Shown: piece after piece, positions 1-64,000 of the stretch
Numbering within the stretch: the first letter of the stretch is position 1
Layout of the letters: every line of letters begins with the position of its first letter
Assembly (NCBI GenBank): GCA_033980235.1
Contig: CM067065.1
Span: 22,014,837 to 22,078,836 of the forward strand
DNA length: 64,000 bases
Direction: 5' to 3'
DNA from: Diadema setosum
Lineage: Eukaryota > Echinodermata > Echinoidea > Diadematoida > Diadematidae
Translations under genes and position numbers: made by a program
The notes under the pieces: model-generated
The model's input: only the letters and a program-made list of their open reading frames with translations
What the model was told of the DNA's origin: nothing
Database searches by the model: none

Positions 1-1281
1 GTATTTTGACCCCCCCCCCCCCAGCATCCTTTAGAGAAAGAGGATGTTACATAGAGTTAGGCAATTCTCCATTACTTCACTATGTAATATAGTTTCCATT
101 CGTGCTTTAGTCCTTTCCCTTATACAATGTAGTTCAATAACCCATAGCACAGTAACCCCAACACCTGTCCATCACCCATCATGTCAATAGGAGTCTTTAT
201 GTCAGACCACCAAGGTTAGTTTCCTCCTAACAACCCCACATCAAAGTATCCACTCCCATTGTGGTCAGAAAGTTATCACCCCTTGTCCAGTTCCCTTCCT
301 GCAAATCCATCTCCCATTACCCTCAACACTGTTCCTTTGTTTCAGGCCCCAAAATGAGTAAGACCACACCCTACGTTTCCATGCCTACGCTGAACTGACC
401 AATCATATTGTGTATGGACCATGCGCTTTTCAGGATGAGAATTTTCCCCAATTTTAGATGTAGTTTCTTAAAGTAGAACCAAGACTTCTATTCCAGGCTT
501 CAGCCAGATGGGAATGTAGCATTTCATCTGCTCTTTGACATGTGAATTTATCTGTGCTACCGGCATTGGAGATACTTGTAACTCGTATAACTCCTATGTT
601 ACACGTTTACTATTTTGCTGTCTGAGTTTCGGAACTCAGAAATAAACACTTCAACTGCATATTATATTTGGACTCCACAACTTCTTTATTTCGTTGATGA
701 CTTTAGCGTAATTGCATGTTTGAATCTGTACCTCTCCACAATGTCAAACACATGGCAACTTCGATCCCAAATGGCGCCTAGCGCGCCAATACACAACAAT
801 ATGATTACATCAGTTGGATTATATGCAGTTGTTTGTGGAAGAGATGACGTGTTTATGATCTTCGTACACAAGGTTAATCATTATGACAGTGTAAAATTGA
901 CTTATATGTATGTTCTAATGAGGAAACCATCTGATTTTAATATAATATGCATTGTTTGTATGCATGACATGACATTGCAGTATTCAGTGTTGCACAACTA
1001 CATGCAATTCCAGTATGCTGTAATTAACAAGCAGCAGTAACTCACGAGAGTGTTAGTTTGGTACACGTTGAATGGTACTAAAGTCGTACATGTTTTATCG
1101 CAGGTTGTGATGCTGATATAGCCATAGCATACTTTGTTTATGTGTTCTTATAATGATGCAACCATGGTAAACTCATGGAGTTATAAGGGTGAATTGGAAG
1201 AGGAATGTACAATGCTGTTCCAAAATATTGTGCCAAGGTATATAGAGTCCATTTGTGTTAAAACGTTAAATGCACTCTTTT
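1..1281. other. unassigned sequence upstream of the LTR
   Basis: There is no recognisable domain on either strand. A 141-codon open frame at 615-1040 resembles no family I know. If the LTR at 1292 is a 3' LTR, this stretch would be the tail of an LTR retrotransposon internal region, but I see no reverse transcriptase or integrase motif to prove it. A C14 homopolymer lies at about 10-22. Confidence 0.3.
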
Positions 1282-1469
1282 AGGGGGGAAGTGTTATGGA
1301 TACATGTGCATTGTATTGTCATTTCTGGGCACTTTATTGTTCCGCGGAGGAATATGTAAATAAAGAGTTCGACAAGATGACCGAGATCGACCAAACACCT
1401 TGTTTGAGAGTCTGGGTATTGTTGGTGGTTATGACGGTTCGTTAGGCCAAGTTAACCCCCGCCGTAACA
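1282..1469 (+). mobile_element. probable LTR with preceding polypurine tract
   Basis: A purine tract (aggggggaag, 1282-1291) directly precedes TGTTATGG, and the block ends in CGTAACA at 1469. It therefore has the TG...CA, and specifically TGTTA...TAACA, ends typical of Ty3/Gypsy-type LTRs. An AATAAA lies at about 1359. The 178 bp LTR is short. No target duplication is visible across it, so it reads better as a 3' LTR whose element extends leftwards than as a solo LTR. The family assignment is tentative because no coding region supports it. Confidence 0.42.
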
Positions 1470-1500
1470 ATATATACATATATGTATATATATATATATA

Positions 1501-1744
1501 TGAAGAGTTTGTTTGCAAAAACCGATAAGTCCATATTTGTCAAATGGAGATATTTGCGATTAAAGGTCAAGAAAAATAAAGAGAATAATAAGAAAATTTT
1601 TGCTTCTTTTGACCATAACTTCAAAATAGTACCTTTATGAGTAGTGACCAATATATCATTTAAAAGGTATTATTTTGTATTTTATGACAGATGCCGTACT
1701 TCAAAATCTTCAAAAATGGACTTACCGGTTTTTGCAAACAAACT

Positions 1745-1749
<5 letters not shown>
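1501..1749 (+). mobile_element. TA-flanked MITE, family 1, copy 1
   Basis: An approximately 249 bp element begins TGAAGAGTTTGTTTGCAAAA and ends with the inverted form of the same sequence, giving terminal inverted repeats of about 34 bp. It sits directly against (TA)n on both sides, consistent with insertion at TA as in Tc1/mariner-type MITEs. Two more copies occur in the window (1812-2060 and 7702-7952). Its open frames are by-products of the repeat. Confidence 0.8.
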
Positions 1750-1811
<62 letters not shown>

Positions 1812-2060
1812 TGAAGAGTTTGTTTGCAAAAACCGATAAGTCCATATTTGCCAAATGGAGATATTTGCGATTAAAGTTCAAGAAAAATAAAGAGAATAAT
1901 AAGAAAATTTTTGCTTCTTTTGACCATAACTTCAAAAATATACCTTTATATGTAGTGACCAATATATCATTTAAAAGGTATTATTTTGTACTTTTTGACA
2001 GAGATCGTACTTAAAAATCTTCGAAAATGGACTTATTGGTTTTTGCAAACAAACCCTTCA
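1812..2060 (+). mobile_element. TA-flanked MITE, family 1, copy 2
   Basis: This is a near-identical second copy in the same orientation, joined to copy 1 by a (TA)n tract at about 1748-1811. Two elements sharing one TA microsatellite suggest either repeated insertion into TA repeats or local duplication of the element. Confidence 0.8.
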
Positions 2061-2666
2061 TATATATATTCAAAAGCTACGTCTACCCTCTCTTCTTTAC
2101 TCTCGTGCATATCGTCGTATTAATAAAAAATACAATAGAAACAGGTTATATGGAACAACTTACATTCCAGCACCAAGAACGATATTTGACGTTCGTCGTA
2201 CTTCGTTGTCCGATCTTGGGTCAGGTGGGCTAGGAAAATTAAGGTCAGAATAGATATCCGTTGCAACACAGAAGTACAGAAGCAATTAACATTTTTTTTT
2301 CTGTGCCGGGGACATTGGACTCTATTTGCAAAGGTTAGGAATTTTATTTGCTATTCTGCCTTCATAGCAGGTAATAGTAATAGATCAAACAATCAAGTAC
2401 AGGAACACACTCTAGATATATTTATCGATACTTGTTTTGGTTTGTTTTTTTTTTTTCTTCATGAGAAGAAATGCTAACAAATAAAAATCCCATCTCTATT
2501 AATCAACACATGAATTCTAGACTGGGATTAATGACATATAGATTTGCAATGGAAAATTAGTTCGTTTGTTTGTTTGTACAAGACATTATGCTTCCATTCT
2601 GTTTAGGACTATTTGCATGTGTGTGACATAGAGCCTGTGAGTTTGTTGTCACTTTAAACATACAAA

Positions 2667-2668
<2 letters not shown>

Positions 2669-2711
<43 letters not shown>
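2669..2711. repeat. (CA)n microsatellite
   Basis: About 21 CA units. The open frames that cross it (Val-Cys repeats on the minus strand) are low-complexity artefacts, although one runs into the candidate AprA-like exon 3. Confidence 0.95.
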
Positions 2712-2714
<3 letters not shown>

Positions 2715-2767
2715 TATGCAGAAATATACACAAACCCAAATATGAAAATATATATATATATAATATG

Positions 2768-2835
2768 TATTTCCAGGCTAACAATATTAGTCGATACACT
2801 GGCCAGAGTAAATTCCACCACTGCAAATGTGTTGT
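2768..2835 (-). CDS. candidate exon 3 of the PhoPQ-related/AprA-like gene
   Basis: The minus strand reads DNTFAVVEFTLASVSTNIVS and a few more residues. This resembles the PhoPQ-related/AprA segment just after the GGS motif, where an acidic residue is followed by a helix of the form 'xxVALASxLAxxTGSIV'. A plausible acceptor (ggcag/acaac) lies at 2836. It accepts phase 1, whereas exon 2 appears to end in phase 2, so an exon is missing, a splice site is misjudged, or the gene is damaged. The frame then runs into TA/CA simple repeats with no clear donor. Later exons, with the 'PNQP...DD' region expected in the family, were not found and may lie outside the window. Confidence 0.35.
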
Positions 2836-3033
2836 CTGCCACATCAGCTTCAAAGTAGTGGCATGCCTTCTTCTTGTTCATGTCCGTTGATATGCGCGTT
2901 GAAAAAGAAACTGAACGTGTATGAATTAGATTCCATGTTAATACCTGTGTCTCTGAAGAGAAAATAATAAAAATCAAATCCCCATAAAACGATATATTTA
3001 TGTATAATGCTAATGATAGTTATTTTGACGCAC

Positions 3034-3148
3034 CTGCTATGTTGGGATCCACCGGTAATGAATAAGAACGCATGCTCAGTACTGATCAACCGATCAGGAA
3101 TCGTGATCGTCAGGTAATGCCACCAAATGGCACTGTCGGAGTCATTAT
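3034..3148 (-). CDS. PhoPQ-related/AprA-like protein, exon 2
   Basis: The 115 nt exon runs from an acceptor (acgcag/ataatg) to a donor (agcag/gtgcgt). It reads YNDSDSAIWWHYLTITIPDR and continues to 'HAFLFITGGSQHS'. The WWHYLTITIP and 'FLxxxGGS' motifs match the N-terminal region of the PhoPQ-activated pathogenicity-related family (PqaA; Dictyostelium AprA), as I recall it. Phase 1 entry agrees with exon 1, joining T to AT to give Tyr. The exon lies downstream of exon 1 on the minus strand, across an approximately 800 bp intron occupied mostly by a MITE. Confidence 0.75.
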
Positions 3149-3952
3149 CTGCGTAGCAAAGATACTTTGTAATCTTTCAATGATATAGTGAACACTTTTT
3201 TTTCGTAGCATGCAAATCAAATTACAATGAATATTTCAACAAATAATGTTCTGACTCACTTCACTTTCTTGCTATTAACGCCAGACAAATTATTATCGTA
3301 AATATTGCACACACACACACACACACACACAAATATGTGTTCAAACACAAATCAACGGAGCATATGGGATAAAACCTAAACACACTCAAAGATGATTAAC
3401 TCTTCATGTGCCATGGTGGAAACCCCCTGTGTGCCACGTTATTCTGAGACACGAAGGTAGTCATGCTTTGAGAAAGAATTCTGTTTTTCCAATTTGTATA
3501 ACTTCTACAAATTTCTGTTAAGATGGGCGTAATAGTAGGCAAAGTTAAAGAGGAATGCCAAGCTTTGTTTCGATATAAATTGTATGCCGACTCTATTTTC
3601 ATTTTTTTCTTTTAATGACCAGTTGCTACATTACTATGAAGGCATGACTTTTGGACATTAAACCGTGACAGAAACATAGAATTTACGAGTAAATCTAATT
3701 GGGAACATCGCTTGATAGTCGATCACCACATAGAATGCAACCCGTATATGAGAGGAACAAAAGCACGAGAAACGCTTTCATTGTGCCGCGGGATTAGCAG
3801 TAATTAGCGGTTTATCGATCGATCTTGGCGGCTTTGTTCGTTGAGCAGAATGTGCGAAGTTGGCACGCCGTCGACTGAGTCGGAGGTGCGAACGTGGCAC
3901 ATAAAGAGTTAAAGATAATGCTTTGAAACCCTATACGAAATATGCAACTCAC
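3149..3952 (-). other. intron 1 of the AprA-like gene
   Basis: The intron runs from donor ACAT/GTGAGT at 3952-3951 to acceptor CAG at 3149. It contains a (CA)n tract near 3308-3330 and a complete TTAA-bounded MITE (3396-3912), so most of its length is transposon. Confidence 0.65.
3396..3912. mobile_element. TTAA-bounded MITE, family 2, copy 1
   Basis: The element is bounded by TTAA at both ends (3396-3399 and 3909-3912), with terminal inverted repeats resembling CTCTTTATGTGCCAC. It is 517 bp including both TTAAs. TTAA target duplication is characteristic of piggyBac-type transposition. Other copies are at 20217-20726 (left end disrupted), 30764-31288 (intact) and 31805-32490 (diverged). It lies in intron 1 of the AprA-like gene. 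Confidence 0.8.
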
Positions 3953-4142
3953 ATGTAAGCCACTTCTGTGAAGTCATGTTGATGACATAGGTCGTATATT
4001 CGTCTGGAATGACATATTTGTTGAGGAGTGTAAAGCTGTAATAATCGTCGGGCGCATTAACGTAATCATCAAGTGGAGTTGCGCTTGCTACTGCTACCAA
4101 GCAGGCAACAAGCAGGACAAGACAGTTCGAAGAAGCCATCAT
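3953..4142 (-). CDS. PhoPQ-related/AprA-like secreted protein, exon 1
   Basis: This first coding exon starts at tandem Met codons (4142 and 4139) and gives a clear signal peptide: a short N-region, the hydrophobic core CLVLLVACLVAVAS, and likely cleavage before TPLDDYV. The mature N-terminus (TPLDDYVNAPDDYYSFTLLN, then 'TTYVINMTSQKWLT') matches the start of PhoPQ-related proteins such as bacterial PqaA and Dictyostelium AprA, where 'TPLDDYV' and 'NMTSQ.W' are hallmarks. AprA is a secreted proliferation repressor; the function here is unknown. The exon ends at a GTGAGT donor in phase 1, compatible with exon 2. Family membership is secure, but completeness of the gene is not, because only about a fifth of the expected length is seen. 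Confidence 0.85.
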
Positions 4143-4404
4143 TCTTGCAGGTCCGCTCTAAACGACACAGTGGTGTAAGCTGGTATTATGTTAGTACAAG
4201 TGTCGAAACTGTCTTTTCGGAGGCAAGGCAAGATTATCCTGTTGCATCAGCGTAAAGTACAAACGATTAGAATATCCAGTGTTTTCGTTATGCACTTACT
4301 GTAGCTTTTAAAAATAATGATATCAGTGCTGATAAGTTTGTTTAGAGCAAGTGGAGTGGTGGCTTGTCAGTGGTTTGCACAAAAGTCAAGTGGAAAAAGT
4401 CGGT

Positions 4405-4485
4405 GCATACACGCACACACACCTACATAGACAGACAGACAGACACACACACACAGACAGACACACACACAGACACAGACACACT

Positions 4486-4516
<31 letters not shown>

Positions 4517-4530
4517 CCACACCCACAAGC
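4405..4530. repeat. CA/CAGA microsatellite
   Basis: A compound (CA)n and (CAGA)n tract lies upstream of the AprA-like exon 1. Threonine/histidine-rich open frames across it are artefacts. Confidence 0.95.
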
Positions 4531-4625
4531 ACAGCCGCTGAATGTTGATAACGTACTACCAATAAACAATCTCCCCTTATGCAATAATTGCTAATGAAAC
4601 TCAAATGAAGGTAATGTCATGTCAG

Positions 4626-4670
4626 TCAGGATATCTACAGATGATCTTAGCCAAAAGGCCGAGAAGAGAT
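4626..4670 (-). pseudogene. U2 snRNA 5' fragment
   Basis: Read on the minus strand from 4670, the sequence is ATCTCTTCTCGGCCTTTTGG followed by CTAAGATCA. This is the conserved 5' end of U2 snRNA (ATCGCTTCTCGGCCTTTTGG, then CTAAGATCA) with one difference. Similarity fades over the next 20 nt, through the branch-point-pairing GUAGUA region, and the stem-loop II and Sm-site sequences are absent. This is a truncated pseudogene, of a kind often produced by abortive reverse transcription. Confidence 0.8.
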
Positions 4671-4679
4671 CTGGTTGTT

Positions 4680-7600
4680 ATGCGAATAGATTAGATTGAG
4701 AGATTATTTAGAAATTATACACCATTCTAAGTGTTTTGTATCTTTTTTTTGGGGGGGGGGGGAGCAAAAGGGCAAAAAATAATAAAACATTCATATCCAC
4801 ATCATTCGAGGCATCTAGAGGTTTGTTCATTTCGATGGATCTTCAACATGATACAAAAACTTTTCATATTGAAGCATAACATTCTGTATACCAAGAAGTA
4901 AATAGAAACCTTTAAATTATTTGTTTGTATGATCATAAGGACTTGGCTATACGTGGAAAAGCCCCCTTGTCCAAAAAAAGATAGATACGTTTAGAATTAA
5001 ACTTGCCACGCCATAACACCTTCAGAACAATTAAATCGTAACTTTATACCGAAAACAACGTAAAGGAAAAAAAAATTCATGTACAGTTGTAAGATAATAA
5101 CTTTGTTTGACAGGACATGAACAAGATAAGAGAGTAAACTTGTCTTACAGAAAGTCGCCATGCCCTGACTGATATGAAGAATATGCTATAAAAATTCAAA
5201 TTTTACTCACCTGTGCTTGAATTAGTGCTTGGATTTTGCGTTTTGTTTGTTTGTTTGTTTTGTTTGTTTGTTTTTTGTTTTGTTTTTGTTTTTTGTTTTT
5301 TGCACAGGGCCTGTCGGTAGAGTTTTGTTACACCGTTAAGTCCATCTGCCACAAGAGGGAGTACTTTTCGATTTTTTTTTTTTTTTTTTTTTAGCACCGA
5401 CTGCTCCATCCGTTCTGTATGCATGCAATGACCATCGATGATGTTACTGGATACTTGATTTGCTTAGGGATATACACAAATATCCTCCCGAATCCTATTA
5501 TCATAATCATGATTCGTTTGCTAGTGAGCTGGTATATGCGGTGACATCATGCACTGAATCTTGAAGAAGTGCGCATTCGTATCCATTTGTTGAAAATATA
5601 TGGTATCAAACTCAATTTTGACAAGGTTGATCAGACACACCTATTTTGGGTTCTCACATAAAATCAAGACATAAATTGGAAGTATTAGTAGAGCGATTTC
5701 GTGTGGATTTTCCTCGTATAGATATTGCGAGTATCTTTTACGACACATACATATATTAAATCATAACTATATTGAAACGGCATACTGGTGTCTTAATTCC
5801 ATTATGTATACACAGAGTAAAATCAGACACGTTTGTTTGTGTGTTTGTTTGTTAGTTTGTTTGTTTCCGACCTACCAAAAAGATCAAACACCCTGTGAGA
5901 CTGCAGTGCGCCATATCGCGCAATGTTCACACTGCCCATGTATGAAAGACTGAACCATTCATGATCGTTTTTTATCTCTTATTCGCTGTTAAGCCTGCAG
6001 GTAAAAAGCAAATATGAACTTTGCGCACGAACTGATTTATGTGGTAAAGGATTCATTCTGCGGCTATAGCTTATTGTCCTAATATTATATTGTTAGGTTC
6101 CGAATTTCTCATCCATTGTTTGCCTAGTTTGCAAGCACAAAACCTCATCGGTCCTACACAAGTCTGCGCTGAAATAGACGACATGCACCACTAGCACTGC
6201 CTATTCTGTAGTTGTTCTTTATATTTCATGCAGAGACCCTGGGAGAGCTTTGGCACAGTCTCCTTGACAACCGACAAGAGACTGTGCTTGCAAGCTATTG
6301 TTAACCCACTATTGATTATCAAGGGCGTCGTGTCATGCTATCACGCCATGAGAATATAAATGCTAACCATGTAGTTTATATAAAGGGAGGAAAAGAGGAA
6401 ACCACATAACATGTAACGAGTTGGGATAATGAATGCCTTCCCCGTGGATGCTCTTTTCTATTTCTTTATTTTCTTTTTTTTTTTTTTTTTTTGGGGGGGG
6501 GGGTTGATTACATATTGCGACAACTTTGGGTCAATAATACTTCATCGCAGAGTTCTAACTAATATTTTGGATTAAATGGGATTAAAATCAAATACAGCAT
6601 CAGTCACAGTTCTACGACGTATACTTTGGAGATTGAGGAAGTTGTGTGTATGAAATTGTGTATAGTATGCATATCTATACACATATTGCATTCATCATCC
6701 CCTATAAGACAAAAAGTGCCATGATATATGCTAAACCATTACATTTCATAAGTGTCTCATTTCTGTCTTTTTGAAGCTATCCGCCTTGGATATCTCTTGT
6801 ACATTTAGTGCTTGTTCGTTATTGGGCGTTGGACACTCTCTGCTAGTCTGTTCACGTTCCCAGGACGTGAAATAGACTCCAAAGTCTAAAGATTCCAGAG
6901 TCTAAAGAGGGAAACAAAATGTATAATGAGACACATTCAAAGATCATTCATGCTACTCCTCATTGTTCAACGTGAAGGGTCATAGGCCAACCTCCCACCC
7001 CCTCCACCCACACACACACAGGAAACTTTGAAAGAAAGATAACAAAATATGAATGTATTCTTTAGACTATTTTTTTTTTTTGATCAAAGGGCATGTAGAC
7101 ATGGATTACTGCACAACAATAACGACTCGTTAAAAAAAAAAATGTATATGCTGGATCAGTGTAAGCCAATGTACCAATGTAACACTGAGATCACAGTCTG
7201 ATTAACGTGGTTGTGACATTGGACTTTCCAAGCCATTAGGGATCTCTCGATAACGTCCTCGTTGAGGTAAGGCTGCATCAGTAGATTTAACACTTATATC
7301 GTTGACTCATTTGGTTTGTTTCACTCCCTTAGTAATGCTGCATATTACGAAACAACATTAAGTTCGAATGACATACGATTCGACAAGTACAGAAGAGAGA
7401 GAAAAAAGGAAACTAGTTTAGGAGCTGTGACATCATAATGAAATGAACACGTTTAAAACTTTTGTCAAATAGGTTAATATACCACTACTGGATGAATCAT
7501 GAGGAGCATTACATAATGGATGCTTTAGATGAATCAAAGTAGCAGTAATAGTATCGATAATATCGATAATATCAATCATTCAAAGGTGTATCTGATGACT

Positions 7601-7701
7601 GATGTTTGACATAGGCCCTTCTGTCTTTTACCTTTGCTTAGTCATATGAAAGTATAAGTAAAGGAAATATTAAGGAACAGGGTATGTATTATATGTGCAT
7701 A
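4680..7701. other. non-coding region, no gene seen
   Basis: I see no exon with a recognisable domain. It holds poly-T/poly-G junctions (about 4742-4762 and 6475-6503), (GTTT)n-type tracts near 5240-5300 and 5830-5870, and a perfect 10 bp stem hairpin at 6252-6286. Confidence 0.5.
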
Positions 7702-7952
7702 TGAAGAGTTTGTTTGCAAAAGCCGATAAGTCCCATATTTGTCAAATGGAGATATTTGCCATTAAAGGTCAAGAAAAATAAAGAGAATAATAGGAAAAAA
7801 TTTTGCTTCTTTTGACCATAACTTCAAAAATATACCTTTATATGTAGTAACCAATATATCATTTAAAAGGTATTATTGTGTACTTTATGACAAAGACCGT
7901 ACTTCAAAATCTTCAAAAATGGACTTATAGGTATTTGCAAACAAACTCTTCA
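7702..7952 (+). mobile_element. TA-flanked MITE, family 1, copy 3
   Basis: This is a third copy of the approximately 250 bp element with TGAAGAGTTTGTTTGCAAAA-type inverted ends, same orientation as the first two, flanked by AT-rich sequence and then a (GT)n tract at 7970-7985. Confidence 0.8.
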
Positions 7953-9877
7953 TATATACATCATATATGTGTGTGTGTGTGTGTGCATGTGTTTGTGTAT
8001 AAGTCGCGTAAGTGACGTTTGCTTCTCTTGTCGAAATTATTGGAAAGTATCGTTTTAAGTTGTATTCGGCGGATAAAGCACCTGTAAATTAGAAAGAACT
8101 CGCGACGTGAAACTCCTGGCTTTCATGTCACAGTGATTAATGTGCATAGGGCCCACTCCAATTCCGTACTTCAAGAGTTAATAAAATCATTGTTATAGGC
8201 CTACTTAAACGGAAATTATCTCTTTCAATGCTGTTTCATTTGCTTTGGTTGTGCCTCTGTGTCCCTCGGTTTCTGGAAAGTAGCAGGTGAGCCTTTACTG
8301 TCAATTGCACTGAGTTCTTGCGAATTCATTATCGGTAAAGACATAGCTTAATGCTACTTTCCCAACATTAATATCTGACAGGCTTAGTTTAAAACCTTGA
8401 GCTGGATTACGAATTGTGACATGTCATCGACTAAAATCTGTGTTAACGTGAGAATGATCAGCTCAGTGATACTTTAGTAAAGTACATTTTTACCCTTAGT
8501 GTTCCACATTATTTAGTTTTGAAACGTTTTATGTCTGGAATTTAGGCACATTTGATCCAATAGTGCAGGAAGAGTTACAGACAAATTGGTCCCTTAAAAA
8601 AAAAACACTAGGGTTATTTAGGAGTGTGTGAAACATCTCTGCCGCATGCGTAAGTGTTGTTATTCCTGGACTATTTGCTGTCTAATGCCCTGGCACTTTT
8701 TGTGAGACATTTTTTTTTTATCATTATCATTGTTATTAGTACTGCAGCATATGATTTATCATTCATCCAAACTTTATTACAGAAGAATGGGTTATATCCT
8801 TCAGTATTCTATGTTCTTGTTCATTTTCTATGTTTTGCTCATTTTTTTTTTTTTTTTGTACCCGTTCTCCTCGTCTCAATTTTTGCACTCCATTTTGATT
8901 TGGATTTGTATTTAACGTTGTTTTAAACTGGGCTCCACCATGTTTTTTTAAGCATTTCCCCCGACTCCAACTTTCATAGAAGGACTGTCCATTGTTGTTC
9001 ATTATGATTGCAATATTCTGTTTGCTTCCTAGCTGGGTATCATGTATTATTTCAGTTTGATATATTTGACGTATTTTTCTCCGAGATATATGAGAATAAT
9101 AAAAATCAAATTATTATCACTATTATTGATTATCAGTTTTTTTTCATCATCATTATTATCATCATTATTCTTAACATTACTACTAGTCTTTCTTTGTGTG
9201 TGTGTGCGTGTGTGTGTGTGTGTGTGGTTCGGTTCGTACATCAGTAGAAGCAAGAAATTCTGAATTCTACATTTTTCCATAATTATGACAAAGGAGCTCA
9301 AACAATAGAATATAGTACAGCCACCCTTTGAGATTCAGTAACACGATAATTCTTTACAGGCACTCTCAAGGTCCAAAGTAATTTGACAAGTAACCATTAT
9401 TTCATGTTTCTTATGTATGCAGATTTGTTTAGCCTTACCCAGCACTATATTCAAACTGGAGTTAGTCATATTATGTATTTATACACATGTATTGAATTTA
9501 TTGCACGTCATGCAGACTTGGTTTAAAAAAAAATATATGATAAAGATATAATAATTAAAAAAAAAAAAACTTCCTTGCAAATATCTGGTACGGTAAGTTG
9601 TGCCGAATCGCAAATACCCTTTGACAGCAAAGTCTAAATAACATGAAGAATAGCAAAAGTGTCACGTTCATTTTTTTTCCATGACAGTATTCGTTAATAT
9701 TCCTGGAAACATTAATCACCCTTATTAGAGTATGAGTTTCATGTTTTATTTTTCGCACATAATACGTTATTTTACTTTCGTTTGATTCTAAGTTTTTCTA
9801 TTTCCCTGTTTACTGATGTTCATGTTTCTTTTATTTCGTTTAAGCATACATCAGGATATATCCAATTCTCTTATGGC
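7953..9877. other. intergenic region, no gene seen
   Basis: The region is AT-rich with poly-T, (ATT)n and (GT)n tracts (9197-9226). No exon, RNA gene or transposon end was recognised. It would contain the promoter of the Ig gene that starts at 9878, but I cannot point to a defined element. Confidence 0.4.
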
Positions 9878-9938
9878 ATGGAAAAAATGGAATGGTCTAT
9901 ACTCTGGATTGTCCTCTTCATACATGCGTCTTGTTTAG
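9878..9938 (+). CDS. signal-peptide exon of the Ig receptor
   Basis: Start ATG at 9878 (ggcATGG context, good for initiation) reads MEKMEWSILWIVLFIHASCL, a typical signal peptide with a hydrophobic core of about 12 residues. The exon ends TTAG/GTATGA in phase 1. The next exon enters in phase 1, the usual arrangement for a secretory leader exon followed by an Ig exon. A second in-frame Met sits three codons downstream. Confidence 0.75.
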
Positions 9939-10540
9939 GTATGACAAAAATATCAGACTTTTCGATTATAAACAATCAACAAAGAAACAATCAAAGCTGT
10001 TCAGACAATGTAACAAGTCATAGTTAGATAAGACTTGACAGGGTGTCTTTAATATTGTAACAGCATATGGTCAATATAGGGAGCCATATGGTCATATGTG
10101 TCTGTTTAGGCAATATTAACATGGCAACATGTATGAAATATAAATGGCAACAACGGAAATGCAATCAAGATAAATTTTTATGAACGTTAACACAGAATCA
10201 AAAGCCTTGAACAATCAAGGGAAAGTACACTGTAAGAATTAATGAAGGGTATCATCGAAAAACAAGGTTATACAAAGGATGACTGAGGCAGTGATGTTAT
10301 AGGCTTGACCTACTATAGACTTTTTATCATGTTGTCGGGAAATTGCTGCAATAACATTCCCACGTTTTTGTTATCTTTTTTTTTTCTTTTACTTTACTTG
10401 TCATTACGTGAAACGAACAGTATATGAGTTGTATTGTTTGGTTTGTTTTCTTATTTGGTGTTTTTTTCTGCATTTTTGGGAATCGCAGCCTTTTCCATTC
10501 CCTTATTATTTTTCGTTGATGGTTTGTCATTGTCACACAG

Positions 10541-10915
10541 GGTTCGTGGCTTCCGATGTGCATGTACAATCCAACTCGGGTCAAGATGTCGTGCTTCAGT
10601 GTTCACTGCAGAATGCTGACGTGTTTGTGCAGTACTGGCAGTATTCTGTTACAACAGAGTCATTGTCAACATGTCGAAACCAAAGCTTCGTAGAGCTTGT
10701 AACAGAAAATCGACTTGACGGTATTATTCAATACAGTGCTAACTTGACGAATGAGTTCAAAGCAAAACTCATCTTGAAGGCCGATTTCGATGTAATACTT
10801 TTAAACGTCTCTCAGTATGATGCGGGGTGCTACAGGTGTGGCAAATCTTTGTATGACGGCCAGGAGCTCCTCGACAATTCGACCATCTTGAACGTTTTGC
10901 ACAGCTATGATACCG
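10541..10915 (+). CDS. V-type immunoglobulin domain exon
   Basis: This single 375 nt exon (acceptor tgtcacacag at 10540, donor ACCG/GTGACG at 10916) encodes about 125 residues in phase 1-1. Ig hallmarks appear in order: strand-B Cys (VVLQCSL), strand-C Trp (VQYWQY), the strand-F signature DAGCYRC with the Tyr-x-Cys partner, and a strand-G tail. At least four N-glycosylation sequons are visible (NQS, NLT, NVS, NST), so the domain is very likely extracellular. The ligand is unknown. Innate immune recognition or cell adhesion are both possible and I infer neither. An Ig exon flanked by phase-1 introns is the standard shufflable unit. Confidence 0.85.
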
Positions 10916-12032
10916 GTGACGAGAGTTTGCACTTTATTCTAATCACTATATCAACAACACTATTTCCCTGTCTTTAAAACAGGCTGTACGCGCTGTTTCT
11001 CATTGACTGCGATAGCTACTTGATCGAGTATTTAATTCTTCGTATCATTATTAATATTTGCATTTATTTTTATCATTTTTGCTATAACCAGTAATCAATA
11101 TCACAAGAGATGATGCGTCCAAACTTTAAGTTCGTTGTTAGTTTTGCATAAGGAAATGCCATGTCTTTCGATTTGAGTGAAATGTAGTCAAATGATTACG
11201 AATCCCGACAAAAAAAAAAATAAAATGATCAAGAGGGTCACAAAGAGTAGGGAGTTTACTAAGGTCAAGTCGATTCAAAAGAGGAATGCAGTGCAATTTC
11301 CCTTATCCAAACTTTTTCAATTTCTACACAAACTAATATGAATTACAAATTAATTATCCCAACATAACTAACATACATTCACATCAATTTTGCATCTACA
11401 AAACATAAATTCAGACATCCACTACCCCCAAATCACCGCAAGAGCATGGATTGACAACTTTTCATTAATGTAGGGCACGGTACAATGATCGTTCTTTAAT
11501 AAGCACTTCCATGTATTAAACATGGAGTCTCCCATATCCGGTTGAGAGAGGTCGGACTGTACATACTTACGTGTCGTAAACAAAGACGATTTCGCCTTTA
11601 AATCCAGTATAATTACCCAAGTACTTTGATCAATGGATTGTGGAACTTTTTATCAACAAGTGCACCAGAATAGTAGTAATTACATTTGCCTGGCGTCAAA
11701 ATACAGATTTATTTATTTTATGAACACTATACAATACTCAATGGAATTGCCTATTGATGTTAAAAAAACAATAAAACTCATGGTGTCAATTCCATGCGTA
11801 GATATACATTTTGGTTTGAATGGAGTGAAAACTCAAATGAAAAACAAATCATTTACTTTTTCTTAGCTATCAAAAATGTAAAACATTTTCGTAAAAAAAA
11901 CATACTAATAACATTTCAAATAAATGGTAGACACATATGAAAAAGTTAATTGCATATCAATACGATTGTTTGTTGCTGTTTTTTAAATGCATTTTTCAGT
12001 CTCAGTTCATCGTAATTGTATTTTATGAACAG

Positions 12033-12152
12033 CAAAAAACGATACCGTGAAAGAGCCAACTTCAAATGTAGAGTTGACTCCTCTTTACGTACTTCTCGTA
12101 ATCGTCCTCTGGGTTGCGTCGCTTATGGTAGTGATTGTCATTAGGAGAAAAG
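12033..12152 (+). CDS. transmembrane exon of the Ig receptor
   Basis: The acceptor is tatgaacag at 12032 and the donor AAAG/GTAAGT at 12153. The exon reads a short stalk (KNDTVKEPTSNVELTP), then the single helix LYVLLVIVLWVASLMVVIVI of about 20 residues, then a basic stop-transfer RRK. It enters and leaves in phase 1. The helix has no charged residue of the type used to pair with ITAM adaptors. A second short exon between the Ig and TM exons cannot be excluded. Confidence 0.8.
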
Positions 12153-13281
12153 GTAAGTTCCTACATGCGATTGGTAATACTGTGGTAAGAACCAAATATG
12201 CCGAAAATGATATAATAAGTAGACACAGAATCATGCCAATCTGCTGTTTCGAAGAAGCTATACGGCGCTACGATTGTGTGTTGAGATTATTCTAACTTTA
12301 ATGTAATTTCATTTCGCATCTTTAATTGTCTTAAAGGGGAAGGCTAGTAACTGATCAGTGGGAATCAGTGGAAATGCTGGGAGATGATTGTTCCAATCCT
12401 TATGGGATTCATTCGAGAGTTCATTGTATATCTATTGTTGTGTGAAAATGATTTGCTTCAGAACGGTCTCATATACAAGTAATGTGCAGATTAATGCTCC
12501 GTCACTAACCAGGGACGCTAACCTGGAAGCATTAAACTGCACATTACTTGAATATGAGACCATTCTGAAGCAAATCATTTTCACACAACAATAGATATAT
12601 AATGAACTCTTGAATGAATCCCATAAGGATTGGAACAATCATCTCCCAGCATTTCCACTGATTCCCACTGATCAGTTACTAGCCTTCCCCTTTAAGTTAT
12701 GCATAAAAAAAAATCGTATGGAGATTTAGCTTCGTCACACATTCGCTATGAACACACACATACATAAATATATATTCAAAATATGAAATACAGACGATAT
12801 TCTATAATATCTCGGTCTTTTTTTTTCTCTCTCTTTTTGAAGAAATACCTGATTAAAGATTGTACATACTGTCACATCACACGGCATCTTACAATGCCAT
12901 ATTTTGCCAAAGAAGAATTCAGTATGTGTAACATAGTATGAATACTACAGCAACGGAAGTTAGATAATGTTATAATTATGGACGGTGTTTGCCCTCTTTG
13001 CTACCAATTAGACATTTATCTTTGCGGATCTCCAATACGTTCTGTTGTATAAATTCCACGGATACTTATTAGAATACGCAAAAAAGAGCAAACCATATCC
13101 AGTTCTCTTTTCTTATCAACCGGAACTTTTACTTTGCCTTGCCTGAGTTAATGGGATTAATCCGATCCATCAAATGTACAATGGCTTGCAGTTTTACACT
13201 ATTTGACACATTGCATGGATGACTTACATTACTGTAGATCATATATATCTTTTGCACATTACATCTTTATGTTTCGAACAG
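12153..13281 (+). other. intron with a 365 bp foldback MITE
   Basis: The intron runs from donor GTAAGT at 12153 to acceptor cgaacag at 13281. Most of its first half is the near-perfect palindrome listed separately (12331-12695). Confidence 0.55.
12331..12695. mobile_element. foldback MITE (near-perfect palindrome)
   Basis: The two arms of about 170 bp are reverse complements with few mismatches, around a loop of about 28 bp near 12498-12525. The ends read TTAAAGGGGAAGGCTAG and its inverse, so TTAA bounds both sides, compatible with a TTAA target site. Open frames on both strands (for example 12388-12594) are mirror images of each other and are artefacts. A lone copy of one arm lies at 46005-46087. 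Confidence 0.88.
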
Positions 13282-13356
13282 GAATTTCTTGCAAATATGT
13301 TGACTACCAAAGTGATGATGAGGCAGCTTTCCAACTTCTTGATGTCGATAGCAAAG
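13282..13356 (+). CDS. cytoplasmic exon 1 of the Ig receptor
   Basis: This 75 nt exon (acceptor cgaacag, donor AAAG/GTATGC) is in phase 1-1 and reads GISCKYVDYQSDDEAAFQLL followed by DVDSK. It is acidic with two nearby tyrosines (YVDY). I do not recognise an ITIM or ITAM consensus. Splice sites and phase agree with both neighbours, which is the main support, since the exon has no identifiable domain. Confidence 0.6.
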
Positions 13357-14197
13357 GTATGCTTGAAGCAGAATGCAGTAAACCAAGATAAATCGAATGC
13401 AAAACCAGGGTTTGTAGCACACTTGTATCGACAAATGATTTTGTAAAATGTACTTATTCACACCAAAAATAGAGTTTGTTTCCTTTGCTGCATATGTTAT
13501 AATATTGATAGGACATGTATTTGAAAAATATAATTGATCGAGTAGCATAATTATTACCATTCTGTTTGTTAGCAAAGGCTACTTTAGTGGCCGAGTTAAC
13601 ATCAGGCTGGAATTCATTCATATTTTAACATGTATATTTCGCAGTCACTTTTTGATTTATTACATTCAGATGTAAGTGAATGAAATATATCGCAAAATGT
13701 ACATCCACATATCTTCATGCCTTGTTTTATACATGAAATACAAAATATTAAAATCCGTCCACAACCTATATGGAGTATTGAACACATATAGAGGAGTAAC
13801 AAACAAAAGAAGTAATTAAATTAGCCACTGGATATTGTATCCTATTCTTTTGACTTGTCTTAGTTTTAAAAATAAAATAGCTAACGAAGAATAAAACAAT
13901 GTATAAATCCGAATATGCAGTATACAAAAAAATCCTTCCTTGACACACAACCGTTGTTGTAAATTTCTGCTCCAAGAATGTTTTGTGGCATCAAAAGTTA
14001 TGTAAATTATGCCACAGTAAACACTATCATGTATATCTATGCCATCGGCGGGCACTTATTTTCATTCACAACATTTTCATTATGATGCCACTTTCCGAAA
14101 GTCTGTTGTTTGACAATGTCATTTTAAACAAATGTATGTGCCTCTTTAATTGTTGACCTTGACATGTGATTGTTCTCTATTATTTCTTTCGTTACAG

Positions 14198-14220
14198 AAA
14201 AGGTTCGTGTTTCAAGAAAG
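14198..14220 (+). CDS. candidate 23 nt cytoplasmic exon
   Basis: A strong acceptor (tttctttcgttacag) is followed by 23 nt and a good donor AAAG/GTAAAA. It enters in phase 1 and leaves in phase 0, reading EKVRVSRK. Phase 0 is exactly what the SAMHD1-like exon at 14944 requires. The same frame stays open for about 90 codons past the donor, so a longer last exon of the Ig gene, ending without any HD domain, is an alternative. An AATAAA at about 14408 could then serve as its poly(A) signal. Confidence 0.45.
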
Positions 14221-14943
14221 GTAAAAGTAAAAACATTCCGAAATGCAATGCGTAACATCAGTAGAGACAGTAGTGTTCACGGGACCCGTATTCTAAGCTT
14301 GGTATTCTTTGCCCGAACTTTAATCCATTCTTTAATAGGGTACACTGCACATCCATTTCATTGTCTTTCATCAATAATTGTTGAATTTTGGAACGTCCAT
14401 GTTCCAAATAAAGCACTAACTATTTTGTGGGGGGGGGGGTGGGGCGGAAAAGAATAAGACAACAAAAATCACAATCAGTATCAATTGATTGAATTTGAAT
14501 CTTTGTGTGTGTGTGTGTGTGTGTTAGGAGCAATTAACTTGTCATAATGAGCGTATCATCTCCTCTTTAAGAAACCTGCGTACGTTTCAATATCATAGTT
14601 GGTTAGTTTCATGGATTTTCTGAGTATGAAAAAGTCTTATTTGTTAAAGACAAGAACAACATTTTGTTACAAAAATTTTCTGTTCATTCGTGCTACTGAG
14701 CTATTCAGATATCTGCGAATTGTAGGGAAATAATCATTTCTACGTTTACATAGTAACGAAGCGAACAAAACATTCATGTTTTGTGGAACTTACAAAGCAT
14801 ACACAGACAGAAGAATAGGATTTCAGTCAATGTGAAGAAAGTTTCTAGAAAACGATTATTTATTCATCCATTGTTTTCATTTTGTACTTTATCATATGCA
14901 TCGGATACCATCATTTATGTAAGTTATGTTGTCACACGCATAG

Positions 14944-15104
14944 GCAATCAACGACGTGATGTATGGGATGATCGAATTACCATATTTCTGTAAACTTATT
15001 ATCGACACACCGGAGTTTCAGCGGCTACGTTTCATCAAACAACTTGGTCCAGTGTGTTATGTTTATCCATGTGCAGTACACACTCGATTCGACCACTCCA
15101 TTGG
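14944..15104 (+). CDS. SAMHD1-like HD domain, exon A
   Basis: The acceptor is cacgcatag at 14943 and the donor ATTGG/GTAATA at 15105. The exon begins [13 protein letters not shown], contains [17 protein letters not shown] and ends [10 protein letters not shown]. These align closely with human SAMHD1 'INDPIHGHIELHP', 'IIDTPQFQRLRYIKQLG' and 'HNRFEHSLG'. The Arg and the first metal-ligand His (human R164 and H167, from memory) are conserved. SAMHD1 is a dNTP triphosphohydrolase that restricts retroviruses and maintains dNTP pools. An in-frame TAG lies immediately before the exon, so it must be spliced to something upstream. It ends in phase 2. Confidence 0.9.
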
Positions 15105-15418
15105 GTAATAATTTCCATTACCATACATCTTTATCAATAGAAATAATAAATTCCACTCTTTAAAATAAAAATTGCAGAAGTGGTGTGAGTACTATGCTCA
15201 TCCTGTTAAAGGAATGGTATAGTTTTGGTAGATATAGGATTATTTTTGGTTTTTACGTTTGGACAGATAATTACAAAACTTCATCTGGGAAATTGAAGAA
15301 CATATAATTCTAAGAACAGTTCAATTTCTTTTGTGAAAAAAAACGTTTGTTTTTCAAATATATCAGCAATATATTCAAAAGCAAATAAAACAAAACGATC
15401 CTTATAAATTGTCGGTTC

Positions 15419-15471
<53 letters not shown>

Positions 15472-16153
15472 TGACAGTGCATCACAAAACAAACAATAAG
15501 TTGCACTCCTTGATTTTACGTGAGAACTCAAAAAAGGTGAAATGCGTCAGCAAAGTCAATTTTGAGATTCTCATATTGTCTGAAAGAGCTATCCTTCTTC
15601 TTCATTATTCTTTAATTTGGGATCATAACCTGAATGGGAAAGCGTTTCTTTTTCACCAGTTTTTCTACAACCCTTTTTGGTGGGGGAGTAGAACGATCAG
15701 GCATGTCTCAGAGGCCCTTTTTCATTTCTTGAAATCCTTTACACACTCTTTATTCCCAAGTCTAATAACTTGTGAAAGGATAATGTTACCACTTTGAAAG
15801 GTAACAGTAATCAAGGACTAAATGTGTTGATAGAACATGCTCAACTTCAGCTTAATCTGATGATCCCTTCATTGTTGATGCTCCCGTGGTTTATATCATG
15901 TTTTTTTGTCCCATTCATCACACAGTGAGGATGGCTTGGTGAAGATTAAGCACTTGAATAGACCTTGCACTTGAGAGCCTCTTTTCTCAGTTCACACGTT
16001 TCCATTATTTAGATAGGTTAAGGGAGTCCATTAACATTGAGTTATACATCAGTTTAAAGCTAAGAGTCTGCTTTTTCAGAATCTGCCCTGAACTAGAAAT
16101 TCGTATCTGCCGACTTTTTGTTTGTTTTGTAGTGCAGGGTCACATATATAGTG

Positions 16154-16195
<42 letters not shown>

Positions 16196-16200
<5 letters not shown>

Positions 16201-16595
16201 TTAAAACCTAAAATGGCATTAAAACGCTTTATCCTGGCGAGGAAAGCGCATGTTTTTGAAACAAGACACCAAACAGGTTAGTCATCGCATTCTTCATCAG
16301 CGACCAGGATGCGATGTGATGTTAGATTAAAAATCCGTTTCTGAAGCAGAACATACACACAAGGGTATACGTCTGCTCCTGGTCGGACGGATTTCAAAAC
16401 TAACCCGCTTGTGATGGAATGCGTCTAAACTGGTGGTAGTTGTTGCCACAGTGATGGTAACCGCCCAGTTTGTATGTGCGCGTTTGGCGTAGCAACGACG
16501 CATCCATGGACTGGTTCCCTCCACGAAGAGCCAAAGATGAAAGGATGAAATCAGTTTAAAAAACATGACAAACATGAATCCCTGATAGCTTTTCA
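16196..16595. repeat. 400 bp direct repeat, left copy
   Basis: It is almost identical (a few substitutions) to 16887-17285 in the same orientation. The copies are separated by about 290 bp containing roughly 20 bp tandem repeats (gatagtcaatcagacttt-like, about 16759-16860). Both outer sides abut (TA)n. Minus-strand open frames in each copy agree only because the DNA does. The family is not recognised. Confidence 0.85.
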
Positions 16596-16886
16596 ATGGA
16601 CTTACATTGCCAACGTCATGCTCCGATTTACTATCACGAAGATAAACGGTTCAGAGACCCACCTCATCTTGTCTTTCACTGACGCAAACTCACACCTCCG
16701 GCCCCCATAGAGACATCCCAGCCAGTAGTTGTGCCTTGTCCGTGATGGAATACTGTATCAGACTTTCCTGATAGTCAACGGTCTTTCCCGTAGTCAATCA
16801 GACTTTTCCCGATAGTCAATCAGACTTTACCTGATAGTCAACCAGCCTTTCCTGGTAGTCACTGATCAATAACGAACAGAAGTGAA

Positions 16887-17285
16887 TGAGATTAAAACAT
16901 AAAATGGCATTAAAACGCTTTATCCTGGCGAGGAAAGCGCATGTTTTTGAAACAAGACACCAAACAGGTTAGTCATCGCATTCTTCATCAGCGACCAGGA
17001 TGCGATGTGATGTTAGATTAAAAATCCGTTTCTGAAGCAGAACATACACACAAGGGTATACGTCTGCTCCTGGTCGGACGGATTTCAAAACTAACCTGCT
17101 TGTGATGGAATGCGTCTAAACTGGTGGTAGTTGTTGCCACAGTGATGGTAACCGCGCAGTTTGTATGTGCGCGTTTGGCGTAGCAACGACGCATCCATGG
17201 ACTGGTTCCCTCCACGAAGAGCCAAAGATGAAAGGATGAAATCAGTTTAAAAAACATGACAAACATGAATCCCTGATAGCTTTTC
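16887..17285. repeat. 400 bp direct repeat, right copy
   Basis: This is the partner of 16196-16595. Two long direct repeats around a short spacer could be LTR-like ends of a non-autonomous element or a local duplication. I see no TG...CA ends, primer site or polypurine tract. Confidence 0.85.
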
Positions 17286-17303
17286 CCTGATAGCTTTTTC
17301 CCT

Positions 17304-17349
<46 letters not shown>

Positions 17350-17483
17350 TATACATATATACAGTGTATATATATATATATATTGAAACAAGGAAGAAGG
17401 AAGAAAAAAATGACTAGAAACGATTACACCAGAAACAATTACAAAAACAAAAGAAAACCCAGTTTCTTTGCTCAAAGTTTTTG

Positions 17484-17520
<37 letters not shown>

Positions 17521-19114
17521 TGCACTGTTTTTGCTATTTCGGCCATTTCAATGTTTTGTTTTGTTTTTTCTTTATCAAATAAACTTCGATTCTCCTTGGA
17601 ATGGTATGTACTTTCTAATATTTCATAAGAGGTTTCTCAATATCTCGCGAAAGGTTCGGCTATCTTATCCCTTTTATGACTTTATTTTGAAACGTCAGTG
17701 CTTTTGATTTTCAAACTCTTCCTGAGTTATTGTGTTTTTTTAAACATGTCTATTTAGTCTGTTATTCCAAAATGCATTGGTACATTGTATCCTTAAATGC
17801 ATTTCTACACTGATTTACAGGTGTTGTTTGTAAATGTACCCCTGCATCACAAAATCACCAGAAGTCATTAATTTTTAGCTAAGGGCAGATTCTGAAACAG
17901 TATGATCGAAGTTTGATAATAGGGTGCAGTTCAATACAAAAATATAATATTTCATATCATAAAACATGGTGTAATAATAGAAAGAAGATACACACGCAAA
18001 ACCGTGATTACTGAGAAAATAGGCTCGGAACATGAGAATCCATCCAAGTGCTTAGTTTTACCAATCTCTTCTCTGTGCAATAAGTCCCCCCCCCCCCCAC
18101 CCCCGAAAAAAAAAAAATGTAAAAGCCCATTATATCAAAACGACTTTCAGGTTAAGCTTGAACTATGCATACACGATAAAGAACAACAACATTATTATTA
18201 TTGATAACTGATATCAACTTTGAAAGCAGGGGCACTGTCTTCTTTTGAAGTTATTAGACTTGCAATTAAATAGGGTGGTAAGGGTCCTGAAAACTTAAAG
18301 GGCCTCTAAAACATTCCCAATCCGATCACTCAACTCAAGGGCAGATTCTAAAAGAACAATTTGTAAGCTTAAATATGGTGTATATCCCAAATCAAATGTA
18401 CTTTCCTAATCTCTCTAGATATTTGAAAGAAAGCCCATACTCTCTGATAACTGCGAACCGAGAAAGAGACTATAAAGTAAAGGGTCTGTTCATGCACTTT
18501 ACCGTCCTAGCTGTGCGATGAGTGAAACAAAAACAGAATGTAAACCACTGGAGCAGCACCAATGAAGGGATCATCCTATCAAGTTGAAATTAAAAAGCAA
18601 ACTCTATTAACACATTCTGTCCATAATTATGCTGTCTCTTCTAAAGTTATTAGAGTTGCAAGTGAAGACTGTGCAAAAGATGTTGAAGAAATGAAAAGCG
18701 GCATCTTAGATAATCTCAGTACTAAAAAAGAAAAGGTTAAGGAAAAACTGAAAACACACTTTCCAATTTACTCTGTGATCCCAAACTTAGCTATGTTGAA
18801 GAAGAAGAATAGCTCTTTCAGAAAGTTGAAACACCTAAGATTGACCTGGCAGACCCGATTCACCCTTTTTTGAGTCGTCATGTAAATTCAAGGTGTGGAC
18901 TCTTTGTTGGTTTGGTAAAACACGGTCACATATACATATCCTGTACTAATATATCGTAGTTCATTTTAATGGTGTTGTGACCTGATCGAATACGAAATTG
19001 CATGATAAAGACAAAAATGCATAATTGTCAAGTCCTAGGCTCTTGAAGTGCTGCTATACAAGAAAGATATTTAAGTATTTTTGACATGTCTGCGCGTTTC
19101 GTTTTACATCTCAG

Positions 19115-19286
19115 GGTATGTTACATGGCAGGGAACCTGGCCAAAAAGCTCCAATTGCAGAACAGTAACATAACAGATGTTGATGTACGATGCGTGCAAA
19201 TCGCTGGTTTGTGCCACGACCTAGGTCAAGGACCTCTCTCTCATATATTCAAAGAATTCATGGCTGAAAAAGGAAGAGACTGGAAG
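19115..19286 (+). CDS. SAMHD1-like HD domain, exon B with HD motif
   Basis: The acceptor is ttttacatctcag at 19114 and the donor GGAAG/GTACGT at 19287. One nucleotide completes the Gly split with exon A, then [40 protein letters not shown] and LSHIFKEF...DWK. This is the core of the HD domain (human '[25 protein letters not shown]'). The metal-binding HD pair is intact. The His after 'DLG' (human H210) is Gln, and the Asp after 'SHMF' (human D218) is Lys; both are described as catalytically important. The His of 'SHIF' (H215) is kept. Phase 2 in, phase 0 out. Confidence 0.9.
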
Positions 19287-19712
19287 GTACGTTTATAGTA
19301 CAGAAATGACTTGGAAATTCCCTTTCAACTTATTACAGTTATATTATGTCACCAGTATAGGTGATTAGACTGCTATGCCATTTCATGTCTACAACATTAT
19401 TTTGATGGTGTATTGCTGATACTTTACCTTCCTTTTCACCGTCTCTGAACGGTCAGCATTGTAGTCATGGTGAATTGATATAAAAAAAAAAGTACATCAT
19501 GGTCCTACAATCGCTAAATCTTAGAACACTCATGAGTTTTTCCTAAATTAATGACAGAATAAAATTAAATCAGATTTTTTTTTTTTTTTTTTTAGGTCTT
19601 ACCATTGTTTATCTCAGGTAACAAGTTGTAACAGGCACCAGATGTGGCATTACCAAATGAAATTATTCTGTATTTCAACTTCACCCGTGATCTCTTTTAC
19701 CCGTTGCATTAG

Positions 19713-19862
19713 CTGACAGAGCAATCTACGCGCATGTTCAGGTATCTCATCACAAAAAACAACTTAATGGGGAAGCTTTCTGCACCAGAGTTCGGAATCA
19801 CAGAAGAGAAAGTAAATATCATCTGCCATCTAATCTCTGGACAGACAGACGAATGCGAGAGT
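19713..19862 (+). CDS. SAMHD1-like HD domain, exon C
   Basis: The acceptor is gttgcattag at 19712 and the donor GAGAGT/GTAAGT at 19863, giving 50 codons in phase 0-0. It reads LTEQSTRMFRYLITKNNLMG, then 'GITEEKVNIICHLISGQ' and ends DECES. It aligns with human 'THEQGSVMMFEHLINSNGI...LIPEEDICFIKEQIVG'. The catalytic His in human 'WTHEQ' (H233) is replaced, since here Thr precedes Glu-Gln. An expected downstream exon with 'NKRNGIDVDKWDYFARD' (last metal-ligand Asp) was not found in the window. Reading past the donor stops at 19926-19928. A near-duplicate of the donor region follows at about 19892. Confidence 0.8.
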
Positions 19863-19960
19863 GTAAGTCATATTGTTCTCTTGATATTTGAAAGTGTCAG
19901 TCATAATAGTGCTCTTGATATAGCGTGATTATTTTTGCACTCTACACATAACGTGGCATG

Positions 19961-20216
19961 CAGGGGCCGCGGAAGCGGGGGGGGGGGGGGGGGGCTGGGG
20001 GGGCTGCAGCCCCCCACACTTTTGGTTCGTCCCCCCCCCCCCCAAAAAAAAAAAAAAATCGAAAAAAATCACAACACTCATGAATTTCAATTCCCAAAGA
20101 TTCCGCCCTTAGATTCTTCCCGTCTAAGCGGGGGGGGGGGGGGGGGGGGGGGGGTGTTCTTCACCTTGCCACCCCCCCCCCCCCCCCCCACACTGAAAAA
20201 CGTTCCGCGGCCCCTG
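19961..20216. mobile_element. hAT-like MITE with poly-G/poly-C core
   Basis: A 256 bp element with 14 bp terminal inverted repeats CAGGGGCCGCGGAA, a form common in hAT-type elements. Its interior has several long G and C tracts (about 19975-19993, 20031-20043, 20130-20153, 20172-20189). It abuts the left end of a TTAA MITE (copy 2). No clean 8 bp target duplication is visible. Gly/Pro-rich open frames here are artefacts. Confidence 0.7.
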
Positions 20217-20726
20217 TTATGTGCCACGTCCGCACGTCCGACTCAGTCGACGGCGTGCCAACTTCGCATATTCTGCTCAACAAACAAAGCCGCCAAGACC
20301 GATCGATAAACCGCTAATTACTGTTAATCCCGCGACACAATGATAGCGTTTCTCGTGCTTTTGTTCCTCTCATATACGGCTTGCATTCTATGTGGTGATC
20401 AACTATCAAGCGATGTTCCCAACTAGATTTGCTCGTACATTCTAAGTTTCTGTCACGGTTTTATGTGCAAAAGTCATGCCTTTACAGTAATGTAGCAACT
20501 GGTCATTCAAAAGAAAAATTGAAAATAGATTCGTCATACAATAGTATATCGAAACAAAGCTTGGCATTCCTCTTTAACTTTGCCTACTATTATGCCCATC
20601 CTAACAGAAATTTGTAGAAGTTATACAAATTGGAAAAACAGAAGTCTTTCTCAAAGCATGAATACCTTCGTGTCTCAGAATAACGTGGCACACAGGGGGT
20701 TTTCACTATGGCACATAAAGAGTTAA
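20217..20726. mobile_element. TTAA-bounded MITE, family 2, copy 2 (left end disrupted)
   Basis: From 20217 the sequence follows the family (ttatgtgccacg...) and ends GGCACATAAAGAG/TTAA at 20726. The expected left TTAACTCT is missing, replaced by the hAT-like element ending at 20216. Confidence 0.75.
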
Positions 20727-20889
20727 AGGGCAAGTTGTGAGAGAAGCAAAAAACGCTAAAATTCAAAATGATACATTATTCAATACGAATGGATCTTCCT
20801 GAATAATAACCGTGCATCATAAAATAACAAAAAGTTGCTCTCACAAATTATGCGTGAGGACTGAAAAATGGTGAAATTGGTCAACCAAG

Positions 20890-20911
20890 CCAGTATATAT
20901 ACATATTTGTG

Positions 20912-20960
<49 letters not shown>
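20890..20960. repeat. (TA)n tract
   Basis: Interrupted TA/TATACA simple repeat. Confidence 0.9.
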
Positions 20961-21350
20961 GCTTGTACAACTAGGGATAGGTGGACATTTGTCGGTATAT
21001 CCCCTTGTTAGGTGGACGCGAACCGGCTAGGTGGACATTTTTAGGTCCACCAAGCCGGTTGGCTCCGTAACTCCTCTATGCATTGATGTACCATCACAAA
21101 ATCACGAACAATCCACGAACAGAGAGGCACGAACATAATTTCGCTGCCTCCCTCTTGTCAGGATCTCCGAAGTCTTCCAAATAAAAGATCGAAAATTGGG
21201 GATCATCCCCCAGAGAAAGAGGGATTTTAAAAGCCTTCAAGATGAACAGCGCCATCTACGTGTAGTGTCGAACATCAGTACCAGTCCTGTACAGTACTGC
21301 ATGCATGCAGCAGTGGTTGTGATGCGCTAGCAGCCGCTGAGGCCTGAGCA

Positions 21351-21417
21351 ATGCACGATCACGATAAACCTAGTGATGGATATGATGATGAAATTTCCAC
21401 GTCAAATCTTACCAAAG
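21351..21417 (+). CDS. candidate first coding exon, unknown gene
   Basis: An ATG at 21351 (gagcaATGC) starts a 22-codon acidic frame, MHDHDKPSDGYDDEISTSNL followed by TK, ending in a strong donor CAAAG/GTATGT (phase 1). The preceding 300 bp are less AT-rich, contain CpGs and carry no recognised repeat, as expected for a promoter and 5' UTR. I could not find a matching second exon; the following 4 kb are transposons. This is suggestive only. Confidence 0.3.
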
Positions 21418-21746
21418 GTATGTCAAAAATTGTGAGCAATCTATGTGAATATCTACGCTCACAATTATCTCGATATATATATTACGGAGCAGTAACAAGT
21501 TTTCATGACGGAATGCTATATAATAGTCCCATATATGTATAAATATGTTGTAAATGTAAACCGACGAACGGCAACCGAGCGAAACGGTCTCTAACGTTAG
21601 AATTCTTATTTCTTGAGTCTTGATGGAGTAATCCCTATAGCAGCTGCAAGCACAGCTAGACTGGGATGGGTTGGTGCAGTCGTTAAATTACTAAACTTAA
21701 GGCCCATATGTACTGTGTATATTAAAAATTGCATTTGACAAATGTT

Positions 21747-22537
21747 GGGTAATTCCGTGAAGTTGGGGCACAAAGTTGAAAGTGTTACATTTTAGCATAA
21801 CTCAATACTAATTATGCTATAGACCTGGGTCTAGATCTAAAGTTTACATAGATCTATGTTTATAGGCTTTACATTTGTATTGAGACCATACATTTTTCTG
21901 GAAATTTTGTGCCATTCAGACTCAATTTTGATGAAGTTATCTTTAAAAAATGTAACTGTGTCATGTAGCATCGTGACGTGTCCATGTAGCATCGTGATAC
22001 TATAAATAAAAAAATCTGGTCCTAAAAGACAAATTAATGCAATTAGCTTGACCAAAATTTGACATGATGTGCATAATTACTAATACTAGATTAGTCAGCT
22101 AGCTAAATATCTCAACTTTCCTTTCCACAGTTTTACTTTTACAAGAAAATTACACAATGTGTCACTATGCTACCCAGTGTCCCCCAAATGTAACAAAAAA
22201 GGAGACCGCGTAGCATCGTGATACATTTTGTAATTTTCTTTTAAAATTAATATGTGTACAGGAAATTTGAGATGTCTCTTAGGACCAAATTTTAAAATAT
22301 CACGATGCTACATGGACACGTCCCGATGCTACAGGACACCGTTACATATTGTTTAATAACTTCATCAAAATTGAGTCTGAATGGCACAAAATTTCCAGGA
22401 AAATGTGTGGCCTCAATGCAAATGTAAAGCCTACAAACACTAAATGTATAGCATCAAAATACTGAGTTATGCTGAAATGTACATTTCAAATTATCACGAT
22501 GCTACATGGACACTGCCCCAACTTCATGGAATTACCC
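21747..22537. mobile_element. 791 bp foldback MITE with GTAGCATCG motifs
   Basis: Long inverted arms with ends GGGTAATTCCGTGAAGTTGG and its complement (TGCCCCAACTTCATGGAATT...). The arms stay recognisable for about 250 bp. The motif GTAGCATCGTGA, or its complement, occurs about six times inside. The ends resemble those of the neighbouring element at 22843. Flanking duplications are not clear. Confidence 0.8.
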
Positions 22538-22842
22538 ATTTATGTTGTGGCTGTCAGAAATGTGAAGATGGACCTTATCTCACGATTTCATTTCATTTCA
22601 AAGGCAAAGCCAATCTGTCCAAGAAATAAGCCAGTTAAAAACTAACGCAACTCGCGCAGTTCGGGGTTCCACTTTGTCATTGAGCATGGATGGATGGGCA
22701 GTCAGAATTCCAGAAAAAAGGGTCATCTGTTGGCGTGTTGCTGTACCTACTAGGATTCTACCAGGAGAGCATGTTACTTGACTTTTAAATTCACTGTGAT
22801 AAGTATCTGTGATGTCGTCATGATTATTCAAGTGATCTTTTA

Positions 22843-25164
22843 GGGCAATTCCACGGTATATAGGACACAGGTGCCAAAAATTCAAAATGATATTTGTTTC
22901 AAACACCATACATTTTCAGACAATACTTGAGTTGAAGTTCTAAGAATCATTATGTTTTTCAATGTAAGCGGCCATTTCGATTTTCAAAATGGCTGCCAAA
23001 ATATGCCTATAAATACTCAATGGTAAAAAGAGAGGATTGTCACATAACTTACTCTCTGTATTATATCCACTTTACTAGTACTCTAAACAGCAATCTTGTA
23101 TATCATGCAGTTACCAGAGACGTCTTTTACCACACGATAGAAAAAAAATCTGGTCGCTTTAAGGAATTTGATAAAAACTTTTAATTAGTTTGACAATGAT
23201 GGATGTAACGTCAGTTACCAAAAACAAGGAATTTTTAACTTTATTCATCAAAGAAAGTGAGCTGTATGATGTAACTGGGGATTTCTAATGTATGCCTATT
23301 TGCCTTTCTTTTAATACTGGAAATAAGGATACTTGGCATACTGGAGAGTCAGTCAAAATGAACACTTCAAAATGTGTAACGTCAGTTACCGAAACGTCAT
23401 ACATGAGTATGTAGTAACGTCAGTTACCATGACCAGTAATTATAACTGAGGCAATTTTTTTGACTTTTAAAGGCCATTTCAATACATATGGGAAGTCAAA
23501 GGTTATCAACAAAGAGCAGCAATCCCTTTGATGGGGAATGATGTCATCACCATGGTATGTCCATGGATATATTCTTTTCATTTTATTAAACATTTATTTA
23601 TTTATTGATCATAATTATCATTTCTTATGGGGGGCTTGAGGTTTTGATTTTCGATTCAGCACAAGTTTAAGGTTAAATCATCTGGAAGTTTAGGTTTACC
23701 ACGTGCAATATATATGCACTCAAATTATACAGTACATTCACAGTCCTACATGTATGGGATGATAAAGCTACCAAAGTTTGTAGGCCTAATCAATGACGTG
23801 GTTGCATGGTAACCACCTTTTCTATACAAAAGCTTGTGTACAGCTGTATACCAACAGTTTTATAATCTTAACTTATGATTGCTTTTGCTAGCATTTGTCT
23901 TCTTTTCTGGAAGCTTACTGAAGTTTCTACCTCAAGGCAAATGCACAAACAGATATATTTCTTCGCTTGCACTTATGTGTGGTTTAGTTAATGTGACACA
24001 TCTTGTATTATGGTACATACATAAGGCATGTACTGTCATTACTGTTTGAAACTTAACACTAATGTTGCTTAATGTTTAACATTGATGTTGCTCAAAGTGA
24101 GAGGTGATTCTAGGGTTAAAAAAAATTGTTCATATTTGTTGATTACTTTATTTATTTATTTCATTCATGCAAGGACATTTTGTAATGGTACATGATAATT
24201 TAAATTATGAACAGGAAGATTTGTTCATATAATTGATCTTTAATGGATTTTTTTTTTCGTTGCAAAGTCCTATTTCTTGGTATCTGGGATGTATTTGCAA
24301 GCCTTGATACATCAGTGAAAAGGAAGAGAAAAACAGTTATAATACTTTATTACATTACATTATTTATGCCCAACTGTGCTATAACATGGGGGTGGGGGGT
24401 TGCCCCCTAAGGGCCCCACCCCATTTGTGTCTTTGGATTTTGTTTTAATTTGTTGCTAAGTAATTGCCTGGGATTGTTACTGGTATACTGCAGCAATATA
24501 ATAACCTGTTAAATAAATTTGTTCTCTGTAAACCCCATAGCAAAAGTATGTGTAACGTGAGTTACTGATATGTTTACCTTTAAGTTTTCATAGAACACAA
24601 AGAAAATGGACTTATGATTCATGTCATTTGTGTATTCATAATTGATGAACCAAGGTATGATGCCATATCAAACAAATCATTCTGAAAGGTCAGAATTATA
24701 AAATATCACAAAACTATTCCCAATCATGATTTTGCATGTGTAAACCCTATGGCAAATGTAAGCGTAACGTCAGTTACCGTCATGCCTTCACTGAAATTGG
24801 CATGGTGCTAAAAGGAATATATCTAAAGTGCACATTATTTTGCACACCTGTTCCTAAGAACCTAGGTGTATTGCCATATTAAACACATAAAGGCTAGAAG
24901 TCAGGGACATGAGATATTTCCATTTAAATCTACACCATAATTTCCCATGTCCTTTTTCCGTAACGTCAGTTACTGACACATTTTCACTTGCTATGTGATA
25001 AGAAATGCAGTTTGAGAGAAAAACTTTCCACCTATTTCTTCATTCTAATGAACTCATTCATCAATGCCAATTGCAAGCCCCAGGTGCTTTCATTTACAAA
25101 ACTACAACTTAAAAAAATTTCATGAAAATCCTTACGCGTAACGTCAGTTACCGTGGAATTGCCC
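22843..25164. mobile_element. 2.3 kb DNA element with repeated GTAACGTCAGTTAC motif
   Basis: Terminal inverted repeats GGGCAATTCCACGGTA (22843-22858) and TACCGTGGAATTGCCC (25149-25164), flanked by TTTA on both sides (22839-22842 and 25165-25168), a possible 4 bp target duplication. Seven copies of the near-palindrome GTAACGTCAGTTACC start at 23205, 23376, 23414, 24552 (one mismatch or more), 24764, 24960 and 25138, the last overlapping the right terminal repeat. No transposase frame is present, so it is non-autonomous. Confidence 0.75.
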
Positions 25165-26432
25165 TTTAGTGGTGCTTCTCGGCATTATATTATCCACCTG
25201 ACACAGCAAAAGCAGTATTTGACAATAATAAATAGAAAAGTATTTAATACATTAAATGCAAAATAATGAAATTTACTGATGTTTTTCAAAGTGCTAAGTC
25301 ATTACTGTATGATGGATCATCCTTCTGAATTCTGGTCACCTGGTCTATGCCAGTTCATTCTTTTTTTACTTTGTTTAAACATGACTGATGAATTCCATAA
25401 ATTGTTACATCAGGCAAGCTTTTGCCTTCTGTCGCTTGAAAGTTGTAGTGGTGGAGTGCCTAATCAATTGAGAAAAAAGAAAGGTCATTTGTACAAATGT
25501 GCCCGTGAGCTAACCCGAACTGGCTTGAACTTATCCATACACATCCGGTATCCGGAGGCTGTGTTGGCGTAGCATGGTATCACTCAGCCAGGAATGTCGT
25601 GAATCTTTTATCTGATGTCACCCGCATGTCTTCTGAGGAAAGAGAAACCATTCTCTAGTTACAAGCTGCAAATCTATGGAAATAAGGAATTAAAGTCAGG
25701 TCTAATGTCAAAATAACACCAGAAATGTCCAGGAAATGTGTTATATTGACTTAAGAAGTACGGTATTCATGTGAGGTAGTTTGATAATCAGCTCTTTGAC
25801 AATTGCCATGCCCTACAAAGCCATGGAAATATGGTTTGTTGAGTAAAGGCCGCTTTCGTACAGCTTTGCAGATCAATTTGTCAAGTAGAATATATGCTGA
25901 TCAATCTAAATAGCCAAGTCATCATAGGCAGGTATGCCCTTAGTCCACGTATTAAAAGCATGTGGAAACATTAAGTTGTGACACCAAGCTAACAAATTTC
26001 ATGATGTTAACTCATTAATCATTTTTTTTTTAGAGCATTATGACAAGGTACATGACAGCTTTCTCAAGGTTCTGCTCATGATCAGTAGATTTGCACCTTT
26101 GCTGACCTCTTTAAGGTGCCTCTCTTGTGTGAACAAGAGCTTGTGAAACCATCAGCACACACTTTATTTGTACCTCACATCTGATCAAAAGTTTGCATTG
26201 TTCAATGTCCCTATTACTTGTGGAAATGGAATACGTACTCCTTGACTGCTTTACATTCAGCTGGATCACCAACTTGTGAATATCCTGGCAACGCTCTAAA
26301 AGAATCTTCTTTTGTAGCTTTGTAGGTTCTCCCAAACACTAGCATGAGGAATGGGTAAGGAATATCATTTTCTCTTCAGGTGTGTCATTTGTTTTTTGAA
26401 TGGTCAAGTCCCCCTCCAGAGGCAGGTGTATA

Positions 26433-26588
26433 CTGTAAAACATGATATATTCGCGGCATGAAATTTTCGCGAATTGCCACTGGCGTTCAATGCATGTAGT
26501 GTAGACAAAAACTTTCGCGTGCATTTTAATTTCGCGAATTTTGGCGCTCGCGAAATTCGCGAAATTAAAATCCCAGCTTTTAATACAG
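26433..26588. mobile_element. 156 bp MITE with TTCGCGAA motifs
   Basis: The ends CTGTAAAAC... and ...TTTTAATACAG are flanked by TA on both sides. The interior has several TTCGCGAA-type palindromes. Compared with other array units (gtatatactgctagccc), the insertion point and TA duplication are clear. Confidence 0.75.
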
Positions 26589-27189
26589 TACTGCTGGCCC
26601 TCCTTACAAGGTGAAGGCTGGTAAATGTCAAGCATCTTTTGTCCATGTGGTCTGAGGAAAGAGAAACTGTCCTGTAGTCATGAATACATGCAAATTTTAA
26701 TGAAATAAGGAATTAAATTCAATTGTAATATCAAGATAACTCTATGAATTTCCCTGGATGTGCTATTAACTTTAAAAAGTATTCATGTGAGGTAATTAAA
26801 TTATCAGCTCTTTGATGGTTGCAATATCCTACAAACCCATCGAAAACATAGTTTGTGTGATAGGGCTAATTGACCAGTGTACCATATGTGATAGGACATT
26901 CTAGCTTGTCAATTTGTTTCATGACACCATGCTGATCAAATACATAAATAGCCAAGTCATCATAGACAGGTGTGATATGTCTATAGTCCTCGTAAGCATG
27001 TGAAAACATTACTAAGAACTTTGTGACACCGAGTTAATGTATTTTCATAATTCTAATAAATTATTGTTGCTATTGTAGGGCATACAAAGATGGTAGGTGA
27101 CAGCTATCTCAGATCTGTTCAGTAACTTTTGTCATTCATGACTCCTTAGTTGCTTCTCTTGTGTGGAACAAACAGGTTTATGAGCCCAT

Positions 27190-27357
27190 CTGGGGCCCGT
27201 TGCATGAAAGTTACAATTATGGTAACTTTGCCATCCAGTGGTAACTCCCATGGAATTCTTGATTCTGATTGGCCGTTGAGTATTGTTACAGTACCATGGT
27301 AGTTACCATTGGATGGCAAAGTTACCATAATTGTAACTTTTATGCAATGGGCCCCAG
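27190..27357. mobile_element. hairpin MITE with GGGGCCC ends
   Basis: The arms CTGGGGCCCGTTGCATGAAA... and their complement pair over about 45 bp with few mismatches. It interrupts an A-type monomer between 'gagcccatc' and 'aggacacac', which are contiguous in other units, so the empty site is known. No target duplication is evident. Confidence 0.8.
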
Positions 27358-28836
27358 GACACACTTTAATACCTTGTACCTGATTAAAGTTTACATTGTT
27401 TGATTGCCCATAAAAGTTAACACTAGAAAGGGGATGCATACAGTGCTTGACAGCTTTTGCACCTGGTAGGTGGATCAGCAACCTGTGAGTTCTCTGTCCA
27501 TGTGCTAAAAGAATCATCTTATTGTAGCACTGTAGGCTCTCCACATCTAGTGGGAGGAATGGGTTAATGGGTGTATTTGGATGCTCAAGTGCATGGTCAT
27601 AGTCAGGTGTGATACTGCTAGCCCTCCTAACTAGGTGAAGTCAGGTAAATGTCAAGAATCCCTTGTCCATGTGGTCTGAGGAAATAGAAACCATCCTGTA
27701 GTCATAACCTGCAAATCTATGGAAATAAGAAATTAAATTCAGCTTTAATGTCAAAGTAACTCTAGAAATTTCGCTATCTACTATTAACTTTAATAAGTAT
27801 TAATGTGAGGTAGTTTGATTATCAGCCCTGTGACAATTGCCATGCCCTACAAAGCCTTGGATGGTTTGTTAAATTATGCTTTACCATCTGTGATAGTACA
27901 GGTTTATATGCTGAATCAGTTAAATATAGCCAGGTCATCATAGGCAAACATACATTTATGCCCTATAGTCCACGTAAACATGTGAAAACATTACTAAGTT
28001 GTGACACCAAGCTAACAAATTTCATATTACTATAATCATTGTTTGTTTGTTTGTTTGTTGTTGTTGGTTTTTTTTTTTTTTGGGGGGGGGGGTTGTAGGG
28101 CATAATGGTAAGGAACACGACAGCTTTTTGATAATTCTCTACTCAGTAGATTTGCACCTTTGCTGACCTCATTATGGTGCCTTTCTCGCGTAGAACTAGA
28201 GTTTGTGAAACCGTCAACACACACTCTATTGATACCTCACATCTGATCACAAGTTTGCGTTGTTCAATGTCACCATTACTTGTGAAGCTTATAATTCCCT
28301 GTAAACAAGCAAAAAGTATCTTCTTTTGTAGTGTTGTAGGCTCTTCCAAACACTAGAAGGAGGAATGGGTAAAGAATCATTTTCTCTTCAGGTGTGTCAA
28401 TAATTTTTTGAATGGTCAAGTCCTCATAGGCAGGTGTATATACTGCTAGCCCTCCTTACAAGGTGAAGGCAGGTAAATGTCAAACATCTTTTGTCCTCGT
28501 GGTCTGAGGAAATAGAAACCATCCTGTAGTCATAACCTGCAAATTTAGGGAAACAAGGAATTACATTCAGATTTAATGTCAAACTAACTCTAGAAATATC
28601 CCTATGTGCTATTAACTTTCCTAACTTAGTATTCATGTGAGATAGTTTACTTAAATCAACTCTTTGATGATTGCAATGTCCCACAAAACCGTGAAAACAT
28701 GGTTGGTGTGATAGGGCATTTTAGTTTGTCAATTTTTTTTTTCAGGACACCATGCTGACCAAGTTCATGTAGGCTGTCTTTACACTGAGTCAAAAACAGG
28801 GAAGTGGTCTGAGAACCAGGCTACTAACAGCTAAAC

Positions 28837-29391
28837 GGCTTTTTACACTTGTAAATTTTTGCTTAGTCCCGTACCAACTGTGGGGCTAAGGGGGGGGGGG
28901 GGGGGGGCCTTAGCCCCACTGTTGGTACGGGACTATCCTTAGCCCACTTTCTGTTTACACTCGTTTTTGCCAAAGTGGGCTAGCCCCACCGATAGTCCGG
29001 TACTATCTGGCCCTGCAAAATAGCAGGGTTAGCACCACAATTGCGGTGCCAAGCAAGTTAGTGTAAACAGAACGAAAAAATAATCCTGGGCTAAGCGTCG
29101 GAGACGAAGTCCGACCCTCACTGACCAATCAGAAATGAGGTAATCAAGTGCTGCCGGTGCGTGCGTGTACATGTACAGTACACAGCGTGATCATGAATAT
29201 TCATGTGGTTTGGAAAGTCCGGGGCTATAAGAAATACGAGTGTAAAAAGGTCAGTTTTCTCCTTAGCCCCGGACAAGAGATAGTACGGGACTAATTGGCA
29301 AGTGTAAAAAGCTGAAAAAATTGGTACAGGACTAACGATAGTCCTGGGACAGAGAAAGTCCGGGGTTAAGAAACACAAGTGTAAAAAGGGC
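28837..29391. mobile_element. MITE with GGCTTTTTACACTTGT-type ends and a poly-G hairpin
   Basis: Inverted ends GGCTTTTTACACTTGT and ACAAGTGTAAAAAGGGC. At 28865-28935 a 26 bp stem (AGTCCCGTACCAACTG...) closes around a run of about 18 G. GTGTAAA-type and AGTCCxG-type motifs recur through the element. The flanks (aacagctaaacg / gtagagtggtaggg) are nearly adjacent in a related repeat at 41495-41530, which supports the boundaries. Confidence 0.7.
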
Positions 29392-29445
29392 TTAAGCAAG
29401 GTAGAGTGGTAGGGAAGTGAGTGAATGGGAGATTGCTGTTTCAGG

Positions 29446-29850
29446 GGGTTAAAGGGATCTAAAGTTTTGGTTGAGACCTAATTTCAGGTTTCTAACACTG
29501 TTTTGGTGAGATAATGAGTAATCTCTTATGAAATATTAAAGGATTGTAATTCCATGAGGAATTCAACATTTCTTTGCTGAAATCGGTTTCAAAATGGCTG
29601 AGATATCCAAAACAAAGCTATTCTAGTAAAGTGGATAGAACCCACCTTTTATTACGATCGCTTTGTTTTACTTTTTTTTTTGTTTTTTAGATATTTCAGT
29701 CATTCAAAACCTGATTTTCATCAAATAAACTTTGAATTCCTCTCAAAATGGTATGCTCTGTCATATTTCATCAATGTTGTGTTGCTATCTTGCAAAAAGT
29801 TAAAAGCCAAATTCTCATTTCCGTCAATACTGACTGAGTCATCCCTTTAA
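29446..29850. mobile_element. TTAA/AGGGA foldback MITE, family 3
   Basis: Bounded by TTAAAGGGA and TCCCTTTAA. The halves pair around a centre near 29650 (GGCTGAGATATCC... against ...GATATTTCAGTCATT). Related copies or parts lie at about 15204-15300, 17530-17700, 33177-33789 and 34479-34860. Some serve as AATAAA-rich sequence but no gene is implied. Confidence 0.7.
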
Positions 29851-30444
29851 CAGAGAGGTGGGTCTGGTATAAACCACTGAAATGTTGGATGGCCTTGACC
29901 AGGGATGTGAGTCTCACCTCCCTGCCCATAGTCTTGTTGTGCACACATACTCCAGTTCACTGGAGGACCAATATACATGTACCATATTACAAAGTCTCTG
30001 TACTTAGATCATCTTGAGCATGCTTGTTGATTACAGTGGCATTTTTCATCAAACCCTTCCCCTGATCTTAGACCTCAGAATACATTTGTAAATAGTATTT
30101 GTATATACTGATTAATCTAATTTGCCCCTTGATCACCAGCTGCACCAAGTGGTATGTAGTACCTTTGATGTACACAGGCCTTCCCATAAAGTGAACCATT
30201 CAATGAACTATTTCTTGAAAAGAACATTAACATCTATCCTATATTCTAATATCTCAGATACATAGTTGTATACAAATGATGATTTTCTTTATTCACTTTC
30301 TTCCAAAAGAGGGAACTTTGTAATCCCATACTGCACAGACACATATTATGGGCCCACTCAATGTCAATAATCTGAATCATCGTGACATGTTTTTCAACAT
30401 GGATAGTAGGATACATTCTTGGTATTTTATTACTATTTTTTAAT
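29694..30444 (+). repeat. tandem segmental duplication, unit 1
   Basis: This 751 bp unit begins TTTCAGTCATTCAAAACC, inside the right half of the family 3 MITE, and repeats at 30445 with high identity. It lacks the TTAA MITE found in unit 2 and so provides the empty site. Confidence 0.85.
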
Positions 30445-31725
30445 GTTTCAGTTATTCAAAACCTGATTTTCATCAAATAAACTTTGAATTCCTCTCAAAA
30501 TGGTATGCTCTGTCCTATTTCATCAGTGTTTTATTGCTATCTTGCTAAAAGTTAAAAGCCAAATTCTCATTTCCATCAATGCTGACTGAGTCATCCCTTT
30601 AACAGAGAGATGGGCCTGGTATAAACCACTGAAATGTTGGCTGGTGAGTCTCACCTCCCTGCCCATAGACTTGTTGTGCACACATACTCCAGTTCACTGG
30701 AGGACCAATATAACTATGTGCATGTATTACAACTGTACTTAAGGATCATTTTGAGCATGCTTGTTAACTCTTTACATGCCACGTTCGCACGTCCGACTCA
30801 GTCGACGGCGTGCCAACTTCGCATATTCTGCTCAACATACAAAGCCGCCAAAACCGATCAATAAATCGGCGAATCGATCACTGCTAATCCCGTGGCACAA
30901 TGAAAGCGTTTCTCGTGTTTTTGTTTCTCTCATATACGGCTTGCATTCTATGTGGTGATTGACTATCAAGCCGTGTTCCCAACTAGATTTGCTCGTACAT
31001 TCTAAGTTACTGTCACGGTTTTACGTGCAAAAGTCATGCCTTTAGAGTAATGTAGCAAGTGGTCATTTAAAAGAAAATTGAAAATAGATTCGTCATATAA
31101 TTTATATCCAAACAAAGCTTGGCATTCCTCTTTAACTTTGGCTGAGCACTATTATGCCCATCTTAACAGAAATCTGTAGAATTTATACACATTGGAAAAA
31201 CAGAATTCCTTCTCAAAGCATGACTACCTTCCTGTCTCAGAATAACGTGGCACACAGGGGGTTTCCACTGTGGCACATAAAGAGTTAATCAAAGCACCCA
31301 TTTCTCACCAAACCCTTCCCCTGATCTTAGACCTCAGAATACATTTATAAGTAGTATTTGTATATAAGATGCTGATTAATTTACTAATTTCCCCCTTGAT
31401 CACATACAGTTTTCTGTATACCAGCCACCCTGAGTGGTAAACAATGTGCCAGGTAGTAACTGTATGTTACACAGGCCTACCCATAAAGTGAACCATTCAA
31501 TGAACAATTTCTTGAAAAGAACATTAACGTCTATCCCATATTTTGATATCTCAGATACATAGTTGTATTTATATACAAATGATGATTTTCTTTATTCACT
31601 TTCTTCCAAAAGAGGGAACTTTGTAATCCCATACTGCACAGACACATGGGCCTACTGAATGTCAAAAATCTGAATCATCGTGACATGTTTTTCAACATGG
31701 ATACATTCGGGGTATTTTATTACTT
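30445..31725 (+). repeat. tandem segmental duplication, unit 2 (with MITE)
   Basis: This is a second copy of the same unit, longer by the 525 bp TTAA MITE at 30764-31288. Otherwise it is collinear with unit 1. Confidence 0.85.
30764..31288. mobile_element. TTAA-bounded MITE, family 2, copy 3 (intact)
   Basis: TTAA at 30764-30767 and 31285-31288, with inverted ends CTCTTTACATGCCAC / GTGGCACATAAAGAG. Unit 1 of the surrounding duplication has no insertion at the same point (gcttgttgattac), so the insertion followed the duplication or was lost from one copy. Confidence 0.9.
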
Positions 31726-31804
31726 CCGTATTACATATTTGCTTAATGATCCATGTCCACAATCTCTACTTTTTCGTAGGAAACTGTTTTTCCATTGCTG
31801 ATTG

Positions 31805-32490
31805 AACTCTTTATGCATGTAGGCCTACGTGCCACAGAGTAAATCACCTTTTTTTTTTGTGCCACATACTCAGTGAGCTAGCATGTGCAGTCATGCTTTG
31901 GGAAAATATTCTATCAGAATCATATAGGTTTGTTTGTAAATGTTATTGAAACATAAGGACATAATAAGCAAAGATCTGGGGCATATGACAAGCTTTGCTT
32001 TGATCATGAATTATCATGGAAATTTATGATTATTTTTCATTAGAAGGACCAGTTATAGCAGCATTGTTATAGAGCCATTATATGACTTTAATTTGCAAAA
32101 AGTATAGTGACTGAAATTTATAATTTACTTGCAAATCTAGTAGGGAACATTGCTTGATAGTCAGTTAGGGTGGATAGGGTGGGGGGCATATTGGGTGCAC
32201 ACGGCCTCTCTTTATATTTTGTCAAAACAACAGAAAATTAAAAAATGGGACTTTTGATTCGGTAAAAGCACCTCCCCATTACGAAACTCCAAGAATCCCC
32301 CCGTAAGTCACCACATACATGTAACATGCAAACTACTCGTGCACAGGAATGGAATCGCAAAAATTGCTTTTAAGTTATATTGCAGTAGCATTTGAAGATC
32401 AATTGGTCAGTTTGGGCAAGTTTGTGATTTGTGCAGAACTTGTCACGCCATCGACTGAATTTGCGTGCAGAAGTGGCACATTAAGAGTTA
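31805..32490. mobile_element. TTAA MITE family 2, diverged copy 4
   Basis: Begins near aactctttatgcatgtaggc...gtgccac and ends gtggcacattaagagtta. The interior matches the family loosely, with an extra stretch of about 130 bp (about 32165-32300) not seen in the other copies. Confidence 0.6.
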
Positions 32491-33176
32491 TTTTTGTAAT
32501 GCATAATTATACTGCTACAGGCTTGTATATTGGCACATTTATATTGTACTTTAGCCCAGAGCTTTACTCTTTGCGCGGATATGTTGTATCATACATTGAT
32601 TTTTTTTTTTTGAAAGAAGGTAGCTGGATTGAATGCATAATCATAAAGTAGCATGAAGGCATTATGTGCACCTATATTGTACAGATTGTATGACCACATG
32701 TATGTTTTTTATTGTTTTTCTGTAATTTTTATTTGATTTGTATAATTTCACATGATAATACATTCATCTTGAATGTATGAACACAATAAGCAATAAACAA
32801 TATTGGTTTTGAAAAAAATGTACACACACACACACACACAACCATATAGACTATTCATGAGCTCACAAGATTACTGAGCAAGTGGTAAAAGAGATTGCCC
32901 AGTTTCAATCACAGAAGCTCAAAATTTTCAAGGCTACATCATTTTATCTTTGGAATGCTTTCCTTTTTTAATTCAGCAGATCTGACCACATCAGTATAAA
33001 AACAAAATAAGAAATGACACCTGGTGCATTGTTAGGGATTCATGTTGTTTTTGTTGTTGTTGTTGTTTTTTTTTTGGGGGGGGATATAATTGTGTCAGAA
33101 AATATGACCTTAATTCATTCATTAACAAGAATTTTCAAATTTCATGTTGACACTACAGGATAACTTACATAACCTT

Positions 33177-33789
33177 AAAGCGACAGTATAGTTTTGGGTG
33201 ATATTGGGCTTCAGATTTCGAAGTTCTTTTGTGAGATGATGAGTAGCATCTTATGAAATATGAAAGAGCATGTGATTTAAGAGGAATGCAAAGATTATCT
33301 GATGAAAAATGCATTTTGAAATGGGTCTAGGGCATTTACTCAATGGGCACGATTAAAACAGACCCTTCCCCTGACCCAAACCTAATCCTGATCCTGAACA
33401 TAATCCCAACCCTAACCAAAACTCTAAATCCCAAAACTACCCCTAACCCTAGTCTTTATTCTAACTTTACCACCAACCAGTGTGTGTGTGTGTGTGTGGG
33501 GGGGGGGGGGGGGTAACAGGTAATTGCCCTGATACATTTGAAATGGCTGTGATATTCAAACCAAAGGGATCCTAATCAATGGTTGAACCCACCTTCCTTA
33601 TAGGATTGCTTTATTTTACTTTGTTTTTGGATATATATCAGCCATTTCAAAACCAATTTGAATCAAAGAACCTTAGATTTCCTCGTAGAATTGTATGCTC
33701 TGTAACATTTCATAAGTGGTTTTGCAGTACTATCATACAAAAAGTTGAAAACTCAATCCTCAATGCTATAGGGTCCACCATCCCTTAAA
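33177..33789. mobile_element. family 3 MITE copy with inserted telomere-like sequence
   Basis: Family 3 sequence is interrupted at about 33340-33540 by degenerate CCCTAAC-type repeats (33373-33480), (GT)n and poly-G. After that the family sequence resumes (tgaaatggctgtgatattc). Confidence 0.6.
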
Positions 33790-34478
33790 TTACATTTTGG
33801 ATGCAATTTGGCTTCATGGTGCCTGACCCTACGAAAAATCCAGTCATTTGCATTGAGTTGTCTGAGTATTCATAAATTATGACTTAGCAGCATAGTGATT
33901 GCATCTACTCTGAAACATGGCAAGGTTAATGGTTAAGGTTAGGATTAGAAATAGAAATTAAGGGTTCGCTAATGAACATAATTATGAGGTACAATCAAAT
34001 CTGTAGGCTTTTCTTCGCATGTTACATTTTTTGTTCTAAGAGGAAATAGGTCCGAAAATCCTTAGATATGATCATAAAATGTCCATGCGAGTATACAGTA
34101 CTTGGGCAGGTGTCTATGATGGGAAGTGCGTGTTGTAGCAAAATCAGTCCATCCTCCTTGTCAGTGGTCAGCAAGTCTGCTCTTGTGTGTATAACAAAAA
34201 AAAAATTGTATACAATATTCATCATGAGGGAAATATACAGCTCTAAGAACCAATATATTAGGCCTATATTGTCCTGTACCTATATTTGTTGATAGAAAAC
34301 ATGCACACGTTTTAATACACAACTATACAACCACCAACAAATGGGAGTGTCAAGCTGTTCTTCTTATCTGGAAAATGAAAGGTGACATGATCTTAATTTC
34401 TTCACTATATTTTGAACAAGATGAAAAATATAGGGCCTAAACTCCAGAAAAATGCATTGTATGCAATGACTTTTAAAG

Positions 34479-34860
34479 GGGCTGTACAGTAGGCCTACTG
34501 GTTGAGGTGGCTGGGATTCATGTTTTTACATTCCTAAGTGAGATAATGAGAAACCTCTTATGAAATATGAAAGCGAGAGCATAAAATTTTGAGAAGAATT
34601 CAACTTATAGGCCCATTTGATGACAATTGGTTTTCAAACGGCTGAGATATCCCAAAAGCGATAAAAATGAAAGACTACAGGCCTGGCTTTTATTAGGATC
34701 TCTTTGTTTCACCTCGTTTTTGGATATCTCAGCCATTTCAAAAGTGATTTTCATCAATAAACTTTGGATACCCCTTTGAATGGCATGCTCTTTGATAACT
34801 CATAACTTGTAGATTGGTTTCTGAATATCTCGCAAAATGTTAAAAGCTAGAATGTATGCA
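34479..34860. mobile_element. family 3 MITE, further copy
   Basis: Starts TTAAAGGGGC and carries the internal inverted halves with GATATCTCAGCCATTTCAAA. The right end is less clear than in the 29.4 kb copy. Confidence 0.55.
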
Positions 34861-35070
34861 AAATGTTAAAATGTGCCTCGACTAGAACTGTACAAACCCT
34901 TTTCAATAATTATCAATCTGTACTTTTACTGATGTGTATCAGATGACCAGACATCTTTCTCTTCTCAATGGTGATGGAAGTAATCTCCTCATCAACACTT
35001 TCTCTTTGAAAAGGAATGATGATCACTCTTTTTCAATATAGGCCTACCATACGAGAATATCTTTAGCAGG

Positions 35071-35530
35071 TACCCCAGTCATTTTGGCCAGCGGAAAAAT
35101 ATATTTTTTCACTATTTTCCATATATTTTTTTGCTATTTCATCATTTCATGATATATTTTTTGGCTATTTTCTTTGAAAATAGTCTAAAAATCACACTAT
35201 TTTTCTGCTATTTTTCCCACCTTCCCAACAAGGTGGACTGTTTTTTTACTATTTTCATTCACAAATAGTGGAAAAATAGCTCTATTTTTTAGCTATTTCA
35301 ATTTTTCTTCCCCTTCATGTGCTATTTTTAAACTATTTTTTGGATACCACTAATCTTCTGCTATTTTCCTTGAATTTCATGTACTATTTTTTAACTATTT
35401 TTTTGTCTCTAATTATATTTAAAAGACGATTAAACTATTTTCTTGCTATTTTTTGCTCTCTCATCTCCTTCACTTTTTGTTTCTGCACTATTTTTTAGCT
35501 ATTTTTATGCTATACACACATTCGATTTTT
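35071..35530 (+). repeat. T-rich CTATTTTT-type repeat block, left
   Basis: Dozens of irregularly spaced CTATTTT(T) words lie on the plus strand only. The block begins TA/CCCCAGTC at 35071. It matches the style of the 40.3-40.95 kb block in the same, not inverted, orientation. Confidence 0.8.
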
Positions 35531-35615
35531 TTTTAACATAGAAAGGGTCTAACCTACAGTAAATTTTACCAGTATTTGCAAAATCGGCTGACAAACTCTC
35601 TCGCTCGATCACTCC

Positions 35616-35793
35616 TGGGGAGTGTTTCATCAACGTTTGTCGGCGCTGACAACTTGAATCACGATATCACCATAGTAACAGTCATGGTGACCATGCAGAA
35701 CATCTCGGCCAATCAAAACCAAGGATTTTGCTGAAACTGGTCAGTGCCGACAGTTGTCGTGCGGCGCTGACAAACGTTGATGAAACACCCCCT
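35616..35793. mobile_element. small foldback MITE (TGTTTCATCAACGTTTGTC)
   Basis: Arms GGAGTGTTTCATCAACGTTTG... and their complement (...CAAACGTTGATGAAACACCCC) around a 100 bp middle. A second mini-palindrome of the same sequence follows at 35803-35853. Confidence 0.8.
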
Positions 35794-36874
35794 GGATGGT
35801 ACATGTTTCATCAATGTTTGTCAACGCTGACAAACGTTTATGAAACACCCCCTAATTCCTTTGAACGCCACATTGTATTCATGCGTACGTGTGTAAGTAC
35901 ACGGGGATGTGAGCAAACAATACTTGTATAAAGTACTTTTGTATGCGATTAGCGGTTTTGTACAGTGTATGTAATCCTATTGCTACACACATGAATGGAA
36001 GATCGGGTTATTGAAAGTTCATCAAGCCAGACCCTAGTATATGTCACAATTACGTAAACAAAGTTGTCGGCAAAATTTATTTATAAATCAATCTACTAGG
36101 ATTATAATTATTCAATGATGTTTATCACAAAAATGAATGCGAAAAGTCATATTTTGATGGTCATTATGCAAGTCATGACGGCCATCCAGACATCGAACGT
36201 GACTGGCATCAACCGTGTGGTTTCAACAGGCGGAATTATTATCAGACAGTAATCTTACCATTGCAAGCATAATGCGGCTTCACTTTGTTGATTTACGAAA
36301 ATAATAAAATGCAACATCTATTCACTACGGAATAAAGCATGTAAAAACCTTGAACAGGATCACAGACTCTTGAAAATAAGCACGTAGTAACTCATTGTAT
36401 CCCGTTCCCCGCAGCTTCCGGAGCGCCGTATTGAAGTGTACACAGAACAATAGAAAACTGTATGAATGCGATTCATCGGCGTGTATTGTACGATGAAAAG
36501 GAGATCCGGAAATGAGGCTCGTTCGTACAAAAGATTACGGAGAAAATCTTTACGAAAATATATTGAGCATAAAAAATATTAATACAAATTATTAATAATA
36601 TTTGATATCACAACGTATATTTTTACAATTTAGCGCCCAAAATTAATGACAACAAATTATTGTGGTCATAAACAGGAGTAAGATGTCCGTGCGCATGTTG
36701 TTTTTGTTGTAGCTGATGGCCGTTAGACAGTGAGCGGTTTATCATGCGCATATCGTATCGCGCCGTTATTTGATTTGCGCTGTTCATTTCAAACTGCGGC
36801 GGCCGAACGGACGTGTACAACACAAGCTTAGTTGCTCTTTACATATAGTACAATAAGGGCCTAATATTTGTGAA

Positions 36875-36935
36875 ATGGCAAGCAAACGACGCAAGAGAAT
36901 AAGATCAGGAACTGCTCCTTTTGGACTCGAAAAAG
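36875..36935 (+). CDS. candidate first exon, small basic protein
   Basis: The ATG at 36875 (gaaATGGC, good context) reads MASKRRKRIRSGTAPFGLEK and ends AAAAG/GTTGGT in phase 1. Upstream, 36400-36860 is richer in CpG than its surroundings and promoter-like. A phase-compatible candidate last exon is at 39614-39783, which would give a 76-residue basic protein of no known family. The LINE fragment at 37.1-38.0 kb would lie in the intron. Weakly supported. Confidence 0.3.
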
Positions 36936-37144
36936 GTTGGTGAATTCAACTTTTATAGAACTAGAAGACTATATAGATCTACTGTATTAACTAGACTTAC
37001 CGTAGGTAGCTAAAAATAGCAGCAGAGATTTGCAATGGCTGCCCTGCTCGCTCGATCCGTTCCGAGCTCTCGATCTGCAAGGTTTAGCTCTCACACCCAT
37101 CGGCCTGACCACACAGTGAATGCCCTGATAATCACGGCTCTAAC

Positions 37145-38015
37145 GTTATCACATCACATCACATCACATCTGATACGGAAGTAGAGGACTGGTCCTGTAG
37201 TATTCCGGTCTCAACATAATATAATCATCTTCAACTTTGTTGCTTTATGTGCGTTGAGGAGCAGAGGTTTTGAATTTTTCCCCCCTCCAATGTCTGTCTA
37301 ATAAATCTTTGAAATTATTAATCGAAGAAGCTTCAACAACATTAGCAGGCAATCTGTTCCAGTCGGCAACTACTCTCTGGCTGAAAAATGTACTTCTCAG
37401 TTCTAATCTTGAACGTTTGGTGAAGAGCTTGTATCTATGACCTCTTGTTGATGAGTGGATGGCTGGTTCGAAAAACATGTCACCAGAAATCCCCAACTTT
37501 CCATTGAGCAATTTATAAACAGTAATCATGTCGCCTCTTCGTCTCCTGTAGTATAATGAGTGTAGGTTGAGTTTTTCCAGGCGTTGTTCATATGGCAAAC
37601 ATTTGAGTTCAGGAATCATACGAGTGGCTCTTCTCTGCACTCTTTCAACTTAGTCAGAGTCCATTTTATATCTCAAGTGCCATAAAATGTTGCCATACTC
37701 CAAATGAGGTCGAACCAGAGATACGAACAAAATAGGAAGTATTTCTATCGTCATTTGTGAGAATGTCCTGTGTATAATCCCAAGTGTTTGATTTGCCTTT
37801 TGGACAGCTGCTGAGACATGTTGATGGAAATTTAATTCTTCATCTATTATAATGCCAAGGTCCTTTTCCTGCTTGGTTGCTTCCAACTCTACACTATTCA
37901 TTCTGTAGTTTTCCCTTGGGTTATTTTTTTCCAATATGAAGAATCTTACATTTACTAACGTTGAAATCAAGTTGCCATCTTTTACTCCATTCATCAACAG
38001 GGATCGAAATTGCAC
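37145..38015 (-). mobile_element. 5'-truncated non-LTR retrotransposon (CR1/jockey-like)
   Basis: The minus strand encodes the C-terminal end of a LINE reverse transcriptase, including VRPHLEYGNILWH, 'VQRRATRMIPEL', 'YYRRRRGDMI' and 'FFSQRVVADWNRLP', all typical of CR1/jockey-type ORF2 tails. It is dead: there is a stop at 37650-37652 between two collinear halves, and a 1 nt change in an A7 run near 37926 shifts the frame (the other frame reads WQLDFNVSKCKILHIG). The 5' end is lost. After the stop codon comes about 100 bp of 3' UTR and then a (TGTGA)n tail at 37149-37171, as expected of this class. Confidence 0.85.
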
Positions 38016-38157
38016 TGCACAGCGAATTTTTTACTTTGGGTTTGGCTTAATTACTTTCCATCCCGCTGTGTGTACTGACAAAAAGAAAAGGTTTTTACTT
38101 ACTATGGATAGACCTGCGCAGACACTATGTACGGTATTCGTCATATAACAAAGTAAA

Positions 38158-38575
38158 ATGTTAGTGTTAGATTCTACCCGTAACTATGTTAGAATCTAAC
38201 AAGTTAACGTTAGATCTAGACAACATAGAAATTAAGACTGTTAAACTTAACAGTTGAGTTACGTTAGAACCATTTATAGCAATGTGAAACTGTGTGAAAG
38301 AGTGTTTGCATTAACTCATAACCATTGATAACTGGTAGACAAAACTAACATGTTAGGCCTAACGTTAGAAACTTTATTCACAAGGTCCTGCAACTTCGTG
38401 TACGTGTGATCTTTAATTGAAAGTCTGAACTGATTCCAAATTGGAAACGAAACCATTTGGATTTCATTTGCAGAATGCCAGAATTTAGAGAGGAATAATG
38501 CCCACGGTTAACGTTAGAGCTAGCCACGTAGTTTTAAATTGGCTACCGCGTTAGACCTAACGTTACACTCACACT
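38158..38575. repeat. cluster of TAACGTTAG motifs
   Basis: At least six ACGTTAG/CTAACGT words occur in about 420 bp, some as GTTAGxCCTAACGTTA palindromes, irregularly spaced. No unit length is evident. No gene seen. Confidence 0.55.
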
Positions 38576-39613
38576 TTAGAAAACAGTGACTCTTGTTGTT
38601 CTATAGTATTTGAGTGTTATCGAACACGGTTATGACAAGTGTTACAACTTATTTTTAGATACAACAAAGACCAAAGTAAAAATTCAGGCGCAGCCTCATC
38701 AATTCATCATCTCTGTGTACTATTTTTTTTTTTTTTTTTGTTTATAGACGTCTATATTTGTTTGGTTATAACAAAATTTTAAGAGATAGAACTCTAACAT
38801 TATTTTGTTGCTGTTTCTTATTCATCAGAATCAATGATAGATTGACTGGCTGATGCATCGAGAGAAGACTTGAAGTCCATCTATGAAAACTGACCGTCGA
38901 TCATACTGTTCATTCCTTTCTTGGGTACCCGGTACCGGTACATCTGCATAGTACATGCATGCAGCGCTGATTAACGTCAATACGTGTATGGCATCCTCCT
39001 AGCTGAATTCTTGGGCGAAGAAGTCGATGCTCTGATGTCCTGCTTTTTTTCTCGGCTTAATTCTCCATGTCATCAAGGGGAAGGTATTCCTCTTTTATTG
39101 TTATTATTTTTGTTTTTGTTCAACCTATAGGGTGGCCCCTGAGGGGTTTGAGCATATTGTCTGCAAGATACCATAAATGTTTGTGCAACATGCTCAAAAA
39201 CCAGCAGCATGCTATGAGCAACATCCTCAAAATAAGTCGAATTTTGGCAACATGCTCAAAATAAAATGTAATCAACAGGTGAAAGTGAAGCATGTGTGCA
39301 AATATTGAGAAACATCAAACTACTAAAGACAATTTGTGCATAAAACATGATATGGAGCGTTGAATGTAATGGGCTTCGCCTATATGTGACAGGTAGAAGT
39401 TAAAATGACTGTAAATTCTTTTAAAAACTTTAAAAGTACACCGTGTCTTTGAACAGCATCTCACATGCACCTCAGAGTGATGAAATGACCAATAGTTGTA
39501 GCAATCTAATCCCATTCTTTACATGTTACAGTGTTGCATGGTATATATCCTGTGCAAGAACTACTGTTATGAGATGATAATAGTGCATTGAATAAATGTT
39601 CTATTCATTGCAG

Positions 39614-39783
39614 GAACAATCTTCAACAAGAAAATTCTCATGGCTCTCGGTTGCGAAAGGACATCCCAACGCTCTACAATGACAAAGCTACAGCACACTA
39701 CCCAAGCTGTATCAGACCTCGTGCAAAGCGTCCAACAGAAGTTGTGCTGGAGCTTCCTGCCTATATATAGTCTTGGACATTAA
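39614..39783 (+). CDS. candidate last exon, small protein
   Basis: The acceptor ttcattgcag precedes 170 nt open in two frames. Entered in phase 1 (from the 36875 exon) it ends at TAA 39781-39783. Entered in phase 2 (from a possible exon ATGTCATCAAGGGGAAG ending at about 39085, before GTATTC) it ends at TAG 39768-39770 and reads 'RLRKDIPTLYNDKATAHY...'. I cannot decide between the frames, and neither protein is recognised. A poly(A) signal AATAAA lies at 40112-40117. Confidence 0.28.
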
Positions 39784-40309
39784 AAGTTCAAGAACAACTT
39801 TCATAGCACAAGTGTGCATACATGCTCTCATTTCAGGACTGTTGGTTGCAAGATAAGGTTTTAATGTTGTTTCGTTCCCCACCCCCATAGGTAGGCCCTG
39901 TTGTTCAGTGCTCCTGGTGTCACTGAAGTCCAAAGCTTTCATGTATTATCTAAGCTATACATACATCTGTATTTTTATGTACATGAAACATGTCAAAATT
40001 TCACTGTATTTGATATTCAATTTAGAATTTTGTAGGTGTTATCATATCTCTAAATCATGTGACTGGCAATACAGTAAGCCGTATGTACAGCCACCGTGCT
40101 GTACATGAAGCAATAAACCTACTTTTCAATTGTCATAAGTAATTAACTTGAACAAATGTGCATTCTTTGTCTTACAACATTGTATAATTTGTTTACTGAG
40201 GTTCAGTACACTGTCTTCTTTGATTTGTTTAACCTACATTTCTGCAATTCTTGGGAAATAATGTGGTATCTGTATGGTACATGTACCTTGTACTCTCACT
40301 TTTTTTCTT

Positions 40310-40960
40310 TACTCTATTTTCATATATATTTTAGAGCGAAGCTATTTTTATTTCCTGGAAAAAAATATGTGCAAAATATATTTTTTTGCTATTTTCCACT
40401 GATTTTCAGGCTATTTCTAAGCTACTTTTTTCCTATTTTGGACGGGAGAATAATCCTTTCTTGGTCTATTTTTTGACTATTTTCATGTCTATTTTTTGTC
40501 TATTTTTATGTTCCAAAACATATAAGGTAAAAATATATTTTTAACCTATTTTTTTCACTATTTCCATTATATTTCTGAGCTATTTTCTCACTATTTTTCA
40601 AAGCAAGGAAATAGTAAGAAAATATATTTTTTGCTATTTTTCACTGATTTTCAGGCTATTTCTAGGCTATTTTTTTCCTATTTTGGACGGGAGGATAATC
40701 CTATCTTGGACTATTTTTTTACTATTTTCATATCTATTTTTTTTACTATTTTCATGTCTATTTTTAGTCTATTTTTATGTTCCAAAACATATAAGGTAAA
40801 AATATATTTTTATCCTATTTTTCTTACTATTTTCATTATATTTTCAAACTATTTTCTCCATATTTTTTCAAGTGTGGAAATAGTAAGAAAATATATTTTT
40901 GGGGTCTATTTTTGTTATATTTTCTCTCTATTTATAAACTATTCTATTTCGACTGGGGTA
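40310..40960 (+). repeat. T-rich CTATTTTT-type repeat block, right
   Basis: Contains two tandem copies of an approximately 245 bp unit (about 40376-40617 and 40619-40880, sharing TATTTTGGACGGGAG and TTCCAAAACATATAAGG) in CTATTTT-rich DNA. It ends GACTGGGG/TA at 40951-40960, the inverse of the start of the left block. Confidence 0.8.
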
Positions 40961-41454
40961 AACTGGTATAATGAAGCTATGTGGAGCGTACAGACCTACA
41001 TTCTCTTGATCCTTTTGCATATCTCTGATGGGGTTTATGTTTGATGTATATCCAATGAACAACAAATATTTGCATATGTAATGGCAAAACTGTACCATTC
41101 TTTTATATGGGATCTTTGAAACCATCCTGCTCTTGTACCTCGGTACTATATTGGGACCATTGTGAGGGGTATGAAGGTAATCTTCCTGACTGGTTTGGAT
41201 CACCTAGTTTTTATAGCACCATAGGAGGAACCATGTATAGTATTCCCTTCCACTACGGTGTAAGATTAGACTGACTGGCACACCCTGTCTGTGCATGAGG
41301 CTTATGCAAATATTAACAGGGATCTTTAAAATGTGACTGTTGCACTTGGGTTGTTGTTTTGTTTTTTCAAATGTGAAGCTACTTGTGCCTATGAAACAAC
41401 AACCCTACAGTTTTGGTGATTTATCAACACAACTGTTGCAAGGGCAAAACGAGA

Positions 41455-41690
41455 AAAAAAAAAAAACAGTTGGTCTGAGAACCAGACTACTAACAGCTAA
41501 ACGAGCGTGTACCAGAGAGTGGTAGGGAAGTGCAGTGAAAGAATAAGAGATTGCTGTTTCACCATGAAGAATGTTGGCTGGCCTTGACCAGGGATGTGAG
41601 TCTCACCTCCCTGCCCGTATGCTTGTTGTGCACACATACTCCCAGTTCACTGGAGGGCCAATATACTGGAGGGCTTTTGAAGAAATGCAG
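41455..41690 (+). repeat. dispersed repeat shared with 28.8, 29.9 and 30.6 kb
   Basis: 'tctgagaaccag..tactaacagctaaacg' and 'gccttgaccagggatgtgag' through 'cacatactccagttcactgg' recur at about 28808-28836 plus 29400-29440, at 29865-29980 and at 30640-30710. No coding sense seen. Confidence 0.7.
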
Positions 41691-42289
41691 GTCACAATCA
41701 CAGTAATACTAGGGAGGTGGTGGACATTAGAATAATGGGTTTATCTCAAGCATGCATGTGCTTGTATTTCTCATGTATACCTTTCCCTACTGTAAGACAT
41801 CAAAATAATATTCCCAAATAGTAATTTCAAGCAGTATTTGTATGTATATGATGCTGCTTCTAATTTGCTCCTTGAACATAATAAACTGTAATAAGTCAGC
41901 TCAGCTCCAGTAGTATCCTGTACCCCAAAATTGTAAAAAAAAAAAATACTTTTATAAGACAAAGTGCTGAGTTGATGGAACAGATTATCCATGTTATCAA
42001 AATAATGGGAGCCCGTATACTATAGAAACAAAGGGCTTTCTTTTGTAAATGTAATTTGTACTCAATAAAGAGCTATCTTCCCCCAAACTATATTACAATG
42101 GGAAATACACAGTAGGCCTATGTGGAAGTACAAGTGAATTACAAAGAATAATATGTTAATATATTTAATATTTTTTCCTATAAAGATTCCTATCCAAATT
42201 AACACCAAGAAATTTGATGGAATCCGTTAGCTCAAGTAATATAGATTCAATTGAAAACTACCATAGTGTGAGCATGAGTGTGGAGCATC

Positions 42290-42690
42290 CCAAATACCAA
42301 TCCATACGAAAGGGGGTACACCATTCTCCTGATCCTGGTCTTATTACTACAGACCTGTCAGTCTGACCTGATGTGTATGGTGAATCCATTATTCATGATT
42401 ATTTTATGAAGCACCTTGACATTAATGATCTAGAGTATACAGTATGTACATGTATATGGTGTTTATTCCAATTGTGCACATGTTCTCTTCAACAATTGCA
42501 TGAAGCTTTTGTCAAGAGTCCTTGACAGTGGTGACAGTTCTTCTGAAGACAAAGGCTTTTGATTGTGTCTCCTATAACAGGATTCCTGGCATTAATGAGA
42601 ATATGTTGAGCTGGATTGAGGGTTTTCTCTCTCATAGGATGCACATTAAGTGTCGCTGTCCACGGTGGGGCGACAACACCCCGTATCTAC
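42290..42690 (+). mobile_element. degenerate non-LTR reverse transcriptase fragment
   Basis: In interrupted plus-strand frames one reads 'YYRPVSLT' (about 42340), 'ESIIHDYFMKHLDINDLE' (about 42385-42435) and 'KAFDCVSYNRI...NENMLSWIEGFLSHR' (about 42548-42640). These are RT domain motifs of the jockey/CR1/RTE kind ('NYRPISLT', 'KAFDxVxH'). Stops, frameshifts and an internal deletion between 'NRI' and 'INENML' show it is an old fragment. Confidence 0.8.
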
Positions 42691-43857
42691 AAAATGTCAA
42701 ATGTTCAGGAGAGCCAAAAAACATGGTGGCCAAAACACTGTGGCGAATGGGAGAACCTTTCCTTTGACATACCCTGGTGGCTTCATTTTTGGAGTAAGAC
42801 AGTTAGGATTATTAGACCATTAATCTAAAAAAAGTCATTTTCACCAAAATTGCAGATACAAGGTCTTGCCACCCCAGTGACGAATTATGCTAGTTCATAC
42901 ATTACAAACAAAATGTAATGTAGGCCCTGCATGCATGCATGCAGACATGCCAAGTTTCTCAAGTGCCTGCGATAGAGGAAGAAAAGTGATAATAGGTGGG
43001 AGAAGGGTGTTCCCGCTGTTAGGGGACTTTTTTTTCTGTTTTGAATTAGAAATTGTGCATGTTGGTAGTACATAGTATGCAATAATTTTTCTTGCATATA
43101 ATTCCAAGGAGGAGCTCACCTACTACATCCTTGGTAATTCTCATCTACTGTATATGATGTGGAAGATCTTGGTAATTTCTGGCCTAAATTGTGGTCAAAG
43201 GTGAATGAGTTTAAAATATGACAAACATATTATTAGAATGGGCAATTTCTAGTGACATCCTTGATAATCTATTATAAGTACTGAATAGCTGTTATTTGTC
43301 AGATATATATATTTAAAAAAAGATATTTGTAAGATAAAGCCATGATTGTATATAGGTACCCTTTCAAGCAAATTGAAAAAAAAAAAGAAAGTTCAAACGA
43401 AAAAGTTCTCATTAGCAGGCTTATCACCCAATGTGCATTGCATTGATATGTGTTCTTTGTTTTTTGAGAGCATTATTGCTGGGGTGGTAAGACTTACTTA
43501 GTCAGCATGATATGCCAAATGTTTCGAGAGGTTTTTATTTCCACGAATTTCGCAAGTCAGGTGCTATTCGCAAAATAAAAGACTCTGATCCTGATATGGA
43601 TGTAACGCACATGTGTACATTTCTTTATTCAGTACAAAACTCCACCATTATGAATATAACCACTTGCAAAATCGTCGGGAAGTCCCCTTTCATTAAAATT
43701 AAGACCTACTAAATAGCCTATATGGTGAATACAGTAGGTCACTGGGGCAAGACTCCAGGGGGTCTGTAAATCACCACATTGTGACACTAATACTTCATAA
43801 GTCAATACCACAGAAAAGCTCATTTCAAATTGTACTCTTGACATAAATTATTTTTTT

Positions 43858-44912
43858 GGCTCAAGTGAGCTATTGCGATCGCCCTTCGTCCGGTGTCCGT
43901 CGAGCGTTGTGCGTCGTGCGTCGTCCGTCGTGCGTAAACTTTTGTACATTTTCATCTTCTTCTTGAAAACCCCAAGACCGATTTCCATCAAACTTGGCAG
44001 GTAGCATCCCTAGGGGGTAAGGAACTCAATGTGTTAAAATGGGCACCATGCCCCATCCAGGGGGCCCCCAGGGGGGCCCAAACCCCCCAAAATTAAGGAA
44101 TCTGTAAAAATCTTCTTCTCTAGAACCAGAAGTGATAGAGCTAAGTTAATACTATGAGTTAGTACATTGATGACTGTAGTTTCAAGTTTGTTCATGGCAG
44201 AATCAGGGGTGCCCCCCTTGGGACCCAGGGGAGGGGGTGGGGAGGGGTCCTAATGGGGCCTAAATTGTACATTTTCATCTTCTTCTTAAGAACCGCATGA
44301 CCCATTTTCACCAAACTTGTCAGGTAGCATTCCTAGGGGGTTAGGAACTCAATTTGTTAAAATGGGCACCATGCCCCACCCAGGGGGCCCCCTGGGGGGC
44401 CCAACCCCCCCCCCCCCCCAAATAAAAAAATGAAAAAAAAATGAAGGAATCTTTAAAAATAAATTCTCTAGTATCAGAAGTTATAGAGCTAAGATAATAC
44501 TATGAGTGAGTACATTAATGACTGTAGTTTCAAGTTTGTTCATAGCAGATCCAGGGGTGCCCCTCTTGGGGGCAGGGGGGGGGGAGGTTCAAATAGGGGC
44601 CTGAATTGTTCATTTTCATTTTCTTCCTGAAAACCTCTTGATGGCTTTTCGTCAAACTTGGCAGGTAGCATCCCTAGGGGGTCAGGATCTCAATTTATAA
44701 AAAATGGGCACCATGTCCCACCCCGAGGGCCCAAGGGGGCCCCAATTCCCCCAAGGAATCTTTAAAAATTTGGGCCCTTATTGTACATTTTCATCTTCTA
44801 TTTGAGAATGCCTGGTCAAATTTTAGTAGAGCTGTGAATAATTTAGATTAGTGACTGCATGAAAGGTGAACTTGCGATACTCAGGTGAGCGCTGGACCCG
44901 CGGGTCTCGTTT
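43858..44912 (+). repeat. dispersed repeat with three approximately 300 bp subunits
   Basis: Begins ggctcaagtgagctattgcg and a GTCCGTCGTGCGTC-rich stretch, and ends near actcaggtgagcgctggacc. In between, a unit starting at 'ttgtacattttcatcttctt...aaacttggcaggtagcatcc' occurs three times (about 43940, 44268, 44605), each with GGGCACCATG and C/G homopolymers. This repeat type is familiar from marine invertebrate genomes, but I cannot name its class. Confidence 0.75.
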
Positions 44913-45218
44913 TTGCCAATATGATTTCGTGATCTTATAGGCCTACATGTAAAATAGAAACATAAGCAGATTAACACATTACAAAATTAGCAAAAAGATA
45001 CTTTTACATCTTAAGTGACTTCAATATACTGTATCCTTGAATTGACAGTATAGAGTACAGTATGATTCTTTCCTTTTTAAAAAAGTGGATATGAGATTCA
45101 TAAGACAAACCTGCTTTTACCTGAAAAATAAAATGGACTACATGAGTACATACTTGCCTATGTAGACTTGAATATACAACTTAAGTTTATTGCCAGCCCT
45201 CAAGAGAAAGTGAGCTTC

Positions 45219-45326
45219 TTAACCCATTCCTCCCGCAATTCTCCAAGCACCTTCAATGCACCCAAATTATCAATATAATTTTTTTTTTGCAGGTTGGCAG
45301 AGGAGGACAGGTTGGTAATGGGTTAA
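45219..45326. mobile_element. very short TTAA-bounded MITE candidate
   Basis: TTAACCCATTCCTCCC at the left and GGTAATGGGTTAA at the right, only 108 bp. Possibly related to the 'ttaacccattcctcccac' motif in the array monomers. Confidence 0.35.
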
Positions 45327-45489
45327 TAATGTTTGCTATTTTCAGATCAACCACAAATTGAATATAAAGTTTACCAGTAGGGCTGTTTGCAGTTATACCA
45401 GACAACCCGTCTTTCCACTTTCTGATCAATAGTCCTCTTCAAAACTAAAGAGAACTTGTTCAGATTCATGAAATTCTTCCTTCGAGATG

Positions 45490-45625
45490 TTTTATCATTA
45501 TCATTGTTATTATTGTCATTACTGTTATTATTATTATTATTATTATCATTATTATTATTATTGTTATTGTTAGTGTTGTTATTATTATTATTATTATTAG
45601 CCGTAGTATTAGTATTATTAGTATC
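45490..45625. repeat. (TTA)n microsatellite
   Basis: Degenerate ATT/ATC/GTT trinucleotide repeat. The poly-Leu open frame is an artefact. Confidence 0.95.
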
Positions 45626-46004
45626 TTATTCAGCTTTCAATCACAAATATCAATATTACATTTTTCGAAATCAGAACATACACTGGAGTGGTAAGGGTGC
45701 ACCACGTTGGGCAGCCCGGATCTAAAAAGAGTCAACTAAATGACTTGGGCCCTCACACCATCCTCCCCAACCCACCTGGTGCACCCAAAACAGTCAGTTT
45801 ACAATATAAAATGATACAAATTTCATTATGAGGTATCAATAAAAAACAAAACTGTTTCTTTGTGTCAAATAAAGATATGTGTAACTACCAATCTTTCTTA
45901 CTCCATTCAAATATCAGAGGTAATTTTCTACATGAGAAGACTTGCAATATACTTTACATATTGTATTGATATGCCAGCTCTTAAATGGCTAATGACATCA
46001 AAAC

Positions 46005-46087
46005 CTGAATCCCACAAGAATTGGAACAATCATCCCCCAGCATTCCCACTGATTCCCACTGATCAGTTACAAGCCATCCACTTTAAA
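46005..46087. mobile_element. single arm of the 12.3 kb foldback MITE
   Basis: About 83 bp from 'gaatcccacaagaattggaa' to 'ccactttaa' matches the right arm of the palindrome at 12331-12695 with few changes. The other arm is absent. The array begins within a few bases of its end. Confidence 0.75.
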
Positions 46088-46599
46088 CTAGCTCACATGA
46101 ATACTTCTGGAGTCAATAACACATGCAGACATTTCTGGTGTTATTTTGACATTAGAGCTGAATTTAATTCCTTATTTCCCTGAATTTGCATGTTACGACT
46201 AGAGGATGGTCTCTCTTTCATGAGATGACATGGACAAAAGATTAATGACATTTACCTGCCTTCACCTAGTTAGGAGGGCTAGCAGTACATACACCTGCCT
46301 GTGAGGACTTGAGTATCCAAATACACCCATTAACCCATTCCTCCCACTATATTTGGAGAGCCTACAATTCTACAATGAGAAGATTCTTTTAGCACATGGA
46401 CAGAGAACTCACAGGTTGCTGATCCACCTACCAGGTGCAAAAGCTGTCAAGCACTACATGCATCCCCTTTCTACTGTTAACTATTATGGCGAATCAAACG
46501 ATGAAAACTTTAATCGGATGCAAGGTATCAATAAAGTGTGTCCTGATGGGATCACAAACCCGTTTGTTCCACACAAGAGAAGCACCTAAGGGGTCAGAA

Positions 46600-46601
46600 A
46601 T

Positions 46602-46652
<51 letters not shown>

Positions 46653-46653
46653 A
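46600..46653. repeat. (CA)n tract at the fixed microsatellite site of A monomers
   Basis: It lies between 'gtcagaaatgc' and 'aagttactgaac'. The same site holds other simple repeats in other units (48330-48361 poly-A, 56180-56220 CA, 57656-57692 C then A, 61683-61722 CA). Confidence 0.9.
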
Positions 46654-48327
46654 GTTACTGAACAGACCTGTGATAGCTGTCATGTACCATTTTTGAACAC
46701 CCTACAAAAGAAACAATAATTTATTAAAATTATGAAATACATAAACTTGGTGTCACAACTTAGTAATATTTACACCTGCTTACGAGGACTAAAGGTATAT
46801 ACACCTGCCTATGATGACTTGGCTATATGAACTTGATCAGCATGGTGTCATGAAACAAGTTGACATGCTAAAATGTCCTATCACATATGGTACACTGCAT
46901 TTCAAGCCCTATCACACAAACCATGTTTTTCCAGTTTAGTAGGGTATTGCAAAGAGCTGATACTACCCTACATGAATACTTATTAAAGTTAATAGTCCAT
47001 AGGGAAGTTTCTCGAGTTATTTTGACATTACAGCTGTATTTAATTCCTTATTTCGCTAAATTTGCAGGTTATGACTACAGGACGGTTTCTATTTGCTCAG
47101 ACCACATGGACAAAGGATGTTTGATATTTACCTGCCTTTACCTTGTAAGGAGGGCTAGCAATAGATACACCTGCCTAGGAGGACTTGGCCAACTTTAATA
47201 TTGACACACCTGAAGAGAAAATGATATTGTTTGTTTACCCATTCCTTCTGCTAGTATTTGGGAGAGTCTACTAAGCTACAAAAGAAGATTCTTTTAGAGC
47301 GTTGACAGAGAATCAAGTTGGTGATCCAGCTGATGTAAAGCAGTCAAGGATTACATGTATTCCATTTTCACAAGTAAAAGTGACATTGAACAATGCAAAC
47401 TTTTGATCAGATGTGAGGTATCAATAGAGTGTGTGCTGATGGTTTCACAAGCTCTTGTTCACACTAGAGAGGCACCTTAATGAGGTCAGCAAAGGTGCAA
47501 CTCTACTGAGCAGAGCCTTGAAAGCTGTCATGTACCTTGTCATAATGCCCTACAAAAGAAACAATGATTATAGCAATATCATGAAATTTGGGAGCTTGGT
47601 GTCACAAACTTAGTAATATTTCCACATGCTTACGTGGATTAAAGGCATATATACCTGCCTATGATGACTTGGCTATATTACATTGATCAGCATACATTTT
47701 ATTTGACAAATCGGTCTGTAAACCTGTACTATCACAGATTGTAAAGCCTTTACTAAACAAATCATATTTTCATGGCTTTTGTAGGACGTGGCAAGTGTAA
47801 AAGAGCTGATAATTGATCTACCTGACTTGAATTCTTCTCAAGTCAATATCACGTATGGACATTTTTGGTGTCATTTTGACATTAGAGCTGAATTTTATTC
47901 CTTATTTCCATAGATTTGCAGGTTATGACTAGAGGATGGTTTCTCTTTCCTCAGACCATGTTGACAAAGGACTCATGACATTTACCTACCTTCACCTAGG
48001 AGGGCTAGCAGTATTTACACCTGCCTATGAGGACTTGAGTATCCAAATACACCCCTTACCACATTCCTCCCACTAGTTTTGGAGAGCCTACAATACTACA
48101 ATGTATGAGAACATTCTATTAGCACATGGACAGAGAACTCACAGGTTGCTGATCCACCTGTGCAAAAGCTGTCAAGCACCACATGCATCCCCTTTCTACT
48201 GTTAACTATTACCGCGAATCAAACAATGCAAACTTTAATCGGGTGCAAGGTATCAATAAAGTGTGTCCTGATGGGCTCACAAACCCGTTTGTTCCACACA
48301 AAGAGAAGCACCTAAGGGGTCACCAAT

Positions 48328-48365
<38 letters not shown>

Positions 48366-49612
48366 ACTGAACAAATCTGTAGTAGCTGTCACATACCATG
48401 TTTGAACGCCCTATAAAAGAAACAATAATCTATTGAAATCATGAAATACATAGATTTCGTGTCACAACTTAGTAATATCTTCACCAGCTTACGAGGACTA
48501 AAGCCATATACACCTGCCTATGATGACTCGGCTATATGAACTTGATCAGCATGGTGTAATGTCATGAAACAACGTGGCAAGCTAAAATGTCCACATATCA
48601 CATATGGTACACTATATTTCAAGTCCTATCACACAAACCATGTTTTCCCGGTTTTGTAGGGCATTGCAATCGTCAAAGAGCTGATAACTTAACTACCCTA
48701 CATGAATACTTATTGAAGTTAATAGCCCATAGGGACATTTCTAGAGTTATTTTGACATTACAGCTGAATTTAATTCCTTATTTCCCTAAATTTGCAGGTT
48801 ATGACTACAGGATGTTTCTATTTGCTCAGACGACATGGACAAAAGATGCTTGACATTTACCTGTCTTCACCTTGTTAGGAGGGCCAGCAGTATGTACACC
48901 TGTAAACTTATGGACACACCTGAATAGAAAATGATATGCTTTACCCATTCCTACTGCTAGTATTTTGGGAGAGTCTACAAAGCTACAAAATAAGATTCTC
49001 TTAGAGTGTTGACAGGGAATTCACAAGTTGGTGATCCAGCTGATGTAAAGCAGTCAAGGATTACGTGTATTCCATTTTCTCAAGTAAAAGTGTCATCGGA
49101 CAATGCAAACTTTTGATCAGATGTGAGGTATCAATAGAGTGTGTGCTGATGGTTTCACAAGCTCTTGTTCACACAAGAGAGGCACCTCATTGAGGTCAGG
49201 AAAGATGCAAATCTACTGAGCAGAGCCTTGAAAGCTGTCACGTACCTTGTCATAATGCCCTAGAAAAGAAACAATGATTATAGTACTATCATGAAATTTC
49301 TCAGCTTGGTGTCACAACTTAGTAATATTTCCACATGCTTACGTGGACTAAGGGCGTATATACCTGACTATGATGACTTGGCTATATTGAATTGAACAGC
49401 AAAAGATATTGACAAATTGGTCTGCAAACCTGTACTATCACAGATTGTAATGTCATTACTAAACAAATCATATTTTCATGGCTTTGAAGGGCGTTGCAAT
49501 TGTCAAAGAGCTGATAGTTAATCTACCTCACATGAATACTTCTCAAGTTAATATCACGTATGGACATTTTTTGTGTCATTTTGACATATGAGCTGAATTT
49601 TATTCCTTAATT

Positions 49613-50565
49613 GTCCCCGCCGAACGAGTTCGAGCAGGCTCCGTACGTGTGTGTGTCCGTGTGTCCGTCCGTCCGTCCGTCCGTCCGTCCGTCCGTCCGT
49701 GTGTCCGTCCGTCCGTCCGTGTGTCCGTGTGTGCGTCCGTGTGTGATCAAAATCTTCAATTTGCTACTTCTCTGTCATTAATGAGCCAATTTTGATTCTG
49801 TGTGCTTTATATGATAGCACTACATGGGAGCTTTGAAACTTCTACACAGAATTTCAGTCGTGACCTTTGACCTTGACCTTTGACCTATATTGTACATTTT
49901 GCTACAAAATGCTACTCCTTCGCCATTTCTAACCCGATTTCGATTCCGTTTGCTTTATGTGATGGCACTAGGTGAGGGCTTCATAACTTCTGCACAGAAT
50001 TTTGACCTTTGACTTCTTTGACCTTTGACCTTGATTTTTTGACCTATATTGTACATTTTGCTACAAAATGCTACTCCTTCGCCATTTCTAACCCGATTTC
50101 GATTCCGTTTGCTTTATGTGATGGCACTAGGTGAGGGCTTCAAAACTTCTACACAGAATTTTGACCTTTGACTTCTTTGACCTTTGACCTTGATTTTTGA
50201 CCTATATTGTACATTTTGCTACGAAATGCTACTCCTTCACCATTTTTAACCCGATTTCAATTCCGTTTGCTTTATATGATGGCACTAGTTGAGGGCTTCA
50301 AAACTTCTACACAGAATTTTGACCTTTGACTTCTTTGACCTTTGACCTTGATTTTTGACCTATATTGTGCATTTTGCTACAGAATGCTACTCCTTCGCCA
50401 TTTCTAACCCGATTTCGATTCCGTTTGCTTTATGTGATAGCACTAGGTGAGGGCTTCAAAACTTCTACACAGAATTTTGACCTTTGTCTTCTTTGACCTT
50501 TGACCTATATTGCACATTTTGTTACAAAATGCTACTTCCGGCGGGGACATATGTTACGCACCGCG
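49613..50565 (+). mobile_element. 953 bp element with TAATT target duplication and DR1-like repeats
   Basis: It begins GTCCCCGCCGAACGAG and has an inverted CGGCGGGGAC near its right end (50539-50548). TAATT flanks both sides (49608-49612 and 50566-50570) and occurs once at the same place in other array units (ccttaatttc), which proves insertion. The interior has (GTCC)n (about 49658-49735) and about four tandem units of 155-165 bp, each with TGACCTTTGACCT. Confidence 0.85.
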
Positions 50566-53500
50566 TAATTTCTACTTTTCCTTCTTTCCATAAATTTGCT
50601 GATTATGACGAGAGGATGGTTTCTCTTTCCTCAGACCAAGTGGACAAAAGACTCATTACATTTACCTGCCTTCACCTAGTTAGGAGGGTTAGCAGTATAT
50701 ACACCTGCCTATAAGGACTTGAGTATCCAAATACACCCCTGAACACATTCCTCCCAGTAGTTTTGGAGAGCCTGCAATACAATGAGAATATTTTTTTAGA
50801 ACATGGGCAGAGAACACGCAGGTTGCTGATCAACCTGGGTAAAAGCTGTCAAGCACTACATGCATCCCCTTTCCACTGTTAACTATTATGGCGAATCAAA
50901 CGATGCAAACTTTAATAATCGGGTGCAAGGTATCAAAGTTTGTCCTGATTGGCTCACAAACCTGTTTGCAGTATGTTTGCTGTTTGTTCCACACAAGAGA
51001 AACACCTAAGGGGTCACAAATGCAACAGATCTGTGATAGCTGTCACGTACCATGGTTGAATGTCCTACAAATTAAAGAAACAATCATTTATTGAAATTAT
51101 GAAATACATAAACTTGGTGTCACAACTTAGTAATATTTACACCTGCTTACGAGTACTAAAGCCATATACACCTGCCTATGATGACTGGGCTATAAATGAA
51201 CTTGATCAGCATGGTGCAATTTCATGAAACTAGTTGGCAAGCTAAAATGTCCTATTACATATGGTACACTATATATTTCAAGCCCTATCCCACAAACCAT
51301 GTTCCCGGTTTTGTAGGACATTGCAGTCGTCAAAGAGCTGATAATTAAACTACCATACATGAATACTTATTAAAGATGAAAGCACATAGGGATATCTGTC
51401 GAGTTATTTTGACATTACAGCTGAATTTAATTCCTTATTTCCTTAAATTTGCATGTTATGAGTGCAGGATGGTTTCTATTTCCTCAGACCACGTGGACAA
51501 AAGATTCTTGACATTTACCTGCCTTCACCTTGTTAGGAGGACTAGCAGTATATACACCTGACTATGAGGACTTGACCATCCAAAAAACTTATTGACACAC
51601 CTGAATGAATATAAAGTGATATTCTTTACCCATTCCTACTGCTAGTATTTTGGGAGAGTCTACAAAGCTACAAAATAAGATTCTCTTAGAGCGTTGACAG
51701 GGAATTCAGAAGTTGGTGATCCAGCTGATGTTTAAAGCAGTCAAGGATCACGTGTATTCCATTTTCACAAGTAAAAGTGTCATCGGACAATGGAAACTTT
51801 TGATCAGATGTGAGGTATCAGTAGAGTGTGTGCTGATGATTTCGCAAGCTCATGTTCACACAAGAGAGGCACCTTAATGAGGTCAGCAAAGGTGCAAATA
51901 TATTGAGCAGAGCCTTGAAAGCTGTCATGTACCTTGTCATAATGCCCTACAAAAGAAACAATGATTATAGTAATATCATGATATTTGTGAGCTTGGTGTC
52001 ACAACTTGGTAATATTTCCACGTGCTTACGTGGACTAAGGGCATATATACCTGCCTATGAGGACTTGGCGATATTGAAATGATCAGCATATATATCTTAT
52101 TTGCCAAATTTGTCTACAAACCATGTACTATCACAGATTGTAATGTCATTACTAAACAAATCATATTTTTATGGCTTTGTAGGGCGTGGCAATTGTCAAA
52201 GAGACGATATATAATCTACCTCACATGAATACTTCTGAAGTCAATATGACGTAAGGACATTTTTGGGGATCATTTTTTAATAACATCTGAATTTTATTCC
52301 TTAATTTCTATAGATTTGCAGGTTATGACTAGAGGACGGTTTCTCTTTCCTCAGACCACATGGAAAATAAGACTCATGACATTTTCATGCCATCACCTAG
52401 TTAGGAGGGCTAGCAGTAGGCCCTATATACTCTTGCCTAGGAGGACTTGAGTATCCAAATACACTCCTTAACAACTTCCTCCCACTAGTTTTGGAGAGCC
52501 TACAAAACTAATAACAATGAGAAGATTCTTTGAGCACATGGACAGAGAACAATCAGGTTGCTGTTTCACCTGTACAAAAGGTGTCAAGCACTATACATGC
52601 ACCCCCTTTCCACTGTTAACCATTATGGCGAATCAAACGACGCAAACCATTATTTGTGTGCAAGGTATCAATAAAGTGTGTCCTGATGGGCTCACAAACC
52701 CGTTTGTTCCACACAAGAGAAACACTTAAGGAGTCACAAATGCGCACACACACAAAAAAAAACAACAACCAAAGTTACTGAACAGACCTGTGATAGCTGT
52801 CACGTACCATGTTTGAACGCCCTACAAATTAAAGAAACAATAATATATCAAAACTATGAAATACATAAACTTGGTGTCACAACTTAGTAATATTTACACC
52901 TGGTTATGAGGACTAAAGCCATATACACCTGCCTATGAGGACTCGGTTATATGAACTTGATCAGCATGGTGTAATGTCATGGAACAAGTTCGCAAGCTAA
53001 AATGTCCTATTATATATGTTACACTATATTTCAAGCCCTATCACACAAACCATGTTTTTCCGGTTTTGTAGGGCATTGCAATCGTCAAAGAGTTGATAAT
53101 TAAACTACCCTACATGAATACTTATTAAAGTTAAAAGCACATAGGGAAAATTCTCGAGATATTTTGACATTACAGCTGAATTTAATTCCTTATTTCCCTA
53201 AATTTTCAGGTTATGACTGCAGGATGGTTTCTATTTCCTCAGACCACGTGGACAAAAGATAATTGACATTTACCTGCCTTCACCTTGTTGGGAGGGCAAT
53301 CAGTATACGCATACACCTGCCTATGAGGACTTGACCATCCGAAAAACTTATTGACACACCTGAATAGAAAATGATCTTCTTTACCCATTCCTCCTGCTAG
53401 TATTTGGGAGAGTCTACAAAGCTACAAAATCTTGATTCTTTTACAGCGTTGACAGGAAATTCACAAGTTGGTGATCCAGCTGATGTAAAGCAGTCAAGGA

Positions 53501-56500
53501 TTAACATGTATTCCATTTTGACAAGCAAAAGTGACATCGGACAATGCAAACTTTTGATCAGATGTGCGGTATCAATAGAGTGTGTGCTGATGGTTTCACA
53601 AGTTCTTGTTCACATGAGAGAGGCACCTTAATGAGGTCAGCAAAGGTGCAAATTTATTCAGCAGAGCCTTGAAAGCTGTCACGTACCTTGTCATAATGCC
53701 CTACAAAAGAAACAATGATTATAGTAATATCATGAAATTTGTGAGCTTGGTGTCACAACTTAGTAATATTTCCACATGCTTACGTGGACTATGGGCATAT
53801 ATACCTGCCTATGAGGACTTGGGTATATTGAAATGATCAGCATATATCTTATTTGACAAATTATTGGTCTACAAACCTGTACTATCACAGATTGTAATGC
53901 CATTACTAAACAAATCATATTTTCATGGCTTTGTAGGGCGTGGCAATTGTCAATGAGCTGATAATTAATCTACCTCACATGGATACTTCTCAAGTCAATA
54001 TGAAGTTAGGACATTTTTGGGGATCACTTTCTTTTTTGAATAAGAGCTGAATTTTTATTCCTTATTTCCATAGATTTGCAGGTTATGACTAGAGGATGGT
54101 TTCTCTTTCCTCAGACCACATGGAAAAAAACCTCTTGACATTTTCATGCCATCACCTAGTTAGGAGGGCTAACAGTAGGCCCTATATACTCTTGCCTATG
54201 AGGACTTGAGTATCCAAATACAAATGTACAACCCTTAACAATTTCCTCCCACTAGTTTTGGAGAGCCTACAATACTACAATGAAAAGATTCTTTGAGCAC
54301 ATGGACAGAGAGCAATCAGGTTTCTGATTCACCTGTACAAAAGGTGTCAAGCACTATACATGCACCCCCTTTCTACTGTTAACTATTATGGCGAGTCAAA
54401 CGACGCAAACCATTATTTGTGTGCAACACATCAATAAAGTGTGTCCTGATGGGATCACAAACCCGTTTGTTCCACACAAGAGAAACACTTAAGGAGTCAC
54501 AAATGCGCACACACACACACAAGTTACTGAACAGATTTGTGATAGCTGTCACGTACCATGCTTGAACGCCCTACAAATTAAAGAAACAATAATTTATCAA
54601 AATTATGAAATACATAAACTTGGTGTCACAACTTAGTAATATTTACACCTGCTTACGAGGACTAAAGCCATATACACATGCCTATGATGACTTGGATATA
54701 TGAACTTGATCAGCATGGTAAAATGTCACGAAGTTAGTTGGCAAGCTAAAATGTCCTATCACATATGGTACACTATATTTCAAGCCCTATCACACAAACC
54801 ATGTTTTCCCGCTTTTAGAAGATAGGGCAATGCAATCGTCAAAGAGCTGATAAATAAACTACCCACCATGAATACTATTATAGATATTAGCATATAGGGA
54901 AATTTCTATAGTTGTTTTGACATTATACAGCTGAATTTAATTCCTTATTTTCCTAAATTTGCAGGGTATGACTACAGGATGGTTTCTATTTCCTCAGACC
55001 ACATGGACAAAAAATGCTTGACATTTACATGCCTTCACCTTGTCAGGAGGGCGAGCAGTATATACACCTGCATATGAGGACTTGACCATCCAAAAAACAT
55101 ATTTGGCACACCTAAATATAAAATGATATTCTTCTCCATTATTCCTGCTAGTTTTATGGAGAGTCTACAAAACTACAAATGAAGATTCTTTTAGAGCGCT
55201 GATAGGGATAAGTTGGTGAGCCAGCTGGTATAAAGCAGTCAAGGATTACATGTATTCAATTTTCATAAGTAAAATTGACATTGAACAATGCAAACTTTTG
55301 ATCAGATATGACGTATCAATAGAGTGCGTGCTGATGGTTTCACAAGGTATTGTTCTCACAAGAGAGGCACCTTAATGAGGTCAGCAAAGGTGCAAATCTC
55401 CTGAGCAGAGCCTTGAAAGCTGTCCTGTACCTTGTCATAATGCTCTACAAAAGAAACAATGATTATAGCAATATCATGAAATTTGTGAGCTTGGTGTCAC
55501 AACTTAGTAATATTTCCACATGCTTACGGCATGGTGTAATGTCATGAAACAAGTTGTCAAGCTAGAATGGCCTATTACCGGTGCCCTATATTTCAAGTCC
55601 TATCACGCAAACCATGTTTTCACGGTTTTGTAGGGCAATGCAATCGTCAAAGAGCTGATAATTAAACTACCCTACCTGAATACTTGTTGAAGTTAATAGC
55701 ACATAGGGTCATTTCTGGAGTTATTTTGACATTACACCTGAATTTAATTCCTTATTTCCATAAATTTGCAGGTTATGACTACAGGATGGTTTCTACTTCC
55801 TCATACCACATGGACAAAAGATGCTTGACATTTACCTGCCTTCACCTTGTTAGGAGGGCTAGCAGTATATACACCTGCCTATGAGGACTTGAGCATCCAA
55901 ATACACCCCTTTCCACATTCCTCCCACTAGTTTTGTAGAGCCTACAATACTACAATGAGAAGATTCTTTTAGCACATGGACAGAGAACAATAAGGTTGCT
56001 GATCCACCTGTACACAAGCTGTCAAGCACTATACATGCATCCCCTTTCTACTGTTAACTATTATGGCGAATCAAACGATGCAAACTTTAATCGGGTGCAA
56101 GGTATCAATAAAGTGTGTCCTGATGGGATCATAAACCCATTTGTTCCACACAAGAGAAACACCTAAGGGGTCAGAAATGCACACACACATACACAGACAC
56201 ACACACACACACACACACAAGTCACTGAACAGACCTATGATAGCTGTCACGTACCATGTTTGAACGCCCTACAAATGAAAGAAACAATAATATATCAAAA
56301 CTATGAAATACATAAACTTGGTGTCACAACTTAGTAATATTTACACCTGGTTACGAGGACTAAAGCCATATACACCTGCCTATGATGACTTGGCTATATG
56401 AACCTGATCAGCATGGTGTAATGTGATGAAACAAGTTGGAAAGCTAAAATGTCCTATTACATATGGTGCACTATTTTTCAAGTCCTATCACACAAACCAT

Positions 56501-58756
56501 CTTTTCCATCCAGACTTGACCATCTAAAAAACTTGACACACCTGAATAGAAAATGATATTTTTTACCCATTCCTTCTGCTAGTATTTGGGAGAGTCTACA
56601 AAGCTACAAAATCTTGATTCTTTTACAGGGTTGACAGGGAAGTCACAAGTTGGTGAACCAGCTAATGTAAAGCAGTCAATGATTACATGTATTCCATTTT
56701 CACAGGTAAAAATGACATAAAACAATGCAAACTTTTCATCAGATGTGAGGTATCGACAGAGTGTGTGCTGATGGTTTCACAAGCTCATGTTCACACAAGA
56801 GAGGCACCTTAATGAGGTCAGCAAAGGTGCAACTCTACTGAGCAGAGCCTTGAAAGCTGTCATGTACCTTGTCATAATGCCCTACAAAAGAAACAATGAT
56901 TATAGTAATATCATGAAATTTGTGAGCTTGGTGTCACAACTTAGTACTATTTCCACATGTTTACGTGGACTAAGGGTATATATACCTGCCTATGAGGACT
57001 TGGGTATATTGAAATGATCAGCATATATCTTATTTGACAAATTGGTCTGCAAACCATGTACTATCACAGATTGTAAAGTCGTTACTAAACAAATAATATT
57101 TTCATGGCTTTGAAGGGCGTGGCAATTGTCAAAGAGCTGATAACTAATCTACCTCACATGAATACTTCTCAAGTCAATATCACGTAAGGACATTTTCGGT
57201 GTCATTTTGACATTAGAGCTGAATTTTATTCCTTATTTTCATAAATTTGCAGGTTATGACTAGAGAATGGATCTCTTTCCTCAGACCACGTGGACAAAAG
57301 ACTCATGACATTTACCTGCCTTCACCTAGTTAGGAGGGCTAGCAGTATATACACCTGCCTATGAGGACTTGAGTATCCAAATACACCCATTAACACATTC
57401 CTCCCACTAGGTTTGTAGAGCCTATACATTACTACAATGAGAAGATTATTTTAGCACATGGACAGAGAACAATAAGGTTGCTGATCCACCTGTACAAAAG
57501 CTGTCAAGCACTACATGCATCCCCTTTCTACTGTTAACTATTATGGGGAATCAAACGATGCAAACTTTAATCGAGTGCAAGGTATCAAAGTGTGTCCTGA
57601 TGGGCTCAGAAACCTGTTTGTTCCACAAAAGAGAAACACCTAAGGGGTCACAAATGCCCCCCCCCCAAAAAAAAAAAAAAAAAAAAAAAAAAATACTGAG
57701 CACTAGATCTGTGATAGCTGTCGCGTACCATGTTTGAACGCCCTACATATTAAAGAAATAATAATTTATCAAAATTGTGAAATACATAAACTTGGTGTCA
57801 CAACTTAGTAATATTTACACATGCTTACGAGGACTAAAGCCATATACACATGCCTATGATGACTTGGATATATGAACTTGATCAGCATGGTAAAATGTCA
57901 CGAAGTTAGTTGGCAAGCTAAGATGTCCTATCACATATGGTACACTATATTTCAAGCCCTATCACACAAACCATGTTTTCCCGCTTTTAGAAGATAGGGC
58001 AATGCAATCGTCAAAGAGCTGATAAATAAACTACCCACCATGAATACTATTATAGATATTAGCATATAGGGAAATTTCTATAGTTGTTTTGACATTACAG
58101 CTGAATTTAATTCGTTATTTTCCTAAATTTGCAGGGTATGACTACAGGATGGTTTCTATTTCCTCAGACCACATGGACAAAAAATGCTTGACATTTACAT
58201 GCCTTCACCTTGTTAGGAGGGCTAGCAGTATATACACCTGCGTATGAGGACTTGACCATCCAAAACATATTTGGCACACCTAAATATAAAATGATATTCT
58301 TCTCCATTATTCCTGCTAGTTTTATGGAGAGTCTACAAAACTACAAACGAAGATTCTTTTAGAGCGCTGATAGGGATAAGTTGGTGAGCCAGCTGGTATA
58401 AAGCAGTCAAGGATTACATGTATTCCATTTTCATAAGTAAAATTGACATTGAACAATGCAAACTTTTGATCAGATATGATGTATCAATAGAGTGTGTGCT
58501 GATGGTTTCACAAGCTCTTGTTCACACAAGAGAGGCACCTTAATGAGGTCAGCAAAGGTGCAAATCTCCTGAGCAGAGCCTTGAAAGCTGTCCTGTACCT
58601 TGTCATAATGCTCTACAAAAGAAACAATGATTATAGCAATATCATGAAATTTGTGAGCTTGGTGTCACAACTTAGTAATATTTCCACATGCTTACGGCAT
58701 GGTGTAATGTCATGAAACAAGTTGGCAAGCTAAAATGGCCTATTACCGGTGCCCTA

Positions 58757-60525
58757 CTAGTCCAGTCAATCTAGCGATTTTTAGGGGGTAACCCACCACT
58801 AATTGCAACAGTAGGAATTTCACTGCAGAGCAAGTCGTTGAGGCCTCCTGAACACCATACTAAAAGTCCAAAAAAATACAGCGGGGCAAAATAATAACAT
58901 TTGCATAATATGCAAATTAGCACCTGAAATGAGAGGAAATTGACAGATCTCAGCTTCCCGTTATCCAATTTTAAAGATTTAAATGTATAAACTTATATTT
59001 TGTAGGTCAATGAACACGATAGATGCCTTTTCGAATTGGTCGTACAAAAATAATTTACATAAAATGCAAATTAGCGGTAACTGTAAGAGTACATTCATAA
59101 CAACAGTACTCACGTTGGCATAATGCACGTTTTGCATATGGGGACGCGGGGTTGAGGGGGTAACTTTGGGCGCCTCCCAAGGAGCCGCTTTAAATGTGCA
59201 CCACTTTTTACTATATAAGTATTGTAAAGCAAAGTCTCCTGTATTGATTACATTGTATTTCTTGAAAACAAAAATACCCTTGCTATAAGGCACGATCGAA
59301 TTTTGACGGTATGTACTTTTGGAACATATATATTCGCGTCATATGATATTATATGTTTTCTATATTGTCAAGAGGATAAAGGGCATTTCGGGGGCACACG
59401 CCACAGGGTCGCCCTTCAATAAGCACCCTCTTTTATTGTGTAGATCTTGTAAAGCAAATCTTCTTCTATCATATTCATGACTTTTCATTTATATAAGAGT
59501 GTATTTGCTGTATTGCCGGACCTACATTTAAAACCATTCACGCTAGAACAACTGCATTTGCGTTGCTAATATCCGTATCTTGTCATAAAGGGCGTGAGCG
59601 TAGGTGTAAATTTAGACACCTCCCCAGGGACTACCTTTGCATGTCCACCTTTTTGAAAACGTAGTTATTGTACAGCAATGTTTCCTCTACTAATTAGTTG
59701 CATTTTTTGGGGAAACAAAAGTGCCTTTGCTATACGGCACGATGGAATTTCGAAAACATGTACGTTTGGAACATATATATATTCGCGTTATATGATATTA
59801 TATGTTTTCTATATTGCCGTGAGGGTGGAGTATTTTTGGCACATCCCACAGGGTTGCCGTTTGATGCGCACCCTCTTAAGTGTATAGATCTTGTAAAGTT
59901 AAGTTTCTTCTATCATTTTCACAATTTGTCATCGATGAAAATTGTATTTGATGTATTGCCGGAACTACTTTTACAACCATTCACGCTAGAACAACGGTAT
60001 TTGCGTTGCTAATATCTGTGTTTTGTAATAAGGAAGCGTGAGCGTAGATGTGAATTTGGACACTTCCCAAGGGATTACTTTTGAATGTTCACCCTTTTGA
60101 CAATATAGTTATTGTAGAGCAATGTCTCCTCTATTAATTAGTTGCATTTTTTTTGGAAACAAAAGTGCCTTTGGTATTCAGCACGATGGAATTTGAAAAC
60201 ATGTACGTTTGGAACATATATATATATATTCGCGTTGTATGATATTATATGTTTTCTAAGTTGCCGTGAGGGTTGAATATTTTTGGCCCATCCCACAGGG
60301 TTGCCATTTAATGAGCATCCTCTTCACTGTATAGATCTTGTAAAGTTAAGCCTCTTCTATCATTTCCATGACTTTTCATTGATAAATAGTGTATTTGCTG
60401 TATTGCCGGGACTACTTTTAAAACCATCCACGCTAGAACAGCGGTGTTTGCGTTGCTAATATCTGTGTTTTGTCTTAAGGGTGCGTGAGCGTAGGTGTAA
60501 TTTTGGACCATTCCCAAGGGATTGT
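58757..60525. mobile_element. 1.8 kb insertion into the array, with tandem units of about 445 bp
   Basis: The array sequence is broken after 'ggtgccctac' (compare 55585) and resumes at 'tccatcttttccatcaagac'. From about 59130 the insert holds three units of about 445 bp, each with TTCGCGTxATATGATATTAT (59330, 59778, 60228) and GCGTTGCTAATATC (59559, 60004, 60449). Non-repeat sequence precedes them. The class is unknown and ends are approximate. Confidence 0.65.
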
Positions 60526-61682
60526 CCATCTTTTCCATCAAGACTTGACCATCCAAAAAACTTGACACACCTGAATAGAAAATGATATTGCTTACCCATT
60601 CCTTCTGCTAGTATTTGGGAGAGTCTACAAAGCTACAAAATCTTGATTCTTTTACAGCGTTGACAGGGAAGTCACAAGTTGGTGAACCAGCTAATGTAAA
60701 GCAGTCAAGGATTACATGTATTCCATTTTCACAGGTAAAAGTGACATTAAACAATGCAAACTTTTGATCAGATGTGAGGTATCAACAGAGTGTGTGCAGA
60801 TGGTTTCACAAGCTCTTGTTCACACAAGAGAGGCACCTTAATGAGGTCAGCAAAGGTGCAACTCTACTGAGCAGAGCCTTGAAAACTGTCACGTACCTTG
60901 TCATAATGCCCTACAAAAGAAACTATGATTTTAGTAATATCATGAAATTTGTGAGCTTGGTGTCACAACTTAGTAATATTTCCACATGCGTACGTGGACT
61001 AAGGGCATATATACCTCCCTATGAGGACTTCGGTATATTGAAATGATCAGCATATATCTTATTTGACAAATTGGTCTGCAAACCTGTACTATCACAGATT
61101 GTAAAGTCGTTACTAAACAAATAATATTTTCATGGCTTTGAAGGGCGTGGCAATTGTCAAAGAGCTGATAACTAATCTACCTCACATGAATACTTCTCAA
61201 GTCAATATCACGTAAGGACATTTTCGGTGTCATTTTGACATTAGAGCTGAATTTTATTCCTTATTTTCATAAATTTGCAGGTTATGACTAGAGAATGGAT
61301 CTCTTTCCTCAGACCACGTGGACAAAAGACTCATCACATTTACCTGCCTTCACCTAGGTAGGAGGGCTAGCAGTATATACACCTGCCTATGAGGACTTGA
61401 GTATCCAAATACACCCGTTAACACATTCCTCCCACTAGGTTTGTAGAGCCTACATTACTGCAATGAGAAGATTCTTTTAGCACATGGACAGAGAACAATA
61501 AGGTTGCTGATCCACCTGCACAAAAGCTGTCAAGCACTACATGCATCCCCTTTCTACTTTTAACTATTATGGCGAATCAAACGATGCAAACTTTAATCGA
61601 GTGCAAGGTATCAATAAAGTGTGTCCTGATGGGATCACAAACCCGTTTGTTCCACACAAGAGAAACACCTAAGGGGTAAGAA

Positions 61683-61722
<40 letters not shown>

Positions 61723-62612
61723 GTTACTGAACAGACATGTGATAGCTGTCACGTACCATGTTTGAACGCCCTACAAATGAAAGAAACAATAATATATAAA
61801 AACTATGAAATACATAAACTTGGTGTCACAACTTAGTAATATTTACACCTGGTTATGAGGACTAAAGCCATATACACCTGCCTATGATGACTTGGCTATA
61901 TGAACTTGATCAGCATGGTGTAATGTGATGAAACAAGTTGCTAAAATGTCCTTTTACATAATGGTGCACTATATTTCAAGTCCTATCACACAAACCATCT
62001 TTTCCATCAAGACTTGACCATCCAAAAAACTTGACACACCTGAATAGAAAATGATATTGTTTACCCATTCCTTCTGCTAGTATTTGGGAGAGTCTACAAA
62101 GCTACAAAATCTTGATTCTTTTACAGCGTTGACAGGGAAGTCACAAGTTGGTGAACCAGCTAATGTAAAGCAGTCAAGGATTACGTGTATTCCATTTTCA
62201 CAGGTAAAAGTGATATTAAACAATGCAAACTTTTCATCAGATGTGAGGTATCAATAGAGTGTGTGCTGATGGTTTCACAAGCTCTTGTTCACACAAGAGA
62301 GGCACCTTAATGAGGTCAGCAAAGGTGCAACTCTACTGAGCAGAGCCTTGAAAGCTGTCACGTACCTTGTCATAATGCCCTACAAAAGAAACAATAATTA
62401 TAGTAATATCATGAAATTTGTGAGCTTGGTGTCACAACTTAGTAATATTTCCACATGATTACGTGGACTACGGGCATATATACCTCCCTATGAGGACTTG
62501 GGTATATTGAAATGATCAGCATATATCTTATTTGACAAATTGGTCTGCAAACCTGTACTATCACAGATTGTAAAGTCGTTACTAAACAAATCATATATTT
62601 ATGGCTTTGAAG

Positions 62613-62760
62613 GCATGGGCGTAAATCCCGGGGGGGATGGGGGGGATATATCCCCCCCTGAAATGGAGGAGGGGGGGATGGCCTGTACAATCATCCCCCC
62701 CCCCTGAATTTTGAGGGGAAAAAATGGAGGGAGCAGAAATGTGATTGTTTCAATTTTGGC
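62613..62760. mobile_element. G/C-tract-rich repeat, left part
   Basis: 'atgggcgtaaatcccggggg', then paired poly-G and poly-C tracts and TATATCCCCCCC, similar in style to hAT-like elements. It ends the tandem array. The right boundary is unclear. An inverted GCGCTCGCTCGC / GCTCGCTCGCG motif follows at 62849-62875. Confidence 0.45.
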
Positions 62761-62906
62761 ATATTGCATGACGTTTGTACGCCGGCCTTCAGACAGGTAA
62801 CAGAGCTGAACAGTATTCTTGTAGGAAAATGTATACATAATTTTCTCAAGCGCTCGCTCGCTTCGCTCGCTCGCGAAGAATTAAGTAACATCGACATACA
62901 CTGTAA

Positions 62907-63692
62907 AGGCCCGGTCCCACTGGCCGACGGACACAAAGCGTATGCAGAAAGGACACAGCGGACGAGCAAAATTTCGGGGATGGCTTCATCCGCTTTCATC
63001 CGCTCCAGAAATTGACAAAATTGGCGAAAATTGGCGGTAATAGAACGGAAATAGAACGGACGTGGGTAGTATGTAGCGGGGATGTTAAACGGATGTCCAT
63101 CGGAAACCTAGCGGATGAAAGCGGATGGAAGGGGATGACAGCTCCGAAGGGGTTACCGGAGATAATTGCGAAACGGACGCATAGCAGAAAAAGCGGATGC
63201 AGAGTGGATGCAGAGCGGATGCAGAGCGGATGCAGAGGGGATGCTTTCGAAATGCTTTAAATACGAGATGCATACGCTTACATCCTTTCTATTAACGTGC
63301 TATTAACGATGTAAAGACGTTCCACGTACCATATCTTTCCTCCCTCTTTCCGTTTTTAGTTGCAGCGGATGTGAGTTGCGAGGATGCCCAGAGGACGCAG
63401 GGAGGATGCAGCGGACGTTTAAGGGATGCCGCATGGACATACAACGTTTGTTGCTCGTATGTCGCGGATTTACATCGTACACAGCGGAAAGTTCATCCGT
63501 TCGAAAAGTTTTAAGCAGCTTAAAACTTTTTGCGCGGATGAAATCACAGTGGACGGATGCTCGATGGATAGAGCGGATGAAACACGTATGCGATGGGTAC
63601 ACAGCGGATTCGTAGCGTTTTCCAACGGATGGCAAGATTTTTTGTACGCTTTACATCCCCTTTGCATCCGTAAGTGCAGTGGGACCGGGCCT
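62907..63692. mobile_element. Harbinger-like MITE with GCGGATG repeats
   Basis: Inverted ends AGGCCCGGTCCCACTG (62907-62922) and CAGTGGGACCGGGCCT (63677-63692) are flanked by TAA on both sides, matching the 3 bp TWA duplication of PIF/Harbinger elements. The 786 bp interior has many CGGATG words, mostly GCGGATG on the plus strand, and a tandem gcagagcggat stretch at 63195-63243. No transposase. All open frames here are by-products of the repeats. Confidence 0.75.
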
Positions 63693-63911
63693 TAAGGTAT
63701 GGCTCAGACGTTGACAACGCCAAATAGTGTAGGCCTACATGTAAACATGCTATGACGCGAGTAACTGGGGACCTTCTGCAAAATATGTACCAAAACAAAC
63801 AAACAAACAAACAATAGCAAAAACTATATCGCCATAATTGAACCCCCTCCATTTCCTGAATCATTCCTGAGAAACGAAAGTGACTGATGACTCAGTCAGG
63901 ATACATCTATG

Positions 63912-64000
63912 GGGCCAGGGAAGATGGGCGTCGAATCTATTTGGGGGTGGGGGGGGGGGGCAAAGGGGCATTTGCCCCGCCCCTACGGAAGTGTTTAGGC
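63912..64000. mobile_element. G-rich repeat cut by the window end
   Basis: 'ccagggaagatgggcgtcga', a G-tract at 63944-63960, then GGGGCATTTGCCCCGCCCC. It resembles the other G/C-tract elements but is incomplete. Confidence 0.35.

Follow-up and report, generated by a model that had tools for sequence, protein, structure and literature searches.

Does the sea urchin Diadema setosum encode a membrane receptor that ties an extracellular immunoglobulin (Ig) domain to a SAMHD1-like HD domain inside the cell? The restriction factor SAMHD1 is known in soluble form as an enzyme. Vertebrate V-set receptors with signaling tails consist of a signal peptide, a single V-set domain, a transmembrane (TM) helix, and a cytoplasmic part. 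The stretch of 64,000 nucleotides analyzed here (hereafter the window) holds an exon chain with this second layout that differs from the vertebrate receptors in its tail, which is a SAMHD1-like domain with no ITIM or ITAM seen by eye. Judging from sequence comparison, we consider it quite probable that the window contains a member of a Diadema gene family that joins a V-set/TM receptor gene by splicing to a SAM-less paralogue of SAMHD1.

A sequence-only reading had proposed eight plus-strand exons, and all of them indeed show AG/GT boundaries and matching phases without a stop codon. Starting at 9887, where its ATG lies, the chain stays open for 376 codons, and the alternative in-frame ATG at 9878 adds three more to give the 379 codons of that reading. 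Exon 1 (9878 or 9887 to 9938) contains the start codon and, by eye, a signal-peptide-like sequence, and ends in phase 1. It is followed by exon 2 with the V-set Ig domain (10541–10915), exon 3 with a stalk and the TM helix (12033–12152; by eye and homology), and exon 4 with an acidic cytoplasmic linker (13282–13356), each beginning and ending in phase 1. Exon 5 (14198–14220; (E)KVRVSRK), a candidate micro-exon of 23 nt, changes phase 1 to phase 0, and exon 6 (14944–15104), whose acceptor and donor both have weak splice scores, starts the SAMHD1-like HD domain that continues with the HD signature CHDLGQG in exon 7 (19115–19286) and with exon 8 (19713–19862). An exon-6-like stretch is also found at 23750 (tblastn E 0.12), but as a true match it is unproven: its relaxed DNA alignment score of 23 is no higher than the top value among 300 shuffles (mean 13.9).

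The HD domain is incomplete inside the window, where the search for exons 9 onward gave a best match of only E 0.77 on the other strand. HD exons resume on the same strand around 90 kb downstream, beyond the window, at 109760–117186 in window coordinates. The first three of these match the D. antillarum protein P0001, which spans the 90-kb gap after exon 8; the intron in between is large and repeat-rich. Exons 6 to 8 are 100% (over 49 aa), 76%, and 94% identical to P0001 and the next three HD exons 82%, 94%, and 90%, all free of frameshifts within exons and with the lower values including match ends outside the exons.

On the receptor side, a putative signal peptide and a single putative TM helix are clear in the translation when judged by eye, and the V-set domain of the chain scores just above the Pfam cut-off (E 6.9e-6; 26.7 bits against 26). 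The window's V-set exon is 48–77% identical to the V-set exons of seven other loci that combine Ig and HD exons, and 47% identical to the second domain of the Diadema V-set/TM receptor P0005 (Pfam E 3.5e-16 for its V-set), which, unlike the window gene, carries a pair of V-set domains and a short, HD-free tail. An AlphaFold model of exon 2 was too poor for use (pLDDT 40). None of 209 candidates reached E≤1 in a search for relatives of the V-set/TM part (residues 1–213), which we take as a limit of word sampling because other queries did find the fused models P0003 and P0121 described below. The exon 4 linker could not be aligned with its counterparts in P0121 and P0003, nor, by blastn, with those of loci 3 to 5 (the window being locus 1).

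The chance of phase agreement at the junction between the Ig and HD parts had been put at about one in three, which is a fair estimate for the window alone: no phase-1-to-0 exon of this intron scores better than the 23-nt one, and an equally good phase-changing exon occurs in 8/29 control segments (1.5 kb each) from other parts of the window, so that within the window the Ig-to-HD link does no better than chance. Exons were scored here with splice matrices not trained on D. setosum. Comparison with paralogous loci of the same genome makes the link likely. The best phase-1-to-0 exon is exactly 23 nt long in loci 1, 3, and 5, i.e., in three of the four loci in which the whole intron was scanned, and it encodes EKVRVSRK, GGSRASTK, and GNVPTSTK, respectively, each ending in S-T/R-K. 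In shuffled versions of these introns, the top-scoring exon had this length in 22, 32, and 23 of 400 cases and had this length and also ended in Lys in 2, 5, and 6 of 400; the micro-exon's score was matched by 7/400 shuffles for locus 1, 49/400 for locus 3, and 0/400 for locus 5. Exons 3 to 6 of locus 3 (the TM exon, exon 4, exon 5, and exon 6) can be read in a single stop-free frame. In loci 1, 3, and 5, the micro-exon is not a first exon, since its frame contains no ATG after the last stop that precedes it. The complete reading of the fourth intron, at locus 4, revealed no well-scoring 23-nt exon, and none was seen in the scanned portions upstream of exon 6 at loci 2 and 6 (around 1.5 kb) and locus 8 (1.2 kb); the scan covered loci 1 to 6 and 8. 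DNA identity between the micro-exons is weak at 11 to 12 of 23 nt. The best 28-nt match between the locus 3 micro-exon and locus 5 is the micro-exon itself (17/28; 17 or 18 is reached by 10/200 shuffles), and the best match in locus 4 (18/28) lies elsewhere. The case for this exon lies in its length, phase, position, and protein end.

The arrangement of the two halves across the genome points in the same direction. Among the matches listed, which make all such locus counts lower bounds, a V-set exon lies upstream of HD exon 6 on the same strand at eight of eight loci outside contig C8 (about 3.5–11 kb apart) and at none of six on C8. These are not eight independent observations since the loci are related by duplication. 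Across seven loci, the distances between V-set exons and those between copies of exon 6 are correlated (r 0.64, a value reached in 61 of 5040 permutations), which suggests that the V-set and HD halves were probably duplicated jointly. The Ig/HD copy at C7:34396.3-34397.2 was considered as a processed copy derived from a fused transcript. This was rejected, as the V-set exon there is followed by a second exon 6 that is degenerate and contains a stop.

In other Diadema annotations, gene models at NCBI also describe fused proteins: both P0003 (D. antillarum) and P0121 (named D. setosum) chain V-set, TM, and HD. P0003 has, by our exon parsing, the order V-set, TM, linker, a segment ending in GYIDTSTK, and HD exon 6, and a similar segment ending in IDTSTK is present in P0004. 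P0121 comprises 688 aa with Pfam V-set and HD domains. Its predicted structure mostly exceeds pLDDT 90 in the HD part and stays below 50 in residues 1–155 with the Ig part, so that only the HD part was used; this matches the SAMHD1 core (Foldseek E 3.0e-35, rank 2). Both models are faulty. P0003 has an odd N-terminus and ends right behind exon 6, and P0121 carries the linker exon of locus 3 (68% identity) in a frame other than the one that the phase-1 chain of locus 3 needs, which makes it at least partly a forced chain. The fusion of Ig, TM, and HD proposed by the sequence-only reading is backed by the paralogous loci and by two imperfect models, and its enzymatic part is not supported, as detailed below.

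An independent first exon for the exon at 14944, which had been named as an argument against the fusion, is partly there. A plus-strand exon that we call E0 (7213–7266) is homologous to the N-terminus of P0002, a soluble SAMHD1-like protein (MTFDFPSPMESVDNVLVK), and ends with a strong phase-0 donor (GTAAGG at 7267) compatible with exon 6. The match has a tblastn E of 0.47 and reaches a score of 51 at one of 105 GTRAG donors, against a best of 31 in 2000 shuffled queries. E0 is conserved with a 79% DNA match at C27:502723-502820, where it again precedes both V-set and HD exons. But the window copy reads VTLDFPSH*GSLDNVLVE, with its start codon lost and an in-frame TAG. The presence of E0 is compatible with a second transcript headed by the Ig exons.

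These observations bear on an alternative with two separate genes, in which a V-set/TM receptor gene sits within the first intron of a gene that encodes a soluble SAMHD1-like protein and starts at E0, the apparent fusion being a product of chance and of chained gene models. P0001 and P0002 are annotated without Ig: P0002 joins its E0 straight to HD exon 6, and P0001 starts at a Met inside exon 6, as would be expected with a non-coding E0. Locus 4 has a start exon of its own with its own ATG (MATDEDGRRRHIPDGPVPTK), and V-set exons without HD are common (27 V-set exons among the 67 matches listed, with eight HD loci having one upstream). We nevertheless regard two separate genes as unlikely: besides the defects of E0 in the window, its phase-0 end cannot use the micro-exon, which would be left without a purpose, and neither the recurrence of a best 23-nt exon and of IDTSTK-like segments nor the fused models, the constant same-strand order, and the joint duplication of the two halves fit this view.

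A stronger contender, to which we give a little less than an even chance, is the use of alternative promoters, with E0 leading to a soluble HD protein (N-terminally shortened in the window copy), an Ig promoter leading to the membrane form, and skipping of the 23-nt exon yielding a short-tailed receptor without HD. This scenario includes our preferred explanation, and the two estimates overlap. The order of E0, V-set, and HD exons at both the window locus and C27:503-515k agrees with it, as does the label of P0001 as isoform X2, which implies another annotated isoform. Joining exon 4 directly to exon 6 (13356 to 14944) leads to a stop near 14993.

What the HD half might do is a separate question. 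The HD domain of the chain is homologous to SAMHD1 by sequence (Pfam E 2.5e-8), with SAMHD1 as its closest solved relatives (E 1.9e-34), while the core fold is predicted only for the relative P0121. The metal ligands H167 (exon 6), H206 and D207 (exon 7), and D311 (in an exon 90 kb downstream) are kept in the window copy, as are K116, D137, Q142, and R145 of the allosteric GTP site. The last codon of the candidate micro-exon encodes the residue aligned to Lys116, and the other three lie in DTPEFQRLR of exon 6; the list of GTP-site residues, to which Arg451 and Lys455 also belong, comes from PMC7045340. In contrast to SAMHD1, the window gene lacks a SAM domain, is probably fused to V-set/TM, and has His210 (exon 7), His233 (exon 8), Lys312, and Tyr315 replaced by Gln, Leu, Thr, and Cys. 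In the human enzyme, substitution of either histidine (H210A, H233A) disrupts catalysis (PMC7045340). Loci 2, 3, 4, and 5 have lost H206 or D311, and altogether catalytic residues are lost in six of seven Ig-linked HD copies examined. With these losses, the idea of a nucleotide-hydrolase receptor with working dNTPase activity is not supported by the sequence, and the inner HD part is probably a sensor or scaffold instead.

The same losses, together with the stop in E0 and the large, repeat-rich 90-kb intron, would also fit a fused gene whose window copy is decaying as a pseudogene. We consider this improbable, as exons 1 to 8 are open with usable splice sites and the matches to P0001 are intact within exons.

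The absence of a SAM domain, confirmed for the window chain by the lack of a SAM match in Pfam, is not unusual among the sea urchin relatives seen. The SAMHD1-like proteins P0008 to P0014 have HD as their only Pfam domain, preceded by no more than a few tens of residues, though these models, unlike the window gene, have no Ig part. Four SAM-less Diadema proteins (P0008, P0009, P0010, and P0123), presumed to be the products of the HD genes on contig C8, keep the catalytic residues that we looked at.

Under our preferred reading, an Ig promoter would drive a transcript from exon 1 through exon 8 and across the 90 kb to exon 9 onward, encoding a signal peptide, V-set domain, TM helix, short linker, and SAMHD1 core. 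The micro-exon would serve as an adapter joining phase-1 Ig exons to phase-0 HD exons, and may descend from the end of the first coding exon that the HD gene once had and that locus 4 seems to retain. E0 would once have begun a soluble form and would now be non-coding in the window copy, leaving the Ig start or the internal Met in exon 6 as the visible starts. The least certain steps concern function: the V-set domain may bind some ligand outside, and the SAMHD1-like core, presumably poor at dNTP cleavage, may still bind GTP/dNTP allosterically and assemble, so that nucleotide levels or ligand clustering would control receptor assembly. More speculatively, and with rather low confidence, this could be a lineage-specific class of immune-type receptors whose SAMHD1-derived pseudoenzyme tail, able to bind nucleotides and self-assemble but not to hydrolyze, reads the intracellular GTP/dNTP state along with an outside ligand. 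The class would have originated through a new splice acceptor that converted the end of the HD gene's first coding exon into a 23-nt adapter, and this adapter would have captured the neighboring receptor gene, with fused and unfused stages side by side in one genome.

We found no description of a V-set/TM-SAMHD1 fusion in a literature search that mostly lay outside subscription journals. If true, a family that combines the SAMHD1 fold with an Ig domain at the cell surface would represent a receptor architecture of a new kind and would show exon-phase adapters building chimeric immune-type genes. It would also offer naturally occurring SAMHD1 domains in which catalytic residues are gone and GTP-site residues are kept, which may help to separate catalytic from non-catalytic roles.

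The candidate chain joining an immunoglobulin (Ig) receptor to a SAMHD1-like HD domain comprises a putative signal peptide (exon 1), a V-set domain (exon 2), a putative transmembrane (TM) helix (exon 3), a linker (exon 4), a 23-nt micro-exon (exon 5, 14198-14220), and the HD part (exons 6 to 8). All eight exons have AG/GT boundaries and matching phase (1-1 for exons 2, 3, and 4; 1 to 0 for exon 5; a phase-0 start for exon 6), and the frame is open for 376 codons from the ATG at 9887, plus 3 if translation starts at 9878. The eight plus-strand exons, agreeing phases, and 379 stop-free codons of the sequence-only reading, counted from the ATG at 9878, are thus all present. Pfam detects the V-set domain in the window protein barely above the cut-off (E = 6.9e-6) and the HD domain with E = 2.5e-8. 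A search of solved structures links the HD part to SAMHD1 (E = 1.9e-34), and the closest proteins come from Diadema sea urchins. Scored with a generic splice-site matrix that was not trained on this species, the micro-exon ranks first among 53 phase-1-to-0 candidates in its intron. The earlier caution that phases agree by chance about one time in three was nevertheless right: of 29 control stretches taken from other parts of the window, each 1.5 kb long, 8 contain an equally good exon, and the window sequence alone is therefore insufficient for the Ig-HD link.

Genome searches gave at least 32 matches for the window HD protein and at least 67 for P0121, a 688-aa V-set/TM/HD protein model named D. 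setosum. Among the matches listed, HD exon 6 occurs at six places on contig C8 and at eight loci outside it: on contig C7 at 22.03 Mb (locus 1, the window copy, plus strand), 22.18 Mb (locus 2, minus), 34.42 Mb (locus 3, plus), 34.36 Mb (locus 4, minus), and 34.39 Mb (locus 5, minus); on C27 at 515 kb (locus 6, plus) and 599 kb (locus 7, minus, partial); and on C59 at 55 kb (locus 8, plus). Each of the eight loci outside C8 has a listed same-strand V-set exon some 3.5 to 11 kb upstream; none of the listed V-set matches falls on C8. V-set exons account for 27 of the at least 67 P0121 matches as against eight HD loci outside C8, so V-set genes without HD exist too. Across loci 1 to 7, with exon 6 of the protein model P0004 substituted at locus 7, V-set exon distances correlate with exon 6 distances (r = 0.64, reached by 61 of 5,040 permutations), which suggests that the two halves were probably duplicated jointly. 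Locus 5 also carries a second, degenerate HD exon 6 with a stop (C7:34396315-34396485), about 0.2 kb past its V-set exon.

The automatic NCBI models contain similar arrangements. P0003 from D. antillarum (423 aa) runs through V-set, TM, linker, GYIDTSTK, and HD exon 6 and then ends; the HD part of P0121 is predicted to adopt a SAMHD1 core; and P0004, named D. setosum, contains a segment resembling an Ig domain on visual inspection, in which a Pfam scan found no Ig domain, followed by IDTSTK and a full HD. Since P0121 takes its linker exon in a different frame from the one required by the phase-1 chain at the matching locus, and the first part of P0003 is odd, neither P0121 nor P0003 was taken as proof. 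P0004 and P0121 share only about 79-98% identity per exon with their best places in the window's genome; either this assembly and the one behind the models represent distinct lineages or species, or the genes evolve very fast. The annotated start of another model, P0006 (MLSYLQ), falls in the intron just upstream of exon 6 at its place in this genome (L024), so the model probably lacks the true first exon.

The stretch between the TM exon and exon 6 is completely readable at loci 1, 3, 4, and 5, and in three of these four the top-scoring phase-1-to-0 exon is exactly 23 nt long, encoding EKVRVSRK (locus 1), GGSRASTK (locus 3), and GNVPTSTK (locus 5). When each of these three intervals was dinucleotide-shuffled 400 times, the best exon had 23 nt in 22, 32, and 23 shuffles (loci 1, 3, and 5, respectively), had 23 nt with a terminal Lys in 2, 5, and 6, and matched or beat the observed score in 7, 49, and 0. 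At locus 3, the chain from TM through exon 4 and micro-exon to exon 6 is stop-free throughout. In the window, skipping the micro-exon would shift the frame of exon 6 and bring in a stop near 14993. No good 23-nt exon was found near exon 6 in the readable parts of loci 2, 6, and 8. No in-frame ATG lies between micro-exon and preceding stop at loci 1, 3, and 5, and the micro-exon is therefore not a first exon there. The top candidate at locus 4 is a weak 56-nt exon, and the corresponding place about 600 nt upstream of its exon 6 reads MATDEDGRRRHIPDGPVPTK followed by a donor, apparently a first coding exon belonging to this locus. The micro-exon may have arisen when the tail of a former first exon gained a new acceptor. 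Its terminal Lys aligns with SAMHD1 Lys116, which touches GTP in the allosteric site according to PMC7045340, although AAG ahead of GT is also the ordinary donor context.

A rival start for the HD gene is E0 (7213-7266), upstream of the V-set exon. The protein model P0002 begins MTFDFPSPMESVDNVLVK and continues into HD; its start matches E0 with a score of 51 (at most 31 in 2,000 shuffled queries), and the match ends exactly at a phase-0 GTAAGG donor. A second copy, 79% identical (C27:502723-502820), also precedes a V-set exon and HD exons and has its inner ATG intact. The window E0 has GTG as first codon and TAG in place of the inner Met. These changes would account for the annotated start of P0001, which corresponds in D. 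antillarum to the window HD gene, at the internal Met of exon 6. A soluble form is thus probably made, or was once made, from this locus, with the Ig-headed form as its second product.

The HD domain extends past 19862. Matches to P0001, P0002, P0004, or P0121 place six further putative plus-strand HD exons beyond the window, at 109760-109981 (82% to P0001), 110650-110745 (94%), 112291-112353 (90%), 115226-115423, 116699-116815, and 117040-117186 in coordinates that count from the window start, so the intron past exon 8 would span about 90 kb; among the matches listed, no further plus-strand exon 6 intervenes. This intron includes a long array of diverged repeats (45000-62500), in which the same peptide-like frames come back many times, and tandem arrays at 49861-50506 (158 bp) and 59188-60523 (447 bp). 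An exon-6-like fragment at 23750-23800, MYGMIKLPKFVGLINDV, is perhaps a decayed partial duplicate; its alignment score does not exceed the highest among 300 shuffles. The intron past the TM exon holds an inverted repeat (12388-12700) that looks like a small hairpin transposon, with opposite-strand ORFs (12388-12594 and 12432-12638) giving a near-identical peptide, and in the intron past exon 6 a stretch of about 0.4 kb appears by eye twice in direct order (16197-16597 and 16888-17288).

In line with the sequence-only reading, which knew of no Ig-TM-SAMHD1 architecture, the literature searched yielded no description of a V-set/TM receptor fused to a SAMHD1-like protein. The parts are known domains, and their combination is apparently new. 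SAMHD1-like proteins of amphioxus (Branchiostoma; P0122, P0124, and P0126) carry a Death domain (PF00531) in precomputed Pfam annotation, another pairing of SAMHD1-like and immune-type domains.

A nucleotide-hydrolase function of the receptor is not supported for the window copy. Numbered by alignment to human SAMHD1, with residue roles as described in PMC7045340, this copy keeps H167, H206, D207, and D311 and changes H210 to Q, H233 to L, K312 to T, and Y315 to C. Locus 6 (read as P0002) has Q, P, T, and C at the same four positions; H206 is Q at locus 3 (common to P0121) and R at locus 4 (exon 7 only); locus 5 combines H206 to R with D311 to F (common to P0006), locus 2 has D311 to N, and locus 7 (read from P0004) keeps all. 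At least one residue is thus lost in six of the seven Ig-linked loci (loci 1-7), and all are kept in the four Diadema proteins outside this group (P0008, P0009, P0010, and P0123), presumed to be C8-type genes. A tree of the HD region places the Ig-linked copies together with weak support (88/60) at a fork that the program drew open, and the protein P0125 sits away from the rest at the end of a very long branch. The window copy retains the GTP-site residues D137, Q142, and R145. Its HD part is most likely a pseudoenzyme or an altered enzyme, perhaps still able to bind nucleotide and to assemble.
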